A stretch of 64,000 nt of DNA, from NCBI GenBank assembly GCA_028713125.1, contig JAQTOU010000001.1, positions 452,273 through 516,272 on the forward strand, written 5' to 3'. This stretch comes from Elusimicrobiales bacterium (GTDB taxonomy: Bacteria; Elusimicrobiota; Elusimicrobia; Elusimicrobiales; UBA9959). Below the pieces are notes generated by a model. That model was given only the letters and a program-made list of their open reading frames with translations, had not been told where the DNA came from and made no database searches. The position numbers were made by a program, and so were the translations under genes. Of the stretch, positions 1 through 64,000 are shown in pieces (position 1 is the first letter of the stretch; every line of letters starts with the position of its first letter).

Positions 1-84
1 AGAGAGAAGGTACCCGGCGAGAAAAAAAACGGGGATAACCAGGTTAATGAAGACTCTCTGCTTGACGGGCGCCGGTTTTATCAT
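1..84 (-). CDS. Membrane protein, N-terminal fragment cut by window edge (MIKPAPVKQRVFINLVIPVFFLAGYLLS...)
   Basis: ATG at 82-84 overlaps the TGA stop of the next upstream gene (ATGA); open to the window edge; hydrophobic N-terminal segment. Confidence 0.5.
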   Translation of the reverse strand, partial: MIKPAPVKQRVFINLVIPVFFLAGYLLS

Positions 85-1580
85 AAGTCCTGCCCGGTGC
101 GGGAAAGTTCGCCGCCGGCGGCGTATTGAGGAGCGTTACCTTCGGGCGGCCGGGCTTCGCCAAGCCATTTGCTGGCGACCCGGTACTGCAGAAATGAAAA
201 ATACAGGACGGAGATAGACAGCATCCCGAGCGAAGGCAGAAAACCGGGCGCGTGAAAAAGGACCAGCGGAAGAAAAAGCGCTGACAGAAACAAAGCTTTA
301 AGGATCGGCCCGGTTTCCAGGCTCAGTCCGACCATGGAATTAATTACCCGCCACATCCCCAGCGTGGTGATCAGCCCGCAGACCGCCAGCACCGACGGGA
401 CAAGCGTGGACGGGTCCGGGGACAGCGCCGCAAAGTAGACGCCGGCGATGGCCGCCACGCCGCCTAGAAGGTACGGCATTACAAGCGCCCTGGTCCGCAT
501 TTCCGAGTGCGCTCCCGAGGTAAGGATATTCGTGGTCATCCGGAAGAATTCCATGAAAGCCCCATACCTGGCGTAAACGAAGACGCTGTGGTACTTTGGC
601 GCGACTAAAAAGCGCGTCAGATATTCCGAAGAGCCTATTATGAAGAACAGGTAGATTATGTATACAGGGATCACCTTGGAAACCAGCTCTATCAGGGCGG
701 CCCGGCGCGCGTCTTTATCCCCCCCGCTGATCCGGCGGTAAAATGGCGGCATATATATCTGCTGGACGAGGGACTCCAGGATGCCCGCCACGCTCGTGGC
801 GATGCTGAAACCTACCGCAAGATAACCGAGGAACTCGGCCCCGTTTATTTTTTCCACCAGGAGCCTGTAGGACTGGCCCTGGGCCCACATGAAAAAAGTC
901 GCGCCGGCCAGCGGGACGGCGAAGACGGCGATATTCGAAAAAGCGGCCTTGCTGACGTAGCGCAGCGCGCCACCGCCAGCCGCCCGGGGCTCACGGACCT
1001 TTTTCCGGAAAACATAGGCGCCGAGAACGGTCACAAGTGCCATTGCGGCGACCTGCCCCGACATCCAGACTACGGCGGACGGAGAAGCCACGCGGATAAA
1101 GATAACCGAGAACAGGAGCCCTAAACCCGCGGTAGCCAGGGTCAGAAGGACGAAACTGACCTTATGGCCCAGGGCGTTCAAAAAAGGGATGAAGATCTGG
1201 TTCCAGTTAAGCGCGTAAACGTAAAAGGAAACTATCAGGGCTAAAGACAGCCCGGACAGCCCCGCCCCTATCCCGAAAAACCTCCAGGACAGCCAGACCG
1301 TTATAAAGGCCAGGACCGAAACGCCGAGCAAAAATAAATTATAACCGAGCAAATGGTCGAAAATGCTTTTGGAATCATGCCAGAAAAATAATTTCCTGTT
1401 AAGGTAGATACAGACCGGGCTGAGCAGGAACATCCCGAACAGGGTCGCCATGGAAAGGATGAGGTAGGTATTCCCGACGTCCGCCGGGGAAAGGAAAGTG
1501 GTCAGAAGCCTGAAAGCGGCTATCGTGAGAACGGCCTGCGCGCCGCGGCCGGCGACAAGGATGAGCACTTCGCTTTTCAA
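81..1580 (-). CDS. Polysaccharide flippase (Wzx / MATE-MOP superfamily)
   Basis: 499 aa, many hydrophobic helices, Wzx-like N-terminus; in glycosyltransferase operon. Confidence 0.75.
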   Translation of the reverse strand: MKSEVLILVAGRGAQAVLTIAAFRLLTTFLSPADVGNTYLILSMATLFGMFLLSPVCIYLNRKLFFWHDSKSIFDHLLGYNLFLLGVSVLAFITVWLSWRFFGIGAGLSGLSLALIVSFYVYALNWNQIFIPFLNALGHKVSFVLLTLATAGLGLLFSVIFIRVASPSAVVWMSGQVAAMALVTVLGAYVFRKKVREPRAAGGGALRYVSKAAFSNIAVFAVPLAGATFFMWAQGQSYRLLVEKINGAEFLGYLAVGFSIATSVAGILESLVQQIYMPPFYRRISGGDKDARRAALIELVSKVIPVYIIYLFFIIGSSEYLTRFLVAPKYHSVFVYARYGAFMEFFRMTTNILTSGAHSEMRTRALVMPYLLGGVAAIAGVYFAALSPDPSTLVPSVLAVCGLITTLGMWRVINSMVGLSLETGPILKALFLSALFLPLVLFHAPGFLPSLGMLSISVLYFSFLQYRVASKWLGEARPPEGNAPQYAAGGELSRTGQDL

Positions 1581-2719
1581 GCGGCCTCCTTTTTTTCCTT
1601 AACCATGCGCTGCAGGAGGTCCACCGTCATCACTGCCGACCTCTCCCAGGTAAACCCGAGGGAGCGCGCGTACGCGGCCGCGGAAGCTTTTTCTTTTTTT
1701 TCTTTATCCCAGGCAAGCACCTCGCTGACGCGCGCCGCGAGCATCTCGCCGTCGCCCGGCTTGTAATAAAGCGCGGTCTCGCCGTAAAATTCCGGGAGGG
1801 GCGCGTTATCGGCGGCGATGCAGACCGCCCCGCAGTTCATTGATTCGAGAACGGTGTTCGGCCCGGCCTCGACCCGGCTGGTCATGACGAAAGCCGAGCA
1901 GTTCTTATAGCACCAGGTCATTTTCTCCGCCGAGATCTGCCCGGCCCAGCAAAGATCCGTCACCACCCCCGCCTCCCGCGCCATCTTTTTCAGATGGAGC
2001 TCGTACTGGTGCATATCTTCTTTAGCGTGCCCGGCGATGAGTATCCTGACGGGGGCCCCCAGCGTTTTCCTGGAGTACTCGGCGCACTTTACGATATCCT
2101 CCAGGCTGCGGTACGGCTCGATCGACCCGGCGGTAAAGACAAAACTTTGCCAATCCGCGGGCAGGGCGTCGGGCCTTACGGCTTTTTCCGCCGACAAAGG
2201 GGTCCCAAAATATATGGACTCTATTTTTTCTTCGGGAACGTCCCATTCGCTTACAAGGAACTGCCTGACGAAGCCGGAGATGGCGATAACTTTCGCGGCC
2301 TGGCGCACGGCCCTGCGCGTCTCGTGCCTTTGCACCATAAGCTTGAATTTCTGCCAAAGGCCGTACCATTCCCAGGAAACAAGCGGGGCCATGTTCTGTA
2401 TCATCGTCACTACCGGGACCTTCCCGAACCCGGCCACCCTCGCCGTCGGGACGAAGATAATATCCGGGCGATAGGAAGAGAGCAGTTTTTCCATTTCAGC
2501 GTCTATCCCGCTGCTTAAAGGCCTGAACGGCGCGCAGGCCTCGAACCGTATCTTCTCGTTAGGAGCCGCCAGCTCCTCTATCCCGATAGAGCGCGGGGAA
2601 ACGCAAAGAATGGACTCTACCCGCGGGTCGGCCGCGAGGCGCGGCAAAATGCTCTGGAGGTAATTTTTATACCCGCCGCTTATCCCCCCGCCGGTATGGT
2701 TTATGATGGCCAGTTTCAT
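1577..2719 (-). CDS. Glycosyltransferase family 4
   Basis: GGGISGGYKNYL N-terminus and EAGPNTVLESMNCGA C-terminal donor-site motif. Confidence 0.85.
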   Translation of the reverse strand: MKLAIINHTGGGISGGYKNYLQSILPRLAADPRVESILCVSPRSIGIEELAAPNEKIRFEACAPFRPLSSGIDAEMEKLLSSYRPDIIFVPTARVAGFGKVPVVTMIQNMAPLVSWEWYGLWQKFKLMVQRHETRRAVRQAAKVIAISGFVRQFLVSEWDVPEEKIESIYFGTPLSAEKAVRPDALPADWQSFVFTAGSIEPYRSLEDIVKCAEYSRKTLGAPVRILIAGHAKEDMHQYELHLKKMAREAGVVTDLCWAGQISAEKMTWCYKNCSAFVMTSRVEAGPNTVLESMNCGAVCIAADNAPLPEFYGETALYYKPGDGEMLAARVSEVLAWDKEKKEKASAAAYARSLGFTWERSAVMTVDLLQRMVKEKKEAA

Positions 2720-3765
2720 ATCAGGCCGCCGGGCTTAGTGTTTGAACGCGCGGCCCACTCCCCCGCGAGGCGCCGGGGCAAATTCGAGCCGAAGAATTTA
2801 TTACGCAGCAGCGCAAGCGCGTGCCCCGAAGCTAAAAGGCTCGCCCCGAAGCGCAGCAGGCCGGCCGGCCCGCCGCCGGAAGAAACGAATTTATCGCGGG
2901 CTTCCCACCAGGCCTTTCTCTGTTCCGGTATGCCGTACTGGTCCACCTTTGCTCCCACCCACTCCCGGAACTCGCCCCATTCCGCTTCGTCCCTCGCCGC
3001 CGAAGGATCTCTCCGCCCGGCCTTTAGCAGCAAGTGGCATACCGCCGCGGCGGCCGCGTCGCAGATCTGCCGCACTCCGCTGCCGTGCAGGGACATCTGT
3101 CCAGGATGTTTTCGTATCTTCACAAGCGGGGCTGGAAGGCAGGCGATCCGGCCCTGCAGGGACAGCTCCAGCCAGAACCGCCAGTCCTCGGCCCGGCTGA
3201 TAAGTTTATTATACCCGCCGGCCCGCCTCGCGGCCCCGGCGCTGTAGAAAGCCGAGGAATGAGGAAAAAAAGCCTGAAGACGCTCGAGCCTTGAGACGAG
3301 GGCCCGGTGCGCCCGCGGATACCTGTGCTCCGCCACTACCTCGCCCGCCTCGTTTATCTCGACAAAGCCTGAACCAAGCAGGACTACTTCAGGATGCTCC
3401 CTGGCGAAGGCGAGCTGCCGCTCGAGGCGCGCCGGTTCGCAGAGATCGTCCTGGTCCACCCTGGCTATCCAGGCGCCGCGGGCTTTGGCTATCCCGGCGT
3501 TCAGGGAATCGCCGAGCCCGGTGTTAGGCTTGGCAATGACTACAATGCGCTGGTCCTTCGCGGCGTAGCGCTTTATTATCTCGAGCGTGTCGTCCTTGGA
3601 CCCGTCGTCCACCATGATAAATTCAAAGTCCGCATAAGTCTGCGCGAGCACGCTTTCTATAGCTTCGCCCAGCCAGCGCCCGCCGTTATAGCAGGACATC
3701 AGCACGGAAACCCCCGGGGTCCCTGAAGGCGGCGCCTGGTTCATTCGGGCTTTTTCCTCAGCCAT
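2716..3765 (-). CDS. Glycosyltransferase family 2
   Basis: VSVLMSCYNGGRWLGEAIESVLAQTYADFEFIMVDDGSKDDT motif, RVDQDD. Confidence 0.9.
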   Translation of the reverse strand: MAEEKARMNQAPPSGTPGVSVLMSCYNGGRWLGEAIESVLAQTYADFEFIMVDDGSKDDTLEIIKRYAAKDQRIVVIAKPNTGLGDSLNAGIAKARGAWIARVDQDDLCEPARLERQLAFAREHPEVVLLGSGFVEINEAGEVVAEHRYPRAHRALVSRLERLQAFFPHSSAFYSAGAARRAGGYNKLISRAEDWRFWLELSLQGRIACLPAPLVKIRKHPGQMSLHGSGVRQICDAAAAAVCHLLLKAGRRDPSAARDEAEWGEFREWVGAKVDQYGIPEQRKAWWEARDKFVSSGGGPAGLLRFGASLLASGHALALLRNKFFGSNLPRRLAGEWAARSNTKPGGLI

Positions 3766-4682
3766 TCCAGAGTATTCTTTATCCCGGTCCTGATATCAGT
3801 GGGCCGGAAACCCGTCAAAGACTTAAGGCGGCGTATATCCAGGACCACCCTGGGCACGTCGAACTTGCGCCCCGGCTTTCTTTCTATCTTGAAATCCCCC
3901 GCCAGGCCCCTGAGCAGGCGCAGTACCTCGTTCACCGAATAGCCTTTCCCCGACCCGACATTTATTATCTCGCCGGAGGCGCCCAGGTCTATCAGTTTCT
4001 TCACGGCCTTTACGCAGTCCGCTATATAAACATAATCCCTGACCACTTTCCCGTCGCCCCAGACCGTTACAAGTTTTCCGTCGCGCACGTTCCTGAGCGC
4101 CACGTTGATAAGCCCCTGCACTTGGGAGGAATGATATTCCCCGTAGGGATTGGAGATCCTCAGCACAAGGTATTCCAGGCCGTGCAGGTAGGCGCTCAGC
4201 TGGATATATTTTTCGATAGCGAGCTTGACGGTGCCGTGGGAGCAGATCGGGTTCGTGGAAGCGTTTTCCGGGATGCCGCCGCCGCGCGCATGGGCCGTCT
4301 CAGGGCCGTAGACAGTCCCGCCCGAAGAGGCGAAAACTATTTTACGGGCCCCGTATTTGCGCATCAGGCACAAAAGCCGCACGGTCGGGACCAGGTTGGA
4401 TTCGATATCGTAAACCATCTCGAAACCGTCCGAGGCGGCCGGCACCGTGGTGGAGACCAGGTGCAGGACGGTATCCACTTTGTTTTCCCTGAAAACTTTT
4501 TCAAGAGCGGCCTGGGAATCGAAATCTCCGCCGTAATATCTGACCCCTTTGCGGCGTACGGCTTTCTTCAGCGCGGCCGGGCGGTCGAAGACTATAAGAG
4601 AATAGCGCCGGTCACCGGAGAATTCCTCCAGCAGGTTCTTCCCTATAAATCCCAGGCCGCCAAGTATCAGTATATTTTTCAT
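3741..4682 (-). CDS. NAD-dependent epimerase/dehydratase (extended SDR)
   Basis: MKNILILGGLGFIGKNL Rossmann start; start trimmed from ORF track to the internal ATG at 4680-4682. Confidence 0.85.
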   Translation of the reverse strand: MKNILILGGLGFIGKNLLEEFSGDRRYSLIVFDRPAALKKAVRRKGVRYYGGDFDSQAALEKVFRENKVDTVLHLVSTTVPAASDGFEMVYDIESNLVPTVRLLCLMRKYGARKIVFASSGGTVYGPETAHARGGGIPENASTNPICSHGTVKLAIEKYIQLSAYLHGLEYLVLRISNPYGEYHSSQVQGLINVALRNVRDGKLVTVWGDGKVVRDYVYIADCVKAVKKLIDLGASGEIINVGSGKGYSVNEVLRLLRGLAGDFKIERKPGRKFDVPRVVLDIRRLKSLTGFRPTDIRTGIKNTLEWLRKKPE

Positions 4683-4689
4683 TTTAGCC

Positions 4690-5550
4690 TTAAAGTTTGA
4701 TCCACCGTACCGGGAGAATATCTTCGTTGGCAAAACTTTTCTTCGGCGCCACCACTATTTTCCCGGGCGCGTTCGAGAGCCAGGCCCCCCACCAGCTGAA
4801 AGTGCTGTTGGCGATTATAAAATGCGAGCACTTCGACATCAGCCACAGGTCAGCGCAGGCGGCCTCGTCGCCCTTATTATGGGAGACTACGGTCACCCGC
4901 CATTCCGGCAGTTCCAGGCGGGCCATTGCGTCTCCGGGCTCCTCCGAGAAAAGGAAATACCTGGGTTTCCCCAGCTTGGCCTCCGCATACTCCAGCGCTC
5001 TTTTGTAATAATCCGGACCGAGCGTCGCGGAGGAGTCTCCTGCCGCGAAACTGCGGACATGCAGGGCCACCGAAGGCCCCGAAACTATTTCCGCGCCCAG
5101 CCTGAGGTTCTGTTCATCGGCCGGAGATATGATACGCAGGTCTTCGCGCAGCTGTTCTTCTACGTCTTTGAAATAGTCCTCGGAATGCCAGTACCCGTCC
5201 AAATAAAGGGAACCGCTCACTTTAAGATCAAGCAGCCGTCTGTCGAAGTCGAGCCCCTCCTGCTCCAGGTAGGGCCTCTGCCCGAATGGCTTGCGGCGCG
5301 ACAGGAACATAGCCAGGCCGCGCCTGTAGCGCTCGAAAGGCTCAAGGCGCTCCGCCGGAGTCGCTTTGCGTGCCGTGATGCCGAACTTATCCAGCATATA
5401 TTTGCGCCGGTACTGGATGTCCCGCGCAAAACCCGTGACATCGTCTATCACCAGTTCGGCTTTATTGGCCAAAGCCAGGCGGCGCGCGGCGGCATAGCAG
5501 AACAGCTGGTTGCCCAGCCCGCCTTTTATCCGGACGATGACTTTAGCCAT
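4690..5550 (-). CDS. Alpha-1,2-fucosyltransferase family GT11
   Basis: KGGLGNQLFCYAAARRLA, HVRSFAAGD, NSTFSWWGAWLS motifs. Confidence 0.88.
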   Translation of the reverse strand: MAKVIVRIKGGLGNQLFCYAAARRLALANKAELVIDDVTGFARDIQYRRKYMLDKFGITARKATPAERLEPFERYRRGLAMFLSRRKPFGQRPYLEQEGLDFDRRLLDLKVSGSLYLDGYWHSEDYFKDVEEQLREDLRIISPADEQNLRLGAEIVSGPSVALHVRSFAAGDSSATLGPDYYKRALEYAEAKLGKPRYFLFSEEPGDAMARLELPEWRVTVVSHNKGDEAACADLWLMSKCSHFIIANSTFSWWGAWLSNAPGKIVVAPKKSFANEDILPVRWIKL

Positions 5551-5571
5551 TATATTCCGTCGCCGGGCCGC

Positions 5572-6450
5572 TCAGCGCAGCCAGGAGAACAAACCCTTCT
5601 TCTCTTCGGGCGGCATTACCAGGTAGGAGAAAGCCTCGAGATTCTTCAGGAGGTACTCCGGGTAAGTCGCGTCTATCTCCACTCTTTTGAATTTAGAGGA
5701 GCGTCCGAAAACGTCCTTTTTTCCGGCGATATTCTTCCCTATCTTCGAAAGTATCCTGGTGGTGTTGAACTCCTGGTGCGCCGCTGATTTTATCTTGTGG
5801 GCCACCCGTGTCGCGACATCTTCATCCTTGCTTCCGCCCATATAAGTAAAGTGCCAACCGCCGTCGGCCACCCGGACGCTCCGCTCCGGAGTCTTATTGA
5901 TCCTGAGCTCCGCCAGCGGGAACCTGTCCAGCAGGCCCAGCCGGAAAAGGTAGGTCCCAAGCCACTGTTTATGCTTCACTCCGGCGAAATCGCCGGCGTA
6001 GGAAAGCAGCTTGCCTGAAATTTCCTCGAGGTTCAGGTAAAAATAGAACTGGCGCTGGGCGAACTGGTAGATCTTCTCCGGGTCGAAGGCGGCCAGGATC
6101 TCCTTTATCTTCGCCGGGTTCGGTATCTCGTCCAGGTCGCTGTACATTATAACGTCGTCCTTCGAGCAGCCTGTCAGGCCGCGGGAGCGCGCGTTCTTCT
6201 GGAACACGTCCCTGTCGAAAGGCGAAACGCCGGGGCCGTCCGGGGTGTCCGACACGATTATGTGTATTATCTTGCCGTGGAATTCTTTAAAAAGCTCTTT
6301 ATTGTCATTGTAAAACAGCGGCTTGGGCTGGCCGGAAAAAGTTAGCGTTGATTCCACTATCACGAACTTGTCCACGACCTGGTCCAGCACGTTAAGCCTT
6401 AGTTTAAGCAGGTCCAGTTCGTTAAAGAACTGAAAACAATCGTAGAGCAT
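5572..6450 (-). CDS. Glycosyltransferase family 17-like
   Basis: MLYDCFQFFNELDLLKLRLNVLDQVVDKFVIVES...TFSGQPKP and DLDEIP motif typical of GT17. Confidence 0.85.
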   Translation of the reverse strand: MLYDCFQFFNELDLLKLRLNVLDQVVDKFVIVESTLTFSGQPKPLFYNDNKELFKEFHGKIIHIIVSDTPDGPGVSPFDRDVFQKNARSRGLTGCSKDDVIMYSDLDEIPNPAKIKEILAAFDPEKIYQFAQRQFYFYLNLEEISGKLLSYAGDFAGVKHKQWLGTYLFRLGLLDRFPLAELRINKTPERSVRVADGGWHFTYMGGSKDEDVATRVAHKIKSAAHQEFNTTRILSKIGKNIAGKKDVFGRSSKFKRVEIDATYPEYLLKNLEAFSYLVMPPEEKKGLFSWLR

Positions 6451-6494
6451 GGCACTATCTCCCTTGGCAGGATATGTTTCCCTAATATATATAT

Positions 6495-6503
6495 ATTATA
6501 GCA
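6495..6503 (-). promoter_or_regulatory. Extended -10 promoter element TGCTATAAT
   Basis: revcomp of attatagca, upstream of gene starting at 6450. Confidence 0.5.
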
Positions 6504-6580
6504 AAGGCCCCCGCCCGGGCAGAGATACGGCAAAGGTCCCGGCTCTGCAGCCGGGGCGCTGATACGCTAAACACTAGCGG

Positions 6581-7240
6581 TTATGGTCGGGCTTTGCGGC
6601 GGGTTTTCTTCGTCAGGTAAAAGAACCCGTTGCCGAACCGGTTATCGTTCTTGGTCCATTTCTCTTTCAGGTAGCCGAAAGAGTAATCGAACTTCTCCAG
6701 TTTAAAGCCGGCGCGCAGGAATTGGTTTATCCACCACTCCTCGTCCTTCCTGGTGACGTGGGTATGGTCTATTTCGTACTCGCGGATGCGGAACCTGTCA
6801 TTGTCGCCCAGCGGGATCACGAAAAAAGCTTTGGTGCACATCTTGCTGAAAATATCCAGGAGTTCCGGGACCACGGCTTCCTCGACATGTTCAAGCACGT
6901 CCTTGCCGAGGAGCAGCTCGGTCTTGTACTTCAGGATATCTTTATGGGAGGCGATATGAAAGACATGTTTCTTGACTTCGGGCAGGGCGTTGCCCACGGC
7001 GTATTTGCTTACGTCCAGGCCTATCACGCTCTTGCCCAGCAGGCGCAGCGCCTTTACCAGGAACCCTTTGGCGCAGCCGTAGTCTATGGCCTCCTGGAAC
7101 TCGATCTTATTGCAGATAGCGACCGCCTCGCTGATGGAGCGGGTCGGCATCCAGGTAAAATTCTGATAACCGCTGAGCCCTTTCGCCACCCCGTTCTCGA
7201 AATAATCCTCGTTATATTTATGCGAACTCATTATGTTCAA
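6581..7240 (-). CDS. Class I SAM-dependent methyltransferase
   Basis: AIDYGCAKGFLVKALRLLGKSVIGLDVS motif I; LLGKDVLEHVEE. Confidence 0.8.
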   Translation of the reverse strand: MNIMSSHKYNEDYFENGVAKGLSGYQNFTWMPTRSISEAVAICNKIEFQEAIDYGCAKGFLVKALRLLGKSVIGLDVSKYAVGNALPEVKKHVFHIASHKDILKYKTELLLGKDVLEHVEEAVVPELLDIFSKMCTKAFFVIPLGDNDRFRIREYEIDHTHVTRKDEEWWINQFLRAGFKLEKFDYSFGYLKEKWTKNDNRFGNGFFYLTKKTRRKARP

Positions 7241-8252
7241 CCTCCATCAGCAATTCATCTATCAGCTCGTTCTGCATCGCGTACTTGCAATAGGAACACT
7301 TGTGGTGCCTGGTAGTCACCCCGCCCTTGTAGAAGTCCTCTATGCCGTCGATATCGCAGAGCATGAACTCGTCGTTCATCTTGTACTTGTTCTCTATCGC
7401 CAGCTCGGAGGAAGGGCAGACATAGACCTTGCCGTCCGTGAAGAGGAACGGCTTTACCATATGCATGTAGCAATTGTCGTTCCTGCGGCCCAGCTTGAAA
7501 TTAAAATCCGAGATGAAGGCGTACTTGGTATCCAGCTTCACCATCAGCGCCTTGACCGTCTCCATGTCCTTTTTAGCCTCTTCGGGCGGCTTTATGACGT
7601 TGATGGCGATGCGGGTGGGGATCTTGTTCTTCTCCACCCAGTCTATCATCTCGTAAAACTTTTCCGTGCGCTGGGAATGCAGCGACTTCCTTGTCACCCC
7701 GGCGTCCAGGAAACCGCCCTTTACGTGCGGATTATAGCTGGTATCGATGCTCTCGTCCCAAACGAAAGCCCCGGTGATCTTGGCTTTCAGCCCTTTGAAA
7801 ACGGAAAGATCGTAGGTATAGCCTTCCGTCCACCCGTACAGGCCCAGTCTCACCCAGGTGAACTTGTCCCAGGTCTTTACCCGGGCCAGGTCGCGGCCGT
7901 TGGTACAGATGCCGATCTTGAACCCGAGGTCGTAAGCGAAGCGGACGGCCTCGTCGAACTGCGGGTGGAGCGTGGGCTCCCCGCCGCCGGTGAATTCAAG
8001 GCCTTTCACGCCCAGCTTCCTGAAAGAGGTCAGCGCCTGTTTGATCTTCTCGATGCTGAGGACTTCGCTGGTTTTCCGGTTGGAGAAGCAGCAGAAACTG
8101 CAGTTCAGGGTGCAGATATTGCAGATGGACATATGCAGCATCACCGGGGAAGGGATCCCTCCTTCCTGCAGTATTTTCAGCTTATCAAGATGTTTGAGAA
8201 GCTTGCTGATATTGCTCGTAAAACTGCGCCCCTGGACTTTTTTTTCTGACAT
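7218..8252 (-). CDS. Radical SAM protein with C-terminal SPASM-like cysteines
   Basis: CNICTLNCSFCC (CX3CX2C), GGGEPTLHPQF, C-terminal CPSS...CSYCKYA. Confidence 0.85.
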   Translation of the reverse strand: MSEKKVQGRSFTSNISKLLKHLDKLKILQEGGIPSPVMLHMSICNICTLNCSFCCFSNRKTSEVLSIEKIKQALTSFRKLGVKGLEFTGGGEPTLHPQFDEAVRFAYDLGFKIGICTNGRDLARVKTWDKFTWVRLGLYGWTEGYTYDLSVFKGLKAKITGAFVWDESIDTSYNPHVKGGFLDAGVTRKSLHSQRTEKFYEMIDWVEKNKIPTRIAINVIKPPEEAKKDMETVKALMVKLDTKYAFISDFNFKLGRRNDNCYMHMVKPFLFTDGKVYVCPSSELAIENKYKMNDEFMLCDIDGIEDFYKGGVTTRHHKCSYCKYAMQNELIDELLMEVEHNEFA

Positions 8253-8305
8253 TGTCGTAAAAACTCCTGCCTGAAATAGCGGCCGCCGCGCGGACGTGTA
8301 TTCCT

Positions 8306-8314
8306 ATTTTATCA
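8306..8314 (-). promoter_or_regulatory. Extended -10-like TGATAAAAT
   Basis: revcomp of attttatca in AT-rich gap upstream of gene starting at 8252. Confidence 0.35.
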
Positions 8315-8352
8315 TTTTTAGCATTGCGGCGGGACGCCCCTCCGGCAGCCGG

Positions 8353-9120
8353 CTATTTCCTGCCGATAAGTTTGTTCCAGAGGCGTTCCCGGCGCCTCAG
8401 GGACAACTCCGGCCTGGAAACCAGTTTAGGCGTCTCCCGGGGGCGGAAAAAGCCGTTAAAGATCATCCACATCGCGCGCTCGACTACGTGCGCCTCCGTC
8501 CCACCGTTTATCCTTCCGTCCTCGGAAAAAATATCCATCAGGCCGCGCCAGAACTTGCGCGGATAGGCAAGGCACCGCTCTCTTTCCACCAGATACTGGG
8601 CTCCGGGCGAAAAGCGGATCCAGTCCACATGCTTGTAATCCTCAAAAAAAGTCTCCATAAAATCGTCGAAAGCGTGGAACGGGCATTTAGGCTCGAACCC
8701 TTTCTTGCGCATGGTCTGGTTATGGGATTTGATGTACCAGCTGTTATTGATCTCCATGTAGCCCCAGTCGACGAAAGAACATTTCCGGTGGCAATCGTTC
8801 TCTTTCAAATGCTCGTAGGATTCCAGCCCGGCGAACCAGTTCTTCTCCAGCAGCCGGTCTAGCTTTTCCTTATTGCAGTGGTCGAAGGGGTCGCCCTGAA
8901 CGAAAGCGATGGTCGGCGGCAGGCGGTCGTAATTGTCGTAGATATAATGGCAGATATCGTACTGGTTGCCGCCCATGTTCGGCACGTTCTCGAAATCGTA
9001 GCCTTTCACCTCTAGCGGTCCCTTGTTGTACACGAACACCTTGTTCTTATACCCGGAGAGCCACGAAAGGTCCTCCTTGTACCTGCTTACCACTAACAGC
9101 GCTTTTTCTTTTGATGGCAT
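8353..9120 (-). CDS. DUF3431-like protein
   Basis: VVSRYKEDLSWLSGYKNKVFVYNKGP...NMGGNQYDICHYIYDNYDRLP...FVQGDPFDH pattern. Confidence 0.7.
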   Translation of the reverse strand: MPSKEKALLVVSRYKEDLSWLSGYKNKVFVYNKGPLEVKGYDFENVPNMGGNQYDICHYIYDNYDRLPPTIAFVQGDPFDHCNKEKLDRLLEKNWFAGLESYEHLKENDCHRKCSFVDWGYMEINNSWYIKSHNQTMRKKGFEPKCPFHAFDDFMETFFEDYKHVDWIRFSPGAQYLVERERCLAYPRKFWRGLMDIFSEDGRINGGTEAHVVERAMWMIFNGFFRPRETPKLVSRPELSLRRRERLWNKLIGRK

Positions 9121-9143
9121 AGTTGTTCCTAAATCCTGAATTT

Positions 9144-10142
9144 CTAATAACCCCAGTAGATGCGTTTGGCTTTAGACACGGCCCTTTTCACCAGCGCGGA
9201 CGGCGTCCACCTGCCGCCGGGCCTCTCCCCTCCCCGGGGACGGGGCCCGAAGGAATCAATGGCGTTGGCTGCCTTATACTTTCCGTACTCCGCCGCGCAC
9301 TCCGCATAGGTGGCCAGGTGCCCGTCCCGGTCCTGCCACAGCCAGTCCCTGTAAAGGTTGAAAGCGCAGGCCCAGAAACCGTCGGAAACGTTATGCCTGG
9401 CCCAGTATTTCGGCGCTATCACGCGCTTTACGGTCTCGCTGGTCCAGGCCGGGAAGAAAGCGAAACTGGAATTGGCTAGGATGAGATAACGGGCGTTCTT
9501 CACGGCCGAATAATCCCCGCCTATGTCGAAATGGAAAGCTTTATATTCGGGAAGCAGCTTCCGGGCGTATTTAAGATCGTCCGTTATCACCACGAATTCA
9601 AGCGCGGGATTGAACCGCAGCATATTAGCCGCTGCGCCGGTCCAGTAAGAGCGCGGGAGTATCAGGTCCGGCGTCCCTTTATATTCCCCCCCGCGGATAT
9701 TCATCACGCAGATATTCTCGCCTGAAAAGTCCCTGCGGTCGAAAGCGGGCTTTACCTTCAGCCATTCCCGAACCTCTTTTTTCCTGTGCAGGATGATCTT
9801 TTCCGACTGGAAATAGCCTTCCAGCTTTGTATTATCCGGCACCGAAAGCAGGCCCGGGTCGAAATCGCGTATATCGCAATTGAACTTCGGGTGCCAGACG
9901 TCTTTCTCGGCATAATAATTGGTTATACCAAGAGGCAGAGTATCAGGGGGCCCGCCCTCGGGCCCGGAACCGCCTTCCACCCGCTTCCCGAAGTCCAGAT
10001 CGAGGAAATCCTTCCCTTTGAATTTCTCCGGGCTCATTATGCCGAAGTCCAGGCCCCGGTCCAGCGCGAGCGCCCGCGTGGCCACATAACTCCAGAGCTG
10101 GTTCCCCAGGCCCTGACCGTTATAAAGTTCCGTGATCAGCAT
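9144..10142 (-). CDS. GT11-like alpha-1,2-fucosyltransferase homologue
   Basis: NGQGLGNQLWSYVATRALALDRGLDFGI, NIRGGEYKG, ANSSFAFFPAWTS. Confidence 0.75.
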   Translation of the reverse strand: MLITELYNGQGLGNQLWSYVATRALALDRGLDFGIMSPEKFKGKDFLDLDFGKRVEGGSGPEGGPPDTLPLGITNYYAEKDVWHPKFNCDIRDFDPGLLSVPDNTKLEGYFQSEKIILHRKKEVREWLKVKPAFDRRDFSGENICVMNIRGGEYKGTPDLILPRSYWTGAAANMLRFNPALEFVVITDDLKYARKLLPEYKAFHFDIGGDYSAVKNARYLILANSSFAFFPAWTSETVKRVIAPKYWARHNVSDGFWACAFNLYRDWLWQDRDGHLATYAECAAEYGKYKAANAIDSFGPRPRGGERPGGRWTPSALVKRAVSKAKRIYWGY

Positions 10143-11767
10143 GGTACTCCGGCCTTATACCGCGGATAGATGCTGTTGGTTCCGGCCCATTTATGAAAAG
10201 CGAAAGGCTTTATACCTTTTACTTCGGGTATCATGGCTTCATGCGAGAAATATTTGGCCACCTCGAGCGGCGCGAACTTCATCCCGCTGGCCTCGTAGAT
10301 ATGTTTATTCTTGACGCAGATAAACCCGTCCTCGTTATAATAGCCATGGAAAGGCTCCCAGGGCAAATTCAGCTTCACCGGCAGGTCCAGCAGGCGCTTG
10401 CTCCGCAGCGAGACGCTGTTCCCAACCCGCACTATATTCCCGTTCACGTCGCGGTAAGAGAAATCATCCGTAGGCAGCGGCCAGGGAGCGCCTATATAAT
10501 CGTAATCCAGGAACTCCTTGCGCCAGGAGGACGGGTTCACAACGAAACCATCGGCGTGCACCAGCAGGGCGAACTCGGTTTTAATATGCGCGCCCAGGTC
10601 GTAAATTATCTGCCGGGACCAATCGTCGATACTTTTGACCTTTTCTATCCGCACGAATTCCAGCTCCGGGACCCGGGCCATGCCCGGCGGGGAAAAATGG
10701 GACAGCAGTTTAACGGCCCCGAATTTTACCCCCCGGCAGCTGTGCACCATGCCGCTCAATGTTTCCTCGACGTTCCTCGTAGCCATGGCCACCATGGTGA
10801 CATTGGGTAGTTGAAGTTCTCTCGGGGCTGAAACCTCTATCCGGGGCTCTTCAGGGCTAGCGGAGGCGAACTTCTTCAGCGCGGCTTTCGCTATAAGCGC
10901 GGCGAACCTGGGCAGGAAGGCCGCGGCTATGAAGATCTTCTCCAGCGGCAGCCCGGCGTTCTTCATGAAAAGCCCGGCGTCCCGCTTATTCTCGTCCCAG
11001 ATAGCCGCGAAAGCGCGCAGGAAGCCCAGCCCCTTCCTGGGCAGGCCGCCGAAATCCCCGGCGTAATGCTTCTTATTCCCGCAGGTAAGCGTGCACATCG
11101 CCTCGGGAATTATAACCGCCGGCCCCTTCTGAAGCATATTGAAGACCAGCAGGCTGTCGGTGTTTATATTGCCGTAGCCTCCGCTGATCCCGGCAAAATC
11201 CAGCGCGGCCAGGGGGGCACGCCTGAACACCGAATAAAACAAATTGCATTTCCCGCGGAAAGCGTCCTGCAGATAATAGGACAAAGTCCTGACCAGCCTG
11301 GAGGAGCTCTGAAAAGGCTTGAACACGCCGAGATGCGTCGCCGGATATTCCAAAGCCCGGCTGCCGTCCTCGCGGACCTCGTGATACTCGCAGAAAGCCA
11401 GGTCCACGGCCTTGTTCCTCTCCAGCTCCGCGACCAGCAGCTCTATGAACTCCGGGGAACGCCAGTCATCGTCGGAGATCCAGGCGAAATATTCCCCCGC
11501 CGCCTTTTGAAGCACGAATTCCGTATTGGCCAGGAGGCCGAGATTGCTCTCCTGCCTGAAATATTTTATCCGCGGGTCCCTGCGGCTGAACTCCTCCGCC
11601 GTCTCTTTAACTCTAGCGCCTTCGGAGGCATTGTCCGCTACTATCACTTCTATATTTTTATAGGTCTGGGCGGAAATTATTTCCAGGCAGCGCCTGAGCG
11701 CTTCCGGCCTGTTATAGGTGGGCAGGCCGACGCTTACCAGCCCTTTTATGCCGGCTTCATTCGCCAT
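10136..11767 (-). CDS. GT2 glycosyltransferase fused to C-terminal DUF5672-like domain
   Basis: N-term SVGLPTYNRPEALRRCLEII...ISDDDW; C-term VTMVAMATRNVEETLSGMVHSCR...HADGFVVNPSSW...FLDYDYIGAPWP. Confidence 0.75.
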   Translation of the reverse strand: MANEAGIKGLVSVGLPTYNRPEALRRCLEIISAQTYKNIEVIVADNASEGARVKETAEEFSRRDPRIKYFRQESNLGLLANTEFVLQKAAGEYFAWISDDDWRSPEFIELLVAELERNKAVDLAFCEYHEVREDGSRALEYPATHLGVFKPFQSSSRLVRTLSYYLQDAFRGKCNLFYSVFRRAPLAALDFAGISGGYGNINTDSLLVFNMLQKGPAVIIPEAMCTLTCGNKKHYAGDFGGLPRKGLGFLRAFAAIWDENKRDAGLFMKNAGLPLEKIFIAAAFLPRFAALIAKAALKKFASASPEEPRIEVSAPRELQLPNVTMVAMATRNVEETLSGMVHSCRGVKFGAVKLLSHFSPPGMARVPELEFVRIEKVKSIDDWSRQIIYDLGAHIKTEFALLVHADGFVVNPSSWRKEFLDYDYIGAPWPLPTDDFSYRDVNGNIVRVGNSVSLRSKRLLDLPVKLNLPWEPFHGYYNEDGFICVKNKHIYEASGMKFAPLEVAKYFSHEAMIPEVKGIKPFAFHKWAGTNSIYPRYKAGVPC

Positions 11768-13601
11768 CTGCCCCGCCTTCGCCGCCGGCCTCGGCGGCCA
11801 GCGCGGCCTTCCGGAATACCGGGCTGGCCTCGAGCAGCTGGTCGTAAGTTCCCTGCGCGGTAACCTTCCCGCCTTCCAGCTGCAGTATAAAATCGCAGCG
11901 CTTCAGAGTGGTGACGCGGTGGGCAATGATCAGAATTGTAACGTCCTTATTTACGCCTTCGATAGCTTCCATCACGGCCTGCTCCGTGGCGCTATCGAGC
12001 GCGCTGGTGGCTTCGTCGAAGACCAGCACCGAAGCGCGCTTATAAAGCGCCCTGGCTATCCCTATCCGCTGCCTCTGGCCGCCCGACAGCTGCACGCCGC
12101 GCTCGCCCACGCGGGCGCCGTAGCCCTCGGGCTTGCTCTCGATAAATTCGGCTATCTGGGCCTGGCGCGCAGCCTGCTTCACCCTGTCCATGTCTATAAG
12201 CTCCGGCGGAACTCCGAAAGCTATATTCTCGGCCAGCGTGGTATCGGCAAGGTAAATGGCCTGCGGCACATGGGCGATAGCCCTTTGCCAGGGCCTGATA
12301 TTCGTCTTATCGATAGGCGTCCCGTCCACAAGAAGCCGCCCGTCCTCCGGGGTAAGCAGGCTCATCAGCAGGTCGATGGTCGTGCTTTTGCCGCTGCCTG
12401 TAGTCCCGACAAAGCCGACCCTGGCGCCTTTAGGGATAGTCAAATTAAGGCCGTCCAGTATCCACGGCCCGTCGGCGCCATAGCGGAACCTGACTGAGTC
12501 GAAACGTATTTCTTTTTTGAAGTCCAGCGGAACCGGCGCAGGGCCATGCGCTTCCGGCGGAAGAGGCCTGTCGAGTATATCTAAAACGTCGGACAACTGC
12601 ACCTGGTTGCTCGCTATGCTGGTCCAGGCATTGTAGATCTGCTGAAGAGCCGGCAGCAGGCGCTGCGCGCCGACAGCCAGGGCGCCAAGCACCGGGAACG
12701 CCGCGGAGATTCCGCCTGGCTGACGGCTCAGCCAGAAAGCCAATACGGTTATCAGGACCATGCCCACTGCCTCTATGGCATAGCGCGGCCCTTGCCCTAC
12801 AAAAGAATTATCTCCCTGCGCCTGGCGGAAAGGCAGGTCGGCTTTCCTGTACACGTCGCAATAGACCGGCTGCGTTCCGTCCAAAAGCACGTCCCTTATT
12901 CCCCCCAGCCCCTCCTGCAGCGCCTTTAGAAGCTGGGCCTGCTCGCGAACTATCCGCGCGCTGTTTCGGCGCAGCCTCCGGCGGTACGCCAGCGTGATAA
13001 CTGCGTAGCTCGCGCCGAATCCGAGAGTAGCGATAGTAGCCACAAGCGGATCTATGGCCATTAAGGCGGCCATGACCGCGACCAGGACCAAAGCGGAACT
13101 TACAAGGGCCAGAACAGGCAGCATAATCCCGAACAATACGCCGTTCACTTTATTGGTGATGCCGTTTATCACCTCGCTGCTGTTGCTGGAAATATGTTCC
13201 TGGTAAGGCTGGTAAAGGGTCCGGCGGTAAACCTCAATGCTCAGCTCGGAGCCGCTGGAAGCCGTGAGCTTCGTGCTTACCCACAGTAGGACTATGCGTA
13301 TTAGCCCGGCGCCCAGCGCGACAACGGCGAAGGACACGGTGAAAGGCAGCACGAGCTGTTCGGGCGCGGTTATCCCGAAATGCCTGATGAAAGACGCGGC
13401 CAGCGGGTAATTGAAGACGCGCTCCGGCGCGGTTATAACGGCGAGAAAAGGAAGTATGGCGCCGATGCTTACCACCTCCGCCAGCGCGCTGACCAGCATC
13501 AGGATAAGCAGGAGCAGGAACTGCCGGCGCCGCCTGCCCGGCAAATGGTCCCAGAGCCTTACAAGCAGGCTCGGGAGCGAGGGCGGCTTTGCTTTATTCA
13601 C
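11757..13601 (-). CDS. ABC transporter, fused TM-ATPase (MsbA/lipid-flippase type)
   Basis: Walker A GTTGSGKST, signature QLSGGQRQRIGIARALYK, DEATSALDS; start reset to GTG at 13599-13601, which overlaps the upstream TGA (GTGA); ORF-track extension to 13958 lies inside fcl. Confidence 0.88.
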   Translation of the reverse strand: MNKAKPPSLPSLLVRLWDHLPGRRRRQFLLLLILMLVSALAEVVSIGAILPFLAVITAPERVFNYPLAASFIRHFGITAPEQLVLPFTVSFAVVALGAGLIRIVLLWVSTKLTASSGSELSIEVYRRTLYQPYQEHISSNSSEVINGITNKVNGVLFGIMLPVLALVSSALVLVAVMAALMAIDPLVATIATLGFGASYAVITLAYRRRLRRNSARIVREQAQLLKALQEGLGGIRDVLLDGTQPVYCDVYRKADLPFRQAQGDNSFVGQGPRYAIEAVGMVLITVLAFWLSRQPGGISAAFPVLGALAVGAQRLLPALQQIYNAWTSIASNQVQLSDVLDILDRPLPPEAHGPAPVPLDFKKEIRFDSVRFRYGADGPWILDGLNLTIPKGARVGFVGTTGSGKSTTIDLLMSLLTPEDGRLLVDGTPIDKTNIRPWQRAIAHVPQAIYLADTTLAENIAFGVPPELIDMDRVKQAARQAQIAEFIESKPEGYGARVGERGVQLSGGQRQRIGIARALYKRASVLVFDEATSALDSATEQAVMEAIEGVNKDVTILIIAHRVTTLKRCDFILQLEGGKVTAQGTYDQLLEASPVFRKAALAAEAGGEGGADGE

Positions 13602-14686
13602 TTTTTGGCTACCGCCTTGGCCGGCGCGGCGGCCGGCTGAAGGTACCATTTGTAGCTGGCCGCTATCCCGTCGCGCAGGGAGACGGAAGGCCGCCAGCCC
13701 AGTTTCGTCATCCTGGAATTGTCCAGGAACTTTCGCGGCGCCCCGTCCGGCTTGGTGGAATCGTAAACGATGTCGCCGCCGTAGCCTACGCAGTCGCTGA
13801 TCGCGAGCGCCAGGTCCTTGAGCTTTATATCGCTGCCCGAGCCGATATTGATGACCTCGCCGATGTCTTTGTAATCGCATTTCTCCATCAGGAAGACGCA
13901 GGCGTCGGCCAGGTCGTCGACATAGAGGAACTCGCGGAAAACCTCGCCGGTACCCCAAAGCTTCAGGCTGTCGGCGGTGATCCCCAGCTTCCCGAGTACG
14001 GAAACCAGCCCTTTTTCTCCCGAGCGCGCTTCGGCGTCCAAGCCGAAGCCCACGGGATTGCTTGCCAAGTCGGCCGCCAGAGCTTTGAGATCCCCGGCCC
14101 TCAGCAGCTTCGCAAGGTGGAACTTGCGAAGCATAGCCGGCAGAACGTGGGAGGTTTCCAGGTTGTAATTATCATGCGGGCCGTAAAGGTTGGTGGGCAT
14201 GACGGAAATATAATTGTCGCCGTACTGCTCGTTATAATAGCGGCAAAGCTTGAGCGCGGCTATCTTGGCTATCGCGTAAGGCTCATTGGTTGGCTCCAGC
14301 GCGCTGGTCAGGAGCGAGCTCTCGGCCATAGGCTGGGGGGCCAGCTTGGGATAAATGCAGGAGGAGCCGAGGTTCAGGAGCTTTTTAACTCCGGTCTTAT
14401 GCGCGGCGTGGATGACGTTCAGCGCTATCGCCAGATTGTCGTAGATGAACTCGGCTTTATAAGTACTGTTCGCGATTATCCCGCCCACCCTGGCGGCGGC
14501 GAGGAAAACGCTGTCTATCTTATGCGACTGGAAGAATTTCTCGGTCTCTGCCTGGCGGCACAGGTCCAGTTTCTTCGAGCTTTCGGTCAAAAGCTCCCTG
14601 CCCGGCTCTTTCGAAAGCCTTTTTAGAAGCGCCGAGCCGACCAGCCCGGTATGTCCGGCGATATAAGTTAGGCGTTTTGTTTCCAT
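13598..14686 (-). CDS. fcl: GDP-L-fucose synthase
   Basis: YIAGHTGLVGSALLKRL, LAAARVGGI.AN, LGSSCIYPK, MPTNLYGPHDNY. Confidence 0.88.
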   Translation of the reverse strand: METKRLTYIAGHTGLVGSALLKRLSKEPGRELLTESSKKLDLCRQAETEKFFQSHKIDSVFLAAARVGGIIANSTYKAEFIYDNLAIALNVIHAAHKTGVKKLLNLGSSCIYPKLAPQPMAESSLLTSALEPTNEPYAIAKIAALKLCRYYNEQYGDNYISVMPTNLYGPHDNYNLETSHVLPAMLRKFHLAKLLRAGDLKALAADLASNPVGFGLDAEARSGEKGLVSVLGKLGITADSLKLWGTGEVFREFLYVDDLADACVFLMEKCDYKDIGEVINIGSGSDIKLKDLALAISDCVGYGGDIVYDSTKPDGAPRKFLDNSRMTKLGWRPSVSLRDGIAASYKWYLQPAAAPAKAVAKK

Positions 14687-14694
14687 AAGTTAAT

Positions 14695-15237
14695 TCAGAA
14701 CGGCGACTTAAAATCCCCAAGCGCCGGGAAAGCGGCGTCGCGCGGCGAGATCAAGGGCTTTCCCGCCGGCCACTTGATCCCGGCCGAGTTCCAGAGTATC
14801 CCCGCGTCGTTCTCGACGGAATGCACTGTCGACGTCCTGTAAAGCATCAGCGAGTTAGCGGACAAAGAGTAAAAACCGTGGGCGCAGCCCTTGGGGATAT
14901 ACAGCATATTGCTTTTTTCGGCGCTAAGCTTAAGGGTAAAAGCTTTTCCATAGGTCCGCGATCTTTTGCGCAGGTCGAGCACCGCGTCGAGGACCTCGCC
15001 TTCCAGGCAGCAGACCAGCTTGATATGGGCCGCCGGCGGGGTCTGGAAATGCAGGCCGCGCAGCACGCCTTTCGCCGAGACCGAATAGAATTCCTCGGTA
15101 AAAGTTCCCTCCAGGCCGAGTTTCTTAAAGCCGGGCGCGTGGAAGATCTTGACGAAAGTCCCACGCTTGTCCTTGTGCACGTTCGGCAGGAGTTCGAAGC
15201 AGCCGCTTACAGGCGTGTCTTTTTTTATAAAGCTCAT
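14695..15237 (-). CDS. RmlC/AscE-like deoxysugar 3,5- or 5-epimerase family
   Basis: cupin motif GVLRGLHFQTPP, PKGCAHGFYSLS; canonical Tyr replaced. Confidence 0.8.
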   Translation of the reverse strand: MSFIKKDTPVSGCFELLPNVHKDKRGTFVKIFHAPGFKKLGLEGTFTEEFYSVSAKGVLRGLHFQTPPAAHIKLVCCLEGEVLDAVLDLRKRSRTYGKAFTLKLSAEKSNMLYIPKGCAHGFYSLSANSLMLYRTSTVHSVENDAGILWNSAGIKWPAGKPLISPRDAAFPALGDFKSPF

Positions 15238-15238
15238 A

Positions 15239-15925
15239 TCATTCCCAGTCGTCTGTCCGGATATTCTCCGCGGGGACGCCGTCCGCCGCCAGGGAACTCT
15301 TGAAATTCTTTATCATTACGGGCGGCCCCGAGATAAAATAAACCGCGGCGGGCCCGTTCTCTTTCAAAATAGTCTTGATGTCCAGCCGGCCGTCCTTTTC
15401 CTCGTTCAGAACCTTGAAGCTGAAAGATGGATTGACCGCCCGGGCCTTTTCCAGGTTGGCAGCGTAAAGCTGGTGCGATGGATTCCTCACGCCGAAATAA
15501 AGCCTGGGCTCAGGGTAGGCCGCGAAAGTTTTGGAAGTGAAAAGCGAAAGAAAAGGCGTTATCCCTGTCCCGCCCGCTACAAAGACCGACTTCTTCCCGT
15601 CCTGTCCTTCCTGGAAAAGGTCCCCGTAGGGAAGCTTCACATGGATGACCTTCCCCGGCGCCAATTCAACCGCCATGCGCGCGGTGAATTTTCCTTTCGC
15701 GGCGAAAGTTATTTTTATAGTTTCGTCGTCGGGAGAGCTCTGCATCGAGAAACAGCGCGATTCCGGCCAGGGCCCTGCGGGATCGTATTCGTCCAGCGCG
15801 AGGTGCAGGAACTGGCCGGGATTGTACTTATAGGCCTTCTCGAGCGGGCGCAGGGTCACGGTCCTGATGTCGGCGACAGGATTCTCCACTGAAACCACTT
15901 CGGACCTGTATTTTTTTACGATCAT
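15239..15925 (-). CDS. FAD/NAD-binding flavin reductase (FNR family), AscD/DdhD-like without ferredoxin domain
   Basis: SRCFSMQSSP, FVAGGTGITPFLSL, YFISGPPVMI; no 2Fe-2S cysteine motif in 228 aa. Confidence 0.75.
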   Translation of the reverse strand: MIVKKYRSEVVSVENPVADIRTVTLRPLEKAYKYNPGQFLHLALDEYDPAGPWPESRCFSMQSSPDDETIKITFAAKGKFTARMAVELAPGKVIHVKLPYGDLFQEGQDGKKSVFVAGGTGITPFLSLFTSKTFAAYPEPRLYFGVRNPSHQLYAANLEKARAVNPSFSFKVLNEEKDGRLDIKTILKENGPAAVYFISGPPVMIKNFKSSLAADGVPAENIRTDDWE

Positions 15926-17226
15926 TTTGAGTGCTTGCCCATGAATTCGGCCACGCAGTCCCCGACATAGGAGAACATCTCCTCCGTCATTCCGGGATAG
16001 GTACCGAGGAAGAAAGTATTGTTCATGATGAAATCCGTGACCGGGAGCTTCCCCTCCACCCGGCAGGGCCTGTCTATAAAGGCCGGCTGGCGGAGGATAT
16101 TCCCGGCGAAGATATTCCTGGTCTCGATGCGGCGCTCGTTCAGGAAAGTCACCAGCTCATTGCGGGTGAAAGGAGCGTCCTCTTTAACCGACAGGATATA
16201 GGTGAACCAGGAAGGGTCCGCGTCCGGCGTGGCTTCCGGGAGCAGGAAGTATTTGGAGTAAGCGGAGAACATCTCCTGGTAGCGCTTGAAATTCGCGCGC
16301 CGCTTCCCGCCGAAGGTCTCCAGCTTGTCCATCTGGGCGGAACCGATAGCCGCCTGCATATCGGTCATCTTCAGGTTATAGCCTATCTCGGAATAGACGT
16401 ATTTATGATCGTAGCCGACGGGCAGGGTTCCGAACTGCTGGGTGAAGCGCTTGCCGCAGGTATTGTTCTCCCCGCCGGCGCAGTAACAGTCGCGGCCCCA
16501 ATCGCGGAAGGAGCGCACTATCTGGGCCAGCTGCTCATTATTAGTGACCACGGCGCCCCCCTCCCCGGTGGTGATATGGTGGGCGGGATAGAAAGAGATA
16601 GTGGCGATATGGCCGAAAGTCCCGGTGTATTTCCCTTTATAGCGGCTGCCGAAAGCGTCGCAATTGTCCTCTATAAGCCAGAGGTCATGCTCTTTGACTA
16701 TCTTAAGCACCGCGTCCAGGTCGAAAGGATTGCCGAGGGTATGGGCGATGAAGACAGCGCGGGTTTTGGGCGAGACGGCTTTTTTAAGCGCTTCAACGTC
16801 GATATTGTAAGTGGGGAGCTGCACGTCCACGAAAACCGGGATCAGGCCGTTCTGGAGTATGGGCGTAACGGTGGCCGGGAAGCCGGCCGCCACGGTGATC
16901 ACTTCGTCGCCGGGGACCAGCCTTTTCTTGCCAAGCTTCTTAGAGGTCAGCGCGGAAAGAGCTATCAAATTGGAGGAAGAGCCGGAATTCGTCAGGATCA
17001 CGTTCTCTACGCCGAGGAAATCGGAGATCTTCTCGGCGAAGCTTTCGGAGTACCGGCCCTCGGTCAGCCAGAAATCGAGCGAAGAATCCACCAGGGCCAC
17101 AAGTTCTTTCTCGTCGAAAACCCGGCCCGCGTAGCGGACCGTGTCTTTTTCCCTGTTAAAAGGCTTGGGCGCGAAAGCTGTCGAATGGTAGGCCTTAACC
17201 GCGCTTAAAATTTCTTCTCTCTTCAT
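15922..17226 (-). CDS. rfbH: CDP-4-dehydro-6-deoxyglucose 3-dehydrase (RfbH/DdhC)
   Basis: DegT fold with [2Fe-2S] ligand pattern DCYCAGGENNTCGKRF (CX1CX7C); H instead of K in PAHHITTGEGGAV. Confidence 0.92.
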   Translation of the reverse strand: MKREEILSAVKAYHSTAFAPKPFNREKDTVRYAGRVFDEKELVALVDSSLDFWLTEGRYSESFAEKISDFLGVENVILTNSGSSSNLIALSALTSKKLGKKRLVPGDEVITVAAGFPATVTPILQNGLIPVFVDVQLPTYNIDVEALKKAVSPKTRAVFIAHTLGNPFDLDAVLKIVKEHDLWLIEDNCDAFGSRYKGKYTGTFGHIATISFYPAHHITTGEGGAVVTNNEQLAQIVRSFRDWGRDCYCAGGENNTCGKRFTQQFGTLPVGYDHKYVYSEIGYNLKMTDMQAAIGSAQMDKLETFGGKRRANFKRYQEMFSAYSKYFLLPEATPDADPSWFTYILSVKEDAPFTRNELVTFLNERRIETRNIFAGNILRQPAFIDRPCRVEGKLPVTDFIMNNTFFLGTYPGMTEEMFSYVGDCVAEFMGKHSK

Positions 17227-17256
17227 TGTATACCTCTCAGTAGTTTAAAAACGTCT

Positions 17257-18318
17257 TCATTCCGCGTATTCGCGTATCTGCGCCAGGCAAACTTCAAGCA
17301 TCTCTTCCCCGTTCTGGTAAGCGCGGGTCCAGGAGACTATTTTGTCTATAGCCTGGCCCACATGCCAGCGGGGCGTCCAGCCGAGCTCCCGGCGGGCCTT
17401 GGAGGAATCCAGCTTAAGGAAATGCGCCTCATGCGGATGCCGGCCTTTGTCTATCACATAGCCCGGGGCTTCCGGCCAGGCGGAGAACATCCGCTTCACT
17501 ATCCATTCCACGTCCTTCGCGTCCCCGGCGTCGGGACCGAAGTTCCAGGCCTCGCCGCAGCGTGGGCCGTGTGTATAAAGAAGTTCGGCCAGCCGCAGGT
17601 AGCCCGCAAGCGGTTCAAGCACATGCTGCCAGGGGCGGATAGCGCGCGGATTGCGTATCCGGACTTTCTCCCCTTTCAGTGCGGCGCGTATCATATCGGG
17701 GATAAGCCGGTCCGCGGCCCAGTCCCCGCCGCCTATCACATTCCCGGCGCGGGCCGAAGCCACGGCCACGCCGTGTTTTTCATATCCGGCCGGATTGAAA
17801 AAAGAATTCCTGTAAGCGGAGGTGACCAGCTCGGAGCAGGCTTTGCTCGAAGAGTAAGGGTCATAGCCGCCAAGCGGCTCGCCCTCTTTATACCCGCGCA
17901 AATGCTCTTTATTCTCATAGCATTTGTCCGTTGTGACATTGACCACGGCTTTTACCGAAGGGCAGGCCCGCACAGCCTCGAACATATTCACCGCGCCCAT
18001 CACGTTCGTGGCGTAAGTTTCCGCCGGGGTCCGGTAGGATTCCCTTACCAGCGGCTGCGCGGCCATATGTATCACTATCTCCGGCTTCGCTTCCAGCATG
18101 GCTTTTTTAAATTTAGCGGCGTCGCGCACATCGCCGATATTCGACTTAACGCGCTTGTCCAGGCGGCATAACTTGAAAAGGCTGGGCTCAGTAGGCGGCT
18201 TAAGCGCATAGCCGGTAACCTTCGCGCCGAGCGAATCAAGCCAGATAGAAAGCCAGGCGCCTTTAAAGCCGGTATGACCGGTCAGGAATACTTTCTTGTT
18301 TTTCCAGGAGCCTTTCAT
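17257..18318 (-). CDS. rfbG: CDP-glucose 4,6-dehydratase
   Basis: [38 protein letters not shown] at 18316-18318 overlaps rfbF stop. Confidence 0.92.
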
Positions 18319-19091
18319 TTCCAGACCTTCCAGGGCGCGTCGCCGGACTTCCAGTGGTTTTCCAGGTCCAGCTTGTCGCGCAGGGTATCCATGCATTTCC
18401 AGAAACCGGTATGGGTATAAGCGGCCAGCTTCCCGTCGGCCGCCAAATTCTCGAGCGGGGCGCGCTCCCAGATAGTAGGGTCGCCGTCCTTTATGTAATC
18501 GAAGATCCCCGGCTCCAGCACGAAGAAGCCGCCGTTTATCCAGGCCCCGTCGCCCTGCGGTTTCTCCTGGAAAGAGCTCACCGCCCCGTCCGCCGCTATA
18601 TTGACCGCGCCGAAGCGCCCCTGCGGCTGTATCGCCGTCATCGTAGCCAGCCCGCCTTTTTTCTTATGGTAGGCCGCGAGCTTTTTAAGGTCCACGTCCG
18701 CCACCCCGTCGCCGTAGGTAAGCATGAAAGGTTTTTTGCCCACGTATTCCTGCACGCGCTTTATGCGCCCGCCGGTCATGGTATTAAGCCCGGTGTCCAC
18801 AAGCGTCACCTTCCAGGGCTCGGCTTTCTTATGGTGCACCTCCATCTTATTGTTCTTCATGTCGATGGTCACGTCGGCCTGGTGCAGGAAATAGTTCGCG
18901 AAATATTCCTTTATCATGTACCCTTTATAGCCTAGGCACAGGACGAAGTCGTTGAAGCCGTAATGCGAGTAGATCTTCATGATATGCCAGAGCATCGGCT
19001 TCGTGCCTATCTCGGTCATCGGCTTCGGCTTAATATCCGTCTCCTCGCTAAGCCGAGTCCCCATCCCGCCCGCCAGAATAACAACTTTCAT
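18315..19091 (-). CDS. rfbF: Glucose-1-phosphate cytidylyltransferase
   Basis: [45 protein letters not shown]. Confidence 0.93.
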
Positions 19092-19101
19092 ATTTTCTCC
19101 T

Positions 19102-19120
19102 AAAGGGGACAGGCTACTTT
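19102..19120. repeat. Intergenic motif AAAGGGGACAGGCTACTTT, copy 1
   Basis: shared with 22663 and 59713 copies. Confidence 0.8.
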
Positions 19121-20508
19121 TTCTTGTCCCTGCCGTAGATATCGTTAAAGCGCACTATATCGTCTTCCCCGACGTATTCTCCGTTCTGCACCTCTATCAT
19201 TTCCAGCGGGACCTTGCCCGGGTTCTCAAGGCGGTGGCCGGTGGACTTGGGCACATAGGTGCTTTCATTCTCGTGGACCAGCGAAGTTGTTTTGCCCAAA
19301 GTCACCTTTGCGGTTCCCTTCACTATGATCCAATGCTCGCTGCGGTGGTAATGAAGCTGGTGGCTGAGCTTATGGCCGGGGTTCACCACTATCCGCTTTA
19401 TTTTGTAGCGCGGGCCTTCTTCGAGAACGGTATAAGAACCCCAGGGGCGGTAAGTGGTGGTATGCTCCACCACTTCTTTGCGCTTCCGCTCTTTAAGCAT
19501 GTCCACAACTTCTTTCACGCGCTGCGCCTCGCCGCGCCTGGCTATAAGCAAAGCGTCAACGGTATCCACTATTATCAGGTCTTTAAGCCCTATCGTGGAG
19601 ATAAGCCGGTTCTCCCCCATCACTATAGTGCGCTTTGTATCCAGCGCGAGCACGTCGCCGACTTTAACATTACCGTCGGAATCCGGCTTGATGACCTCGG
19701 GGAGAGAATCCCAGGAGCCAACGTCGGACCAGAGTATGTCTATAGGCAGCACCGCGGCTTTTTTGGATTTCTCCATCACCGCGTAGTCTATCGAGATGGA
19801 AGGCATATTCTTGAAATCGGCCAGCATCTTCGCTAGCGTCTGCGGCATTTTGCGGCTTATCTCCGGGGCATAAGCCTTGAATTCGGCGAGCATCGTGGCG
19901 ATCGTGAAAGAGAACATCCCGGAGTTCCAGTAATAATTCCCGTCCTTCAGATATTTCTCGGCCGTCTTCAGGTCCGGCTTCTCGGCGAATTTCTCCACCT
20001 TGCACACGCCGGGCCCCTTCCCGCCTTTTTTAATATAACCGTAGCCGGTTTCGGGGCGGCTGGGCTTTATCCCGAAAGTGACTATGCTGCCGGCTTTAGC
20101 GGCCGTCTCGGCCTGGCGGGCGTACTTCGCGAATTTTTCGACGGGCTCGATTATGTGATCGGAAGGGCAGATGAATATCACTTCGTCATTTTTGCACTTG
20201 AGCTTTTCAAGGCAGTACTTCATTACCAGCGCTATGGCCGGGGCCGTATTCCGCCCGACGGGCTCGAGTATCACATTGTTCTCTATGGTCGGGGAGACCG
20301 ACCTGAGGTCCGCCTGCACGTGGAACTGGTAATCCTGATTGGTTATGACGAAGATATCGTGCAGGGGCACGACCGCGGCGAGCCTTTCCACCGTCTGGCA
20401 GAGCAGGGACTTCCCGCCGTTCAGCTTTATGAACTGCTTGGGCAGCCCGTAGCGGGAAACAGGCCAGAGCCGCGTGCCGGAGCCGCCGGCGAGGATTATA
20501 GCTTTCAT
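19114..20508 (-). CDS. manC: Mannose-1-phosphate guanylyltransferase / mannose-6-phosphate isomerase
   Basis: [22 protein letters not shown] and C-terminal [47 protein letters not shown]. Confidence 0.93.
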
Positions 20509-21533
20509 AAATTCACCTTCTTCTTTTCCAATCGTTTAAGCTCGGCGTCCACCATAAGCTTCACCAGCTCCGCGAATCCGGTCTTCGGCTTCCAGCCAAG
20601 TTTCAGCTTCGCCTTGGAGGCGTCGCCCACAAGCAGGTCAACCTCGGCGGGGCGGTAGAATTCTTTTGAGACTTCAACCACCACCTTGCCGGTCTTCGCG
20701 TTCAGGCCTTTCTCGGACAGGCCCGACCCTTTCCATTTCAGCTTGATCCCGGCCGCGGCGAAAGCGGCCTCCACGAATTCGCGCACAGTATGGGTCTCCC
20801 CGGTGGCAAGTATGTAGTCGTCAGGCTTCGGCTGCTGCAAAATAAGCCACATCCCTTCCACATATTCCTTGGCATAGCCCCAGTCGCGCCGGGCTTCCAG
20901 GTTCCCGACGGTAACTTTTTCCTGCAGCCCTTTTTTAATGCTGGCGGCCGCGGCCGTTATCTTCCGCGTCACGAATTCCTCGCCCCGGAGCGGGCTTTCA
21001 TGGTTGAATAAAATTCCGCAGTTCGCGTGCAGGCCGTAAGCCTGGCGGTAGTTCACCGTTATCCAGTGGGCGTAAAGCTTGGCCACGGCGTAGGGGCTCT
21101 TCGGGTAGAAAGCGGTGGTCTCATTGCGCTGGGCGCCGCCGGTGCTGCCGAAAAGCTCCGCCGTGGAGGCCTGGTAGAACCGCGCGGCCGGGCAGACTTT
21201 GCGTATAGCTTCGAGCATCCTGGTAACGCCGACGGCGTTCACCTCGGCGGTAAGCACCGGCTGGTCGAAAGAAAGCTTCACTATGCTCTGCGCCGCGAAA
21301 TTATAGATCTCGTTCGGCATGATCTTCTCTAGCGCGTCCATGATATTGGTCGGCTCGAGCAGGTCGAGGGAAATTTCTTTCACTTTCCCCTCTATACCGA
21401 GCTCGCGCAGGCGCCAGATCCCGGTATCCCCGCCGCGGTCGGCGCCGTAGACCTTGTAGCCTTTATCAAGCAGGAACCTGCTTAGATAAGCCCCGTCCTG
21501 ACCGCGGCTCCCGGTGATCAAAGCTTTTTTCAT
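20505..21533 (-). CDS. GDP-mannose 4,6-dehydratase paralogue
   Basis: [42 protein letters not shown]. Confidence 0.85.
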   Translation of the reverse strand: MKKALITGSRGQDGAYLSRFLLDKGYKVYGADRGGDTGIWRLRELGIEGKVKEISLDLLEPTNIMDALEKIMPNEIYNFAAQSIVKLSFDQPVLTAEVNAVGVTRMLEAIRKVCPAARFYQASTAELFGSTGGAQRNETTAFYPKSPYAVAKLYAHWITVNYRQAYGLHANCGILFNHESPLRGEEFVTRKITAAAASIKKGLQEKVTVGNLEARRDWGYAKEYVEGMWLILQQPKPDDYILATGETHTVREFVEAAFAAAGIKLKWKGSGLSEKGLNAKTGKVVVEVSKEFYRPAEVDLLVGDASKAKLKLGWKPKTGFAELVKLMVDAELKRLEKKKVNL

Positions 21534-21539
21534 ATAGCC

Positions 21540-22649
21540 TTAGCAGTTCTTTACCGCGCCGTAGCCGGCTTTCGCAAGGCAATGCTCGCTCAGAGCGAGC
21601 TGCAGGTCGCCTTCGGCCATTTCGGAAACGAGGCCTTCGAAAGAAGTCTCCGGCTTCCAGCCCAGGACCTTCCGGGATTTGGCCGGGTTCCCGAGCAAAG
21701 TTTCCACTTCGGCCGGGCGGTAGAACTTAGGATCGATGCGCACTATCACATCTCCCACTTTCACTTTAACATCGGCTTCCAGGCCGGGGCGCGGCTTCAC
21801 GGACTTAACATAGCCGGTCTCCCCAGTGCCTTTCCCCTTCCAGCCTACCGTTATCCCCAGCTCTTTTGCGGCGAGCTCGATGAACTTGCGCACGGAATAC
21901 TGCTTCCCCGTCGCTATCACGAAATCCTCGGCTTTCTTCTGCTGCAGGATCAGCCACATCGCGCGCACATAGTCCCGGGCATGGCCCCAGTCGCGCAGCG
22001 AATTGATATTCCCCATATAAAGGCATTTCTGCTCGCCCAGGAGTATCCGGGCCATAGCGCGGGTGATCTTCCGCGTCACGAATTCCTCGCCGCGCAGCGG
22101 GCTCTCATGGTTGAAGAGTATCCCGTTGCAGGCGAAGATATCGTAGGACTCGCGGTAATTTATGGTTATCCAGTAAGCGTACATCTTGGCCACGCCGTAA
22201 GGGCTGCGCGGGTAGAAAGGGGTCTTTTCGCTCTGCGGTATCTCCTGCACTTTGCCGTAAAGCTCCGAGGTGGAAGCCTGGTAAATGCGGGTTTTTTTCG
22301 TCAGGCCGAGCAGGCGGATGGCCTCGAGCAGGCGCATCGTGCCCAGCCCGTCGCAGTCGGCGGTATATTCCGGCTCTTCGAAGCTCACGGCCACATGGCT
22401 CTGCGCGCCCAGGTTGTAGATCTCGTCCGGCTTTATTTCGCCTATCAGCCTGGTCAAATTGGTGGAATCGGTCAGGTCGCCGTAATGAAGCTTAAGCCGC
22501 GGATGCGCGACAAGGTGCTTTATCCGGGCCATATTGAAAGAGGCCGAGCGCCGGCGCAGGCCGTGCACTTCATACCCTTTGTTCAAAAGAAATTCCGAAA
22601 GATAAGCCCCGTCCTGCCCCGTGATCCCGGTTATTAAAGCCTTTTTCAT
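21540..22649 (-). CDS. gmd: GDP-mannose 4,6-dehydratase
   Basis: [53 protein letters not shown]. Confidence 0.93.
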
Positions 22650-22662
22650 CGATTCTCCTTGA

Positions 22663-22681
22663 AAAGGGGACAGGCTACTTT
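22663..22681. repeat. Intergenic motif AAAGGGGACAGGCTACTTT, copy 2
   Basis: identical to copy 1 over 19 bp. Confidence 0.8.
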
Positions 22682-22704
22682 ATTCCGCCCCTTATAATAT
22701 AGAT

Positions 22705-22713
22705 ATTATAGCA
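22705..22713 (-). promoter_or_regulatory. Extended -10 promoter element TGCTATAAT
   Basis: revcomp of attatagca, just after the terminator and upstream of gmd. Confidence 0.55.
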
Positions 22714-22719
22714 AAACTA

Positions 22720-22755
22720 AAAAGACCGGGAATCGCCCTCGATTTCCGGTCTTTT
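22720..22755 (-). terminator. Intrinsic terminator after SIS gene
   Basis: AAAAGACCGGGAATC-gccctc-GATTTCCGGTCTTTT, 15-bp stem with one G-U pair. Confidence 0.75.
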
Positions 22756-22772
22756 CGCGCCTGAGCTTTTGA

Positions 22773-23348
22773 TTATTTTTTCTGACCGCTTATAACATGG
22801 TCCACCACGGCATGGCAGATAGCCGCGTGCGCGGTTTCCACCACCCCGTACACAGAGGAAGGCACATAAAAGTTGATCGCGCCCATCGAGCGCAAAGGAT
22901 TATCCGCGCCGAAGCCGGAAAGCGTCACAAGAAAGCAGCCCTTCTTCAGCGCCGTCTCCGCGGCCTTTAGGATATTCGGGGACTTCCCAGAACTGCTTAT
23001 CGCAACAAAAACGTCGCCTTTTTCGGCGAAGGTCTCGGCCGGGGCCGAATAAACATTTTCATAGCCCAGGTCATTGGCCAGGCAGGTGAGCAGGGACGCG
23101 TCCGAAAAGCAAAGAGCCTTTACCCCGCCGTTCTTCCAGAGGTCGGCGGCCATATGGCTGGCGATAGAGGAACTGCCGCCGTTGCCGATATAAATAACCT
23201 TGCCGGAGCCGGCCGCGCATTTTGCCACCGCTTCGTAAAAAGCGGTTATCCCCCCGCCCACGCCGAGCTTTTCCCCGCCCGCCGTGCAGGCGCAGCTTCG
23301 GGTCCCTTCGAAAACGGATTCAAGAAAAGCGTCGCCGAAATTTTTCAT
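22773..23348 (-). CDS. SIS-domain phosphoheptose isomerase-like protein (GmhA family)
   Basis: IYIGNGGSSSIASHMAADLWKNGG; AISSSGKSPNILKAAETA. Confidence 0.8.
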   Translation of the reverse strand: MKNFGDAFLESVFEGTRSCACTAGGEKLGVGGGITAFYEAVAKCAAGSGKVIYIGNGGSSSIASHMAADLWKNGGVKALCFSDASLLTCLANDLGYENVYSAPAETFAEKGDVFVAISSSGKSPNILKAAETALKKGCFLVTLSGFGADNPLRSMGAINFYVPSSVYGVVETAHAAICHAVVDHVISGQKK

Positions 23349-23378
23349 ATTTTCTCCAGGTAAATACAGGCCAGCGGT

Positions 23379-24422
23379 TTAATTAGCGCCGCGGACAAGC
23401 CTCTCCGCCGCTTTCTTTATGTCGGCCGCGCCGGGATAAAAAGCCTTCTCCAGCTCGGCGCCGGCGGGCGTCGGCACGTCGGGCAGGCCCACGCGCAGCA
23501 CCGGGGCCTTCAGGGCCCCGAAAGCTTTCTCCGCGGCCTGCGCCGCTATCTCGGCGGAGATCCCAGTCATCACCCCGCCGACGTCCGCTATCACAAGCCT
23601 GCCGGTCTTCCGGACGGAAGCAAGGATGGTCTCCATATCCAGCGGCTTGATGGTGCGGGGGTCGATCACCTCGGCGCTTATCCCGTCCTTCTCCAGCTCC
23701 CGGGCGGCCTTTACCGCCTCGTAAACCATCAGGGAGACCGCCACTATAGTAATGTCCTTCCCCTCTTTGCGGACCACGGCTTTCCCGAAAGGCGCTTCAT
23801 AAATTTCTTCCGGCACATAGCCCTTGAAATCGTAAAGCCAGCGGTGCTCGCAGAACATGACCGGGCCGCCGTCCCTGACCGCGGCTATCAGCAGGCCTTT
23901 CGCGTCGTAGGGCGTGGCCGGCGTTACCACCTTGAGCCCGGCGAAATGAGTGAACAGGCCGTGCAGCGCCTGCGAATGCTGGGCGGCCGAGCCCCAGCCC
24001 CTGCCTATTATGCTTCGTATCACCAGCGGCACGGTGACCTTCCCGCCGGTCATATAGCGCCACTTCGCGGCGTGGTTGACTATCTGGTCCAGGCACATCG
24101 GGAGGAAGTCCATCCGCATATGGATGAAGACCGGGCGCATACCGCACATCGCGCTCCCGGCGGCTATCCCGGTAAGGCCGTTCTCGGCGATAGGCATGTC
24201 CATCACGCGGTCCGGGCCGAACTCCCTGGCCAGGCCGACGGTGGAGCCGAAGACCCCGCCCGGGTCGTCTATCCCCTCGCCTATCAAATACACTTCGGGG
24301 CTGGTCGCAAGAAGCTGGCGCTGCGCCTCCAGCAGGGCGGCGCGGTAAGTGATATTCCTCAGGCCCTCTTTCTCCGAGGCCTCGAAATCCTGTTTGTCGA
24401 TAAGTACTTTTGTCCAGGGCAT
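23379..24422 (-). CDS. TPP-dependent dehydrogenase E1 beta subunit (transketolase C-terminal type)
   Basis: NITYRAALLEAQRQLLATSPEVYLIGEGIDDPGGVFG...PIAENGLTGIAAGSAMCGMRPV; start trimmed to MPWTKVL. Confidence 0.88.
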   Translation of the reverse strand: MPWTKVLIDKQDFEASEKEGLRNITYRAALLEAQRQLLATSPEVYLIGEGIDDPGGVFGSTVGLAREFGPDRVMDMPIAENGLTGIAAGSAMCGMRPVFIHMRMDFLPMCLDQIVNHAAKWRYMTGGKVTVPLVIRSIIGRGWGSAAQHSQALHGLFTHFAGLKVVTPATPYDAKGLLIAAVRDGGPVMFCEHRWLYDFKGYVPEEIYEAPFGKAVVRKEGKDITIVAVSLMVYEAVKAARELEKDGISAEVIDPRTIKPLDMETILASVRKTGRLVIADVGGVMTGISAEIAAQAAEKAFGALKAPVLRVGLPDVPTPAGAELEKAFYPGAADIKKAAERLVRGAN

Positions 24423-24423
24423 A

Positions 24424-25386
24424 TTAAGAGTACACGTCCGTGTAAAGTTCCTCGGGGCTCTGGTGAGGCGAAGCCTTGGCAAAGCTCCAGGCTGCTTCTA
24501 TCTCGGCGTTTATCTCCGCTTTGATACCGTCCAGGAGCGCGTCGTCAAGAACGCCTTCCGCGCGCAGCTTCTTCAGATAGTTCTCCACCGGGCATTTCTT
24601 CTGCCACTCGAAAAATTCTTCTTTAGGCCGGCAGCCTTTCTCGTAATCGCAGTCGGGCCCGACGTGTCCCTTCCACCTGTAAGTGGGGAATTCGAGGAAG
24701 TACGGGCCATTCCCGGCCCTTATATGCGCCACGGCTTTCTCCGCCGCGGCGCAGACGGCCTCGGGGTCGTTCCCGTCGGCCAGCTCGAAAGGTATGCCGA
24801 AGCCGGGCGCCCGCTTCGAGATCGTCCCCTCGGCGTGCCGGGCGGACTGGGGCGAATTGGTGGCGTAAAAATTATTCTCGCAGACGAAAAGCACCGGCAG
24901 CTTCCTGAGGGCCGCGAAATTCATCGTCTCCTGCAGCACGCCCTCGTCGCTGGCCCCGTCGCCGAAATAAGTTACGGACAGGCGCTTCTCGCCTTTCATT
25001 TTAATAGCAAGCGCGGCGCCGGCCCCAAGCGGGATGCTCCCGCCGACTATGGCCGAGGTCCCCATGCAGTTCTTGTCGGTATCGACGAAATGCATCGAAC
25101 CGCCCTTGCCCTTCGCGCAGCCGGTGGCTTTGCCGTAAAGCTCGGCCACTATCGGCTTCAGGTCCGTGCCTTTGCAAAGATAATGGCCGTGGTTTCGGTG
25201 GGTGCTGAAAACATAATCCTCGGCCTTCAAATTCTGCGAAACCCCGGCGGCCACGGCCTCCTGGCCGATATAAAGATGCACCGGCGTCTTCATCTCCTGC
25301 TCGCCGTAAACGGCGACTATCTTTTCTTCGAACAGCCGCGCTCGAAGCATTTTTTTCAAAAGGTCTATTTTGATCTCGGGCTTCAT
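24424..25386 (-). CDS. TPP-dependent dehydrogenase E1 alpha subunit
   Basis: GKGGSMHFVD, FGDGASDEGVLQETMNFAALRKLPVLFVCENN TPP motif. Confidence 0.9.
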   Translation of the reverse strand: MKPEIKIDLLKKMLRARLFEEKIVAVYGEQEMKTPVHLYIGQEAVAAGVSQNLKAEDYVFSTHRNHGHYLCKGTDLKPIVAELYGKATGCAKGKGGSMHFVDTDKNCMGTSAIVGGSIPLGAGAALAIKMKGEKRLSVTYFGDGASDEGVLQETMNFAALRKLPVLFVCENNFYATNSPQSARHAEGTISKRAPGFGIPFELADGNDPEAVCAAAEKAVAHIRAGNGPYFLEFPTYRWKGHVGPDCDYEKGCRPKEEFFEWQKKCPVENYLKKLRAEGVLDDALLDGIKAEINAEIEAAWSFAKASPHQSPEELYTDVYS

Positions 25387-26447
25387 ATAAAATTAGAGTG
25401 CTCCACCGGGTTCTTAAGCTGCCAGAGGTAGCGGTTCACCTCGTCCATCCGGCAGTTCACGCGGCAGGTAGAAGCGTCCATCCCGCAGACGTACTTGAGG
25501 GATCTCTTCCGCTTCTCCCCCTCCCAGATCTGCTTGAAAGTCTTTTCATTCAGGTTCCCGTAGCGGAAAGTCTCGTTCCCGAGGAACATGCTGCAGCCCC
25601 AGACGTTCCCGCCGGCGTCGATATACGACCAGAAAGGCAGCGCAAGGCAGCGTTTATAGGGCCGGCAGCCCTCGTCCCACTTCTTCATCGTGTTCAGCCT
25701 GAAGATGACCGAGAAGCCCGGCCGGTTTATTTTCTCTAGCTCGACGGAGAGTTTCTCATAATCGGCGTAATGGATGTCCTTGTATTTATCCGTGACGCTC
25801 TGCGGGTGCTGCGAATAAGGCTTTATCACCAGGTAATCCATGCCCGCATTCCTGGCCTTAAGGGCCAGGTCCACGGCTTCGTGGGCGTTCTCCGGCAGCA
25901 GGACCATCTGCATGCCGAGCGCGCAGGCGTATTTTTTCTTCTTCTTAAGCGCCGCCGCATAGCCGAGATTCTCGAAGACCCTCGAAAAATCGGAAGGATT
26001 GCAGCGGTGGATCTGCCCGTAGGTTATCGGCGTAGCGCCGTTTATGCTCACCTTTATCCAGGAAGTGGTCGGAAGTATCTTGTCTATGATCGCGGGCTTC
26101 ATGAGCGCCGCGTTCGTGGTGAAAGAAGTGTCTATCCCGCATTTGTTCGCGTGCACGGAGATCGCGGCCATGTCGGGATGGAGGAAAGGCTCCCCCTCGC
26201 CGGCGAACATCACGCTTTTCAGGCCCAGCCCGCCCATTTCCTTCAGGCGGGCCTTGATCATCTTCGTGTCCAGGAAGCGGGGCTTATAGCCCATGAAATC
26301 GAGCGCGCAGTAAACGCAGCGGTGGTTGCAGGCGCCCGACGGGGAGATCTCGGCGTAAACCGGGTAGATGTTCTTCCCTTTCAGCCAGTCGCTGACGCGC
26401 TCCGGGTGGTAGATAAGTTTATGGGCGTCTATGCGGTATTTATCCAT
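25383..26447 (-). CDS. Radical SAM/SPASM protein
   Basis: CNHRCVYC (CX3CX2C), GEGEPFLHP, C-terminal CGMDASTCRVNCRMDEVN. Confidence 0.88.
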   Translation of the reverse strand: MDKYRIDAHKLIYHPERVSDWLKGKNIYPVYAEISPSGACNHRCVYCALDFMGYKPRFLDTKMIKARLKEMGGLGLKSVMFAGEGEPFLHPDMAAISVHANKCGIDTSFTTNAALMKPAIIDKILPTTSWIKVSINGATPITYGQIHRCNPSDFSRVFENLGYAAALKKKKKYACALGMQMVLLPENAHEAVDLALKARNAGMDYLVIKPYSQHPQSVTDKYKDIHYADYEKLSVELEKINRPGFSVIFRLNTMKKWDEGCRPYKRCLALPFWSYIDAGGNVWGCSMFLGNETFRYGNLNEKTFKQIWEGEKRKRSLKYVCGMDASTCRVNCRMDEVNRYLWQLKNPVEHSNFI

Positions 26448-27764
26448 TTAGTGGAACCTTCCCAGCACGTCGCGGTACCTGGTGGCGACCTGGTAAAGCA
26501 AATTGAGGAAGAGCAGCCCGCTGCAGACGGCCGCGGCCCCGAGCCTGCCGCGCATTTTCCCGGCTTCGCCTTTTTTCACCGCCTCTATCACCCCCGGCAG
26601 CAGGCTCGCCCCGTAAGAGGCGAGGATGAGCACGGACGGGATAAAGGGCATCCGCTTCCTGCCCTCGGCGCAGAAAAGGGTCACGAAAACGCCCACAAAA
26701 ACGGCGATTATCGCTATGGGTCCCGCGGCGTTCTTATCTTTGAATGAGAAAGCGATGCCCAGCACGCAAAGAGGGAAAATGATCATGTTCTCGAGCAGGC
26801 TAAGGACGAACATGGTCTTCCTCGCCGGGTAATCCCCGCTGTAAAAAGAGAAAGAAGAGACGAAAGAAAGATGCTTCGAGATCTTAAGGAAGAACAGCTG
26901 CACTTCCCTCCACGGGTTTTCCCGGATGAAGGTCAGGGCCTTGTCCAGGCAGATCCGGCTCTTTTCCGCCTTGCTCAGGGAGTCGTCCACGTAGAACTTG
27001 CCGTATTCCTCCTGGTTGAAATAGAAGTCGGCCCCGCCCGTGGCGTAAGGATTATGCCCCACGAAAATAGTATCGGCCCAGGTCGGCTCCAGGATGGTCG
27101 GGGTATCTTTCAGCCTGGCCCCCCTTATGCTCCACGGCAAAATGGTCAGGAAAGTGAAAGCCGTGAAGATAACCGCTCTTTTAAGCCACCCTTCTTCTTT
27201 GTACTTGTAATAGATCCAGAACAGGAAAGCCGGCAAGCCGATTATGAAAAGGGCCTTCACCATGCAGGTGAGCCCGAGGAAAAAACCGCCGAGCGCGGAA
27301 CTCTTGTTCCTGATCACCAGGTAAACCGTCACGGTTAACAGGAGCATGCCGAAAGTCTCCGCCATCATCACGCCGCAGTACCAGATCATGTCAACGTAAA
27401 CTGCGGACAGGACGAGCGAAATATAGCCCGCCTTCCGGCCGAAAGCCTCTTTCGCGCAAAGGTAGATAAAAAGGCAGGTCAGGGTGGAGAACAGGACGTT
27501 GACCATATTGAAAAGAACGTAGCTCTCGCCGAAGACCTTGGTCACCAGGGCGAGCACGATGGGATAAAGCGGCGTCCAGCCGACGGGATAAGGCAGCCCG
27601 GCCGCCAGGGCGCTCCTCGCCATGTCCCAGGAGGCCATATCGCTCCAGGGCAGGACCTTTACGCTGAAAACATAAGCCGTCCTGAGCGCGAACCCGAAAA
27701 GCAGGAGCCCCCAGAAAACCGGGCGGGCGGGATCTTTCTCTTCAGGCTTTGCGTCGGTGTTCAT
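26448..27764 (-). CDS. Membrane glycosyltransferase of GT39/ArnT-like type
   Basis: 438 aa polytopic; VGWTPLYPIVLALVTKVFGES and overall GT-C appearance. Confidence 0.65.
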   Translation of the reverse strand: MNTDAKPEEKDPARPVFWGLLLFGFALRTAYVFSVKVLPWSDMASWDMARSALAAGLPYPVGWTPLYPIVLALVTKVFGESYVLFNMVNVLFSTLTCLFIYLCAKEAFGRKAGYISLVLSAVYVDMIWYCGVMMAETFGMLLLTVTVYLVIRNKSSALGGFFLGLTCMVKALFIIGLPAFLFWIYYKYKEEGWLKRAVIFTAFTFLTILPWSIRGARLKDTPTILEPTWADTIFVGHNPYATGGADFYFNQEEYGKFYVDDSLSKAEKSRICLDKALTFIRENPWREVQLFFLKISKHLSFVSSFSFYSGDYPARKTMFVLSLLENMIIFPLCVLGIAFSFKDKNAAGPIAIIAVFVGVFVTLFCAEGRKRMPFIPSVLILASYGASLLPGVIEAVKKGEAGKMRGRLGAAAVCSGLLFLNLLYQVATRYRDVLGRFH

Positions 27765-28483
27765 AAAAGCGGTTTAGTCCTTCCCTTTATTTTCAGTTCC
27801 CAGTAAAGCCGCGCTATCGTCTTGAACACGCTCCAGACGTTCTTCGGGTACAGCGCCTTCGAGTGGCCGTGCTGGCGGATCCTTATCTTCATCCCCACCT
27901 CCACGTAGGAGCGCCCCTCGCTCAGCAGCCTCGCCAGGATCTCCGCCTGGTAGGCGAACCCGTCGGTGGTCATCGGGACTTTCGCCAGGAGTTCCCGCCT
28001 GTGCACCACGGGCCCGTTATAATACCTGAGCTTATAGCCGAACAGGAAGTTCAAAAGCGCCGTGAAGTTCCCGGACAGCGCGCGCCTCAGGAACGACCTC
28101 TCGCCGGAATTCGTGTGGTAAGGCAGGACCATGTCCGCCTTCCCCACGCAGTCGAAGATGTCCTTCAGGGACTCTTCCAGGATCTCGTTATCGCCGGGGA
28201 CCAGGCCCACGTGATCTTTTGTGGCCAGGCCGACGCCCAGCCTGTAATTGTAGCCGAACCCGGAATTACGGGGATTATGAAAGACCTTCACTTCGGGATA
28301 CTGCCTGGCGAGGTCGTCGGCTATCGCGCCCGTGCCGTCGGAGCTGGCGTCGTCTATCACCAGGATCTCGCTGTCGTCGAACCTCCCCGCCGCGGCCGCC
28401 CTGATGGCGGCTACGGTACCGGCGAGGTTCAGCGCCTCGTTGTAAGCCGGGACGATGACGGAGATCGAAGTTCTTTCGGTCAT
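27761..28483 (-). CDS. GT2 family glycosyltransferase (dolichol-P-mannose synthase-like)
   Basis: ISVIVPAYNEALNLAGTVAAI, VIDDASSDGT. Confidence 0.85.
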   Translation of the reverse strand: MTERTSISVIVPAYNEALNLAGTVAAIRAAAAGRFDDSEILVIDDASSDGTGAIADDLARQYPEVKVFHNPRNSGFGYNYRLGVGLATKDHVGLVPGDNEILEESLKDIFDCVGKADMVLPYHTNSGERSFLRRALSGNFTALLNFLFGYKLRYYNGPVVHRRELLAKVPMTTDGFAYQAEILARLLSEGRSYVEVGMKIRIRQHGHSKALYPKNVWSVFKTIARLYWELKIKGRTKPLL

Positions 28484-30006
28484 TTCAATATCGTGGTAAC
28501 GGACTTATAGAGCGGCACCGGCTCTATGGAGGAGCGGTTGCAGACGATGCCAACTTTCAGGGCGCCGGCGAGGTTCCCCACCAGGCCCACCACTTCCATC
28601 GGGATGCCGGCGGCCGCCATGGGCGCCGTGACGGAGAGGAAAGCGTCCCCCGCCCCGACGCGGTCCACGATCTTGTCGGAAAAGACCGGGATCTCCGTGA
28701 ACCCGGAGGAGCCGCTGTAGACGATCGCGCCGAGATGGCCGCGGGTCACGGACACCTTTTCGCAATGCATCCCGCGCGCTATCCGCTCGATGGCCAGCCG
28801 GATATCGCCGTATTTGTCCAGCGCGGCGTAGCGCATCTCCGGCTCGTCGATGCAGATATAATCCGCCCGGGAGTATTTCGTTATCAGGTTATAGCCCGTA
28901 TTGGCGGAGTTGGTCTGGGTATTCACGGCCAGGAAACGGGCCTTGCGGCAAAGCACTTCCACGATCTTCTCGTCTATGAAGCCGTGGCCGAAGTCGGAAA
29001 CGAGCACCATGTCGTACTGCGGGATCGCCTCTTCGAGGAAAGCCTGCACCCCGGCGCTCAGCGCGGGGGCCAGCGGGTAATCGTTGAAGAACTGCACCTC
29101 GAACAGCTTGTTCATGAAAGCTGGGTCCACGAAACGGCGCTTGGTCACCGTGCAGGCGTCCGGGCGGGAAAAAAGCTTGGACTCGATATTCGCCTTCAGG
29201 TGGTCCAGCACGTACTCCCGCTTCTCGTCCTGCCCGCCCAGGCAGGTGACCATCCGCACCTCTTTGACGAACCCGGCGCTGTGGTTGGCGCAGGCCAGCA
29301 CGCCGCCGGCGAAGCGCTCCTCGCTCACGAACTTGGTGCAGATTATGTTCTCCTTGGGGGATTTCCCGAGGCCTTTGCAGTAATGATACTCGTCGATGAT
29401 CGCGTCGCCTATGACCAGGACCTTCATGGAGGCCAGCTTTTTCATCGAAGCTATTATGCTGTCCGCGCTGTGCCGGGTCTTGAATTCGTCCAGGAAAGCC
29501 TTGGTGGGGGCCGGGAAAACGCCGAAGAAGCTGTTGAGCAGCTCGGTGGAGCTGAAAGTTATCTCGTCGGTAAAATGGAGCCGCCCGCCGCCCTGCTCCA
29601 CGGCCTCGCGCTCGTGCACGATGCCGCCGGTTATGTCCTGCTCGGGGGCGGCGTAGTCGGAGCCCTTCACGTAAACGCCGGGCTTGATCAGCTTTAAAGC
29701 CTCCACGGCGGTAGGCCAGGAATTCACGGCCACGTAATCCACGCAGGCCAGGGCGGCTATGGACTCGGCGCGCAGATGCTCGTTGAACACCGGCCGCCCG
29801 GGCCCTTTGTTCACGAACCTGTCCGGCGTGACGGTGACCACCAGCAGGTCGCCCTGCTGGCGGGCCGCCTGGAGGTGCTTGATATGGCCGGGATGCATCA
29901 GGTCGAAGACGCCGTGGCAATACGCCGCGGTTTTCCCCCTCTCCTTGAACTTGGCCACCTTGGCCGCGAGGTCCTCCACCGACAAGATCTTTAAGCTGTT
30001 GGACAT
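28480..30006 (-). CDS. Fused nucleotidyltransferase (N-terminal) - PfkB-family kinase (C-terminal), HldE-like with swapped domain order
   Basis: N-term YCHGVFDLMHPGHIKHLQAARQQGD; C-term VLVIGDAIIDEYHYC...DRVGAGDAFLSV. Confidence 0.85.
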   Translation of the reverse strand: MSNSLKILSVEDLAAKVAKFKERGKTAAYCHGVFDLMHPGHIKHLQAARQQGDLLVVTVTPDRFVNKGPGRPVFNEHLRAESIAALACVDYVAVNSWPTAVEALKLIKPGVYVKGSDYAAPEQDITGGIVHEREAVEQGGGRLHFTDEITFSSTELLNSFFGVFPAPTKAFLDEFKTRHSADSIIASMKKLASMKVLVIGDAIIDEYHYCKGLGKSPKENIICTKFVSEERFAGGVLACANHSAGFVKEVRMVTCLGGQDEKREYVLDHLKANIESKLFSRPDACTVTKRRFVDPAFMNKLFEVQFFNDYPLAPALSAGVQAFLEEAIPQYDMVLVSDFGHGFIDEKIVEVLCRKARFLAVNTQTNSANTGYNLITKYSRADYICIDEPEMRYAALDKYGDIRLAIERIARGMHCEKVSVTRGHLGAIVYSGSSGFTEIPVFSDKIVDRVGAGDAFLSVTAPMAAAGIPMEVVGLVGNLAGALKVGIVCNRSSIEPVPLYKSVTTILK

Positions 30007-30035
30007 TGAATTTTAGTTCTCCCGTTCGGCCGCCG

Positions 30036-31040
30036 TTACTTCTTCGCTTCCGGCGCCAGGTATTTGAACCAGTCCCTGGTCGCTTCGGCGATATTTTCAG
30101 GCGTCCACAGCGGCGCCTGCCGCCAGTAATCGATGTTCGCGAGTATTTCTTTCACTCCGTCGGCGAAAGAGACTTTGGCGCGCCAGTTCAGCGCTTTGGC
30201 TATCTTCGAAGTGTCGGCAAAAGTGCAGTCGGGCTCGCCCGGGCGCTTCGGTATATAAATTATCTCCCCGCCCAGCAGCTTCACCAGTTCGTTCACGCTG
30301 TAAGTTCCGCCTGAACCCACATTAAAGACCTCGTTGTGCACAGGGGACTCGGAAGCCGTAAAAAAAGCGTCGGCCACGTCGGTGACATAAGTAAAATCGC
30401 GGGTCTGGCTCCCGTCGCCCACCACGGTGAAAGGCTTATTGTTCAGTTTCTGCGCCAGGAAGACCCCGAAGACCGCCCCGTAGGTCCCGGAGGTCCTGGA
30501 GCGCGTCCCGTACACGTTAAAGAGCCTGAGCGCGGTCACGGGGATCTTGTAAACCTGGCCCCAGTGCAGAGCGGTCCGCTCGCCCAGGAACTTGGTAAGC
30601 GCGTAAGGATACTGCGGGCGTATCTCCGCTGTCTCTTTAGTGGGAAATTCGTCGGGGATGCCGTAGCACGAGGAGGACGCGGTGTACACCACTTTCTTTA
30701 TCCCGCAAAGCCGCGCGGCTTCCATAACGCACATAGTCCCGTTCACGTTCGAGCGGAAATATTCTACTGGATCGACTATGGAGGGGACGATATCGGCGAG
30801 CGCGGCCAAATGGAACACCCTGTCGGCGCCGGCAAAAACGGTCTTCAGCGCGGGCAGGTCGTTAATATCCTGCTGCACGACCTGTAAATTATGATCGCCC
30901 CTATGGTGTTTGAGGTTATCCGGGCGCCCGGTGGAAAAATTATCCACCACCGTGACTTTATGGCCTTCTTTCAAAAGCCTGTCGGTCACATGGCTGCCAA
31001 TAAAACCGGCCCCGCCGGTCACAATACTGTGTATCCGCAT
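30036..31040 (-). CDS. NAD-dependent epimerase (UDP-glucose 4-epimerase-like)
   Basis: [44 protein letters not shown]. Confidence 0.85.
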   Translation of the reverse strand: MRIHSIVTGGAGFIGSHVTDRLLKEGHKVTVVDNFSTGRPDNLKHHRGDHNLQVVQQDINDLPALKTVFAGADRVFHLAALADIVPSIVDPVEYFRSNVNGTMCVMEAARLCGIKKVVYTASSSCYGIPDEFPTKETAEIRPQYPYALTKFLGERTALHWGQVYKIPVTALRLFNVYGTRSRTSGTYGAVFGVFLAQKLNNKPFTVVGDGSQTRDFTYVTDVADAFFTASESPVHNEVFNVGSGGTYSVNELVKLLGGEIIYIPKRPGEPDCTFADTSKIAKALNWRAKVSFADGVKEILANIDYWRQAPLWTPENIAEATRDWFKYLAPEAKK

Positions 31041-31047
31041 AGATTGC

Positions 31048-31794
31048 CTATATTATATTAATTATAAGGCCGTCTTTAGCCCCGATAGCCTTGGGGAAGA
31101 TCTTGCGGGAGAGTTTAAGGCCGGCCGCGCGGGCCGCGGGGGTGCGGTAGCGGTCTGCGGAGAAGTGTGTGATAGCCAGGCGTTTCGCCCCGGCCTCCAC
31201 GGCCAGTTTGGCCGCGGTCTCGGGGTTGAAATGCGGCCAGCCCGGATTGGTCTCGCCCGGGGCATGGGCGCATTCGGTTATAAGCAGGTCGGCGCTTTTC
31301 GCAAGCTTTAAAGCGTTAGGGCAATAACCGGTATCGGTGCAATAAGTAACGACTTTCCCCTCAAGCTCAAGGCGCATCCCAAGTACGGGGTCGGCGTGCA
31401 CAAGCGGCAGGGTGGTAATTTTAAAAGGAAGTTCCCCCGCCTGGGCAGGCAGTTCCAGCAGTTTCACTGGATAAGGCAGCTTGGCCAGCGGCACGGTAAA
31501 AGGATGGTTGACAAAAGTTTTAAGCAGGCGCCTCGCGCCTTTCCCGCCGCAGATAGTAAGGCCTTTCTTGAACTTGAATTTAACGATAGTATGCAGACCG
31601 GCTATATGGTCCAGGTGGAAATGGCTCAGAAGGATAAAGACCGGCTTGGTCCCGTCGCAGTACTGGTCCAGCTTGTAAATACCGTTCCCGGCGTCCAGCA
31701 CTATATCCCAGCGCTCGGTCCGGATAAGCGCGGAAACGGTATTTCCCGTCGGGGTATCGTACCAGCCGTTCGTTCCGAGAAAAACTATTTTCAT
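31048..31794 (-). CDS. MBL-fold metallohydrolase
   Basis: [13 protein letters not shown] (HXHXDH), RNase Z-like layout. Confidence 0.85.
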
Positions 31795-32864
31795 CTGGTA
31801 TAGTTTTTCTTTATCCAGTTCTTGTAAGCGCCGGATTTCACGTTCTTAACCCATTCCGGGTTCGCTAGATACCAGTCCACGGTCTTCGCCAGCCCTTCCG
31901 CGAAACGCAGCGAAGGCTGCCAGCCGAGCTCGCGCTTTATCTTTGAAAAATCTATCGCATAGCGTCGGTCATGGCCGGCGCGGTCTTTGACATAGGTTAT
32001 AAGGTCGACGTAGTTCTTCCCCTCGAGCGCTTTATTATGGCGGGCCGGGACGGCGCGCTCCAGGGCGCGGCAGATCCCTTTTACCACGTCGATATTGTAC
32101 ATCTCGCAGTTCCCGCCCACATTATAAGTCTCGCCGCAGCGGCCTTTGTTAAGTATCCGCCAGATAGCGGCGCAATGGTCTTCCACATAAAGCCAGTCGC
32201 GCACCTGCAGCCCGTCGCCGTAAACCGGCAGCGGCTTGCCCTCGAGCGCGTTCAGGATAGCGAGCGGAATAAGCTTTTCGGGGAAATGATAAGGCCCGTA
32301 ATTGTTCGAACAATTAGAGATCGTCACCGGCAGGCCATAAGTGTCGCTATAAGCCCGCACCAGGTGGTCCGAAGAAGCCTTGGAAGCGGAGTAAGGACTA
32401 TGCGGATCGTAAGGAGTAGTCTCTTTGAACTTCCCCGTCTTACCCAAAGATCCATAAACCTCGTCGGTGCTTACATGGTGGAAGCGCACATCTTTACGCC
32501 CCGCCCAAAGAGTACGAGACGCTTCAAGCAGGCTGAAAGTCCCGTGTATATTAGTCTCGATGAAATCTTTCGGCCCGAAGATAGAGCGGTCAACATGACT
32601 CTCGGCGGCGAAATGCGCCACCTCGGTTACCGCGTACTTCTTCATCAGTTCAAAGACGGTCTTATAATCGCAGATATCGCCCTTCACAAAAGTATAGCGG
32701 CCTTTATACTTCTTCTGTATATCCGCAAGGTTCTCCATATTCCCGGCATAAGTCAGCTTGTCCAAATTGACCACGCGGCCTTTGAACTTGGCTTTCTCGA
32801 AAACGTAGCGGATAAAATTAGACCCGATAAAACCGGCCCCGCCGGTCACAAGAATAGTTTTCAT
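31791..32864 (-). CDS. rfbB: dTDP-glucose 4,6-dehydratase
   Basis: [59 protein letters not shown]. Confidence 0.94.
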
Positions 32865-33403
32865 AATTTCGCGTCCTTTAATAGCGGAAGAGCGGCGTCC
32901 CTGCCCGACAGAAGCGGTGTCTTAGCAGGCCATTTAATACCTATCGCCGGGTCGTTCCAGATTATCCCTCCCTCTTCATTAGGGGTATACTCGAAAGTGC
33001 ATTTATACATGATCTCGGCGGTCTTGCTCAGGACCAGGAAGCCGTGCGCGAAACCCGGCGGCAAATAAAGCATATGGGAATTCTCTGCCGTAAGCTCGAC
33101 AGCTACCCATTTGCCGAAAGTCGGAGATTTAGGCCGTATGTCTACGCCAACGTCCAGCATGGCCCCGGCAATACAGCGCACAAGCTTGCCCTGCGCCGCC
33201 TTGCCACGCTGGTAATGAAGGCCGCGGAGCACGCCTTTGGAGGATTTTGAGTGATTATCCTGCACAAAATCCCCGGGAATTCCGGCCTGTATGAATTCCC
33301 GCTTTTTATAAGACTCGATGAAAAATCCCCTGTCGTCCTTAAAAATGCGGGGTTTGATCAAGACCAATCCGTCCAGCTTTAGTTTTTCAAAATCAAAAGG
33401 CAT
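32861..33403 (-). CDS. rfbC: dTDP-4-dehydrorhamnose 3,5-epimerase
   Basis: [37 protein letters not shown]. Confidence 0.93.
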
Positions 33404-33410
33404 ATTTCCC

Positions 33411-34283
33411 CTATTCCGCCGCTATCTTCTTCAGGTATTTCCCGTAGCTGTTCTTGCTCAGGCCCTCTGCAAGCCTCAACAGCGCAGCTTTGTTTATGAA
33501 GCCTAGGGCATAGGCTATCTCTTCTATACAGGCTATCTTCAGCCCCTGGCGGCGCTCTACGGTGGCTATAAACTCGCCGGCTTCCAAAAGGCTTTCAAAA
33601 GTCCCTGTGTCCAGCCAGGCGTAACCGCGCCCGAGCAGCTCCACATTGAGCACACCGCGCTTCAGATAAACCCTGTTCACGTCGGTGATCTCCAGTTCTC
33701 CGCGGGCGCTCGGCTTAATAGCCTTGGCCACTTTCACAACGTCGTTCGGATAGAAATAAAGCCCGGTTACAGCATAATTTGATTTGGGTTTCAGCGGCTT
33801 CTCTTCAATAGAAAGCGCTTTCCCGGCTTTATTGAACTCAACCACGCCATACCTCTCGGGGTCGTTCACATAATAACCGAAAACCGTAGCCCGCTTCTGT
33901 TTAGCGGCTTTCACAGCCCGGTGGAAAGCCTCAGGCAGGGCGTTCCCGTAGAAAATATTATCGCCCAGCACCAGGCAGACATCGTCCTTCCCCACAAATT
34001 CCTCGCCCAGGATAAAAGCCTGGGCCAGGCCCTCGGGCCGGGGCTGCTCTTTATAAGAAAGCTTCAGCCCCCACGCCGAGCCGTCCCCGAAGATCTCCCT
34101 GAAACGAGGAAGATCAGTGGGCGTAGAGATTATCAATATCTCCCTTATCCCCGCAAGCATAAGCACCGAAAGCGGATAATAGATCATCGGCTTATCGTAA
34201 ACCGGCAGAAGCTGCTTGCACACTACGCTGGTGATAGGATAAAGCCGCGTCCCCGACCCGCCCGCAAGAATAATACCTTTCAT
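33411..34283 (-). CDS. rfbA: Glucose-1-phosphate thymidylyltransferase
   Basis: [52 protein letters not shown]. Confidence 0.95.
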
Positions 34284-34317
34284 GATCTTCTCCTTAAATT
34301 CCCTGCCCGATATCTAT

Positions 34318-34326
34318 ATTTTAGCA
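34318..34326 (-). promoter_or_regulatory. Extended -10 promoter element TGCTAAAAT
   Basis: revcomp of attttagca upstream of rfbA. Confidence 0.5.
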
Positions 34327-34391
34327 GACAATCCGCGTCCGGCACTATAGACGGCAGTACCGGCGACCCCTTGCGGAATGGTACTATATCT

Positions 34392-34399
34392 GGTACAAT
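34392..34399 (+). promoter_or_regulatory. Probable -10 of TA operon (TGGTACAAT)
   Basis: upstream of antitoxin ATG at 34406. Confidence 0.35.
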
Positions 34400-34405
34400 A
34401 AGAAT

Positions 34406-34648
34406 ATGACTACAATAACAACCAGCCAGGCCCGCGCGCAGCTCTTCAACCTTGTCGATGCGGCCGTCATCTCACACAGGCCGGTGCAGATAAAAGGGCG
34501 CCGCGCCTCCGCGGTCCTTGTTTCCGCCGAGGACTGGGAAGCGATACAGGAGACGCTTTACCTTCTGTCCACTCCCGGCATGCGCGAGTCCCTTGTCAAA
34601 AACATGAAAACCCCTGTGGCCAAGTGCTCAAAGAAGCTGCCATGGTGA
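34406..34648 (+). CDS. YefM/Phd-family antitoxin
   Basis: MTTITTSQARAQLFNLVDAAVISHRPVQIKGRRASAVLVSAEDWEAIQETLYLLS. Confidence 0.88.
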   Translation: MTTITTSQARAQLFNLVDAAVISHRPVQIKGRRASAVLVSAEDWEAIQETLYLLSTPGMRESLVKNMKTPVAKCSKKLPW

Positions 34649-34908
34649 CCTGGCAGCTTGTTTTTACCCGCGACGCCTGTAAGGACGCGAAGAAGATCAA
34701 GGCCTCCGGGCTTCGCGGGCGCGTGGACGCTTTATTCGAGGTCCTGCGCGTTAATCCGTTCCAGAACCCCCCTCCTTACGAAAGACTGGTGGGAGATCTC
34801 TCCGGCGCCTGCTCACGGCGCATCAATATCAAACACCGCCTCGTCTACCAGGTTTACAAAGCCGAACACATCGTTAAAATACTGCGGATGTGGACCCATT
34901 ACGAGTGA
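34642..34908 (+). CDS. Txe/YoeB-family mRNA interferase toxin
   Basis: WQLVFTRDACKDAKKIKASGL...PPYERLVGDLSGACSRRINIKHRLVYQV; overlaps antitoxin stop; start trimmed from ORF track. Confidence 0.87.
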   Translation: MVTWQLVFTRDACKDAKKIKASGLRGRVDALFEVLRVNPFQNPPPYERLVGDLSGACSRRINIKHRLVYQVYKAEHIVKILRMWTHYE

Positions 34909-34972
34909 GTCCCCGGTTGCATAACCATACTTAACAAAAAGTCGGACTATTTGTATAGTATGGCTCAATAAT

Positions 34973-35005
34973 AAAACAGGCTGCCTATTAAAGCAGCCTG
35001 TTTTT
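34973..35005. terminator. Bidirectional intrinsic terminator
   Basis: AAAACAGGCTGC-ctattaaa-GCAGCCTGTTTTt between the toxin gene (+) and fecR gene (-). Confidence 0.85.
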
Positions 35006-35022
35006 GAATAATTAGGCTTTCT

Positions 35023-35835
35023 TTACTTGGTCACGCAGTCGGGCGAAGAAGCGCTGACTTCGCAGACGGCCTGCACTACTTCCTGGGTAGCTATAACGGT
35101 GGTCACGGGCTCAACGACGGCCGGGGCGGCTTCTTCCACCGCTTCTTCCTTAGCCTCGGGCTTGGCGAGGGCGGCTTCTTCCTTGGCCTTGGCTTCAACA
35201 ATGACCAGCTCGGCCTTTATTTCAGCCTTTTCTTCTTTGATCTTGGCGGGTTCGGAAGGAACCTCTACGGTGGGAGGAATTGCGACAGGGGCGGCGGCGG
35301 CGCCTTCGGCCTGGCTAACCTCGAGGCGCTGGTTCGGGACCAGGTCCACGGTGCGGTTCCTGTTGTCGGCTATCTGTATCGAGCCGGAGAACAAATCCCA
35401 GGTGGTCTGGCCGGCTTCGGACACTTCCACGCCGAACACCGTGCCGCGCACGGCGCAGACTGCGGCCGGGGTGCGTACGGAGAAACCGCGGCCCACGAAT
35501 TTGCGGATCCAGGCCTGCATCTTTCCGCGCACTACGTTCACGGAGTTTTCCGTAGGGGACACTTTGTCGATAGCGAAGGTGGTATCGGCGCCCAGCCTTA
35601 CTTTGGAGCCGTACTTTATATAAATTTCAGCCTTGCTCTTCGCGCCGGTCCTGACCTGGTCGCCGACCTCGAGGAGATAGGGCGCCTCAACGGCCACCCA
35701 GGCGGCAGTCCCTTTCTTCTGGCACTCCACGGTCCCCTTGGCGGTGAACAGCTTGGCGGTAAATTCTTCAACCTGCTCCGCAGCAAAAGCGCTTCCGCTC
35801 ATCGTCATCAAACAAACCATAAGTAAATATTTCAT
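35023..35835 (-). CDS. FecR-domain secreted protein
   Basis: signal peptide MKYLLMVCLMTMSGSAFA; GDQVRTGAKSKAEIYIKYGSKVRLGADTTF...VRTPAAVCAVRGTVFGV; RBS AGGAGG before ATG at 35835. Confidence 0.85.
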   Translation of the reverse strand: MKYLLMVCLMTMSGSAFAAEQVEEFTAKLFTAKGTVECQKKGTAAWVAVEAPYLLEVGDQVRTGAKSKAEIYIKYGSKVRLGADTTFAIDKVSPTENSVNVVRGKMQAWIRKFVGRGFSVRTPAAVCAVRGTVFGVEVSEAGQTTWDLFSGSIQIADNRNRTVDLVPNQRLEVSQAEGAAAAPVAIPPTVEVPSEPAKIKEEKAEIKAELVIVEAKAKEEAALAKPEAKEEAVEEAAPAVVEPVTTVIATQEVVQAVCEVSASSPDCVTK

Positions 35836-35904
35836 AGTTCCTCCTAAAATCTGCCTTAACATTTTACAAGTTAAAACTTTCCAATTACCAGTCCCTTCCC
35901 CTAA

Positions 35905-37851
35905 TTAAGCCGCCTCTTCCCCCATCTCCCCCTTCGTCTTCCGAGGCTCAGCCTCACTTCCCCGAGGCTGAGCCTCGCTCCCCTCCCCTTTCCCCTTCCC
36001 CTTCCTAGGCCACCCCGTATAAGCCGGAATCAACTCTTTAATCTTCGCAAGCATCATCGTAATATCCCCATCGGTCGAAAGATGCTTCAGCCCCTGCAGC
36101 TGCTCTTCGCTAAGCGCTGAATCCGCCTCGCCGGGAACAGCCGCGAAAATATCGCTATGCCCGGTATCCTTCCGTATATCCCCGTCCCGGAACAGCTCTT
36201 CATACATCTTCTCGCCCGGCTTAAGCCCGGTAAACTTTATCTCGATATCCTTATCCGGAACCAGACCGTTAAGAACTATCATATTGCGGGCCAGGTCCAG
36301 TATCTTAACCGGCTCGCCCATATTAAGAACAAAGATCTCGCCGCCCTCGCCCAGAGCGCAGGCGTTCAGAACCAGGGACACAGCCTCTTCCGTGGTCATA
36401 AAATAGCGTATCACGTCTTTGTGCGTCACCGTCAAAGGCCCGCCGGCAAGTATCTGCTCCTGGAAGATCTTCACCACGCTACCGGAGCTCCCCAGCACAT
36501 TGCCGAACCGCACGGACATGAACTTGGTAGAGCTCTTGCCCGAAAGCGAGCGCAGAACCATCTCAGCAAGCCGTTTCGAAGCCCCCATCACGCTAGTGGG
36601 CCGCACGGCCTTGTCCGTAGAGATGAAAAGGAAGCGCTCAACATTATAGGCCGCGGCGGTCTTCGCCAATATGTAGGTACCCAGGGTATTGTTCTTAACA
36701 GCCTCCTGAGGATTGTCTTCCATGAGCGCAACATGCTTATGCGCGGCAGCATGCAGAACCCAGGCCGGCTTGCATTGCTCAAATATATTCTTTAAAAGGC
36801 TCTCGTCGCGGATATCGCCCGGCACGGAAACTATATGCCCGGCATAACCTTTTTCGCGAAGTTCTTTGTCTATATAGAACAGCGCGGTATTGTGGTTTTC
36901 AAGCAGAACCACCTTTTTAGGCCCGAGCGCAAGAACCTGCCGGCAAAGCTCGCCGCCAATAGTGCCGCCGGCGCCCGTAACAAGAAGGGTCTTGTCTTTT
37001 ATACTGGCTTTTACCAGCCCCATATTGATATCGACAATACGGCGGTGCATAAGGTCGCTGACGTCGATCTTGCGGATATCCGGAACCAGACGGGTTTTGC
37101 TTATAAGCTCGTCCATCGTGGGCAGGGTTTTGAACTCGACTTTACGAGCTATGCCCGAAGCCGCATAAACCTGCATCAGATCGGTTATAAGTTTCCCGCG
37201 GCTATGGTTCACCGCCACAAGAACCTCGTCGATTTCCTTGTCCTCGATAACCCTGGCTATCCGATCCCTGCCGCCCAGCACAGGCACGCCGTGTATGCTG
37301 CGGCCATGCTTTAAAGCGTTATCGTCAAGGAAGCAAATCGCCTTACGTGTAGCTCCTTTTGAGCGTTGCAAATCTCTGAGCACTGCCTCTCCCAGGTCGC
37401 CAGCGCCATAGATAAGCATACGGGAATGGGTCCCTGCACTCTCGCTATAGCGAAGATGCCGCGTCATCCTTATTGCAAACCTTATTCCGCCAATCAAAAA
37501 TAAGGATATAAAAGGGCTGATAAGCAGTATGGACCGAGGGAAATGCGCATGCTGAAAAAACAACACAGCAGCCATTATAACGACCTGGCTTGCCAGTATG
37601 CCTTTAAAAATCGCAGTAAGGTCGGCCAAACTGGCGTAACGCCAGATTCCGTTATAGAGACCAAAGTAATAAAAAGCCGCCAGCCGCAGTATTAGAACTA
37701 CAGGCAGGGTAACAATAAAATTATAGGCCTCTCCGGGTGGCAGATGAAAATCGAACCTTAAGAGGAAGGCGAGGAAATAAGACAAAGAAATAGCGGCGCC
37801 ATCCAGAAAAAGGACAAGAAGCCTGCCATGTTTTTCTATATGTTTCTGCAT
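35905..37851 (-). CDS. FlaA1/CapD/WbpM-type membrane nucleoside-diphosphate-sugar 4,6-dehydratase
   Basis: N-terminal TM region, then LVTGAGGTIGGELCRQV, FISTDKAVRPTSVMGASKR, FGNVLGSSGSV. Confidence 0.9.
   Translation of the reverse strand: MQKHIEKHGRLLVLFLDGAAISLSYFLAFLLRFDFHLPPGEAYNFIVTLPVVLILRLAAFYYFGLYNGIWRYASLADLTAIFKGILASQVVIMAAVLFFQHAHFPRSILLISPFISLFLIGGIRFAIRMTRHLRYSESAGTHSRMLIYGAGDLGEAVLRDLQRSKGATRKAICFLDDNALKHGRSIHGVPVLGGRDRIARVIEDKEIDEVLVAVNHSRGKLITDLMQVYAASGIARKVEFKTLPTMDELISKTRLVPDIRKIDVSDLMHRRIVDINMGLVKASIKDKTLLVTGAGGTIGGELCRQVLALGPKKVVLLENHNTALFYIDKELREKGYAGHIVSVPGDIRDESLLKNIFEQCKPAWVLHAAAHKHVALMEDNPQEAVKNNTLGTYILAKTAAAYNVERFLFISTDKAVRPTSVMGASKRLAEMVLRSLSGKSSTKFMSVRFGNVLGSSGSVVKIFQEQILAGGPLTVTHKDVIRYFMTTEEAVSLVLNACALGEGGEIFVLNMGEPVKILDLARNMIVLNGLVPDKDIEIKFTGLKPGEKMYEELFRDGDIRKDTGHSDIFAAVPGEADSALSEEQLQGLKHLSTDGDITMMLAKIKELIPAYTGWPRKGKGKGEGSEAQPRGSEAEPRKTKGEMGEEAA
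35941..35982. repeat. Two tandem 21-bp repeats with palindromic cores in 3' end of FlaA1-type gene
   Basis: ccgaggctcagcctcacttcc / ccgaggctgagcctcgctccc. Confidence 0.8.
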
Positions 37852-37922
37852 ATGATCAGTATCCCAAAAATACAACCCCAAAGGCAATGTAACACCCGTT
37901 ACACTCTAAAATCCATTCAAAA

Positions 37923-38165
37923 CTAGTCCCCTATTCCTTCGCTAGCCTCATCGATTTGAGGCCTGGAGGCCAACTCTATCATCAGAAGTTTAATCACAGC
38001 CCCCAAAATAAGCAAGATAAAAACGATTAAAAACGAGTATTTAGCGTTCTTGCTTAAATTAAATCGGCGCGCTTTTATATATTTTACGTAAGTCTTTCCG
38101 TTCTTCTCGACTACGCCGACGCGCTCTTTTTTGTATATGATCTTGCTGATAAATGAGGAAGGCAT
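37923..38165 (-). CDS. Small single-pass membrane protein, unknown function
   Basis: MPSSFISKIIYKKERV...KYSFLIVFILLILGAVIKLLMI; ATG at 38163-38165; overlaps the adjacent aminotransferase end. Confidence 0.55.
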   Translation of the reverse strand: MPSSFISKIIYKKERVGVVEKNGKTYVKYIKARRFNLSKNAKYSFLIVFILLILGAVIKLLMIELASRPQIDEASEGIGD

Positions 38166-38169
38166 AAGC

Positions 38170-39324
38170 CTAAACTTCCAGCCGCCGACACGCCTCATTT
38201 ATATCTTTCTCACGCTTAGCGTAGCAGAAACGGATTATATTATCCGCTTCTTTAGAGCCGTCACGATAAAAAGATTCTCCAGGCACAGAAGCCACTCCTG
38301 TGCGACGAAGCAATTCCATAGCTTTGTCCTTTCCGGTGGCTCCGGTTAAACCGCTGGCATCGGCCAGCACATAATACGCGCCCTGAGGAATAAAAGGTTT
38401 AAGACCGGCTTTGGTCAGGGCGGCACAGAACTTGTCTCGTTTAGCTTTATATTCCGCTGAAAGCCCGGCATAAAAATCAGGCGTAAGCGTCTCTATCCCC
38501 GCGGCAACAGCTTCCTGAAGCGGTGAAGGCGCGCAGACATAATAAAGGTCATTTAACTGACCAATGCGCTCGGCCCAATCCGCACGGCAGGCGGAATAGC
38601 CTATGCGCCAGCCGGTAATCGCATAGGTCTTTGAATACCCTCCGATGGTTACTGCCCGCTCGGCAAGGCCGGGAATGGTTGCCGGGCTTATATGCTTATG
38701 CCCGTCATAGGTTATATATTCGTAAATCTCATCAGTGAAGACGACCAGGTCATGCTTCTCGGCAAAGCCGCCCAGCCATTCAAGTTCAGCACGGGTCCAG
38801 ACCTTGCCGCAGGGGTTTGCCGGCGTGCACACCATTATAGCGCGAGTGCGGGGCGTAATAAGACTCTCAAGTTCGGCAGGGTCGAAACTCCAATCCGGCG
38901 GCCTAAGAGTAGCGTAAACGGCTTTCGCTTCCACAGCCTGCAGCGTGCTTAAGTGGTAGCCGTAATAGGGTTCGAAAAGTATTACTTCGTCTCCTGGAGA
39001 GAGCAAAGCTATTGCGGCGCAATAGAACGCGCCGGTAGAACCAGCCGAAACCACGATCTGATTTTCCGGATCGAACCTGAGTCCGTTGTCGCGCTTGAGC
39101 TTTAAGGCAAGGGCATTACGCAGACGGGCGACGCCGTCGTGGCGGGTGTAGGAATTCGCCCCGGCGCGAACGGCTTTATCAACGGCGGCGGCCACAACCT
39201 CAGGAACATCCGTATCGCAAACTCCCTGAGCCAGGTTTATACCGCCCACTTTGTCGCACTCTACAGACATGTTCCGGATCTCTGCTTTCTCTATAAAAGA
39301 AGAACGGGGACTTAGTTTCGACAT
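38170..39324 (-). CDS. PLP-dependent class I/II aminotransferase
   Basis: INLAQGVCDTDVP, TPANPCGKVW, GGYSKTYAITGWRIGY. Confidence 0.88.
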   Translation of the reverse strand: MSKLSPRSSFIEKAEIRNMSVECDKVGGINLAQGVCDTDVPEVVAAAVDKAVRAGANSYTRHDGVARLRNALALKLKRDNGLRFDPENQIVVSAGSTGAFYCAAIALLSPGDEVILFEPYYGYHLSTLQAVEAKAVYATLRPPDWSFDPAELESLITPRTRAIMVCTPANPCGKVWTRAELEWLGGFAEKHDLVVFTDEIYEYITYDGHKHISPATIPGLAERAVTIGGYSKTYAITGWRIGYSACRADWAERIGQLNDLYYVCAPSPLQEAVAAGIETLTPDFYAGLSAEYKAKRDKFCAALTKAGLKPFIPQGAYYVLADASGLTGATGKDKAMELLRRTGVASVPGESFYRDGSKEADNIIRFCYAKREKDINEACRRLEV

Positions 39325-39325
39325 T

Positions 39326-40447
39326 TTATTTACCGTAAAAAGCACGTACTGTTTTTATAACGTAGCCGACTTCTTCATCCGTTATCTCAACGCACATGGG
39401 CAGGCTGCAGACCTCGCGGCTAAGAGCCTCGGTCTCCGGAAAGCCGGTGTCCTTCAGCCCAAGACCGGCGTGCTTGTAATACGGCTTACGGAACTGGGTC
39501 AATACTTCAACCCCCTGTTCTTTCATCCAGGAAGAGAATTTATCCCCCTCCTTGGCGCGAAGAGTATAGTTCTGGTAGATATGGTCAAAGCCGGGAACAT
39601 TATAATGCGGCAGAAGCAGATTAGGCAGGTCCCCAAGCTCTTTTTTATAGCGGTCGGCTATAGCTTTGCGGCACACTATCCATGAGGGGAGGTGCCGGAG
39701 TTTCACGTCCAGGAAAGCAGCCTGCATATTATCCAGCAGGCAGGTCATACCATGGCCGAAATATTCGCCTGTGGCGCGGTCTTCGCCATTATAACGCATA
39801 CGCCGGCACCAGGCCGCAAAATCCGCGTCGTTGGTGGTTATGCCCCCGCCGTCGCCGTAGCCGCCGAGTATTTTAAAAGGGTAAAAGCTCCAGCAGCCCG
39901 CCGCGCTCCAACTGCCCGCGCCCCGCCCGTTGATGGAAGCGCCCAAACTCTGGCAGGCGTCCTCTATAACCCAAAGGTTATGTTTTTTTGCTATCTCAAG
40001 TATGCGCGGCATATCCGCCATCCAGCCGCTTAAGTGCACCGCCATGATACCGCGCGTACGCGGTGTAATCGCGGCCTCTATTTTGGAGCAATCGATATTA
40101 AAGTCTTTAGCCACGTCCACCAGGACGGGTTTGGCTCCGGCGTTAACTATAGCGGAACAGCTTGCCACAAAAGTATGCGCCGGAACTATAACCTCGTCTT
40201 CCGCGCTTTTTACGCGGTATTTAACCGAGAGCATAAGCGCGTCGTAGCCGCTATTCACGCCCACGGCGTACTTGGTTCCGACGAACTTGGCGAGGTTAGT
40301 TTCAAAATCTTTCAGATGCTGCTGGTCGATGAGCGCGCCTTTGTTCATTACGTCAAAATAGGCAGAGTCGATCTCCTCTTTTATGGTCTTATAGAGCTTG
40401 GCGGGAGAAACGAATCTTACTTTCTTTAAAGCAGTTTTTTCAGTCAT
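39326..40447 (-). CDS. DegT/DnrJ/EryC1/StrS sugar aminotransferase
   Basis: GVNSGYDALMLSVKY, VIVPAHTFVAS, IEDACQSLGA, YPFKILGGYGDGGGITT. Confidence 0.9.
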   Translation of the reverse strand: MTEKTALKKVRFVSPAKLYKTIKEEIDSAYFDVMNKGALIDQQHLKDFETNLAKFVGTKYAVGVNSGYDALMLSVKYRVKSAEDEVIVPAHTFVASCSAIVNAGAKPVLVDVAKDFNIDCSKIEAAITPRTRGIMAVHLSGWMADMPRILEIAKKHNLWVIEDACQSLGASINGRGAGSWSAAGCWSFYPFKILGGYGDGGGITTNDADFAAWCRRMRYNGEDRATGEYFGHGMTCLLDNMQAAFLDVKLRHLPSWIVCRKAIADRYKKELGDLPNLLLPHYNVPGFDHIYQNYTLRAKEGDKFSSWMKEQGVEVLTQFRKPYYKHAGLGLKDTGFPETEALSREVCSLPMCVEITDEEVGYVIKTVRAFYGK

Positions 40448-40475
40448 ATAACCCCTTTATGTATTTTCAGAACTA

Positions 40476-41453
40476 TCAGGCCAGACGCCTGGCCGCATTG
40501 ATTATATCCGCGCAATGCAGATAATATGCCTTTTCAAGCGAAATACTCGCGGGCGCGGGGCAGTCAGGGAGCGTAAGGCGTACAAGAGGCTTTTTAAGCC
40601 TTACCCCGGCCTCGGCCACAATAGCGGCGATCTCAGCCGAAATTCCGAAAGATCGCCACCCGCCGTCGGCAATAAGCAACCGGCCTGTCTTACGGACCGA
40701 GCGCAGTATAGCCGCTGTATCGAGCGGTTTAATCGTGCGCAAATCAATAACCTCGGCGGCTATTCCGCCTTTCTTAAGTTCGTCCGCGGCTTTAACTGCT
40801 TCCCTGGCCAAATAAGAGCAGGCCACTATGGTAAGGTCACTGCCCTTACGCCGTATAGCAGCTTTACCTATCGGGACTTCGTATATTTTCTCCGGCACGA
40901 CAGCTTCGTCCCGGTAAAGCCACCTGTCGTCCATAAACACTACGGGGTTATGGTCCTTTATAGCGGCAACCATTAAACCCTTCGCGTCATAAGGCGTGGC
41001 AGGCATAACTACTTTGAGCCCCGGGATATGCGCGAACATAGCGTGAAAAGACTGGGAGTGCTGCGCCGCCTGCTCACCGCCGCGGTTTATTATCCCCCAT
41101 ACGACCACAGGAGCGTTGCCGCTACCGCCGCTCATATAGTGCCAGTTGGCTGCCTCGTTGATAATGGGGTCGATGGCGTAAAGCATAAAGTCCACACGCG
41201 GATGCACCACCACGGGCCGCATTCCGGCGATAGCAGCGCCAACAGCCGCGCCGGTTATACCATTTTCGGAAACAGGGGTATCTATAACCCGCTTAGCGCC
41301 AAAACGTTTAAGCAATCCCAGGGCTGTATTTCCCACATACCATGGACTATTTACGCCCTGACCTATCAAGAAGACGGATTTATCAGCCGCCATCGTCTGA
41401 TGAAGGGCCTCGTTTATCGCAAGGCTGTAAGATAGGCGCCTATTTTGTGACAT
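40476..41453 (-). CDS. TPP-dependent dehydrogenase E1 beta subunit, second copy
   Basis: LSYSLAINEALHQTM, PVSENGITGAAVGAAIAGMRPVVVHPRVDFMLYAIDPIINEAANWHYM; start trimmed to MSQNRRL. Confidence 0.88.
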   Translation of the reverse strand: MSQNRRLSYSLAINEALHQTMAADKSVFLIGQGVNSPWYVGNTALGLLKRFGAKRVIDTPVSENGITGAAVGAAIAGMRPVVVHPRVDFMLYAIDPIINEAANWHYMSGGSGNAPVVVWGIINRGGEQAAQHSQSFHAMFAHIPGLKVVMPATPYDAKGLMVAAIKDHNPVVFMDDRWLYRDEAVVPEKIYEVPIGKAAIRRKGSDLTIVACSYLAREAVKAADELKKGGIAAEVIDLRTIKPLDTAAILRSVRKTGRLLIADGGWRSFGISAEIAAIVAEAGVRLKKPLVRLTLPDCPAPASISLEKAYYLHCADIINAARRLA

Positions 41454-42420
41454 ACTTCTCCAAGTGGCTAGGGTTAGGGCGCGGGCTTCTGCGGGCAAAG
41501 GCAACGGCGTCGGCAACTTCTGAAGCAGCCTGATACTTCAGAGCATTCAAAGCGGTAGGCGGCAGGAGTTTCTTTGAAGAGAGATAATGCTCGAAGCGGG
41601 TAATCGGGTCCTTTTTAAGCCAGCGTTTAAGTTCGGCAGGCGGACGTATGTCCGTATGAAGGCCCTGGATCGCATCATCGGGACCGACATGCCCCCTGAA
41701 GCGGTAAGTAAGGCACTCTATAAAGGCGGGCCCTTTGCCGGACCGGCAAAGCGCTACGGCCTCTTTAGCAGCTTCATGCACTTTCAAGACGTCGTTGCCG
41801 TCTATACGCCAGGTCTTGATACAAAAGGGTTCCGCTATGCGGCTTATATTTTCACTGTTCCGGCACTCTCGTATGGGCATGTGCGTGGCATATAGGTTGT
41901 TCTCACACACAAATATGAGCGGCAACTTCAAGAGAGAGGCAAAATTAAGGCTTTCGTATATACCGCCTTCACCTGTGGCGCCGTCCCCAAAAAACGCGGC
42001 GGCGACGCGTTTATCACCCCGTATATGCGCGGCCAAAGCAGCCCCAAGGGCCAGAGATATAGTGCCGCCTACGATGGGAGCAGCGCCAAGCATACCCTTT
42101 TCCGGGGCGACCAAGTGCATTGAACCGCCGCGCCCTTTTGCGCAGCCGGCCTCGCGACAGAAAATTTCAGCCATCATACGCCGGAGACTGCCGCCCTTGG
42201 CGACATAATGCCCATGGGAGCGATGCGTGCCGAACACATAGTCTTTATCGGTAAAGCAGGAAATCACCCCTGCAGCAACAGCTTCCTGGCCGGTGTAAAG
42301 GTGGCAAGGCGTGCGAATCTCGCCTTTAGCGATAGGCTCAACCAGGCTCTCCTCGCACTCACGGATGCGGTGCATAGTGAGAAGCAAGTTGGCTAAAAAG
42401 TTTTTATTATAACCCATCAC
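41440..42420 (-). CDS. TPP-dependent dehydrogenase E1 alpha subunit, second copy
   Basis: GRGGSMHLVAPEKG, FFGDGATGEGGIYESLNFASLLKLPLIFVCENN. Confidence 0.9.
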   Translation of the reverse strand: MMGYNKNFLANLLLTMHRIRECEESLVEPIAKGEIRTPCHLYTGQEAVAAGVISCFTDKDYVFGTHRSHGHYVAKGGSLRRMMAEIFCREAGCAKGRGGSMHLVAPEKGMLGAAPIVGGTISLALGAALAAHIRGDKRVAAAFFGDGATGEGGIYESLNFASLLKLPLIFVCENNLYATHMPIRECRNSENISRIAEPFCIKTWRIDGNDVLKVHEAAKEAVALCRSGKGPAFIECLTYRFRGHVGPDDAIQGLHTDIRPPAELKRWLKKDPITRFEHYLSSKKLLPPTALNALKYQAASEVADAVAFARRSPRPNPSHLEKYVTK

Positions 42421-42426
42421 TACATT

Positions 42427-43044
42427 TTACAATTTCAGAGGGGCCCGAGTACGGAATAAAGTGGAAATTGTATCAAAGATTATCTTTATATCTGTCCAAA
42501 GTGTGCGTTCTCGAACATACTTCATCTGAAGGCGCAATTTTTCCGGGCGGATAAGTTTAGTATATGCCTCGTCGGCATCGACAATACCGGAAGCAGCTAT
42601 AATCTCCCCTTCATTATGGAACTTTATTGAGGACCAGTCAGTAATGCCAGGCCTAACGGTAAGTATAACACGCTCCTCACTGGTATACATATCTACGAAC
42701 TTTTTCACTTCAGGGCGCGGTCCTACAAAACTCATGTCTCCGGTCACCACATTAATAAGCTGCGGCAGCTCATCCAGTTTAAATCTGCGCAGGAACGACC
42801 CAATACCTGTTATACGCACATCAGCCTCATGCGTAGACGCCCCCCCCTGCCGCTCTGCATCCACGCCCATGGAACGGAACTTAAAGGTGCGGAAAATCCT
42901 GCCGCCATACCCGATTCTTTCTCCACGGTAAAAAACCGGGCCCGGGGATGTAAGTTTAATTGCAATCGCGCATACCAGTAATACAGGCGACATAACCACA
43001 AGTCCAATTAACGCTAATGTAAAATCAAATATTCTTTTAGGCAT
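42427..43044 (-). CDS. Polyprenyl-phosphate sugar-1-phosphate transferase (initiating transferase)
   Basis: MPKRIFDFTLALIGLVVMSPVLLVCAIAIKLTSPGPVFYRGERIGYGGRIFRTFKFRSM; KLDELPQLINVVTGDMSFVGPRPE. Confidence 0.93.
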   Translation of the reverse strand: MPKRIFDFTLALIGLVVMSPVLLVCAIAIKLTSPGPVFYRGERIGYGGRIFRTFKFRSMGVDAERQGGASTHEADVRITGIGSFLRRFKLDELPQLINVVTGDMSFVGPRPEVKKFVDMYTSEERVILTVRPGITDWSSIKFHNEGEIIAASGIVDADEAYTKLIRPEKLRLQMKYVRERTLWTDIKIIFDTISTLFRTRAPLKL

Positions 43045-43047
43045 AAG

Positions 43048-44904
43048 TTACTCGGCTGTTTGACGAATAGGCAGCAACAAAAGTCTCCCCATCAAGTATA
43101 TCCCGAACCTCCTGGTTCGCAAAGCATAGGCCTTTAGTCTGAACCCCGCTTTTTTGGCGACAACAATTGAAGGCGGATTACTATCGCGGCTGACATACCA
43201 GAACCGCCTGTTTGATTTTCTCAATTCCGAGACGATCTTCTGCAAAGCCGATGTAGCAAGCTTTTCTCCGCGATAAGCAGGATCGGTCCAAGTGCTGCTT
43301 ATCTGCAAATCTTCCTTCGCCATAAAAGGCCAACGGAAATAGCCGGGGAGTATGACTGACCGATGTATAAATCTGTTCCCATGTTTGATGTAGAGAACAG
43401 CGTAATCCTGATTAATGAAGATACCGCATTTAAGGAATAGCCACCAAACAAACCCACGCACGCCAAACGTAGGGGGCATCACGGAAAAGCCTCTAGGCCT
43501 CCACCAGACAAACTCCAGTTCTTCCGCAAGGACTGGATCATACTCACTCCCTTCTGATGAATATGCCACAAAACATACGTTTGAAGCCTGAGGGCCCTCG
43601 TGATGCCTGCGCAATACCTCATCAAAAGGAACCAAGCGGACTGGCTCTCGTTGTGCCCGCAAAGCAACCGTTTCAATGTGCGCCAAAAGATGAGGATAAA
43701 TAACGTCCGCGGAGAATTTAGTGTTAAAAAGTTTTTTTGCTCGGGCTGCCGCAGACAGCCGCTCAGGCTCATTACTCATCAAATCCAGAATGGTTTTATA
43801 CAAATCCGCTGAAGAGAGAACATCATAGGAATAGCCGCAATGCTCTGAACGCAGCAGCTCTTTAGCCTCTCCTTCCAGACTTGACAATACAGGAAGCCCG
43901 AACGAAAAGTACTCGAACAGTTTATTTGGAAGGCTCTGCGGCGCTTTACTTGCATACGCCGCCAGCCCCAACTTAGCGGAACGGCCAAGAAATTCAATTT
44001 TAGCCGCATTTACCCAGCCGGTAAAAACGATATTTGGAACCCCCTCGGCCATTTTCTGCCATAACCGAGTTTTATCGCCGGACCCTGAAAAAACAAATTG
44101 GATATTATCGTGCCCCATTAACGATAATTTTTTTGCGGCTAGTATTACAGGAGCCAAATCATATGTTTTCCCAAAAGCACCGACAAACCAACATATAAAT
44201 TTGGCCGGGTCCACGCCATTATCGCGCAACTCCTTTTCGGTTTTTTGTAATTCCGAAGGAGTCGAAACTCCCGGTTTGTATCCCAAAGGGAACACCGCAT
44301 CTGGTATACGCTGCTCCAACCCTGCTTTCCGAAGCGCCCATTTTAAATACCACTCGGATATCCCTATGATGCCGGTTGAACGCTTTAAAGTCATTACGGC
44401 AAGGGTGTTCATTGGAGTTAAGGCCAGCTTTGCAAATCCTTTTAAAACCGGTGGGAGAACCTCGGCAAAAATATCGGGCCACAGGTCCCGAACATCAACA
44501 AGGACGGGGATTCCACGTTCATTTCCATAATCGACGCACATTGAAGCAAGCTCAATTGTGGGGAAAGCGGCCAATATTATGTCAGGGAGTTCTGTTTCTT
44601 GGCGTATCCAGTTATAAAAAGTGAAGGAAATCTGTTTATGGTCCCAAATCCTTGAAAAGGAGATATTCTTCGAATAACCGGTCCCATGTATTAACCTGAT
44701 ATCCAGGCCATTTTCCAACTTTACAGAGGTATGTGTTTGAAACAAGTGTTTTTTCTTGAAATGGTCAAAGGTAGAGGTCCACCAGACAACCTGATGCCCT
44801 TTTTCGACAAGGTAGTTCGCTAATGCGCCTGTACGGTGCAATCTCTCCTTGTTCGTAGAATCTATCGGGACTGGCTCGCCGATAGTGACCAGCCATATTT
44901 TCAT
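43048..44904 (-). CDS. GT4 (WbuB-like) glycosyltransferase fused to C-terminal GNAT acetyltransferase-like domain
   Basis: N-term MKIWLVTIGEPVPID...RTGALANYLVEKGHQVVWWTSTFDHFKKKH; C-term DLQISSTWTDPAYRGEKLATSALQKIVSEL...NPPSIVVAKKAGF. Confidence 0.78.
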   Translation of the reverse strand: MKIWLVTIGEPVPIDSTNKERLHRTGALANYLVEKGHQVVWWTSTFDHFKKKHLFQTHTSVKLENGLDIRLIHGTGYSKNISFSRIWDHKQISFTFYNWIRQETELPDIILAAFPTIELASMCVDYGNERGIPVLVDVRDLWPDIFAEVLPPVLKGFAKLALTPMNTLAVMTLKRSTGIIGISEWYLKWALRKAGLEQRIPDAVFPLGYKPGVSTPSELQKTEKELRDNGVDPAKFICWFVGAFGKTYDLAPVILAAKKLSLMGHDNIQFVFSGSGDKTRLWQKMAEGVPNIVFTGWVNAAKIEFLGRSAKLGLAAYASKAPQSLPNKLFEYFSFGLPVLSSLEGEAKELLRSEHCGYSYDVLSSADLYKTILDLMSNEPERLSAAARAKKLFNTKFSADVIYPHLLAHIETVALRAQREPVRLVPFDEVLRRHHEGPQASNVCFVAYSSEGSEYDPVLAEELEFVWWRPRGFSVMPPTFGVRGFVWWLFLKCGIFINQDYAVLYIKHGNRFIHRSVILPGYFRWPFMAKEDLQISSTWTDPAYRGEKLATSALQKIVSELRKSNRRFWYVSRDSNPPSIVVAKKAGFRLKAYALRTRRFGIYLMGRLLLLPIRQTAE

Positions 44905-45569
44905 GCTCCAACCCCTGTCATTAAACCAGACCCAGAGAGTCTGATCCACTCTTTAGAATCAGGTTTGAATTTTTTAATAATTTTATTCTTACCGACACAA
45001 ATAGTTCCGGGCGGGACAATGCCGGTAACAATCGCGCCAGCAGCAACTATGCTGCCATCGCCAATGTTTGCACCGCCAAAAATCATTGCGTTTTCGCCAA
45101 CCCAGACATTGTTCCCTATATATATATCCCCACGCTGGAACAATTCTCTATTTATCGGGATAGACGCAGGCAATGCGCATTCAGGACCGCTATACCGCCC
45201 GTGATCATGATCAATGACCAAGATCTTGCTTCCAAAAAGGACATTATCCCCAATATGTATATGCCCGATCGCTCCGATATGAAGCATATCGCCAAAGTGA
45301 GCGGATTTGCCTATTTCGATCCGTGGGCGAAACTCCTGTCCTTTATACTTGCTATAAGCCTCAACGCGGCAATAAACACCAAATGAGACCTCCCCGTGGA
45401 AGACCACATGTTTACGCCCAATCAATCTAAACCCCTCGCCACAAGTATTTCCCCTGCCAAGCAATAGGAAGCCCCTACCCCTAAGCAAGACTGAGCGGAC
45501 AGCCCTGGCAATAAAATTCACTGATCCTTCACAGAAAAATAAATCCACATAATTACTGAATATATTCAT
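44901..45569 (-). CDS. Left-handed beta-helix (hexapeptide) acyltransferase
   Basis: GANIGDGSIVAAGAIVTGIVPPGTICVGKNKIIKK repeats; ATGA overlap with downstream gene. Confidence 0.88.
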   Translation of the reverse strand: MNIFSNYVDLFFCEGSVNFIARAVRSVLLRGRGFLLLGRGNTCGEGFRLIGRKHVVFHGEVSFGVYCRVEAYSKYKGQEFRPRIEIGKSAHFGDMLHIGAIGHIHIGDNVLFGSKILVIDHDHGRYSGPECALPASIPINRELFQRGDIYIGNNVWVGENAMIFGGANIGDGSIVAAGAIVTGIVPPGTICVGKNKIIKKFKPDSKEWIRLSGSGLMTGVGA

Positions 45570-45595
45570 AATTTATTCTCAGCAAGAGCCGTAAT

Positions 45596-46819
45596 TCATT
45601 GGAGAAGTGGTGCCCACAATTTCCTGGATACTAAAGCCACAATAAAGAATAAGAGGATCATTGCCCCATAAGTAAATATATTCCCGTAATTCACATAAAA
45701 GGAAAACACAAGCGTTAAAAACGCGACAATATAATTTACAACTGGATGTTTCTTCTGCATAAGGGTTCCGACTCGCAAAAGGATGCTCGCAAGCAATATC
45801 GGCAATATAGCAATTCCTATATAGCCGAAATTTCGCCAAACGTCTCCGACAATGCCGACAGGAGTGATGTACATTGAATTATCATTATATGTTCCGACAT
45901 ATTCACCAGTTATAAAGGATGTAAGCCTGGAATATCTAAGGAGAAGGCAGCCATTCCAGCCATCGAATGCATTAAAACAGTCTCTACAAGACATATTTAA
46001 AGGATCAAGCCAAATCCGATTTAATGCCACAGCATAAGATTGCTCCTTAATTACACCAAAGTCGAACTCCGTAAGGTTATGCTGCAGCATTGTAACTACC
46101 GCGCCAACCAATGGAAGAAGAACTATTAACACCGGCAGATAAACAGTGAAAAATCTGGAATTGGTGGGCGTATAAATATACAGACAAAACATCAAAGTAA
46201 CAAGCGCCAACAATACAGGTCCACGGTCCAGTGTAAGGACAGAAGCCAATAGCAAGGTCGGCAGCACAAGTACAAATAAAATTTTATCCCTTCTTGCCCG
46301 TCCATAATAATATGCTACAGCCGCATAAATTAAAGACAAAGGAAGCAGCACACGTCTAGCAAGTTCAAGCGGGATTTGGAATATTCTAGAATCGTCATCG
46401 TAACCTAGAAATCTAAAAGTGTTAGCATCCAAATCACTACCTAATAAGAACAGTTTATTACGGCCGGAAAAAAAAGCATAATAAATAACATATGCGGCAC
46501 TGCACAGGACAAAGAAAATAGCAAACTTATAGAGTTTTGCGTAGATTTTATCATCCGCTGCTAATATTGTGGGCAATCTAATCAGCAACTTTTTCCTAAA
46601 AAACAAAAGGCCTGGCAGCAAATACGCGAATAGGAATATTGAGGCAATTGTTAGGTAGTTGTTGGTATAACAAAAGTTTAAGTCCGTCCCGCCAAAAGCA
46701 AGATACAGAACCGCAATATAGTAAAAAATAAAATGCACCAATAAAAAAATAAGGTAAGGACTAGGAAGTCTCTTTTGGCCAGGAAGGACAGGACTTAAAA
46801 TCTCGTTATTATTTGACAT
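45596..46819 (-). CDS. O-antigen/oligosaccharide repeat-unit polymerase (Wzy-like)
   Basis: polytopic; start trimmed to MSNNNEIL at 46817-46819, overlapping the upstream stop. Confidence 0.65.
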   Translation of the reverse strand: MSNNNEILSPVLPGQKRLPSPYLIFLLVHFIFYYIAVLYLAFGGTDLNFCYTNNYLTIASIFLFAYLLPGLLFFRKKLLIRLPTILAADDKIYAKLYKFAIFFVLCSAAYVIYYAFFSGRNKLFLLGSDLDANTFRFLGYDDDSRIFQIPLELARRVLLPLSLIYAAVAYYYGRARRDKILFVLVLPTLLLASVLTLDRGPVLLALVTLMFCLYIYTPTNSRFFTVYLPVLIVLLPLVGAVVTMLQHNLTEFDFGVIKEQSYAVALNRIWLDPLNMSCRDCFNAFDGWNGCLLLRYSRLTSFITGEYVGTYNDNSMYITPVGIVGDVWRNFGYIGIAILPILLASILLRVGTLMQKKHPVVNYIVAFLTLVFSFYVNYGNIFTYGAMILLFFIVALVSRKLWAPLLQ

Positions 46820-47987
46820 CATTAATACTATTTCTGACAGCTTCGAGGTATGCATGGCCATTTCTCGCGTCTGGCTCCAAATAGGCCCCTTCTCCCCACT
46901 CATTCCAAGCATTGATAAGAATGAGTTTGTTTTCACACTGGCCGTTAACCAAATGGGCCAGTTTCCGGAAATAATGTTCAAAAACCTCCGGGCTAACTCC
47001 AGTAAATATTTTGGCCCTGTTCTTATACCTGGCTGTATTATCAAAATCGACAAATGCTCCAGGGATAAGGTCCTTACCTTTATATTTCAGGCATTGTGTT
47101 TGGGCTATTATTTTATCCCAATGCTCGCTGTAATCCAGAAAAGTCGGACGCTCCTTCTTCATCCCTTGCAGCTTATATGCCACTTTTTTTAATGGATCCG
47201 GAATATTTCTAACAAATGATGAAAACCAGGAGCCCAACTCCCGCAATTTAATACTATCGCTTAAATCAGAAGAATTATATATTGAGGTGCCTGGCTGGAA
47301 AAGCGTAATCGAATCTATACTGGATAAAAAATCGTAGTTAGAAGGATTATGAGAGATCAATCCGGAAATATGGATCTCATGATTGGTTTCGCGAAGAATA
47401 TACTCGCGCAGTTCATCAACAAACACTGAAAAGCCAGGAATGCTTGCGGGCTGATAAATCTGAAGGAGGTATTTACCATCAAGAGTGACATATCTCGCGT
47501 CAGACATGGCTTTAGCAAGATACCTATAATGGTTTTCTCTTTCTGAAGAATGACTTTCGTAAGACTGGCGGATTAACATATCGCTGGCAGCGCTGCTATT
47601 CTTCCAACATCTTGTCCATGAATGATTTGCCCAGCAGAGATAAAAACTTGTATCTATCCACTTATTAGCCAAAATGATATCTATCGGACTGGACAAAAGA
47701 CGCACCCCGGAATACCAATAATGATAAATGCCAAAGCCATTAATACCATAAGATTTGGCCAGCGCAGCTTGCGCGGCAATAGCCTCTGGTTTGCTCAAAT
47801 CGTAATAGTTTCCGGATGAAGGAACCCGGGGCTGATAATGACCCGGGTATAAAGGAAGAGCCTTCCGAACATTATCCCACTCAGTAAAACCCTTACCCCA
47901 CCAGATATTATTTTCCTGGGTTTCATGGAATTGGGGCAAGTAATATGCGTAGATCTTAAGTTTTGATTTTCCCATAGAGAAGGACAA
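46809..47987 (-). CDS. WbsX / GH99-like domain protein
   Basis: KIYAYYLPQFHETQENNIWWGKGFTEWDNVRKALPLYPGHYQPRVP; NAWNEWGEGAYLEPD. Confidence 0.9.
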   Translation of the reverse strand: MSFSMGKSKLKIYAYYLPQFHETQENNIWWGKGFTEWDNVRKALPLYPGHYQPRVPSSGNYYDLSKPEAIAAQAALAKSYGINGFGIYHYWYSGVRLLSSPIDIILANKWIDTSFYLCWANHSWTRCWKNSSAASDMLIRQSYESHSSERENHYRYLAKAMSDARYVTLDGKYLLQIYQPASIPGFSVFVDELREYILRETNHEIHISGLISHNPSNYDFLSSIDSITLFQPGTSIYNSSDLSDSIKLRELGSWFSSFVRNIPDPLKKVAYKLQGMKKERPTFLDYSEHWDKIIAQTQCLKYKGKDLIPGAFVDFDNTARYKNRAKIFTGVSPEVFEHYFRKLAHLVNGQCENKLILINAWNEWGEGAYLEPDARNGHAYLEAVRNSINDVK

Positions 47988-48033
47988 TATCCATTAACGC
48001 TTTGCAAACAAACTCTTCCATGTTAATGTCCTA

Positions 48034-49026
48034 CTAATAAATATACGAAGCGAACAATTTCTTTATGCTGACCAAAACCATCCTTATAGGCAGGTAGACA
48101 ACTCCTATGTACAAAGATGGATGAAAACGGTACTTCTTAAGAATAGTGGACAACCCCCCATTAATATCGAATTTATACTGTTCTTTGTCTTTCCAGATAT
48201 TTGCGGTCCAGGGGATCAAGAAGCGGAACATTAATTTGGCTTTCTCATTAGATAAAGTGAGCCACGAAATCATTTTTTTTGCTTTATAATCTTCAAGCAG
48301 ACCCAGGTAATTAGTAACAAACACATCGTAAATATTGTAACCACTTTTTGATGCCGGAGGTATGGAATCGAAGATTACTGAATTGTCAATCCAAACAGAT
48401 TTTCCAAGGCTTATCTGGCGGAATAGAACTCCATTTATCAGCCGCAGCTCCCTCACTGTGTTAAAATTATCAATGGTTGTAAAATCATCCCTCCACATTC
48501 CGAAACTGCCTATCCAGGTTGAATGAAATGAAGCAATTCCCACAAAAGAATCTAGATTTTTGCAAAAGACAGAATTCGGCCCTCTAACCCGCCCATTGGA
48601 GAAAAAAACGATGTCCCTGTCTTTCACCCGCTGGGTCAGAACCCTGATAATAGTATCCAGCGTGTCGATCCGATGCATTAACGTGTCGTTATTAAGCTTA
48701 AGGAATATACCTTTCCCGTACGACATAACTCTCTCATAATTTGTGTCTACGATATTTTCCGGATTCCTGTAATAGCGAATCTTATCTGGATACAGCCGGA
48801 CGTATCTATCGGAAATCTCTTTTGTATTATCATCTGAGCAATTATCCGAGATAATAATTTCAACATCATATGTCTCACAAAATCTACGTTGGGCAATAAT
48901 TGAAAGAAGCGTCTTTTCAAGAAATATAGCTCGGTTATATGTTGGGATACATACAGACAAAATGATTCCTTTCTCACGCTCTGAGTGTGACTGCCCATTT
49001 TGGGTATTACATCTAGCACTAATCAT
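48034..49026 (-). CDS. GT2 family glycosyltransferase
   Basis: LSVCIPTYNRAIFLEKTLLSII, EIIISDNCSDDNT. Confidence 0.87.
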   Translation of the reverse strand: MISARCNTQNGQSHSEREKGIILSVCIPTYNRAIFLEKTLLSIIAQRRFCETYDVEIIISDNCSDDNTKEISDRYVRLYPDKIRYYRNPENIVDTNYERVMSYGKGIFLKLNNDTLMHRIDTLDTIIRVLTQRVKDRDIVFFSNGRVRGPNSVFCKNLDSFVGIASFHSTWIGSFGMWRDDFTTIDNFNTVRELRLINGVLFRQISLGKSVWIDNSVIFDSIPPASKSGYNIYDVFVTNYLGLLEDYKAKKMISWLTLSNEKAKLMFRFLIPWTANIWKDKEQYKFDINGGLSTILKKYRFHPSLYIGVVYLPIRMVLVSIKKLFASYIY

Positions 49027-50419
49027 ACTGAACCCCGCCAGCCGCTATAAAACCAGAAGAGTGCCACCGGGAACGACAATAAGCGAACACTATACTTCCC
49101 CAGATCAGACCAACAAGCGCAAGGACGGCATACAGAGCAGCAATAGATAATGCCGTATAATGAGAAAATCCGAAAAGGCCGATAGACATAGAAACCGCAA
49201 TAAAAATTGAATTCGCAAGAAATGGTTCACGCTTATGCGCCCGCAAATAGAATGCTTCTGCGAACACAATTTGGTTAATAACTGAGGAGGAGCAAAGCAT
49301 CAGAAGTATCCTCCACTCGGGCAAGCGACCAGCAAACCGCGGAATCCAGTCTGCAAGATGTGGAACCAAAAGAATCGCAATTACAGATCCAGTTATTGCC
49401 GCAATAACAGCTTGCGGCATAGCTTTCCAAAACAGAGAATCCATGGATTTCCATTCTCGCTTTGAAGCCATTTGCCCCCAGATTGCTGACTTGGTTGATG
49501 TCCAGTTTGTTGCGAATGTGCTAATAAATCCTGAAATGCTCATAGCCAGTCCAAAGCGCCCAGCTTCTTCTGGTCCCAATTGACGAAAGACTACCGGCAA
49601 CATAGCATTAAAAATAAACCAGCCTGACACCCAGCTTAGGGCGATGCGCCACTGAAAAGGAAACACATCTTTAATCCAATCAACCTGTATTTCTTTTCCG
49701 AGGCCTTTTGTCCCTGAGATAACATTACGCAACAATCTCCATATCAGCCAGAAGTTAAGCATTAGCGCAACAGCGCTGGCCATAGGCACGGAATATAACT
49801 TAAATCCAGCCAATAATCCGGCAATGGTTAAAAGAATCTGGGTGGCGCTGCCCCATAAGCGCACACGAATAGACTCCGCCACAAGGCCCATTCCTTCAAC
49901 AATCGCCCCCAAGCTGTTCACAAACACGCCACCAGCTGCTGCAAGAACCATTATTAACCAAGGAAATAACCAAGAGGCAGAAACGCCACCGGCAGAAGTA
50001 GAGAAGAACCAGAAACCCGCCGGGAAGAGAAGCACTGCAATAAGAAGTGAAACAATCACATACCAATACCGGATAAAACGGATCGTGGCAGAAAAACGCT
50101 CCAGGTAAATAGTAGGGCCTGATGCTCCGGATTTTAAGTCTATCTTTAAATGTGCCGTTTCATGGGCGATCATCTGGATAGCTACAGTGCCAAACCCCAT
50201 TTCAAGAAAGACCTGTAAAGCGAGTATGCTTCCGAATGTGTAATAGAACCCCTGCTCTACTGAAGTTAACCTCGTAAGTATTAACGGGATGGTTATCAGG
50301 CTGCCAGCCGTAGCAAACACCCGTGACAAAATAGAATAAAAAACAGCCTTATCAACGCCAGCCAGGCGCCGGAATCGATGAAAAGGTTCCAAAACGAATG
50401 TGGTAAATGAAAGACTCAT
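49019..50419 (-). CDS. Second polysaccharide flippase (Wzx-like)
   Basis: polytopic, SILSRVFATAGSLITIPLILTRLTSVEQGFYYTFGSILALQVFLEMGFGT; ATG at 50417-50419 overlaps upstream TGA. Confidence 0.78.
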   Translation of the reverse strand: MSLSFTTFVLEPFHRFRRLAGVDKAVFYSILSRVFATAGSLITIPLILTRLTSVEQGFYYTFGSILALQVFLEMGFGTVAIQMIAHETAHLKIDLKSGASGPTIYLERFSATIRFIRYWYVIVSLLIAVLLFPAGFWFFSTSAGGVSASWLFPWLIMVLAAAGGVFVNSLGAIVEGMGLVAESIRVRLWGSATQILLTIAGLLAGFKLYSVPMASAVALMLNFWLIWRLLRNVISGTKGLGKEIQVDWIKDVFPFQWRIALSWVSGWFIFNAMLPVVFRQLGPEEAGRFGLAMSISGFISTFATNWTSTKSAIWGQMASKREWKSMDSLFWKAMPQAVIAAITGSVIAILLVPHLADWIPRFAGRLPEWRILLMLCSSSVINQIVFAEAFYLRAHKREPFLANSIFIAVSMSIGLFGFSHYTALSIAALYAVLALVGLIWGSIVFAYCRSRWHSSGFIAAGGVQYD

Positions 50420-51468
50420 GAAAAACTTAATACTGTACGAGTGAAGCCGTCTTTTATTCCCACTAAAGGTTTCCACCCCAAAGCTTTTAATGCCGAGGAA
50501 TCAAGGCAAGCTTTGGGGACCGGGCTTTTTATATATCCAGGGCTGCCGTTACTAGCAGAAAACTTAACAGAAATATTTTTCTTCGGGAAAAGGCCGGCAA
50601 GGGTCCGAGCTAACTCCAGGATACTTACACAGGCGGTTTCATTACAAACATTATAAGCTTTGCCTCTTTCGCCTTTTAACAAGAGAACGAACATTCCCAA
50701 CACTGCGTCAGTTACATAACAGAAGGACCTGGAGGCAGAACCATCACTATTAAGTTCTATGTCACGACCCTCTACGATATCCCTCACAAAATCTGCAAAC
50801 ACCCGCCCGTCATCCAGGCTCAATCCGGGCCCATATGTATGGGCGAGGCGCGCGATTACGGTTGGAACCCCATATTGTGCCTGCCAAGAGGCGCAGAGCG
50901 TCTCCCCAGCCCGTTTGCTTTCGCCATAACATGACCGCACATTAACCGGGTCCAGCCAACCGTAATCCAATTCCTTAGTAGGAACTTTATTATCCGGCAC
51001 TATTCCGTATATTTCCCCCCCGCTCACGAATAAAAAGCCCTTGCTTTTGCTGTCCCTTGCAAGAGATAGAAGATTATTGGTCCCTATTATATTAGGCAAC
51101 ATAGTGCCGACCGGATCAATCCCGTAATACTTAGGGCTAGCCTGGCTTGCAGCATGAATTATGTAATCTACGGGACCTTTGATTTCCAGCGGGCCTGAGA
51201 CATCCTGCACTATTAATTCCAGATCCTTACGATCCAGGAAATCCGCAAATTTTTTCCGTGCCTTCTCCCTTGAACGAACAAGGGCCACAACTCGACATTC
51301 ACGGCCTTTTAATACTGTTTCGTTAAGAGACAGAAGTGTCGCTGCAAAATAATAAGGGATAAGGCCGGACGCGCCGGTAACAAGCACCCGGCTCGCTGCA
51401 AACTGCTCCCAGATGAAGTCCCCGTTCTTTATTATATTTTGCAGGTCTTCTTGGACTATCTTATTCAT
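50416..51468 (-). CDS. NAD-dependent epimerase/dehydratase
   Basis: VLVTGASGLIPYYFAATLL; SCYGESKRAGE. Confidence 0.82.
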   Translation of the reverse strand: MNKIVQEDLQNIIKNGDFIWEQFAASRVLVTGASGLIPYYFAATLLSLNETVLKGRECRVVALVRSREKARKKFADFLDRKDLELIVQDVSGPLEIKGPVDYIIHAASQASPKYYGIDPVGTMLPNIIGTNNLLSLARDSKSKGFLFVSGGEIYGIVPDNKVPTKELDYGWLDPVNVRSCYGESKRAGETLCASWQAQYGVPTVIARLAHTYGPGLSLDDGRVFADFVRDIVEGRDIELNSDGSASRSFCYVTDAVLGMFVLLLKGERGKAYNVCNETACVSILELARTLAGLFPKKNISVKFSASNGSPGYIKSPVPKACLDSSALKALGWKPLVGIKDGFTRTVLSFS

Positions 51469-53270
51469 AAACTTTCAGGAACGGGCTTAACAATCATTTC
51501 TGAGTAGAACTGTTCTCTCGGCAGGAAAGGATACATATCCTCAAGCGGTTTTGACACCATTTGCCCATTGCTTTTCCTGGCTGAAGCCACTTTGGGAAGG
51601 AAAGGTTGTAAAGGATCCATTATTACCTCTATAACGGCCGGGCCCTTAGAAGTTAAGGACTTCTTAAAAACCTCATCTAGAGATGAATGATTTTCCATCC
51701 GATAATATGGCAGACCGTAAGCGGCCGCCTGACGGGAAATATCAACACAGGAAACTCCGCTTGATGGGTCACACCCGACCAGCCTCCCGTTAAAATACGC
51801 GTTCTGTGTATGTTTAATGCTCAAATAGCCATTATTATTGAAGACAAAAAGCTTAATAGGAAGTTTATAGTGCTTGATAGTCTGCAGTTCCTGGATATTC
51901 ATTTCCAAACCGCCTTCTCCATGAACACAAACCACAGGTTTGCGGCCATGGGCAAAGCAAGCGCCGATAGCGGCAGGCAAACCATAGCCCATGGGAGAGA
52001 ATCCTCCATTAGTAAACGCATGCTGCCCCTGCTTATTCTTAAATGCCACTGTAAAAGAGTAGAAAGTGGCCCCCTGATCGGTGACCAGCACATCGTCTTT
52101 CTTCATATGCGCTGACAAAACATCAAAGAAATAATAAGAATTAACATACTTCTTAGCCTGTGAAATATTCCCTGTTATTACAGGGAACAGTTTCCGCCAA
52201 TGCCTGCACTTCCCCAACCACTGTGCCCTTTGTTTTACCAAGCCGCTCTTCGGCGCTAAGGCGTTAAGGGCAGAGATAAATTTCTTCGCATCCGCGCGCA
52301 CTTTTATGGCAGTCTTAATATTGCCATGCTGCATCTGCACCTTATCTATATCAATAATTATCTTTTTTGCCCCTCTCCCAAAAAGTTCAGTTTCATAACC
52401 AATGGTGGGGTAAGACAACCTGCAGCCGATCGCTAAAATGAGGTCGGCGTTTTGCACCGCGAAATTTCCGGCTCGCTGGCCATTTATCCCGATCCTTCCG
52501 GCCAACATCCCGTAAGAGTCTGGGACAATGTCAAAAGCATTTTTTGAGGTAACAACCGGGATTTGGTATTTTTCCACGAATTGCAGGAATTTTTCAGCGG
52601 CACCCGACAGAATTATCCCGTGTCCCGCTAACACAATAGGGCGCTTGGCCGCGACTAATAGTTTAGCTATACGGCCTACTTGCTGCGGTGTAAATTCAAT
52701 TTCAGTGAAACCTTCGTCTTCCGGAACGAATCTTCTCAATTTAGTGGGAATTATATGCGCAGATTGGACATCCAATGGAATATCCACCCATACCGGGCCG
52801 GGGCGCCCGGCTTTGGCTAGGTAAAAAGCTTTTTCAATATGGTACCGGATTTCCGCCGGATCTTTTACCGTAACTGCGTACTTGGTAACGCTTTCAACTA
52901 TCCTAGTTATGTCGGCCTCGTGTACACCCTTCTGGCGAAGTCCGGTGTCACCCATGAGTCTTCTGGAATTAGCCTGACCAGAAAGCATTAGAAGCGGGAC
53001 AGAATCGTTCCAGGCGCACATAAGACCAGTTATCGCATTAGTTCCGGCCGGGCCTGTTGTGACTAAAGCGACCCCGATATTACCGGTTATTCGCTGATAA
53101 CCTTCAGCCGCCATAGCGGATGCTTGTTCGTGATGGTTGCATACATAGGCAACGTCCTTCCTGCGGCCAAGAGAATCTATCAGATACATTCCACCGCCGC
53201 CCGAAACCATAAAGACATGTTTAACACCCTTGCGGGCGATGAAGTCTATTACATAGTCTGACAAAAGCAT
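51465..53270 (-). CDS. Acetolactate synthase-like TPP-dependent enzyme
   Basis: HHEQASAMAAEGYQRITG, GPAGTNAITGLMCAWNDSVPLLMLSGQ, HGEGGLEMNIQELQTIKHYKLPIKLFVFNNNGY. Confidence 0.88.
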   Translation of the reverse strand: MLLSDYVIDFIARKGVKHVFMVSGGGGMYLIDSLGRRKDVAYVCNHHEQASAMAAEGYQRITGNIGVALVTTGPAGTNAITGLMCAWNDSVPLLMLSGQANSRRLMGDTGLRQKGVHEADITRIVESVTKYAVTVKDPAEIRYHIEKAFYLAKAGRPGPVWVDIPLDVQSAHIIPTKLRRFVPEDEGFTEIEFTPQQVGRIAKLLVAAKRPIVLAGHGIILSGAAEKFLQFVEKYQIPVVTSKNAFDIVPDSYGMLAGRIGINGQRAGNFAVQNADLILAIGCRLSYPTIGYETELFGRGAKKIIIDIDKVQMQHGNIKTAIKVRADAKKFISALNALAPKSGLVKQRAQWLGKCRHWRKLFPVITGNISQAKKYVNSYYFFDVLSAHMKKDDVLVTDQGATFYSFTVAFKNKQGQHAFTNGGFSPMGYGLPAAIGACFAHGRKPVVCVHGEGGLEMNIQELQTIKHYKLPIKLFVFNNNGYLSIKHTQNAYFNGRLVGCDPSSGVSCVDISRQAAAYGLPYYRMENHSSLDEVFKKSLTSKGPAVIEVIMDPLQPFLPKVASARKSNGQMVSKPLEDMYPFLPREQFYSEMIVKPVPESL

Positions 53271-54023
53271 TTATTTTCCTCTCGCGATATCGGCCATCTT
53301 TTTAAATTCCTCATACAAAACCCAGGTATCTACTTTATATGTCAGGAACTTAATGCCAAGCTTTCTAAAATAGTGAAGTTCATCTTCATTCTTGAACAGG
53401 CAACCTACAGCCTTACCCGCCTTTCTAATTTTTACAGCAGACTCCTCAAGCACTTTTAGCACCCTTGGGTCGCTGGTCTGCCCCGCTATTCCAAGCGCAG
53501 AAGAAATATCGTAAGTCCCGACGTAAACCAGGTCAAGATTTTTTACCGCAAGTATATCATCCAAGTTATCTATACCATTCTCCCCTTCAACGATCACACC
53601 CTTCAGAACTGTGCGGTTAGCCCTTTGCACAAATCCGGACTCGTGAAAATATCCACCTGCCTTTGTATAAGGGGAGTAACCCCTTTCCCCATCCGGCGGG
53701 TACATCATAAAACTAACAGCGCGCTGAGCATCTTCTCTGGTGGAAACATGTGGGACTATCACTCCACCCGTTCCCGTATCCAAGGCTTTCAAAACAGCTG
53801 CCTCACTATGCTCGCCGACGCGTATGATGCTGCTTCCACCGGCGGCTTCTGCTGCCATCACCATCCGCTGCGCAACCACATAATCCGCTGGCCCATGCTC
53901 CAGGTCTATCAAGACAAAATCCAGGCCGGCTTTAATCATCACATTTGCGGCCTCAGGAGAGGGCATAATGGCCCAACTCCCGAGGATCTCATTGCCGCCT
54001 TCTAGTTTTTCCTTCAGGCTCAT
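53271..54023 (-). CDS. HpcH/HpaI-family class II aldolase
   Basis: LGSWAIMPSPEAANVMIKAGLDFVLIDLEHGP; MMYPPDGERGYSPYT. Confidence 0.88.
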   Translation of the reverse strand: MSLKEKLEGGNEILGSWAIMPSPEAANVMIKAGLDFVLIDLEHGPADYVVAQRMVMAAEAAGGSSIIRVGEHSEAAVLKALDTGTGGVIVPHVSTREDAQRAVSFMMYPPDGERGYSPYTKAGGYFHESGFVQRANRTVLKGVIVEGENGIDNLDDILAVKNLDLVYVGTYDISSALGIAGQTSDPRVLKVLEESAVKIRKAGKAVGCLFKNEDELHYFRKLGIKFLTYKVDTWVLYEEFKKMADIARGK

Positions 54024-55753
54024 ACGCTTTCCACTAGCACGTTACGGTAGTACTTTTTATGAGAAGTTGGAGTCATTATTGCAAACGGAACACCTTTTGA
54101 CTCCATGTAATCAGCAGCCCTCCGGAGTTCATCGGCCAGACCGGCATACATTTTAGAGGAATCCTCTGCCTTTTCAGGAACGTCATTCTCATTGTAGAAA
54201 TACTTTACTTCTTCACCGTCCTTACCAAGATATCCATCCATGCCGGCAACAAATATCTCTGAAGCCCCCATTAAATAGGCGGATAGCGCCGCCGATATGG
54301 CCACATTTAGATAAGCACACTGCTGAACAGTGTTCTTAACAGGAGTGTCACTCCCAAGAGATTCGCGTATAGGGAATACAATGAACTTGTTATTCGTGCT
54401 CTTCGTAATCATGGATTCATCGAAGTAATCTGGCAAGAGCAAACAGGTTTCCTTAGCGACAGTAGACACATATTTAAGGAACCTCTTCTTACTTACAAAA
54501 GCGTGATAATCAGTTTTATAAAGACCTTGCAAATAATTAAGCCCGATGGTAACGCAGTTGTTTTTCTTCGCGAATTCATTTATCTCATCTTTATATTTCA
54601 GTATCGAGGGGCCGTTCGCTAATATCAAAAACTTCCTACCTTTATGCAGACCTACCCCGGAAAATTCCTTAACCCTGTTTCCAAGCTCAGGGTCAGCTAT
54701 TAGATGTCTGTCGATATCCCGCCACAAGTCGTATCCTATATCGCAAGACCCGGGACGGAAAAGACGTTCCTGCAGAGCCCCATCCATATCGTTGATAGAA
54801 TAAGAAACAGGACATTTCTTTTTTACATATTCGGCAGCATTAAATATTTCATCAACAGTATAAGCCTTCTTAAGGAACAGGGCATCAACATAGTAGGGGT
54901 GAACGTTTGCAACACCACTGATAAGAGCAGATAATCCATACCCCCACTCATACTTCTTTGAAAGCGGGGCATAAAATCTATCGACAACGTCGAGGTACGG
55001 AACAGGGTTATATTTCCCGTTCTCTTGCTTTGCGAGGTATGAAAGGAGCACCTCTATAGGCAGGTTTCCCGCCCCACGCCCCATACCGTAGGCTGAGGCA
55101 TCAACGCAATATGCACCTTCGGAGATAGCCTGGAGCGTATTAGCGAAAGCCATCTGCAAGTTATTATGGGCGTGATAGCCGATACGCTCAAACCCGGCTT
55201 CCCTCAGCTTCGAGAACTGGTCGGAGATATCCTTTGGGAGGAAAGAACCGAAACTATCCGCGAAAGCGACACATTCCATCAGGCTCTTTCCGCTCCAGTT
55301 TTTAAGCTGTAAATAATTCTCAGCACTCAACTCTGATGAGGCCATCAGATTCATGAAAACTTCATAGCCCTTTTTATGAAAGTTCTCTACAAGAGCGAAG
55401 GCTTTTTCCAACTCATAGGGATAAGCGGCCACCCTGACCGCCGAGACACAGGTCCCGGACCCTTTCCTGTCTTTCAGCAACTCCTCTGTGACTTTGCCCG
55501 CATCCATCATTATAGCGATCTTGCATTTGTCATTGGGGGTTATTACGGAGGTCAAATAAGCATCTTCGCAGACTCCGTACGGGCCTAAAGCCGGGGCGGA
55601 GGCCGAAGGCTGTGTTTTGTAGCCTATCTCGAAATAATCCACACCGCTCTTAAGAGCTGCAAAGTATGAAGCTCGCACACACTCATCAGTAAAAGTCCAT
55701 TTGTTGATATGCCCGCCGTCACGTATCGTACAGTCCAATATTTTAGTTTTCAT
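54020..55753 (-). CDS. DRE-TIM-type aldolase (HMGL-like) fused to C-terminal DUF115/sialyltransferase-like domain
   Basis: N-term KILDCTIRDGGHINKWTFTDE...GYHAHNNLQMAFAN; C-term KFLILANGPSILKYKDEINEF...GASEIFVAGMDGYLG. Confidence 0.72.
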   Translation of the reverse strand: MKTKILDCTIRDGGHINKWTFTDECVRASYFAALKSGVDYFEIGYKTQPSASAPALGPYGVCEDAYLTSVITPNDKCKIAIMMDAGKVTEELLKDRKGSGTCVSAVRVAAYPYELEKAFALVENFHKKGYEVFMNLMASSELSAENYLQLKNWSGKSLMECVAFADSFGSFLPKDISDQFSKLREAGFERIGYHAHNNLQMAFANTLQAISEGAYCVDASAYGMGRGAGNLPIEVLLSYLAKQENGKYNPVPYLDVVDRFYAPLSKKYEWGYGLSALISGVANVHPYYVDALFLKKAYTVDEIFNAAEYVKKKCPVSYSINDMDGALQERLFRPGSCDIGYDLWRDIDRHLIADPELGNRVKEFSGVGLHKGRKFLILANGPSILKYKDEINEFAKKNNCVTIGLNYLQGLYKTDYHAFVSKKRFLKYVSTVAKETCLLLPDYFDESMITKSTNNKFIVFPIRESLGSDTPVKNTVQQCAYLNVAISAALSAYLMGASEIFVAGMDGYLGKDGEEVKYFYNENDVPEKAEDSSKMYAGLADELRRAADYMESKGVPFAIMTPTSHKKYYRNVLVESV

Positions 55754-56516
55754 AGTCTCCTTTAAGCACTTTTATGCCAGTGAGCGACTCCGAAACATAT
55801 TTGCTGTATCTCTTTAGTTTTTCTATCGGCAACTGCCCGCTGGCTACAAGGACAGCGGTCTTAAGGCCGGCCTTGGCTGACATTCCCGCGTCAACTGGGG
55901 AATCCCCTATGGCTACCACAGCATCCCTGGTCAACCCCATATCACTTAAAGCTTTCAAGGCCGGAACTCCGGTACTTTTATCTTCAGTAGTCGTTTCGCG
56001 CCCTACTATGGAATCAAAATATTTATCGAGACCGGTATGCCGCAGTATCTTTCCCGCGGACACCGCGCTGTCGCTAGTCACTAGGGCCAACTTAAGGCCG
56101 GCGGCTTTTGCGTCACGAAGAAGATCTTCAGCTCCCGGAAGGACCAGGATATAAGACATAAGGTTCTTGTTGAAATCGTCCATAACCCTGTTAAAAATAT
56201 TTCCCAAATCTTCTTCCGAGGGAACCACCCTCATTGACCTGAGCCCGTCCAACAGCGCCTTTATGACCTCTTGGCGAGAAACGAGAGCCACAGGACCTTC
56301 GGGCAGCAGCCTCTCTGTTTCAGTGTCGTAACCCATAAAACCGCATAGCACCTTATGGGCTGACGGAGTTATACCATAAAATTCGGACGCTGCTTTCGCC
56401 CTTCTCTGCACTATTTCACCCCAATACAGGTGGCTATCGATAAGCGTTCCGTCTTTATCAAGGATGAGCCCGGAAATTCCCTGTATCTTCCAGCCATTCC
56501 CTTCCAATAGAGCCAT
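55743..56516 (-). CDS. HAD-family phosphatase
   Basis: GLILDKDGTLIDSH, LVTSDSAVSAGKIL, VVAIGDSPVDAGMSAKAG. Confidence 0.87.
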   Translation of the reverse strand: MALLEGNGWKIQGISGLILDKDGTLIDSHLYWGEIVQRRAKAASEFYGITPSAHKVLCGFMGYDTETERLLPEGPVALVSRQEVIKALLDGLRSMRVVPSEEDLGNIFNRVMDDFNKNLMSYILVLPGAEDLLRDAKAAGLKLALVTSDSAVSAGKILRHTGLDKYFDSIVGRETTTEDKSTGVPALKALSDMGLTRDAVVAIGDSPVDAGMSAKAGLKTAVLVASGQLPIEKLKRYSKYVSESLTGIKVLKGDYEN

Positions 56517-57505
56517 CAGCCCATGTACCTCAAAGAAGAATTCACAAGTTTTTCAGCTATGGTGCGTGCCTTGCTGAAAACTGCTTTATTAGTAAGGAAG
56601 TCCTCCCTATCTATATACCGCGAGACTATTTTCCGGGCGTAGGAGCCCAGCGCTACCCCATGGAAGCGTATCCCAAAAAACTTGGCCAGTTTGGCAGTCT
56701 TGGAATTCGTGCCCCCGGAAAGCATAAGATAGACAGGCAAAGCCGATCTGTAAACAATCTGTGCTGTAGCAAGAGCCTGCAGGGTAGTGGAGGCGAAATC
56801 GTCGCAGCCGCTCATCGGCGCTCCATCGGCTTGTATTATCGTAGAGCCTGGAGCGCGCTTTTCCATGAATCGGTTTATACGCGCCAGCAGCTGCTTATCA
56901 CCTAACCGGCTGCGGTCTATACAAAGGCTCAACATCCCACCGTAATCGGACTCCAACTCCTTCCATTGCGAAAAAGCAGACTCCTCATCTTGCGTAACGG
57001 CATGTAATTCGAAAGAGTCCAACCCGAGCCTTAAGAGCGGCGGCAGGACTTTAGACAGGGGTTTCGGTGCGGAAACTATAGTTATGGCTTTCTCAGGGCA
57101 GACTTTGGCGCAGGCGCCGCAGCCTATACACCGCTTTGACTGGACCTTGTACGGCTTGCCACGCAGGATGGCATGCTGTACTTGGCAGGCGGGCAGGCAC
57201 TTTCCGCAGCAAATACAGGCTGACCCAATAACCGCCTTACTGACATGCGGGTCACCCTTTATTCCAACGCTAACATTAAGAAATTTTTCTTTATGAGTTT
57301 TGCCCGCGCGTTCAAGGCCGCGCCCTGCGGCGAGCACGACCTCTTCTTTTGCTGAAAGGTCGAAATAGTTTGCCCCGGCAGATGCGTACAGGTAGACTAA
57401 CTTCTCTACTTCCGCAGCGTCCTCATTGCCGGCCCCGCAGACCAACTTAAAGCATTTCCGTTTCTCGAGAAGTTCCGCGAGCCCTTTGCTGATTTTTTTT
57501 TTCAT
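56516..57505 (-). CDS. 4Fe-4S protein, LdpA-like
   Basis: two ferredoxin clusters CICCGKCLPAC and CIGCGACAKVCPEKA; IIQADGAPMSGCDD and LMLSGGTNSKTAKLAKFFG...GVALGSYARKIV; start trimmed to MKKKISKG. Confidence 0.72.
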   Translation of the reverse strand: MKKKISKGLAELLEKRKCFKLVCGAGNEDAAEVEKLVYLYASAGANYFDLSAKEEVVLAAGRGLERAGKTHKEKFLNVSVGIKGDPHVSKAVIGSACICCGKCLPACQVQHAILRGKPYKVQSKRCIGCGACAKVCPEKAITIVSAPKPLSKVLPPLLRLGLDSFELHAVTQDEESAFSQWKELESDYGGMLSLCIDRSRLGDKQLLARINRFMEKRAPGSTIIQADGAPMSGCDDFASTTLQALATAQIVYRSALPVYLMLSGGTNSKTAKLAKFFGIRFHGVALGSYARKIVSRYIDREDFLTNKAVFSKARTIAEKLVNSSLRYMG

Positions 57506-57577
57506 ACTGGCCGCCTGCCGTCTAAGATAAATACTGCGCCGTACTGGCAGTCCGAAGGCACCCACCCAACATCCCTA

Positions 57578-57586
57578 ATTATATCA
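57578..57586 (-). promoter_or_regulatory. Extended -10 promoter element TGATATAAT
   Basis: revcomp of attatatca upstream of LdpA-like gene. Confidence 0.5.
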
Positions 57587-57739
57587 AAGTGCGGGGCAAC
57601 GGAATCAATTCTGTGTACTAGAAACCAAAGAAGCAGTAGGAGTGGTTACGTCCCGAAATTCGGCGGTCGATTCTTTAAGGCTAGGATGGCTATGTAAATC
57701 TCCGCAGTTGGCGCCAGGCTAAATTGATCACGATATCAA

Positions 57740-57850
57740 AGGGGGTCGAGAATCGGGGATAGAAGATCGAGAATCAGGGAGCGAAGAAAAGAGCCGGGGG
57801 TCGGGAGTCGGGGATCGGGGATTGGGAATCGAAGAAAAGAAAGAGGCCGG
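57740..57850. repeat. Degenerate short-period purine-rich repeat (tcgGGGATcgGGGATtggGAATC type)
   Basis: repeated gaatc/ggggat/gggagtc units in the gap upstream of the LdpA-like gene and downstream of wzc. Confidence 0.7.
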
Positions 57851-57893
57851 GACTCTTTGTGGAGTACCGGACTCGGGCGGGGTCAGCGGATGA

Positions 57894-59690
57894 CTACTTT
57901 TCTGAGACCGCGGTTGGGACTGGGTCTGCTTTGGAGCCGTGCTTTTTGTGGTGGTGTTTTTTTTCGCCTTCGGCAGCGTCTGCGTCGGGGCCGTAGTTGT
58001 AGTTGTATTGGTAATAGCCGTAATAGGAATACGACAAGCCGCCGAATTTGGACATGTTCACTACGGCGCCCAGAACTTTTATACCGGAGGCGGCAAAGCG
58101 TTTTATGGCCGTTTTAATTAGCGGAACACGTGTTTTACCGAAGGCCGCTACGAAGATGCAATTGTTTATGTATTTCCCCCAGAGAAGGGCATCGCTGATA
58201 GGGAACATCGGCGGGCAGTCCACGATCACACGGTCGTAGTTCGCCTGGGCCCAGGTCAGGAAAGCGGAAAGGCGAGGGGTGTTAAGCAGCTCGGCCGGGT
58301 TGGGCGGGCGCGGCCCGCAGGTGAGGATAGAGAGATTCTTAACGTCGGTAGGCTGGATAAGGGGCTGGATGTCTTCCGTATTTCGGCCACCGCCGAGGAA
58401 GTCGCTGAGGCCTTTGGCATTTGAGACGCGGAAGACCTTGTGCATATTGGAGCGGCGCAGGTCGCCGTCCACGATTAGAACCTTCTCTCCCGCCTGAGCG
58501 ATAGCGACGGCCAAATTGCCCGCCACGTAGCTTTTGCCTTCTCCCTGGACCGAACTGCTTACGATAACGGATTTGCTCTTGCTTCCCACCTCGGCGAAAT
58601 CTACCATGGTGCGGAGATTACGGATAGATTCGCTTATAAGCGAATGCTCCTGAAGTATGAGGTGGTTGTATGAGGTCTGCTCCTTAACCTGGCGGGTAAG
58701 CGGCACAATACCGAGGAAGGGCAGGCCCAACTTGTTTTCGACGTCCTCCTGAGTGCGCACGGTCTGGTCGATGAATTCCACCAGCACAGCTGCGAAAAGG
58801 CCTAGTATAAGGCCGCCAATTGTGGCAAGCATCATATTAAGAGCCTTGCGTGGCTTTATTGGTTTTAATGGCGGTGTGGCAGCGTCTATTAAGCGGATAT
58901 TGTTGCCCATCAACTGGCCGGACAGATCTATTTTAAGGCTCTGGATGACCTTATCGGTCTCTTCTTTTATCTGGCCCTGCACCGCCGCCAGATTGGCCGT
59001 TAAGGCCAACACCTGGGGATGCTTGGGGGTATAGCGGCCGGAGGCTTCCGCAACCTGCGACTGCAGTTTGGCGGACTCGCGCTTTAGGTCCATTATCAGG
59101 GTATTGTTCACTACTGCCGGGAGGCTTTCATATATCGCGCGAGACTGGTTCCCGGCTCTGTCGGCTTGCAGAGCGTTAAGGACGTCTTTTGAAATGAAAA
59201 GTTGGTTGCTGAGGTTCTGTTCTATGAAAACCTTTGCAACCTCATTGGCTATATTCGCGGAGAGCACCGGGTCATAAGAGTCGACTTTTACATAGACCAG
59301 GCGGCTGCGCGGGACTGGTGCGATAGCTACAGGTTTAATAAGCTTGCGGTATCCGTAAGGATCGGCGAATTCAGGGTACTGCACGAGGTTAAGGCGATCA
59401 TGCACGGTTTTAAGCAGGGCTTCGCTTTTAAGCAATTTGTACTGGGTCTGGTAGTAATCATCATTGCCGCGCTCGACGGTGGGGCCGCCCTGGTAAATGA
59501 CATTATTGCCGCGCTCTTTTTCTATTACGAGGAGTGCCTGGGACTGGAAGACCGGGCGGGTATTGAAGGTAACAAGGGCGACAACGATCACAACGGAGAT
59601 AAAAACAGAAAGCGCCACCCAGCGGCGGCGCAGTATCAGCTCGAGATAATAGCTGATATCAAATTCTAATTCATTGTCATTATCGTTCAT
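57894..59690 (-). CDS. wzc: Wzc-type chain-length determinant / tyrosine autokinase
   Basis: Wzz domain; Walker-like SSVQGEGKSYVAGNLAVAIAQAGEKVLIVDGDLRR; C-terminal Tyr cluster SYSYYGYYQYNYNYG. Confidence 0.92.
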   Translation of the reverse strand: MNDNDNELEFDISYYLELILRRRWVALSVFISVVIVVALVTFNTRPVFQSQALLVIEKERGNNVIYQGGPTVERGNDDYYQTQYKLLKSEALLKTVHDRLNLVQYPEFADPYGYRKLIKPVAIAPVPRSRLVYVKVDSYDPVLSANIANEVAKVFIEQNLSNQLFISKDVLNALQADRAGNQSRAIYESLPAVVNNTLIMDLKRESAKLQSQVAEASGRYTPKHPQVLALTANLAAVQGQIKEETDKVIQSLKIDLSGQLMGNNIRLIDAATPPLKPIKPRKALNMMLATIGGLILGLFAAVLVEFIDQTVRTQEDVENKLGLPFLGIVPLTRQVKEQTSYNHLILQEHSLISESIRNLRTMVDFAEVGSKSKSVIVSSSVQGEGKSYVAGNLAVAIAQAGEKVLIVDGDLRRSNMHKVFRVSNAKGLSDFLGGGRNTEDIQPLIQPTDVKNLSILTCGPRPPNPAELLNTPRLSAFLTWAQANYDRVIVDCPPMFPISDALLWGKYINNCIFVAAFGKTRVPLIKTAIKRFAASGIKVLGAVVNMSKFGGLSYSYYGYYQYNYNYGPDADAAEGEKKHHHKKHGSKADPVPTAVSEK

Positions 59691-59712
59691 ATAATATCCA
59701 TCCTGCAGAAAT

Positions 59713-59731
59713 AAAAGGGACAGGCTACTTT
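59713..59731. repeat. Intergenic motif AAAAGGGACAGGCTACTTT, copy 3
   Basis: one difference from copies 1 and 2. Confidence 0.8.
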
Positions 59732-59732
59732 A

Positions 59733-60446
59733 TCAGAAAAAGCTTTGTGGGACGTAGACGGTGTCGTTGGGCTCAAGGGGGATGTCGGCGCTTTTGTCGC
59801 CCTGTTTGGTGATGCGGTTCACTTCCACCTGTATGGTCTGGCTGGCATTGCCGGCACCGCGAAGGACCTTGGTGCGGTCGGGTGCGGCGAGATCGGTGAA
59901 GCCGCCTGCGAGGGTTATGGCCTCGAGGACGGTGAGGTGGCGCTCAGCGGGGATTTCTATTGAGCCGGGCTTTTTAACTTCGCCAAGGACGTAGATCTGC
60001 TTATTGCTGTACTCTTTTATAAGCACGGTGACCTGAGGTTTTACAAGGAACTCCGAGAGTTTCTCAGCCAGCAGGGCTTCCGCATCCGGCACGGAAAGGT
60101 CCCCCAATTGCAGGCTGCCGGCCAAGGGGAAGGTGATAGTTCCATTGCCGCTTATCCGGGCGGTGCGATTCATATCGGCTTCTTTAAAAACGGTGACTTC
60201 GATAAGGTCGCCGGGATGCAGTTTATAGTTTAGCTTGCCCTGGTTTTTGAGGTCAAGAGCGTTCTGGATGAGGCGCTGCTCTAAAGAGGCCTGTTGCTGC
60301 GGAGTTTCGGGTTTCTCGGCGGCCAGAGTTTCGGGGGCTACGGCGGAGGCCGAAGGGCTGGCGGCATGCTGATACGCGGCGGGGCGCTGAGGCGCGCAGG
60401 CGGCAAATAAGAATAAAGAGAGAAGAAATAATACCCCTGATTTCAT
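59733..60446 (-). CDS. wza: Wza-type polysaccharide export lipoprotein (SLBB)
   Basis: lipobox LFAACAPQ; LHPGDLIEVTVFKEADMNRTARISGNGTITFPLAGSL; start trimmed to MKSGVLF. Confidence 0.9.
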   Translation of the reverse strand: MKSGVLFLLSLFLFAACAPQRPAAYQHAASPSASAVAPETLAAEKPETPQQQASLEQRLIQNALDLKNQGKLNYKLHPGDLIEVTVFKEADMNRTARISGNGTITFPLAGSLQLGDLSVPDAEALLAEKLSEFLVKPQVTVLIKEYSNKQIYVLGEVKKPGSIEIPAERHLTVLEAITLAGGFTDLAAPDRTKVLRGAGNASQTIQVEVNRITKQGDKSADIPLEPNDTVYVPQSFF

Positions 60447-60453
60447 AAAGAAC

Positions 60454-60462
60454 ATTATAGCA
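60454..60462 (-). promoter_or_regulatory. Extended -10 promoter element TGCTATAAT
   Basis: revcomp of attatagca immediately upstream of wza ATG. Confidence 0.5.
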
Positions 60463-60501
60463 AAAAGTAAGAAGCCGGAAGGCGAGGACTGAATACGAAA
60501 A

Positions 60502-62259
60502 TCATGGACGGGAGGAGTTGTTGGTAGGGGCGGATCTGGGGAGCGGTGACGATTTATTGGGGGATTTGAGGATCAGTGGGCGGTTGTAGCAGTTGGCTAA
60601 CTGGAGACTTAGGTTGTAGTCCAGGGCATTGAGGCTAGCGTTCAGCGGGGCTTGGCGGAGGTAGGGCCAGGCTATCTCGTTTGCCTTGAAGAAAAGCCTG
60701 CAGGGGGCTGTTTTGTCCTTAAGGCCCTGGTTGTAGTATTCGGCGGCCAGGCGGAAAGCGGTTTGGGGGCCGGGCTGCCATTTCAAGGTCTCGGCGCGAA
60801 GTTTATTTTTTTCTTCCGGGCCGGCTGTTTTAGTGATCTGGTCGTATTGCCAGGCCAGGAACTGCGGGACGGCGGCGGCCGTAAGCAGGGAGGCAAGGGC
60901 AAAAGCGGCGTATCTGTATTTCCCGGGCGGCGGCGGAGAGTGGACTTCTTCTTCATCCTCATGCGGAAGCAGGCCGCGGCCTTGAACCGCCGGTTTGGAA
61001 GCAAGCGCCCCGAGCAGGGCGTAGAAAGCGAGGGCGTTCGCCGGCATTTGCGAGCCAAAATCGACGAAGCTATGCCCCATAGCGACCAGGACGGCACCCA
61101 AGGCGCCGCCGTAAACGGCTTTTACGGTAAAGGACCGACAGCGCAGCCAGCCCCGGTAAAACCCGTAAAACGCGGCGGCAAAGCACGCCAGGTAAAGCAG
61201 GCCCCCGACGACGCCTACCTGGAGGAAGAGCTCGAGCCAGTCGCTGTGGACGTGTTTTACTATGTATGGCGTTACAAAATCCGGCCGCGCATAAAACGGA
61301 AAAGCATGTTCGACGGCTCCAAGGCCAATGCCGAAGACAGGAAAATCTTTGAACATCGCCCAGCCGCTTTTATACATTGAGAACCGAGTTGTTACCGCGC
61401 CGACTAAATGGCCACCATCCAGGCCCAGAAGTAGCCTGTACTTTGAAAGGATTAAACCGTAACAGGCAAACATCAGAAGCAGAGCGGACCAGGCTGTAAA
61501 TTTACGAATTTTAGTTTTTAGAAAACTTGCCGATATAAAACCGATGAAAGCGATCGCGCAGACAAAAGAGTGCAGCCCCCCCCTGGACCCGGTTTTTACC
61601 AGTCCCGCAATAACTGCTGCAAGCATTATGAATTTGAGAAATTGAACTGCGACCAGGTCAAAAAATTTAGTGTGGCTCTGGTGGACGAACAGGCTCTTAA
61701 AACCGCCGAAGAACAGGCCGAGCCCCGCCATGCCAGCCATTGCAAGGAAGAAAGCTCCGTGGTCACGGTTCACAAATGGACCGAAGGGCTGGCCGCTCAC
61801 CCGGCGAAGGCCATAAACCACGGTATCGTCGCCCGTCTTCTGCAGCATCCCCATTAGCGCCACGAATACGCCCATACCGAAGATAGTCCAAAGAAGTCGC
61901 TGCAATTGCGCCGGGGTCTTTATCGCCTTAGACGCGCAATACATCACCGCCCCGTAGAAAAGCCAAAGAAGCACGGCATTAAGCGTAGACAGCCTCCAGG
62001 CGGTGAAGAGCAGAGGCGTGGGCCCGTTGACCGGGGACTGATTTATCGACTGCAGCAGCCCTATCATGGCCACTCCAAGCACGGCCGGCAGCAAGGTCTT
62101 ATAAAGCGGGTTATCGTGGCTGTCTCCCCCCTTAGCATAAAGCCTGGCCGCGCCTATAAAAAATACCGCATAAAGCGGTACATAGGCCCAGGGCTCAACC
62201 GCCGCGAAAGCAAGCGGAGCGAAAACCAGCGAAAGCAGCAGTAAAATCTCCATCGGCAT
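60502..62259 (-). CDS. O-antigen ligase/polymerase family membrane protein
   Basis: TGSRGGLHSFVCAI, FGIGLGAVEHAFPFYA, HVHSDWLELFLQVGVVGG motifs. Confidence 0.82.
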   Translation of the reverse strand: MPMEILLLLSLVFAPLAFAAVEPWAYVPLYAVFFIGAARLYAKGGDSHDNPLYKTLLPAVLGVAMIGLLQSINQSPVNGPTPLLFTAWRLSTLNAVLLWLFYGAVMYCASKAIKTPAQLQRLLWTIFGMGVFVALMGMLQKTGDDTVVYGLRRVSGQPFGPFVNRDHGAFFLAMAGMAGLGLFFGGFKSLFVHQSHTKFFDLVAVQFLKFIMLAAVIAGLVKTGSRGGLHSFVCAIAFIGFISASFLKTKIRKFTAWSALLLMFACYGLILSKYRLLLGLDGGHLVGAVTTRFSMYKSGWAMFKDFPVFGIGLGAVEHAFPFYARPDFVTPYIVKHVHSDWLELFLQVGVVGGLLYLACFAAAFYGFYRGWLRCRSFTVKAVYGGALGAVLVAMGHSFVDFGSQMPANALAFYALLGALASKPAVQGRGLLPHEDEEEVHSPPPPGKYRYAAFALASLLTAAAVPQFLAWQYDQITKTAGPEEKNKLRAETLKWQPGPQTAFRLAAEYYNQGLKDKTAPCRLFFKANEIAWPYLRQAPLNASLNALDYNLSLQLANCYNRPLILKSPNKSSPLPRSAPTNNSSRP

Positions 62260-62262
62260 TTC

Positions 62263-62318
62263 AATTTTACCTTATTCCCCCCTGTCGAGGCGAAGCCTCG
62301 GCAGAATAAGGTAAAATT
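62263..62318. repeat. Perfect 15-bp inverted repeat with nested hairpin in divergent intergenic region
   Basis: aattttaccttattc ... gaataaggtaaaatt; inner tgtcgaggc-gaa-gcctcggca. Confidence 0.9.
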
Positions 62319-62323
62319 TATGC

Positions 62324-62752
62324 ATGAAAGTACTTTTTATATGTACCGGGAATATGTGCCGGAGCCCGGCGGCGGAGAAGCTGCTTGCGCTTTACGGCGG
62401 GGCGGCAGGGTTCGAGACCAGGTCGCGCGGGACGGCGGCGCAGCCTTACTGCAAGATGCCTCGGCAGATAACGGAATTTCTCACTAAGCAGGGCGTAAGC
62501 AGCCTTGAGCATAAGCCCGCTTTGGCCGGCGAGGCTGACATTGACTGGGCCGACCTGATCCTTGTTATGGAAGGGATGCACCGGGATATTCTTGCGGATA
62601 AATTCCCCCAGAGCATGAGGAAGACGCAGTTATTCCTGGATTACGTCGGGGAAAGCGGGGATCTCAGGGATCCCATGGGGAAGTCGGATAAAGTGTTCGA
62701 AGAAGTTTTACAACAGATACAGGAAGCGATAAAGAAAATAGTTTCCAAATAA
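62324..62752 (+). CDS. Low-molecular-weight protein tyrosine phosphatase (Wzb-like)
   Basis: MKVLFICTGNMCRSPAAEKLL (CX5RS), late RDPMG Asp motif. Confidence 0.9.
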   Translation: MKVLFICTGNMCRSPAAEKLLALYGGAAGFETRSRGTAAQPYCKMPRQITEFLTKQGVSSLEHKPALAGEADIDWADLILVMEGMHRDILADKFPQSMRKTQLFLDYVGESGDLRDPMGKSDKVFEEVLQQIQEAIKKIVSK

Positions 62753-62770
62753 CTATAACTTCAGTAAAAG

Positions 62771-62803
62771 AAAAAGGCCGCTGAGTGCTCAGCGGCCTTT
62801 TCT
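62771..62803. terminator. Bidirectional intrinsic terminator
   Basis: aaaaaGGCCGCTGAG-tg-CTCAGCGGCCtttt between convergent genes ending at 62752 (+) and 62820 (-). Confidence 0.85.
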
Positions 62804-62819
62804 TTGCGGCGGTTAGTTC

Positions 62820-63983
62820 TTAGAACATCGCCTTTATGCCGAGGGCGAATACTTTGTCATTGTACTCGTTGGCTCTCTCGTTGGAATTGCGGTTCTTGTA
62901 GGTGAAACCGGCGTCGGCGGACAGCCATTTCTGGATGTTGTAGACGGCGGTAAGGCCGATGCTGGTATTCTCGTCCAGGCGCTTCGGGCTGGTGGCAGTG
63001 GTCCTCTCGGGGTACTGCACGCCTTCGTAGCCGAGGTTGATGCCGGCCTTCACTTTATTGATCATGCGGGTCGCGCCTACGTTCAGCATGGTGCTGGTGT
63101 AGAAGCGGCTGGCGCCGTAGGTGGATTCGATATTGGCGCGCTTGCCGTAGATGGTGATATCGGTCCGCTCCATCGCTTTCCAGACTGCCTGGGCGCTGTA
63201 GCCCATGGTGGTGATGTCTTTCTTCGCGGTGGAACCGACGCTGTTCTTGTCGTACTTGCGGGCCTGCATACCGACGGACACGGTGCCTTCGACCTTGGGG
63301 GCGATATTGCCGACCAGGCCGAGGTCTATGTTATTGTAGGTAGCGTCGTTGACGTTGCTGTTCTCGTAGTTAAGCATGCCTAAGCGGTAGGAGGCCAGGA
63401 CCTTGGTCTTGGGCTGCCACTGGTAGGACACATCGAAACCGACCAGGTTCTCGGCGCGGTCCAGGTTGGCGAAGCTGCTGGCGAGGTAGTTATTGTAGAC
63501 GTTCTGCAGGGCGATGGCGAAGCCGAATTTGCCGCGGAGAGGGGCGTCGTACTTGAGGGCGACGGTGTTCTCTATGCGCTTTGCGCGGGCGGTAGTTTCG
63601 GAGTTAGCCTGGTCGGTGGTCTGCTTGTAGTTGTCGTTCACACCAACGGTCATATCCTTGGGCAGCTTGGCCTTTGCGGAGAAGTTCGCGTTGTGGTGAG
63701 TGGCGTTATTGATGGTGGCGGCGCGGGAGTAGTTCAGGATCTCCATGTTATAGCCGCCGGTGAGGTCGAGGCGGGCCCCGACTTTCTCGACAAGGCCGAA
63801 ACCCAGGGCGGTGCGGTTAATGACCGCGCCCTTGGCGTTGTGCTTGTTGAGGTAGATATTGCTGTCGTAGCTCTCGAGGGTGCTCATGAAAGGGTTGACT
63901 TCCATGTTCCCGAGCTTTATGTTCTGCTGCGCGCCGGCGGCGGCAGGTATTAAGAGAACGGCTGCGATTAAAAGGTTCTTCAT
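62820..63983 (-). CDS. Outer-membrane beta-barrel protein
   Basis: signal peptide MKNLLIAAVLLIPAAAGAQ, alternating amphipathic strands, C-terminal Phe (FALGIKAMF). Confidence 0.75.
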   Translation of the reverse strand: MKNLLIAAVLLIPAAAGAQQNIKLGNMEVNPFMSTLESYDSNIYLNKHNAKGAVINRTALGFGLVEKVGARLDLTGGYNMEILNYSRAATINNATHHNANFSAKAKLPKDMTVGVNDNYKQTTDQANSETTARAKRIENTVALKYDAPLRGKFGFAIALQNVYNNYLASSFANLDRAENLVGFDVSYQWQPKTKVLASYRLGMLNYENSNVNDATYNNIDLGLVGNIAPKVEGTVSVGMQARKYDKNSVGSTAKKDITTMGYSAQAVWKAMERTDITIYGKRANIESTYGASRFYTSTMLNVGATRMINKVKAGINLGYEGVQYPERTTATSPKRLDENTSIGLTAVYNIQKWLSADAGFTYKNRNSNERANEYNDKVFALGIKAMF

Positions 63984-64000
63984 TTATTTATAGTCTCCTT

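Follow-up and report, generated by a model that had tools for sequence, protein, structure and literature searches.

Which product could be made by six abutting genes that encode a ThDP enzyme, two different pyruvate aldolases, an SDR, a HAD phosphatase and an LdpA-like Fe-S protein? The question is raised by a polysaccharide locus of an Elusimicrobiales bacterium, contained in a window (the whole stretch of DNA analyzed) of 64 000 nucleotides. We consider it likely that these genes form a dedicated-donor sugar-branching module, in which a custom hydroxy-2-oxo acid would be made and then added by the ThDP enzyme to a CDP-keto-sugar, yielding a C-branched higher-carbon product.

Layout of the gene run

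The six consecutive genes of the first-pass annotation were indeed real, all being found on the minus strand and either abutting or overlapping by 1–11 bases (Table 1). Their order of transcription is LdpA-like, HAD, DRE-TIM fusion, HpcH/HpaI, ThDP and SDR, with junctions (from the ORF coordinates, 5′ to 3′) consisting of overlaps of 1, 11 and 4 bases, a direct abutment of the HpcH/HpaI and ThDP genes, and a final overlap of 4 bases. The families named in that annotation were also borne out by Pfam for all six genes, including HMGL-like for the DRE-TIM fusion (73.5 bits), HpcH_HpaI for the HpcH/HpaI protein (100.6 bits) and the N, M and C domains of TPP_enzyme for the ThDP protein. This layout and these matches are not due to chance. 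The run does not end with these six genes, which make up its 5′ portion: the ORF of a Wzx-like flippase comes next on the same strand, sharing up to 61 bases with the SDR gene. A promoter-like element formerly placed at 57578–57586 was left unsupported, since it is a lone TATAAT-like hexamer absent from the output of a two-hexamer scan, which gave only a different, weak site (57698–57670, 9/12 matches). An alternative upstream GTG start at 57565 is possible for the LdpA-like gene; its relatives begin near the ATG. In a plasmid collection, the fusion had no relative at ≥80% coverage and the ThDP enzyme matched only ALS-like proteins (~30%).

Table 1. Features of the window discussed in the text
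Feature	Position	Strand	Basis or remark
DdhD-like flavin reductase-type protein	15239..15925	-	Flavin reductase family matches; overlaps DdhC
DdhC/RfbH, CDP-4-keto-6-deoxyglucose 3-dehydrase	15922..17226	-	NF011936 692.7 bits, cut-off 423
DdhB, CDP-glucose 4,6-dehydratase	17257..18396	-	TIGR02622 499.1 bits, cut-off 278.45
DdhA, glucose-1-phosphate cytidylyltransferase	18315..19091	-	TIGR02623 433.6 bits, cut-off 300.25
Wzx-like flippase	49019-50476	-	Next ORF after SDR
Extended SDR, proposed branch-ketone reductase	50416..51468	-	Pfam Epimerase 139 bits
YerE/JanthE-like ThDP carboligase	51465..53270	-	phmmer 8rph E=2e-141, full length; motifs; tree
HpcH/HpaI class II pyruvate aldolase	53271..54023	-	HpaI/GarL/YfaU family
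DRE-TIM pyruvate aldolase fusion	54020..55753	-	DmpG-like residues 1-313; MptE-like/GT42-like C-terminal domain residues ~370-577
HAD phosphatase, LdpA-linked subgroup	55743..56516	-	Pfam Hydrolase 86 bits
LdpA-family protein	56516..57505	-	Pfam LdpA_C 64.7 bits (cut-off 22.2) and Fer4; ATG start

The ThDP enzyme and its acceptor pathway

The nearest solved relative of the ThDP enzyme was JanthE (8rph), with 475 bits over the full length versus 259 bits to the best ALS. JanthE is a YerE-like ThDP enzyme that joins 2-oxo acids to ketones. The catalytic Glu48 is present in the window enzyme, the ThDP motif of which is, as in its relatives L141 and L181, GEG instead of GDG, with CDG in JanthE (24 sequences compared). 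Acetolactate synthase was nevertheless the best NCBIfam label of the protein (TIGR00118, 374 bits), as would fit enzymes of ordinary branched-chain amino acid metabolism, or of catabolism, present in the locus by happenstance. That explanation was rejected as highly improbable, and a branched-chain amino acid role of the ThDP enzyme is very unlikely: the score falls short of the equivalog cut-off of 538 bits, JanthE is far closer, the ThDP family occurs in Ddh loci across the phylum, the operon has neither a regulatory-subunit gene nor any other ilv gene, and the genome gave no convincing KARI, only KARI_N matches of 20–27 bits, whereas 14 control genomes did give a KARI signal. The genome also had no AHAS-like gene besides the window ThDP gene and a second YerE-like copy.

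The same locus contains the CDP-4-keto-3,6-dideoxyhexose pathway, 32 kb from the six-gene operon, with DdhA, DdhB and DdhC all scoring above their NCBIfam equivalog cut-offs. Their product is CDP-4-keto-3,6-dideoxyglucose, the acceptor of YerE. The flavin reductase-type protein is probably the partner reductase of DdhC, and relatives of it at 82–86% adjoin Ddh and ThDP genes in three loci (L174, L179 and L180). RmlC-like and SDR genes near the Ddh genes could divert the Ddh product to another 3,6-dideoxyhexose. A survey of 295 genomes from the phylum placed 62 of 98 YerE-like ThDP genes within 10 kb of DdhA, with 0.9 expected. Given the YerE/JanthE-like sequence and the Ddh pathway, a sugar-branching, 2-oxo-acid-using context thus stands as the best reading of what had been called an ALS-like enzyme.

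YerE-type ThDP enzymes are known to branch CDP-4-keto-3,6-dideoxyglucose on the way to yersiniose (YerE) and to erwiniose (ErwE), with pyruvate as the donor of YerE and a preference of ErwE for 4-hydroxy-2-oxo acids (PMC12247030). More than 200 YerE-like enzymes have been predicted in published work, most without known product structure, and the natural substrates of JanthE were there left unidentified. The window enzyme, while resembling YerE, ErwE, MygE, MMAR_2332 and JanthE in its closest solved structure, its conserved catalytic Glu and the CDP-keto-sugar pathway of its locus, is unlike them in its GEG motif and in an operon shared with two pyruvate aldolases, a HAD phosphatase and an LdpA-like protein. 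The first-pass annotation had suggested an undescribed route to a branched or higher-carbon sugar; a branched sugar made from a keto acid is still the best reading, but the kind of route is already known from YerE and ErwE (PMC12247030). The sugar class and the type of joining enzyme are thus known, and what appear to be new are the donor cassette and its swapped outlet.

The aldolases and their linkage to ThDP genes

In the DRE-TIM fusion, R11/D12/H15 and H194/H196 align with the catalytic R17/D18/H21 and the metal ligands H200/H202 of DmpG, so that the N-terminal TIM barrel and all mapped catalytic and metal residues are shared with DmpG/BphI 4-hydroxy-2-oxovalerate aldolase; the best PDB match was 3dxi (160 bits). 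Unlike DmpG/BphI, the fusion lies outside a catabolic operon, apparently lacks a partner acylating acetaldehyde dehydrogenase, DmpF (the operon has no such gene, and a search of the genome gave no match, but nor did the control genomes) and carries an additional C-terminal domain. This domain gave an MptE-like match in four of five fusions (best 8.5e-9, window fusion 0.008) and, in one member, a weak CST-I match; because the predicted model (mean pLDDT 63) is poor in its C-terminal half, only weak Pfam matches point to this assignment. The HpcH/HpaI protein keeps residues H45, R70, E149 and D175 of HpaI, with Q147 replaced.

By the donor logic of erwiniose (ErwE; PMC12247030), a DmpG-like aldolase would yield a 4-hydroxy-2-oxo acid donor. 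DmpF, DmpG, ThDP and Ddh genes occur together in L182–L187 and L192, and the order DmpF-DmpG-HpcH-ThDP-SDR of L182 mirrors that of the window. Where such relatives pair DmpG with the acetaldehyde-making DmpF, the window instead has the LdpA-like protein, the HAD phosphatase and a second aldolase, and therefore another aldehyde than that of the relatives is likely. The SDR has relatives of 45–48% identity in ThDP loci L173, L186 and L203.

Across the phylum, 13 of 45 DRE-TIM matches had a ThDP gene at a distance of at most 3 kb, against an expectation of 0.07; the six best HpcH matches all had a DRE-TIM gene within the same distance, and four of them were beside a ThDP gene. A gene for a 2-oxo-acid-forming C–C enzyme was found within 4 kb in 31 of 42 ThDP loci, and within 1 kb for 29/42 ThDP genes versus 56/492 other ORFs of the same stretches, counts for which the reference set was partly taken from such neighbourhoods and the stretches were centred on ThDP. 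A literature search found no paper connecting aldolases with YerE-like loci. In a tree, the window ThDP enzyme, on a long branch (support 88/82), is the probable sister, with moderate support, of a clade of eight that holds all seven DmpG-linked enzymes; the eighth member, L174, is nested among them and adjoins a PanB-like gene. Aldolase linkage needed two changes on this tree, whereas 500 shuffles averaged 7.5. A group of the eight aldolase-linked enzymes without L174 was rejected by an AU test (p = 0.0005).

The LdpA-like protein and the HAD phosphatase

The LdpA family is known as a cyanobacterial clock-input redox sensor of unresolved mechanism (PMC13421787). The window protein shares LdpA_C and an Fe-S domain with clock LdpA, but sits in a biosynthetic operon and, although passing Pfam LdpA_C, scores far below the clock equivalog (NF045992, 127.9 bits, cut-off 450). 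It has an inserted 2[4Fe-4S] ferredoxin domain with eight invariant Cys (22 aligned sequences) and ends in SGGTNS...GSYAR, seemingly of a phosphate-binding type. Its predicted model is a TIM barrel (pLDDT 90), the nearest PDB folds of which, by Foldseek, were phosphate-binding TIM barrels (E about 1e-6 to 1e-4). The family may thereby gain a probable catalytic fold, as modelled, and a metabolic context. LdpA-like proteins were present in 3 of the 295 genomes, each time adjoining a DRE-TIM fusion and HpcH; 50-odd weak ferredoxin-type matches of the LdpA scan (L081–L133) were left out. The window HAD has its signature, DKDGT...H..(Y/F)W, in common with HADs adjoining LdpA in other phyla.

Recurrence of the cassette and its outlet

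Co-conservation of the six families did not hold as one block, no other locus or genome being found with all six genes together, but two sub-sets do recur. One, in relatives, consists of DRE-TIM or HpcH with ThDP and Ddh genes. The other, the LdpA-like, HAD, DRE-TIM fusion and HpcH genes, is a recurring cassette in other phyla; in L042, L071, L072, L074, L075 and L078 a KdsB-like CMP-transferase gene (CTP_transf_3) forms its end or comes after it. At that position the window has ThDP and SDR; its cassette holds no KdsB-like gene, and the only strong one of the genome lies ~270 kb away. The combination of a 2-oxo-acid-forming enzyme and a HAD phosphatase, with KdsB-like genes following in other phyla, resembles KdsC/KdsB-type CMP-ulosonate pathways, from which the window differs in having a pyruvate aldolase in place of a PEP synthase and an operon without a KdsB-like gene.

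The cassette might thus make a 2-keto-3-deoxy acid to be incorporated intact, after activation by the distant KdsB; the GT42/MptE-like C-terminal domain would then transfer it, a role to which the MptE-like and CST-I matches of that domain would be suited. We find this ulosonic-acid route improbable, as ThDP and SDR take the KdsB-like place and as ThDP enzymes decarboxylate 2-oxo acids, by which such a product would be destroyed. An unlikely, yet less remote, alternative is plain yersiniose-type branching, with the ThDP enzyme using pyruvate, as YerE itself does (PMC12247030), the SDR acting as a YerF-like reductase and the other four genes serving a different sugar, for example an ulosonic acid, from a shared operon. 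It would agree with the occurrence of the four-gene cassette without ThDP in other phyla and with the lack of a recognised donor-making neighbour in about a quarter of ThDP loci, but not readily with the distance to the only strong KdsB-like gene, the direct abutment of the HpcH and ThDP genes or the grouping of the window ThDP enzyme with aldolase-linked ones. Because about half of the Gastranaerophilales loci have the LdpA and HAD pair without aldolases, the role of this pair need not be donor supply.

Proposed route and wider reading

For the dedicated-donor module, the observations cover gene anatomy, families, catalytic residues, the acceptor pathway, genomic linkage and, with moderate support, the position of the ThDP enzyme next to the aldolase-linked clade; we infer all substrates, the step order and the roles of the LdpA-like protein, HAD, SDR and fusion C-terminal domain. 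The HAD phosphatase and the LdpA-like Fe-S TIM barrel, occupying the place of DmpF, would serve to ready the aldehyde or else to trim an intermediate that carries a phosphate. With pyruvate as the extending unit, the two aldolases would lengthen an aldehyde into a hydroxylated 2-oxo acid. Decarboxylation of this acid by the ThDP enzyme would give an acyl anion, which the enzyme would attach at the keto carbon of a CDP-keto-sugar. The likeliest acceptor is CDP-4-keto-3,6-dideoxyglucose from DdhA-D of the same locus. The SDR would then reduce the new branch ketone. The resulting C-branched higher-carbon sugar, of erwiniose or caryophyllose type, would pass to downstream glycosyltransferases and the flippase.

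The donor gene set also hints at a widespread mix-and-match system. Tentatively, and with somewhat less than even confidence, we suggest that YerE-like enzymes of the phylum are each tied to their own 2-oxo-acid maker (NeuB, DmpG/DmpF, HpcH-like, PanB or the LdpA/HAD/DRE-TIM-fusion/HpcH cassette), that the LdpA family consists of metabolic Fe-S enzymes with a TIM-barrel fold, and that the acid from the cassette can leave by either of two interchangeable routes, being activated with CMP (KdsB-like) or transferred with loss of its carboxyl group (ThDP). With a dedicated maker for each branching enzyme, a swap of maker would change the branch, and C-branched sugars might diversify by keeping one carboligase family while exchanging the donor-making enzyme. 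The physiological donors of YerE-like enzymes thereby become testable.

The operon and the identity of its ThDP enzyme

The six open reading frames at 50416-57505 proved to be real, all on the minus strand, and the families assigned to them in the first-pass annotation were borne out by Pfam and NCBIfam. Successive junctions were overlaps of 1, 11 and 4 bases, a direct abutment and a 4-base overlap. Beyond the SDR, the string continued with a Wzx-like flippase (NCBIfam WZX_like, 90.6 bits, under the 300-bit cut-off) and glycosyltransferase-like ORFs, so that the six open a longer run of genes on the same strand. The promoter-like element proposed at 57578-57586 was unsupported.

By far the top PDB relative of the ThDP enzyme was 8rph (E=2e-141, 475 bits, residues 4-593), which we take to be JanthE, its CDG motif being visible in the alignment; the score against a true acetolactate synthase was 259 bits. 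The catalytic Glu was retained, and the ThDP motif position read GEG, as in two aligned relatives. JanthE is a YerE-like enzyme with a CDG ThDP motif that couples 2-oxo acids to ketones (PMC12247030, PMC12188165), while YerE transfers the C2 unit of pyruvate onto CDP-4-keto-3,6-dideoxyglucose to give yersiniose A, and ErwE, with erwiniose as product, prefers 4-hydroxy-2-oxo acids (PMC12247030). An amino-acid role is very unlikely, since this genome held no convincing ketol-acid reductoisomerase and its only two other ALS-like sequences were a second YerE-like copy (41% identical) and a distant copy (25%) that reads like a pyruvate-decarboxylase-type enzyme. The second YerE-like gene (locus L139) carries the canonical GDG motif and neighbours NeuB, HAD and SDR genes.

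Probable acceptor pathway and further branching candidates

DdhA, DdhB and DdhC were encoded in the same locus, each over its NCBIfam equivalog cut-off, together with a DdhD-like reductase. Across 295 Elusimicrobiota genomes, the ThDP family (E<=1e-120) comprised 98 members in 86 genomes, with DdhA within 10 kb of 62 of these genes, where random placement predicted about 0.9. Once the branch had been added, the SDR, with relatives at 45-48% in the ThDP loci L173, L186 and L203, would reduce the branch ketone, much as the octose ketoreductase of paulomycin biosynthesis does (PMC4753412).

The locus also contains two pyruvate-dehydrogenase-E1-like gene pairs, with no recognised E2 or E3 genes beside either. 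Split E1 enzymes of this sort (alphaKADH2) branch sugars in some antibiotics, and the glycan of this locus may thus bear further C2 branches.

Candidate branching genes other than the operon
Feature	Coordinates	Location
PDH-E1-like alpha/beta gene pair	24424-25386 with 23379-24482	window, inside polysaccharide locus
PDH-E1-like alpha/beta gene pair	41440-42420 with 40476-41516	window, inside polysaccharide locus
Second YerE-like ThDP gene (L139)	G000:C11:581679-583457	same genome, about 65 kb beyond the window

Proposed donor-making neighbours of ThDP genes

A gene for a 2-oxo-acid-forming C-C enzyme lay within 4 kb of the ThDP gene in 31 of 42 loci. The ThDP genes of L182-L187 and L192 had as neighbours genes for a DmpF-like acylating acetaldehyde dehydrogenase and a DmpG-like aldolase; elsewhere the neighbours were NeuB (13/42), a diverged HpcH-like gene (10/42) or PanB (1/42). 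An internal control gave such an enzyme within 1 kb for 29 of the 42 ThDP genes, against only 56 of the 492 remaining ORFs in these stretches (Fisher p ~4e-16), with the caveat that the stretches have ThDP at their centre and that some of the reference sequences, several in number, were drawn from these neighbourhoods. By established enzymology, DmpG and DmpF in the synthetic direction yield 4-hydroxy-2-oxovalerate, which is of a donor type preferred by ErwE. HpcH was additionally present in L182 and L184, and the L182 order DmpF-DmpG-HpcH-ThDP-SDR parallels the LdpA-HAD-DRE-TIM-HpcH-ThDP-SDR of the window, where LdpA and HAD occupy the place of DmpF.

All seven DmpG-linked ThDP enzymes fell into one clade of eight, the eighth member adjoining PanB, and the window enzyme was the probable sister of this whole clade (support 88/82, long branch). 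Aldolase linkage required two changes on the tree versus a mean of 7.5 in shuffles. The arrangement of the YerE-like genes throughout the phylum (L139, L141, L173-L212), usually beside NeuB, diverged HpcH-like, DmpG or PanB genes, suggests a general pairing of donor-maker and carboligase.

The module had been proposed as an undescribed route. Sugar branching by YerE-like enzymes is already known, and the chemistry is thus not new in kind. The open-access literature searched did not describe an aldolase cassette devoted to donor supply, an LdpA-family protein in a sugar-branching pathway, or YerE-like enzymes being generally coupled to 2-oxo-acid makers of various kinds.

The LdpA/HAD/DRE-TIM/HpcH cassette

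LdpA-like proteins occurred in only 3 of the 295 phylum genomes, in every case accompanied, no more than a few kb away, by HpcH and a full-length DRE-TIM fusion; in the other two loci (L042, L043), B12-binding radical SAM genes directly adjoin the fusion. The genome collection contained at least about 25 further genuine members. Among the matches listed, outside Gastranaerophilales, the four cassette genes co-occurred repeatedly, in varying order and completeness, under record titles of Syntrophorhabdus, Omnitrophota, Nitrosomonadales, Micrarchaeota and Acidimicrobiales (MAGs, with binning errors possible). In L042, L071, L072, L074, L075 and L078 the cassette was followed by a KdsB-like CTP_transf_3 gene where the window has ThDP and SDR, and the only strong CTP_transf_3 of the window's genome lay about 270 kb away. 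As KdsB-like and YerE-like enzymes alike consume 2-oxo acids, this swap of outlet argues that the cassette product is probably a 2-oxo acid.

The confident model of the LdpA-like protein (pLDDT 90) shows a TIM barrel into which a ferredoxin domain is inserted; the nearest folds are those of tryptophan synthase alpha, class II aldolases and ribulose-phosphate epimerase. The protein's invariant SGGTN stretch and GS/GT-x-AR end look typical of phosphate binding, and its HAD partner belongs to a recognisable subgroup. The C-terminal half of the fusion was MptE-like, at 8.5e-9 in one member but 0.008 in that of the window, with a weak CST-I match in one member; its predicted model was poor, so that a transferase role is a guess.

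Gastranaerophilales-type MAGs (L054, L058, L061, L063, L065, L067, L068, L077 and L079) carried LdpA with the same HAD subgroup and no aldolase genes, and in L055 and L059 LdpA was followed by a standalone DRE-TIM gene in place of the HAD pairing. In L076, from a single-cell genome of the picocyanobacterium Prochlorococcus, the DRE-TIM fusion, KdsB-like, HAD and LdpA-like genes clustered near DdhA/DdhB in a polysaccharide-like locus.
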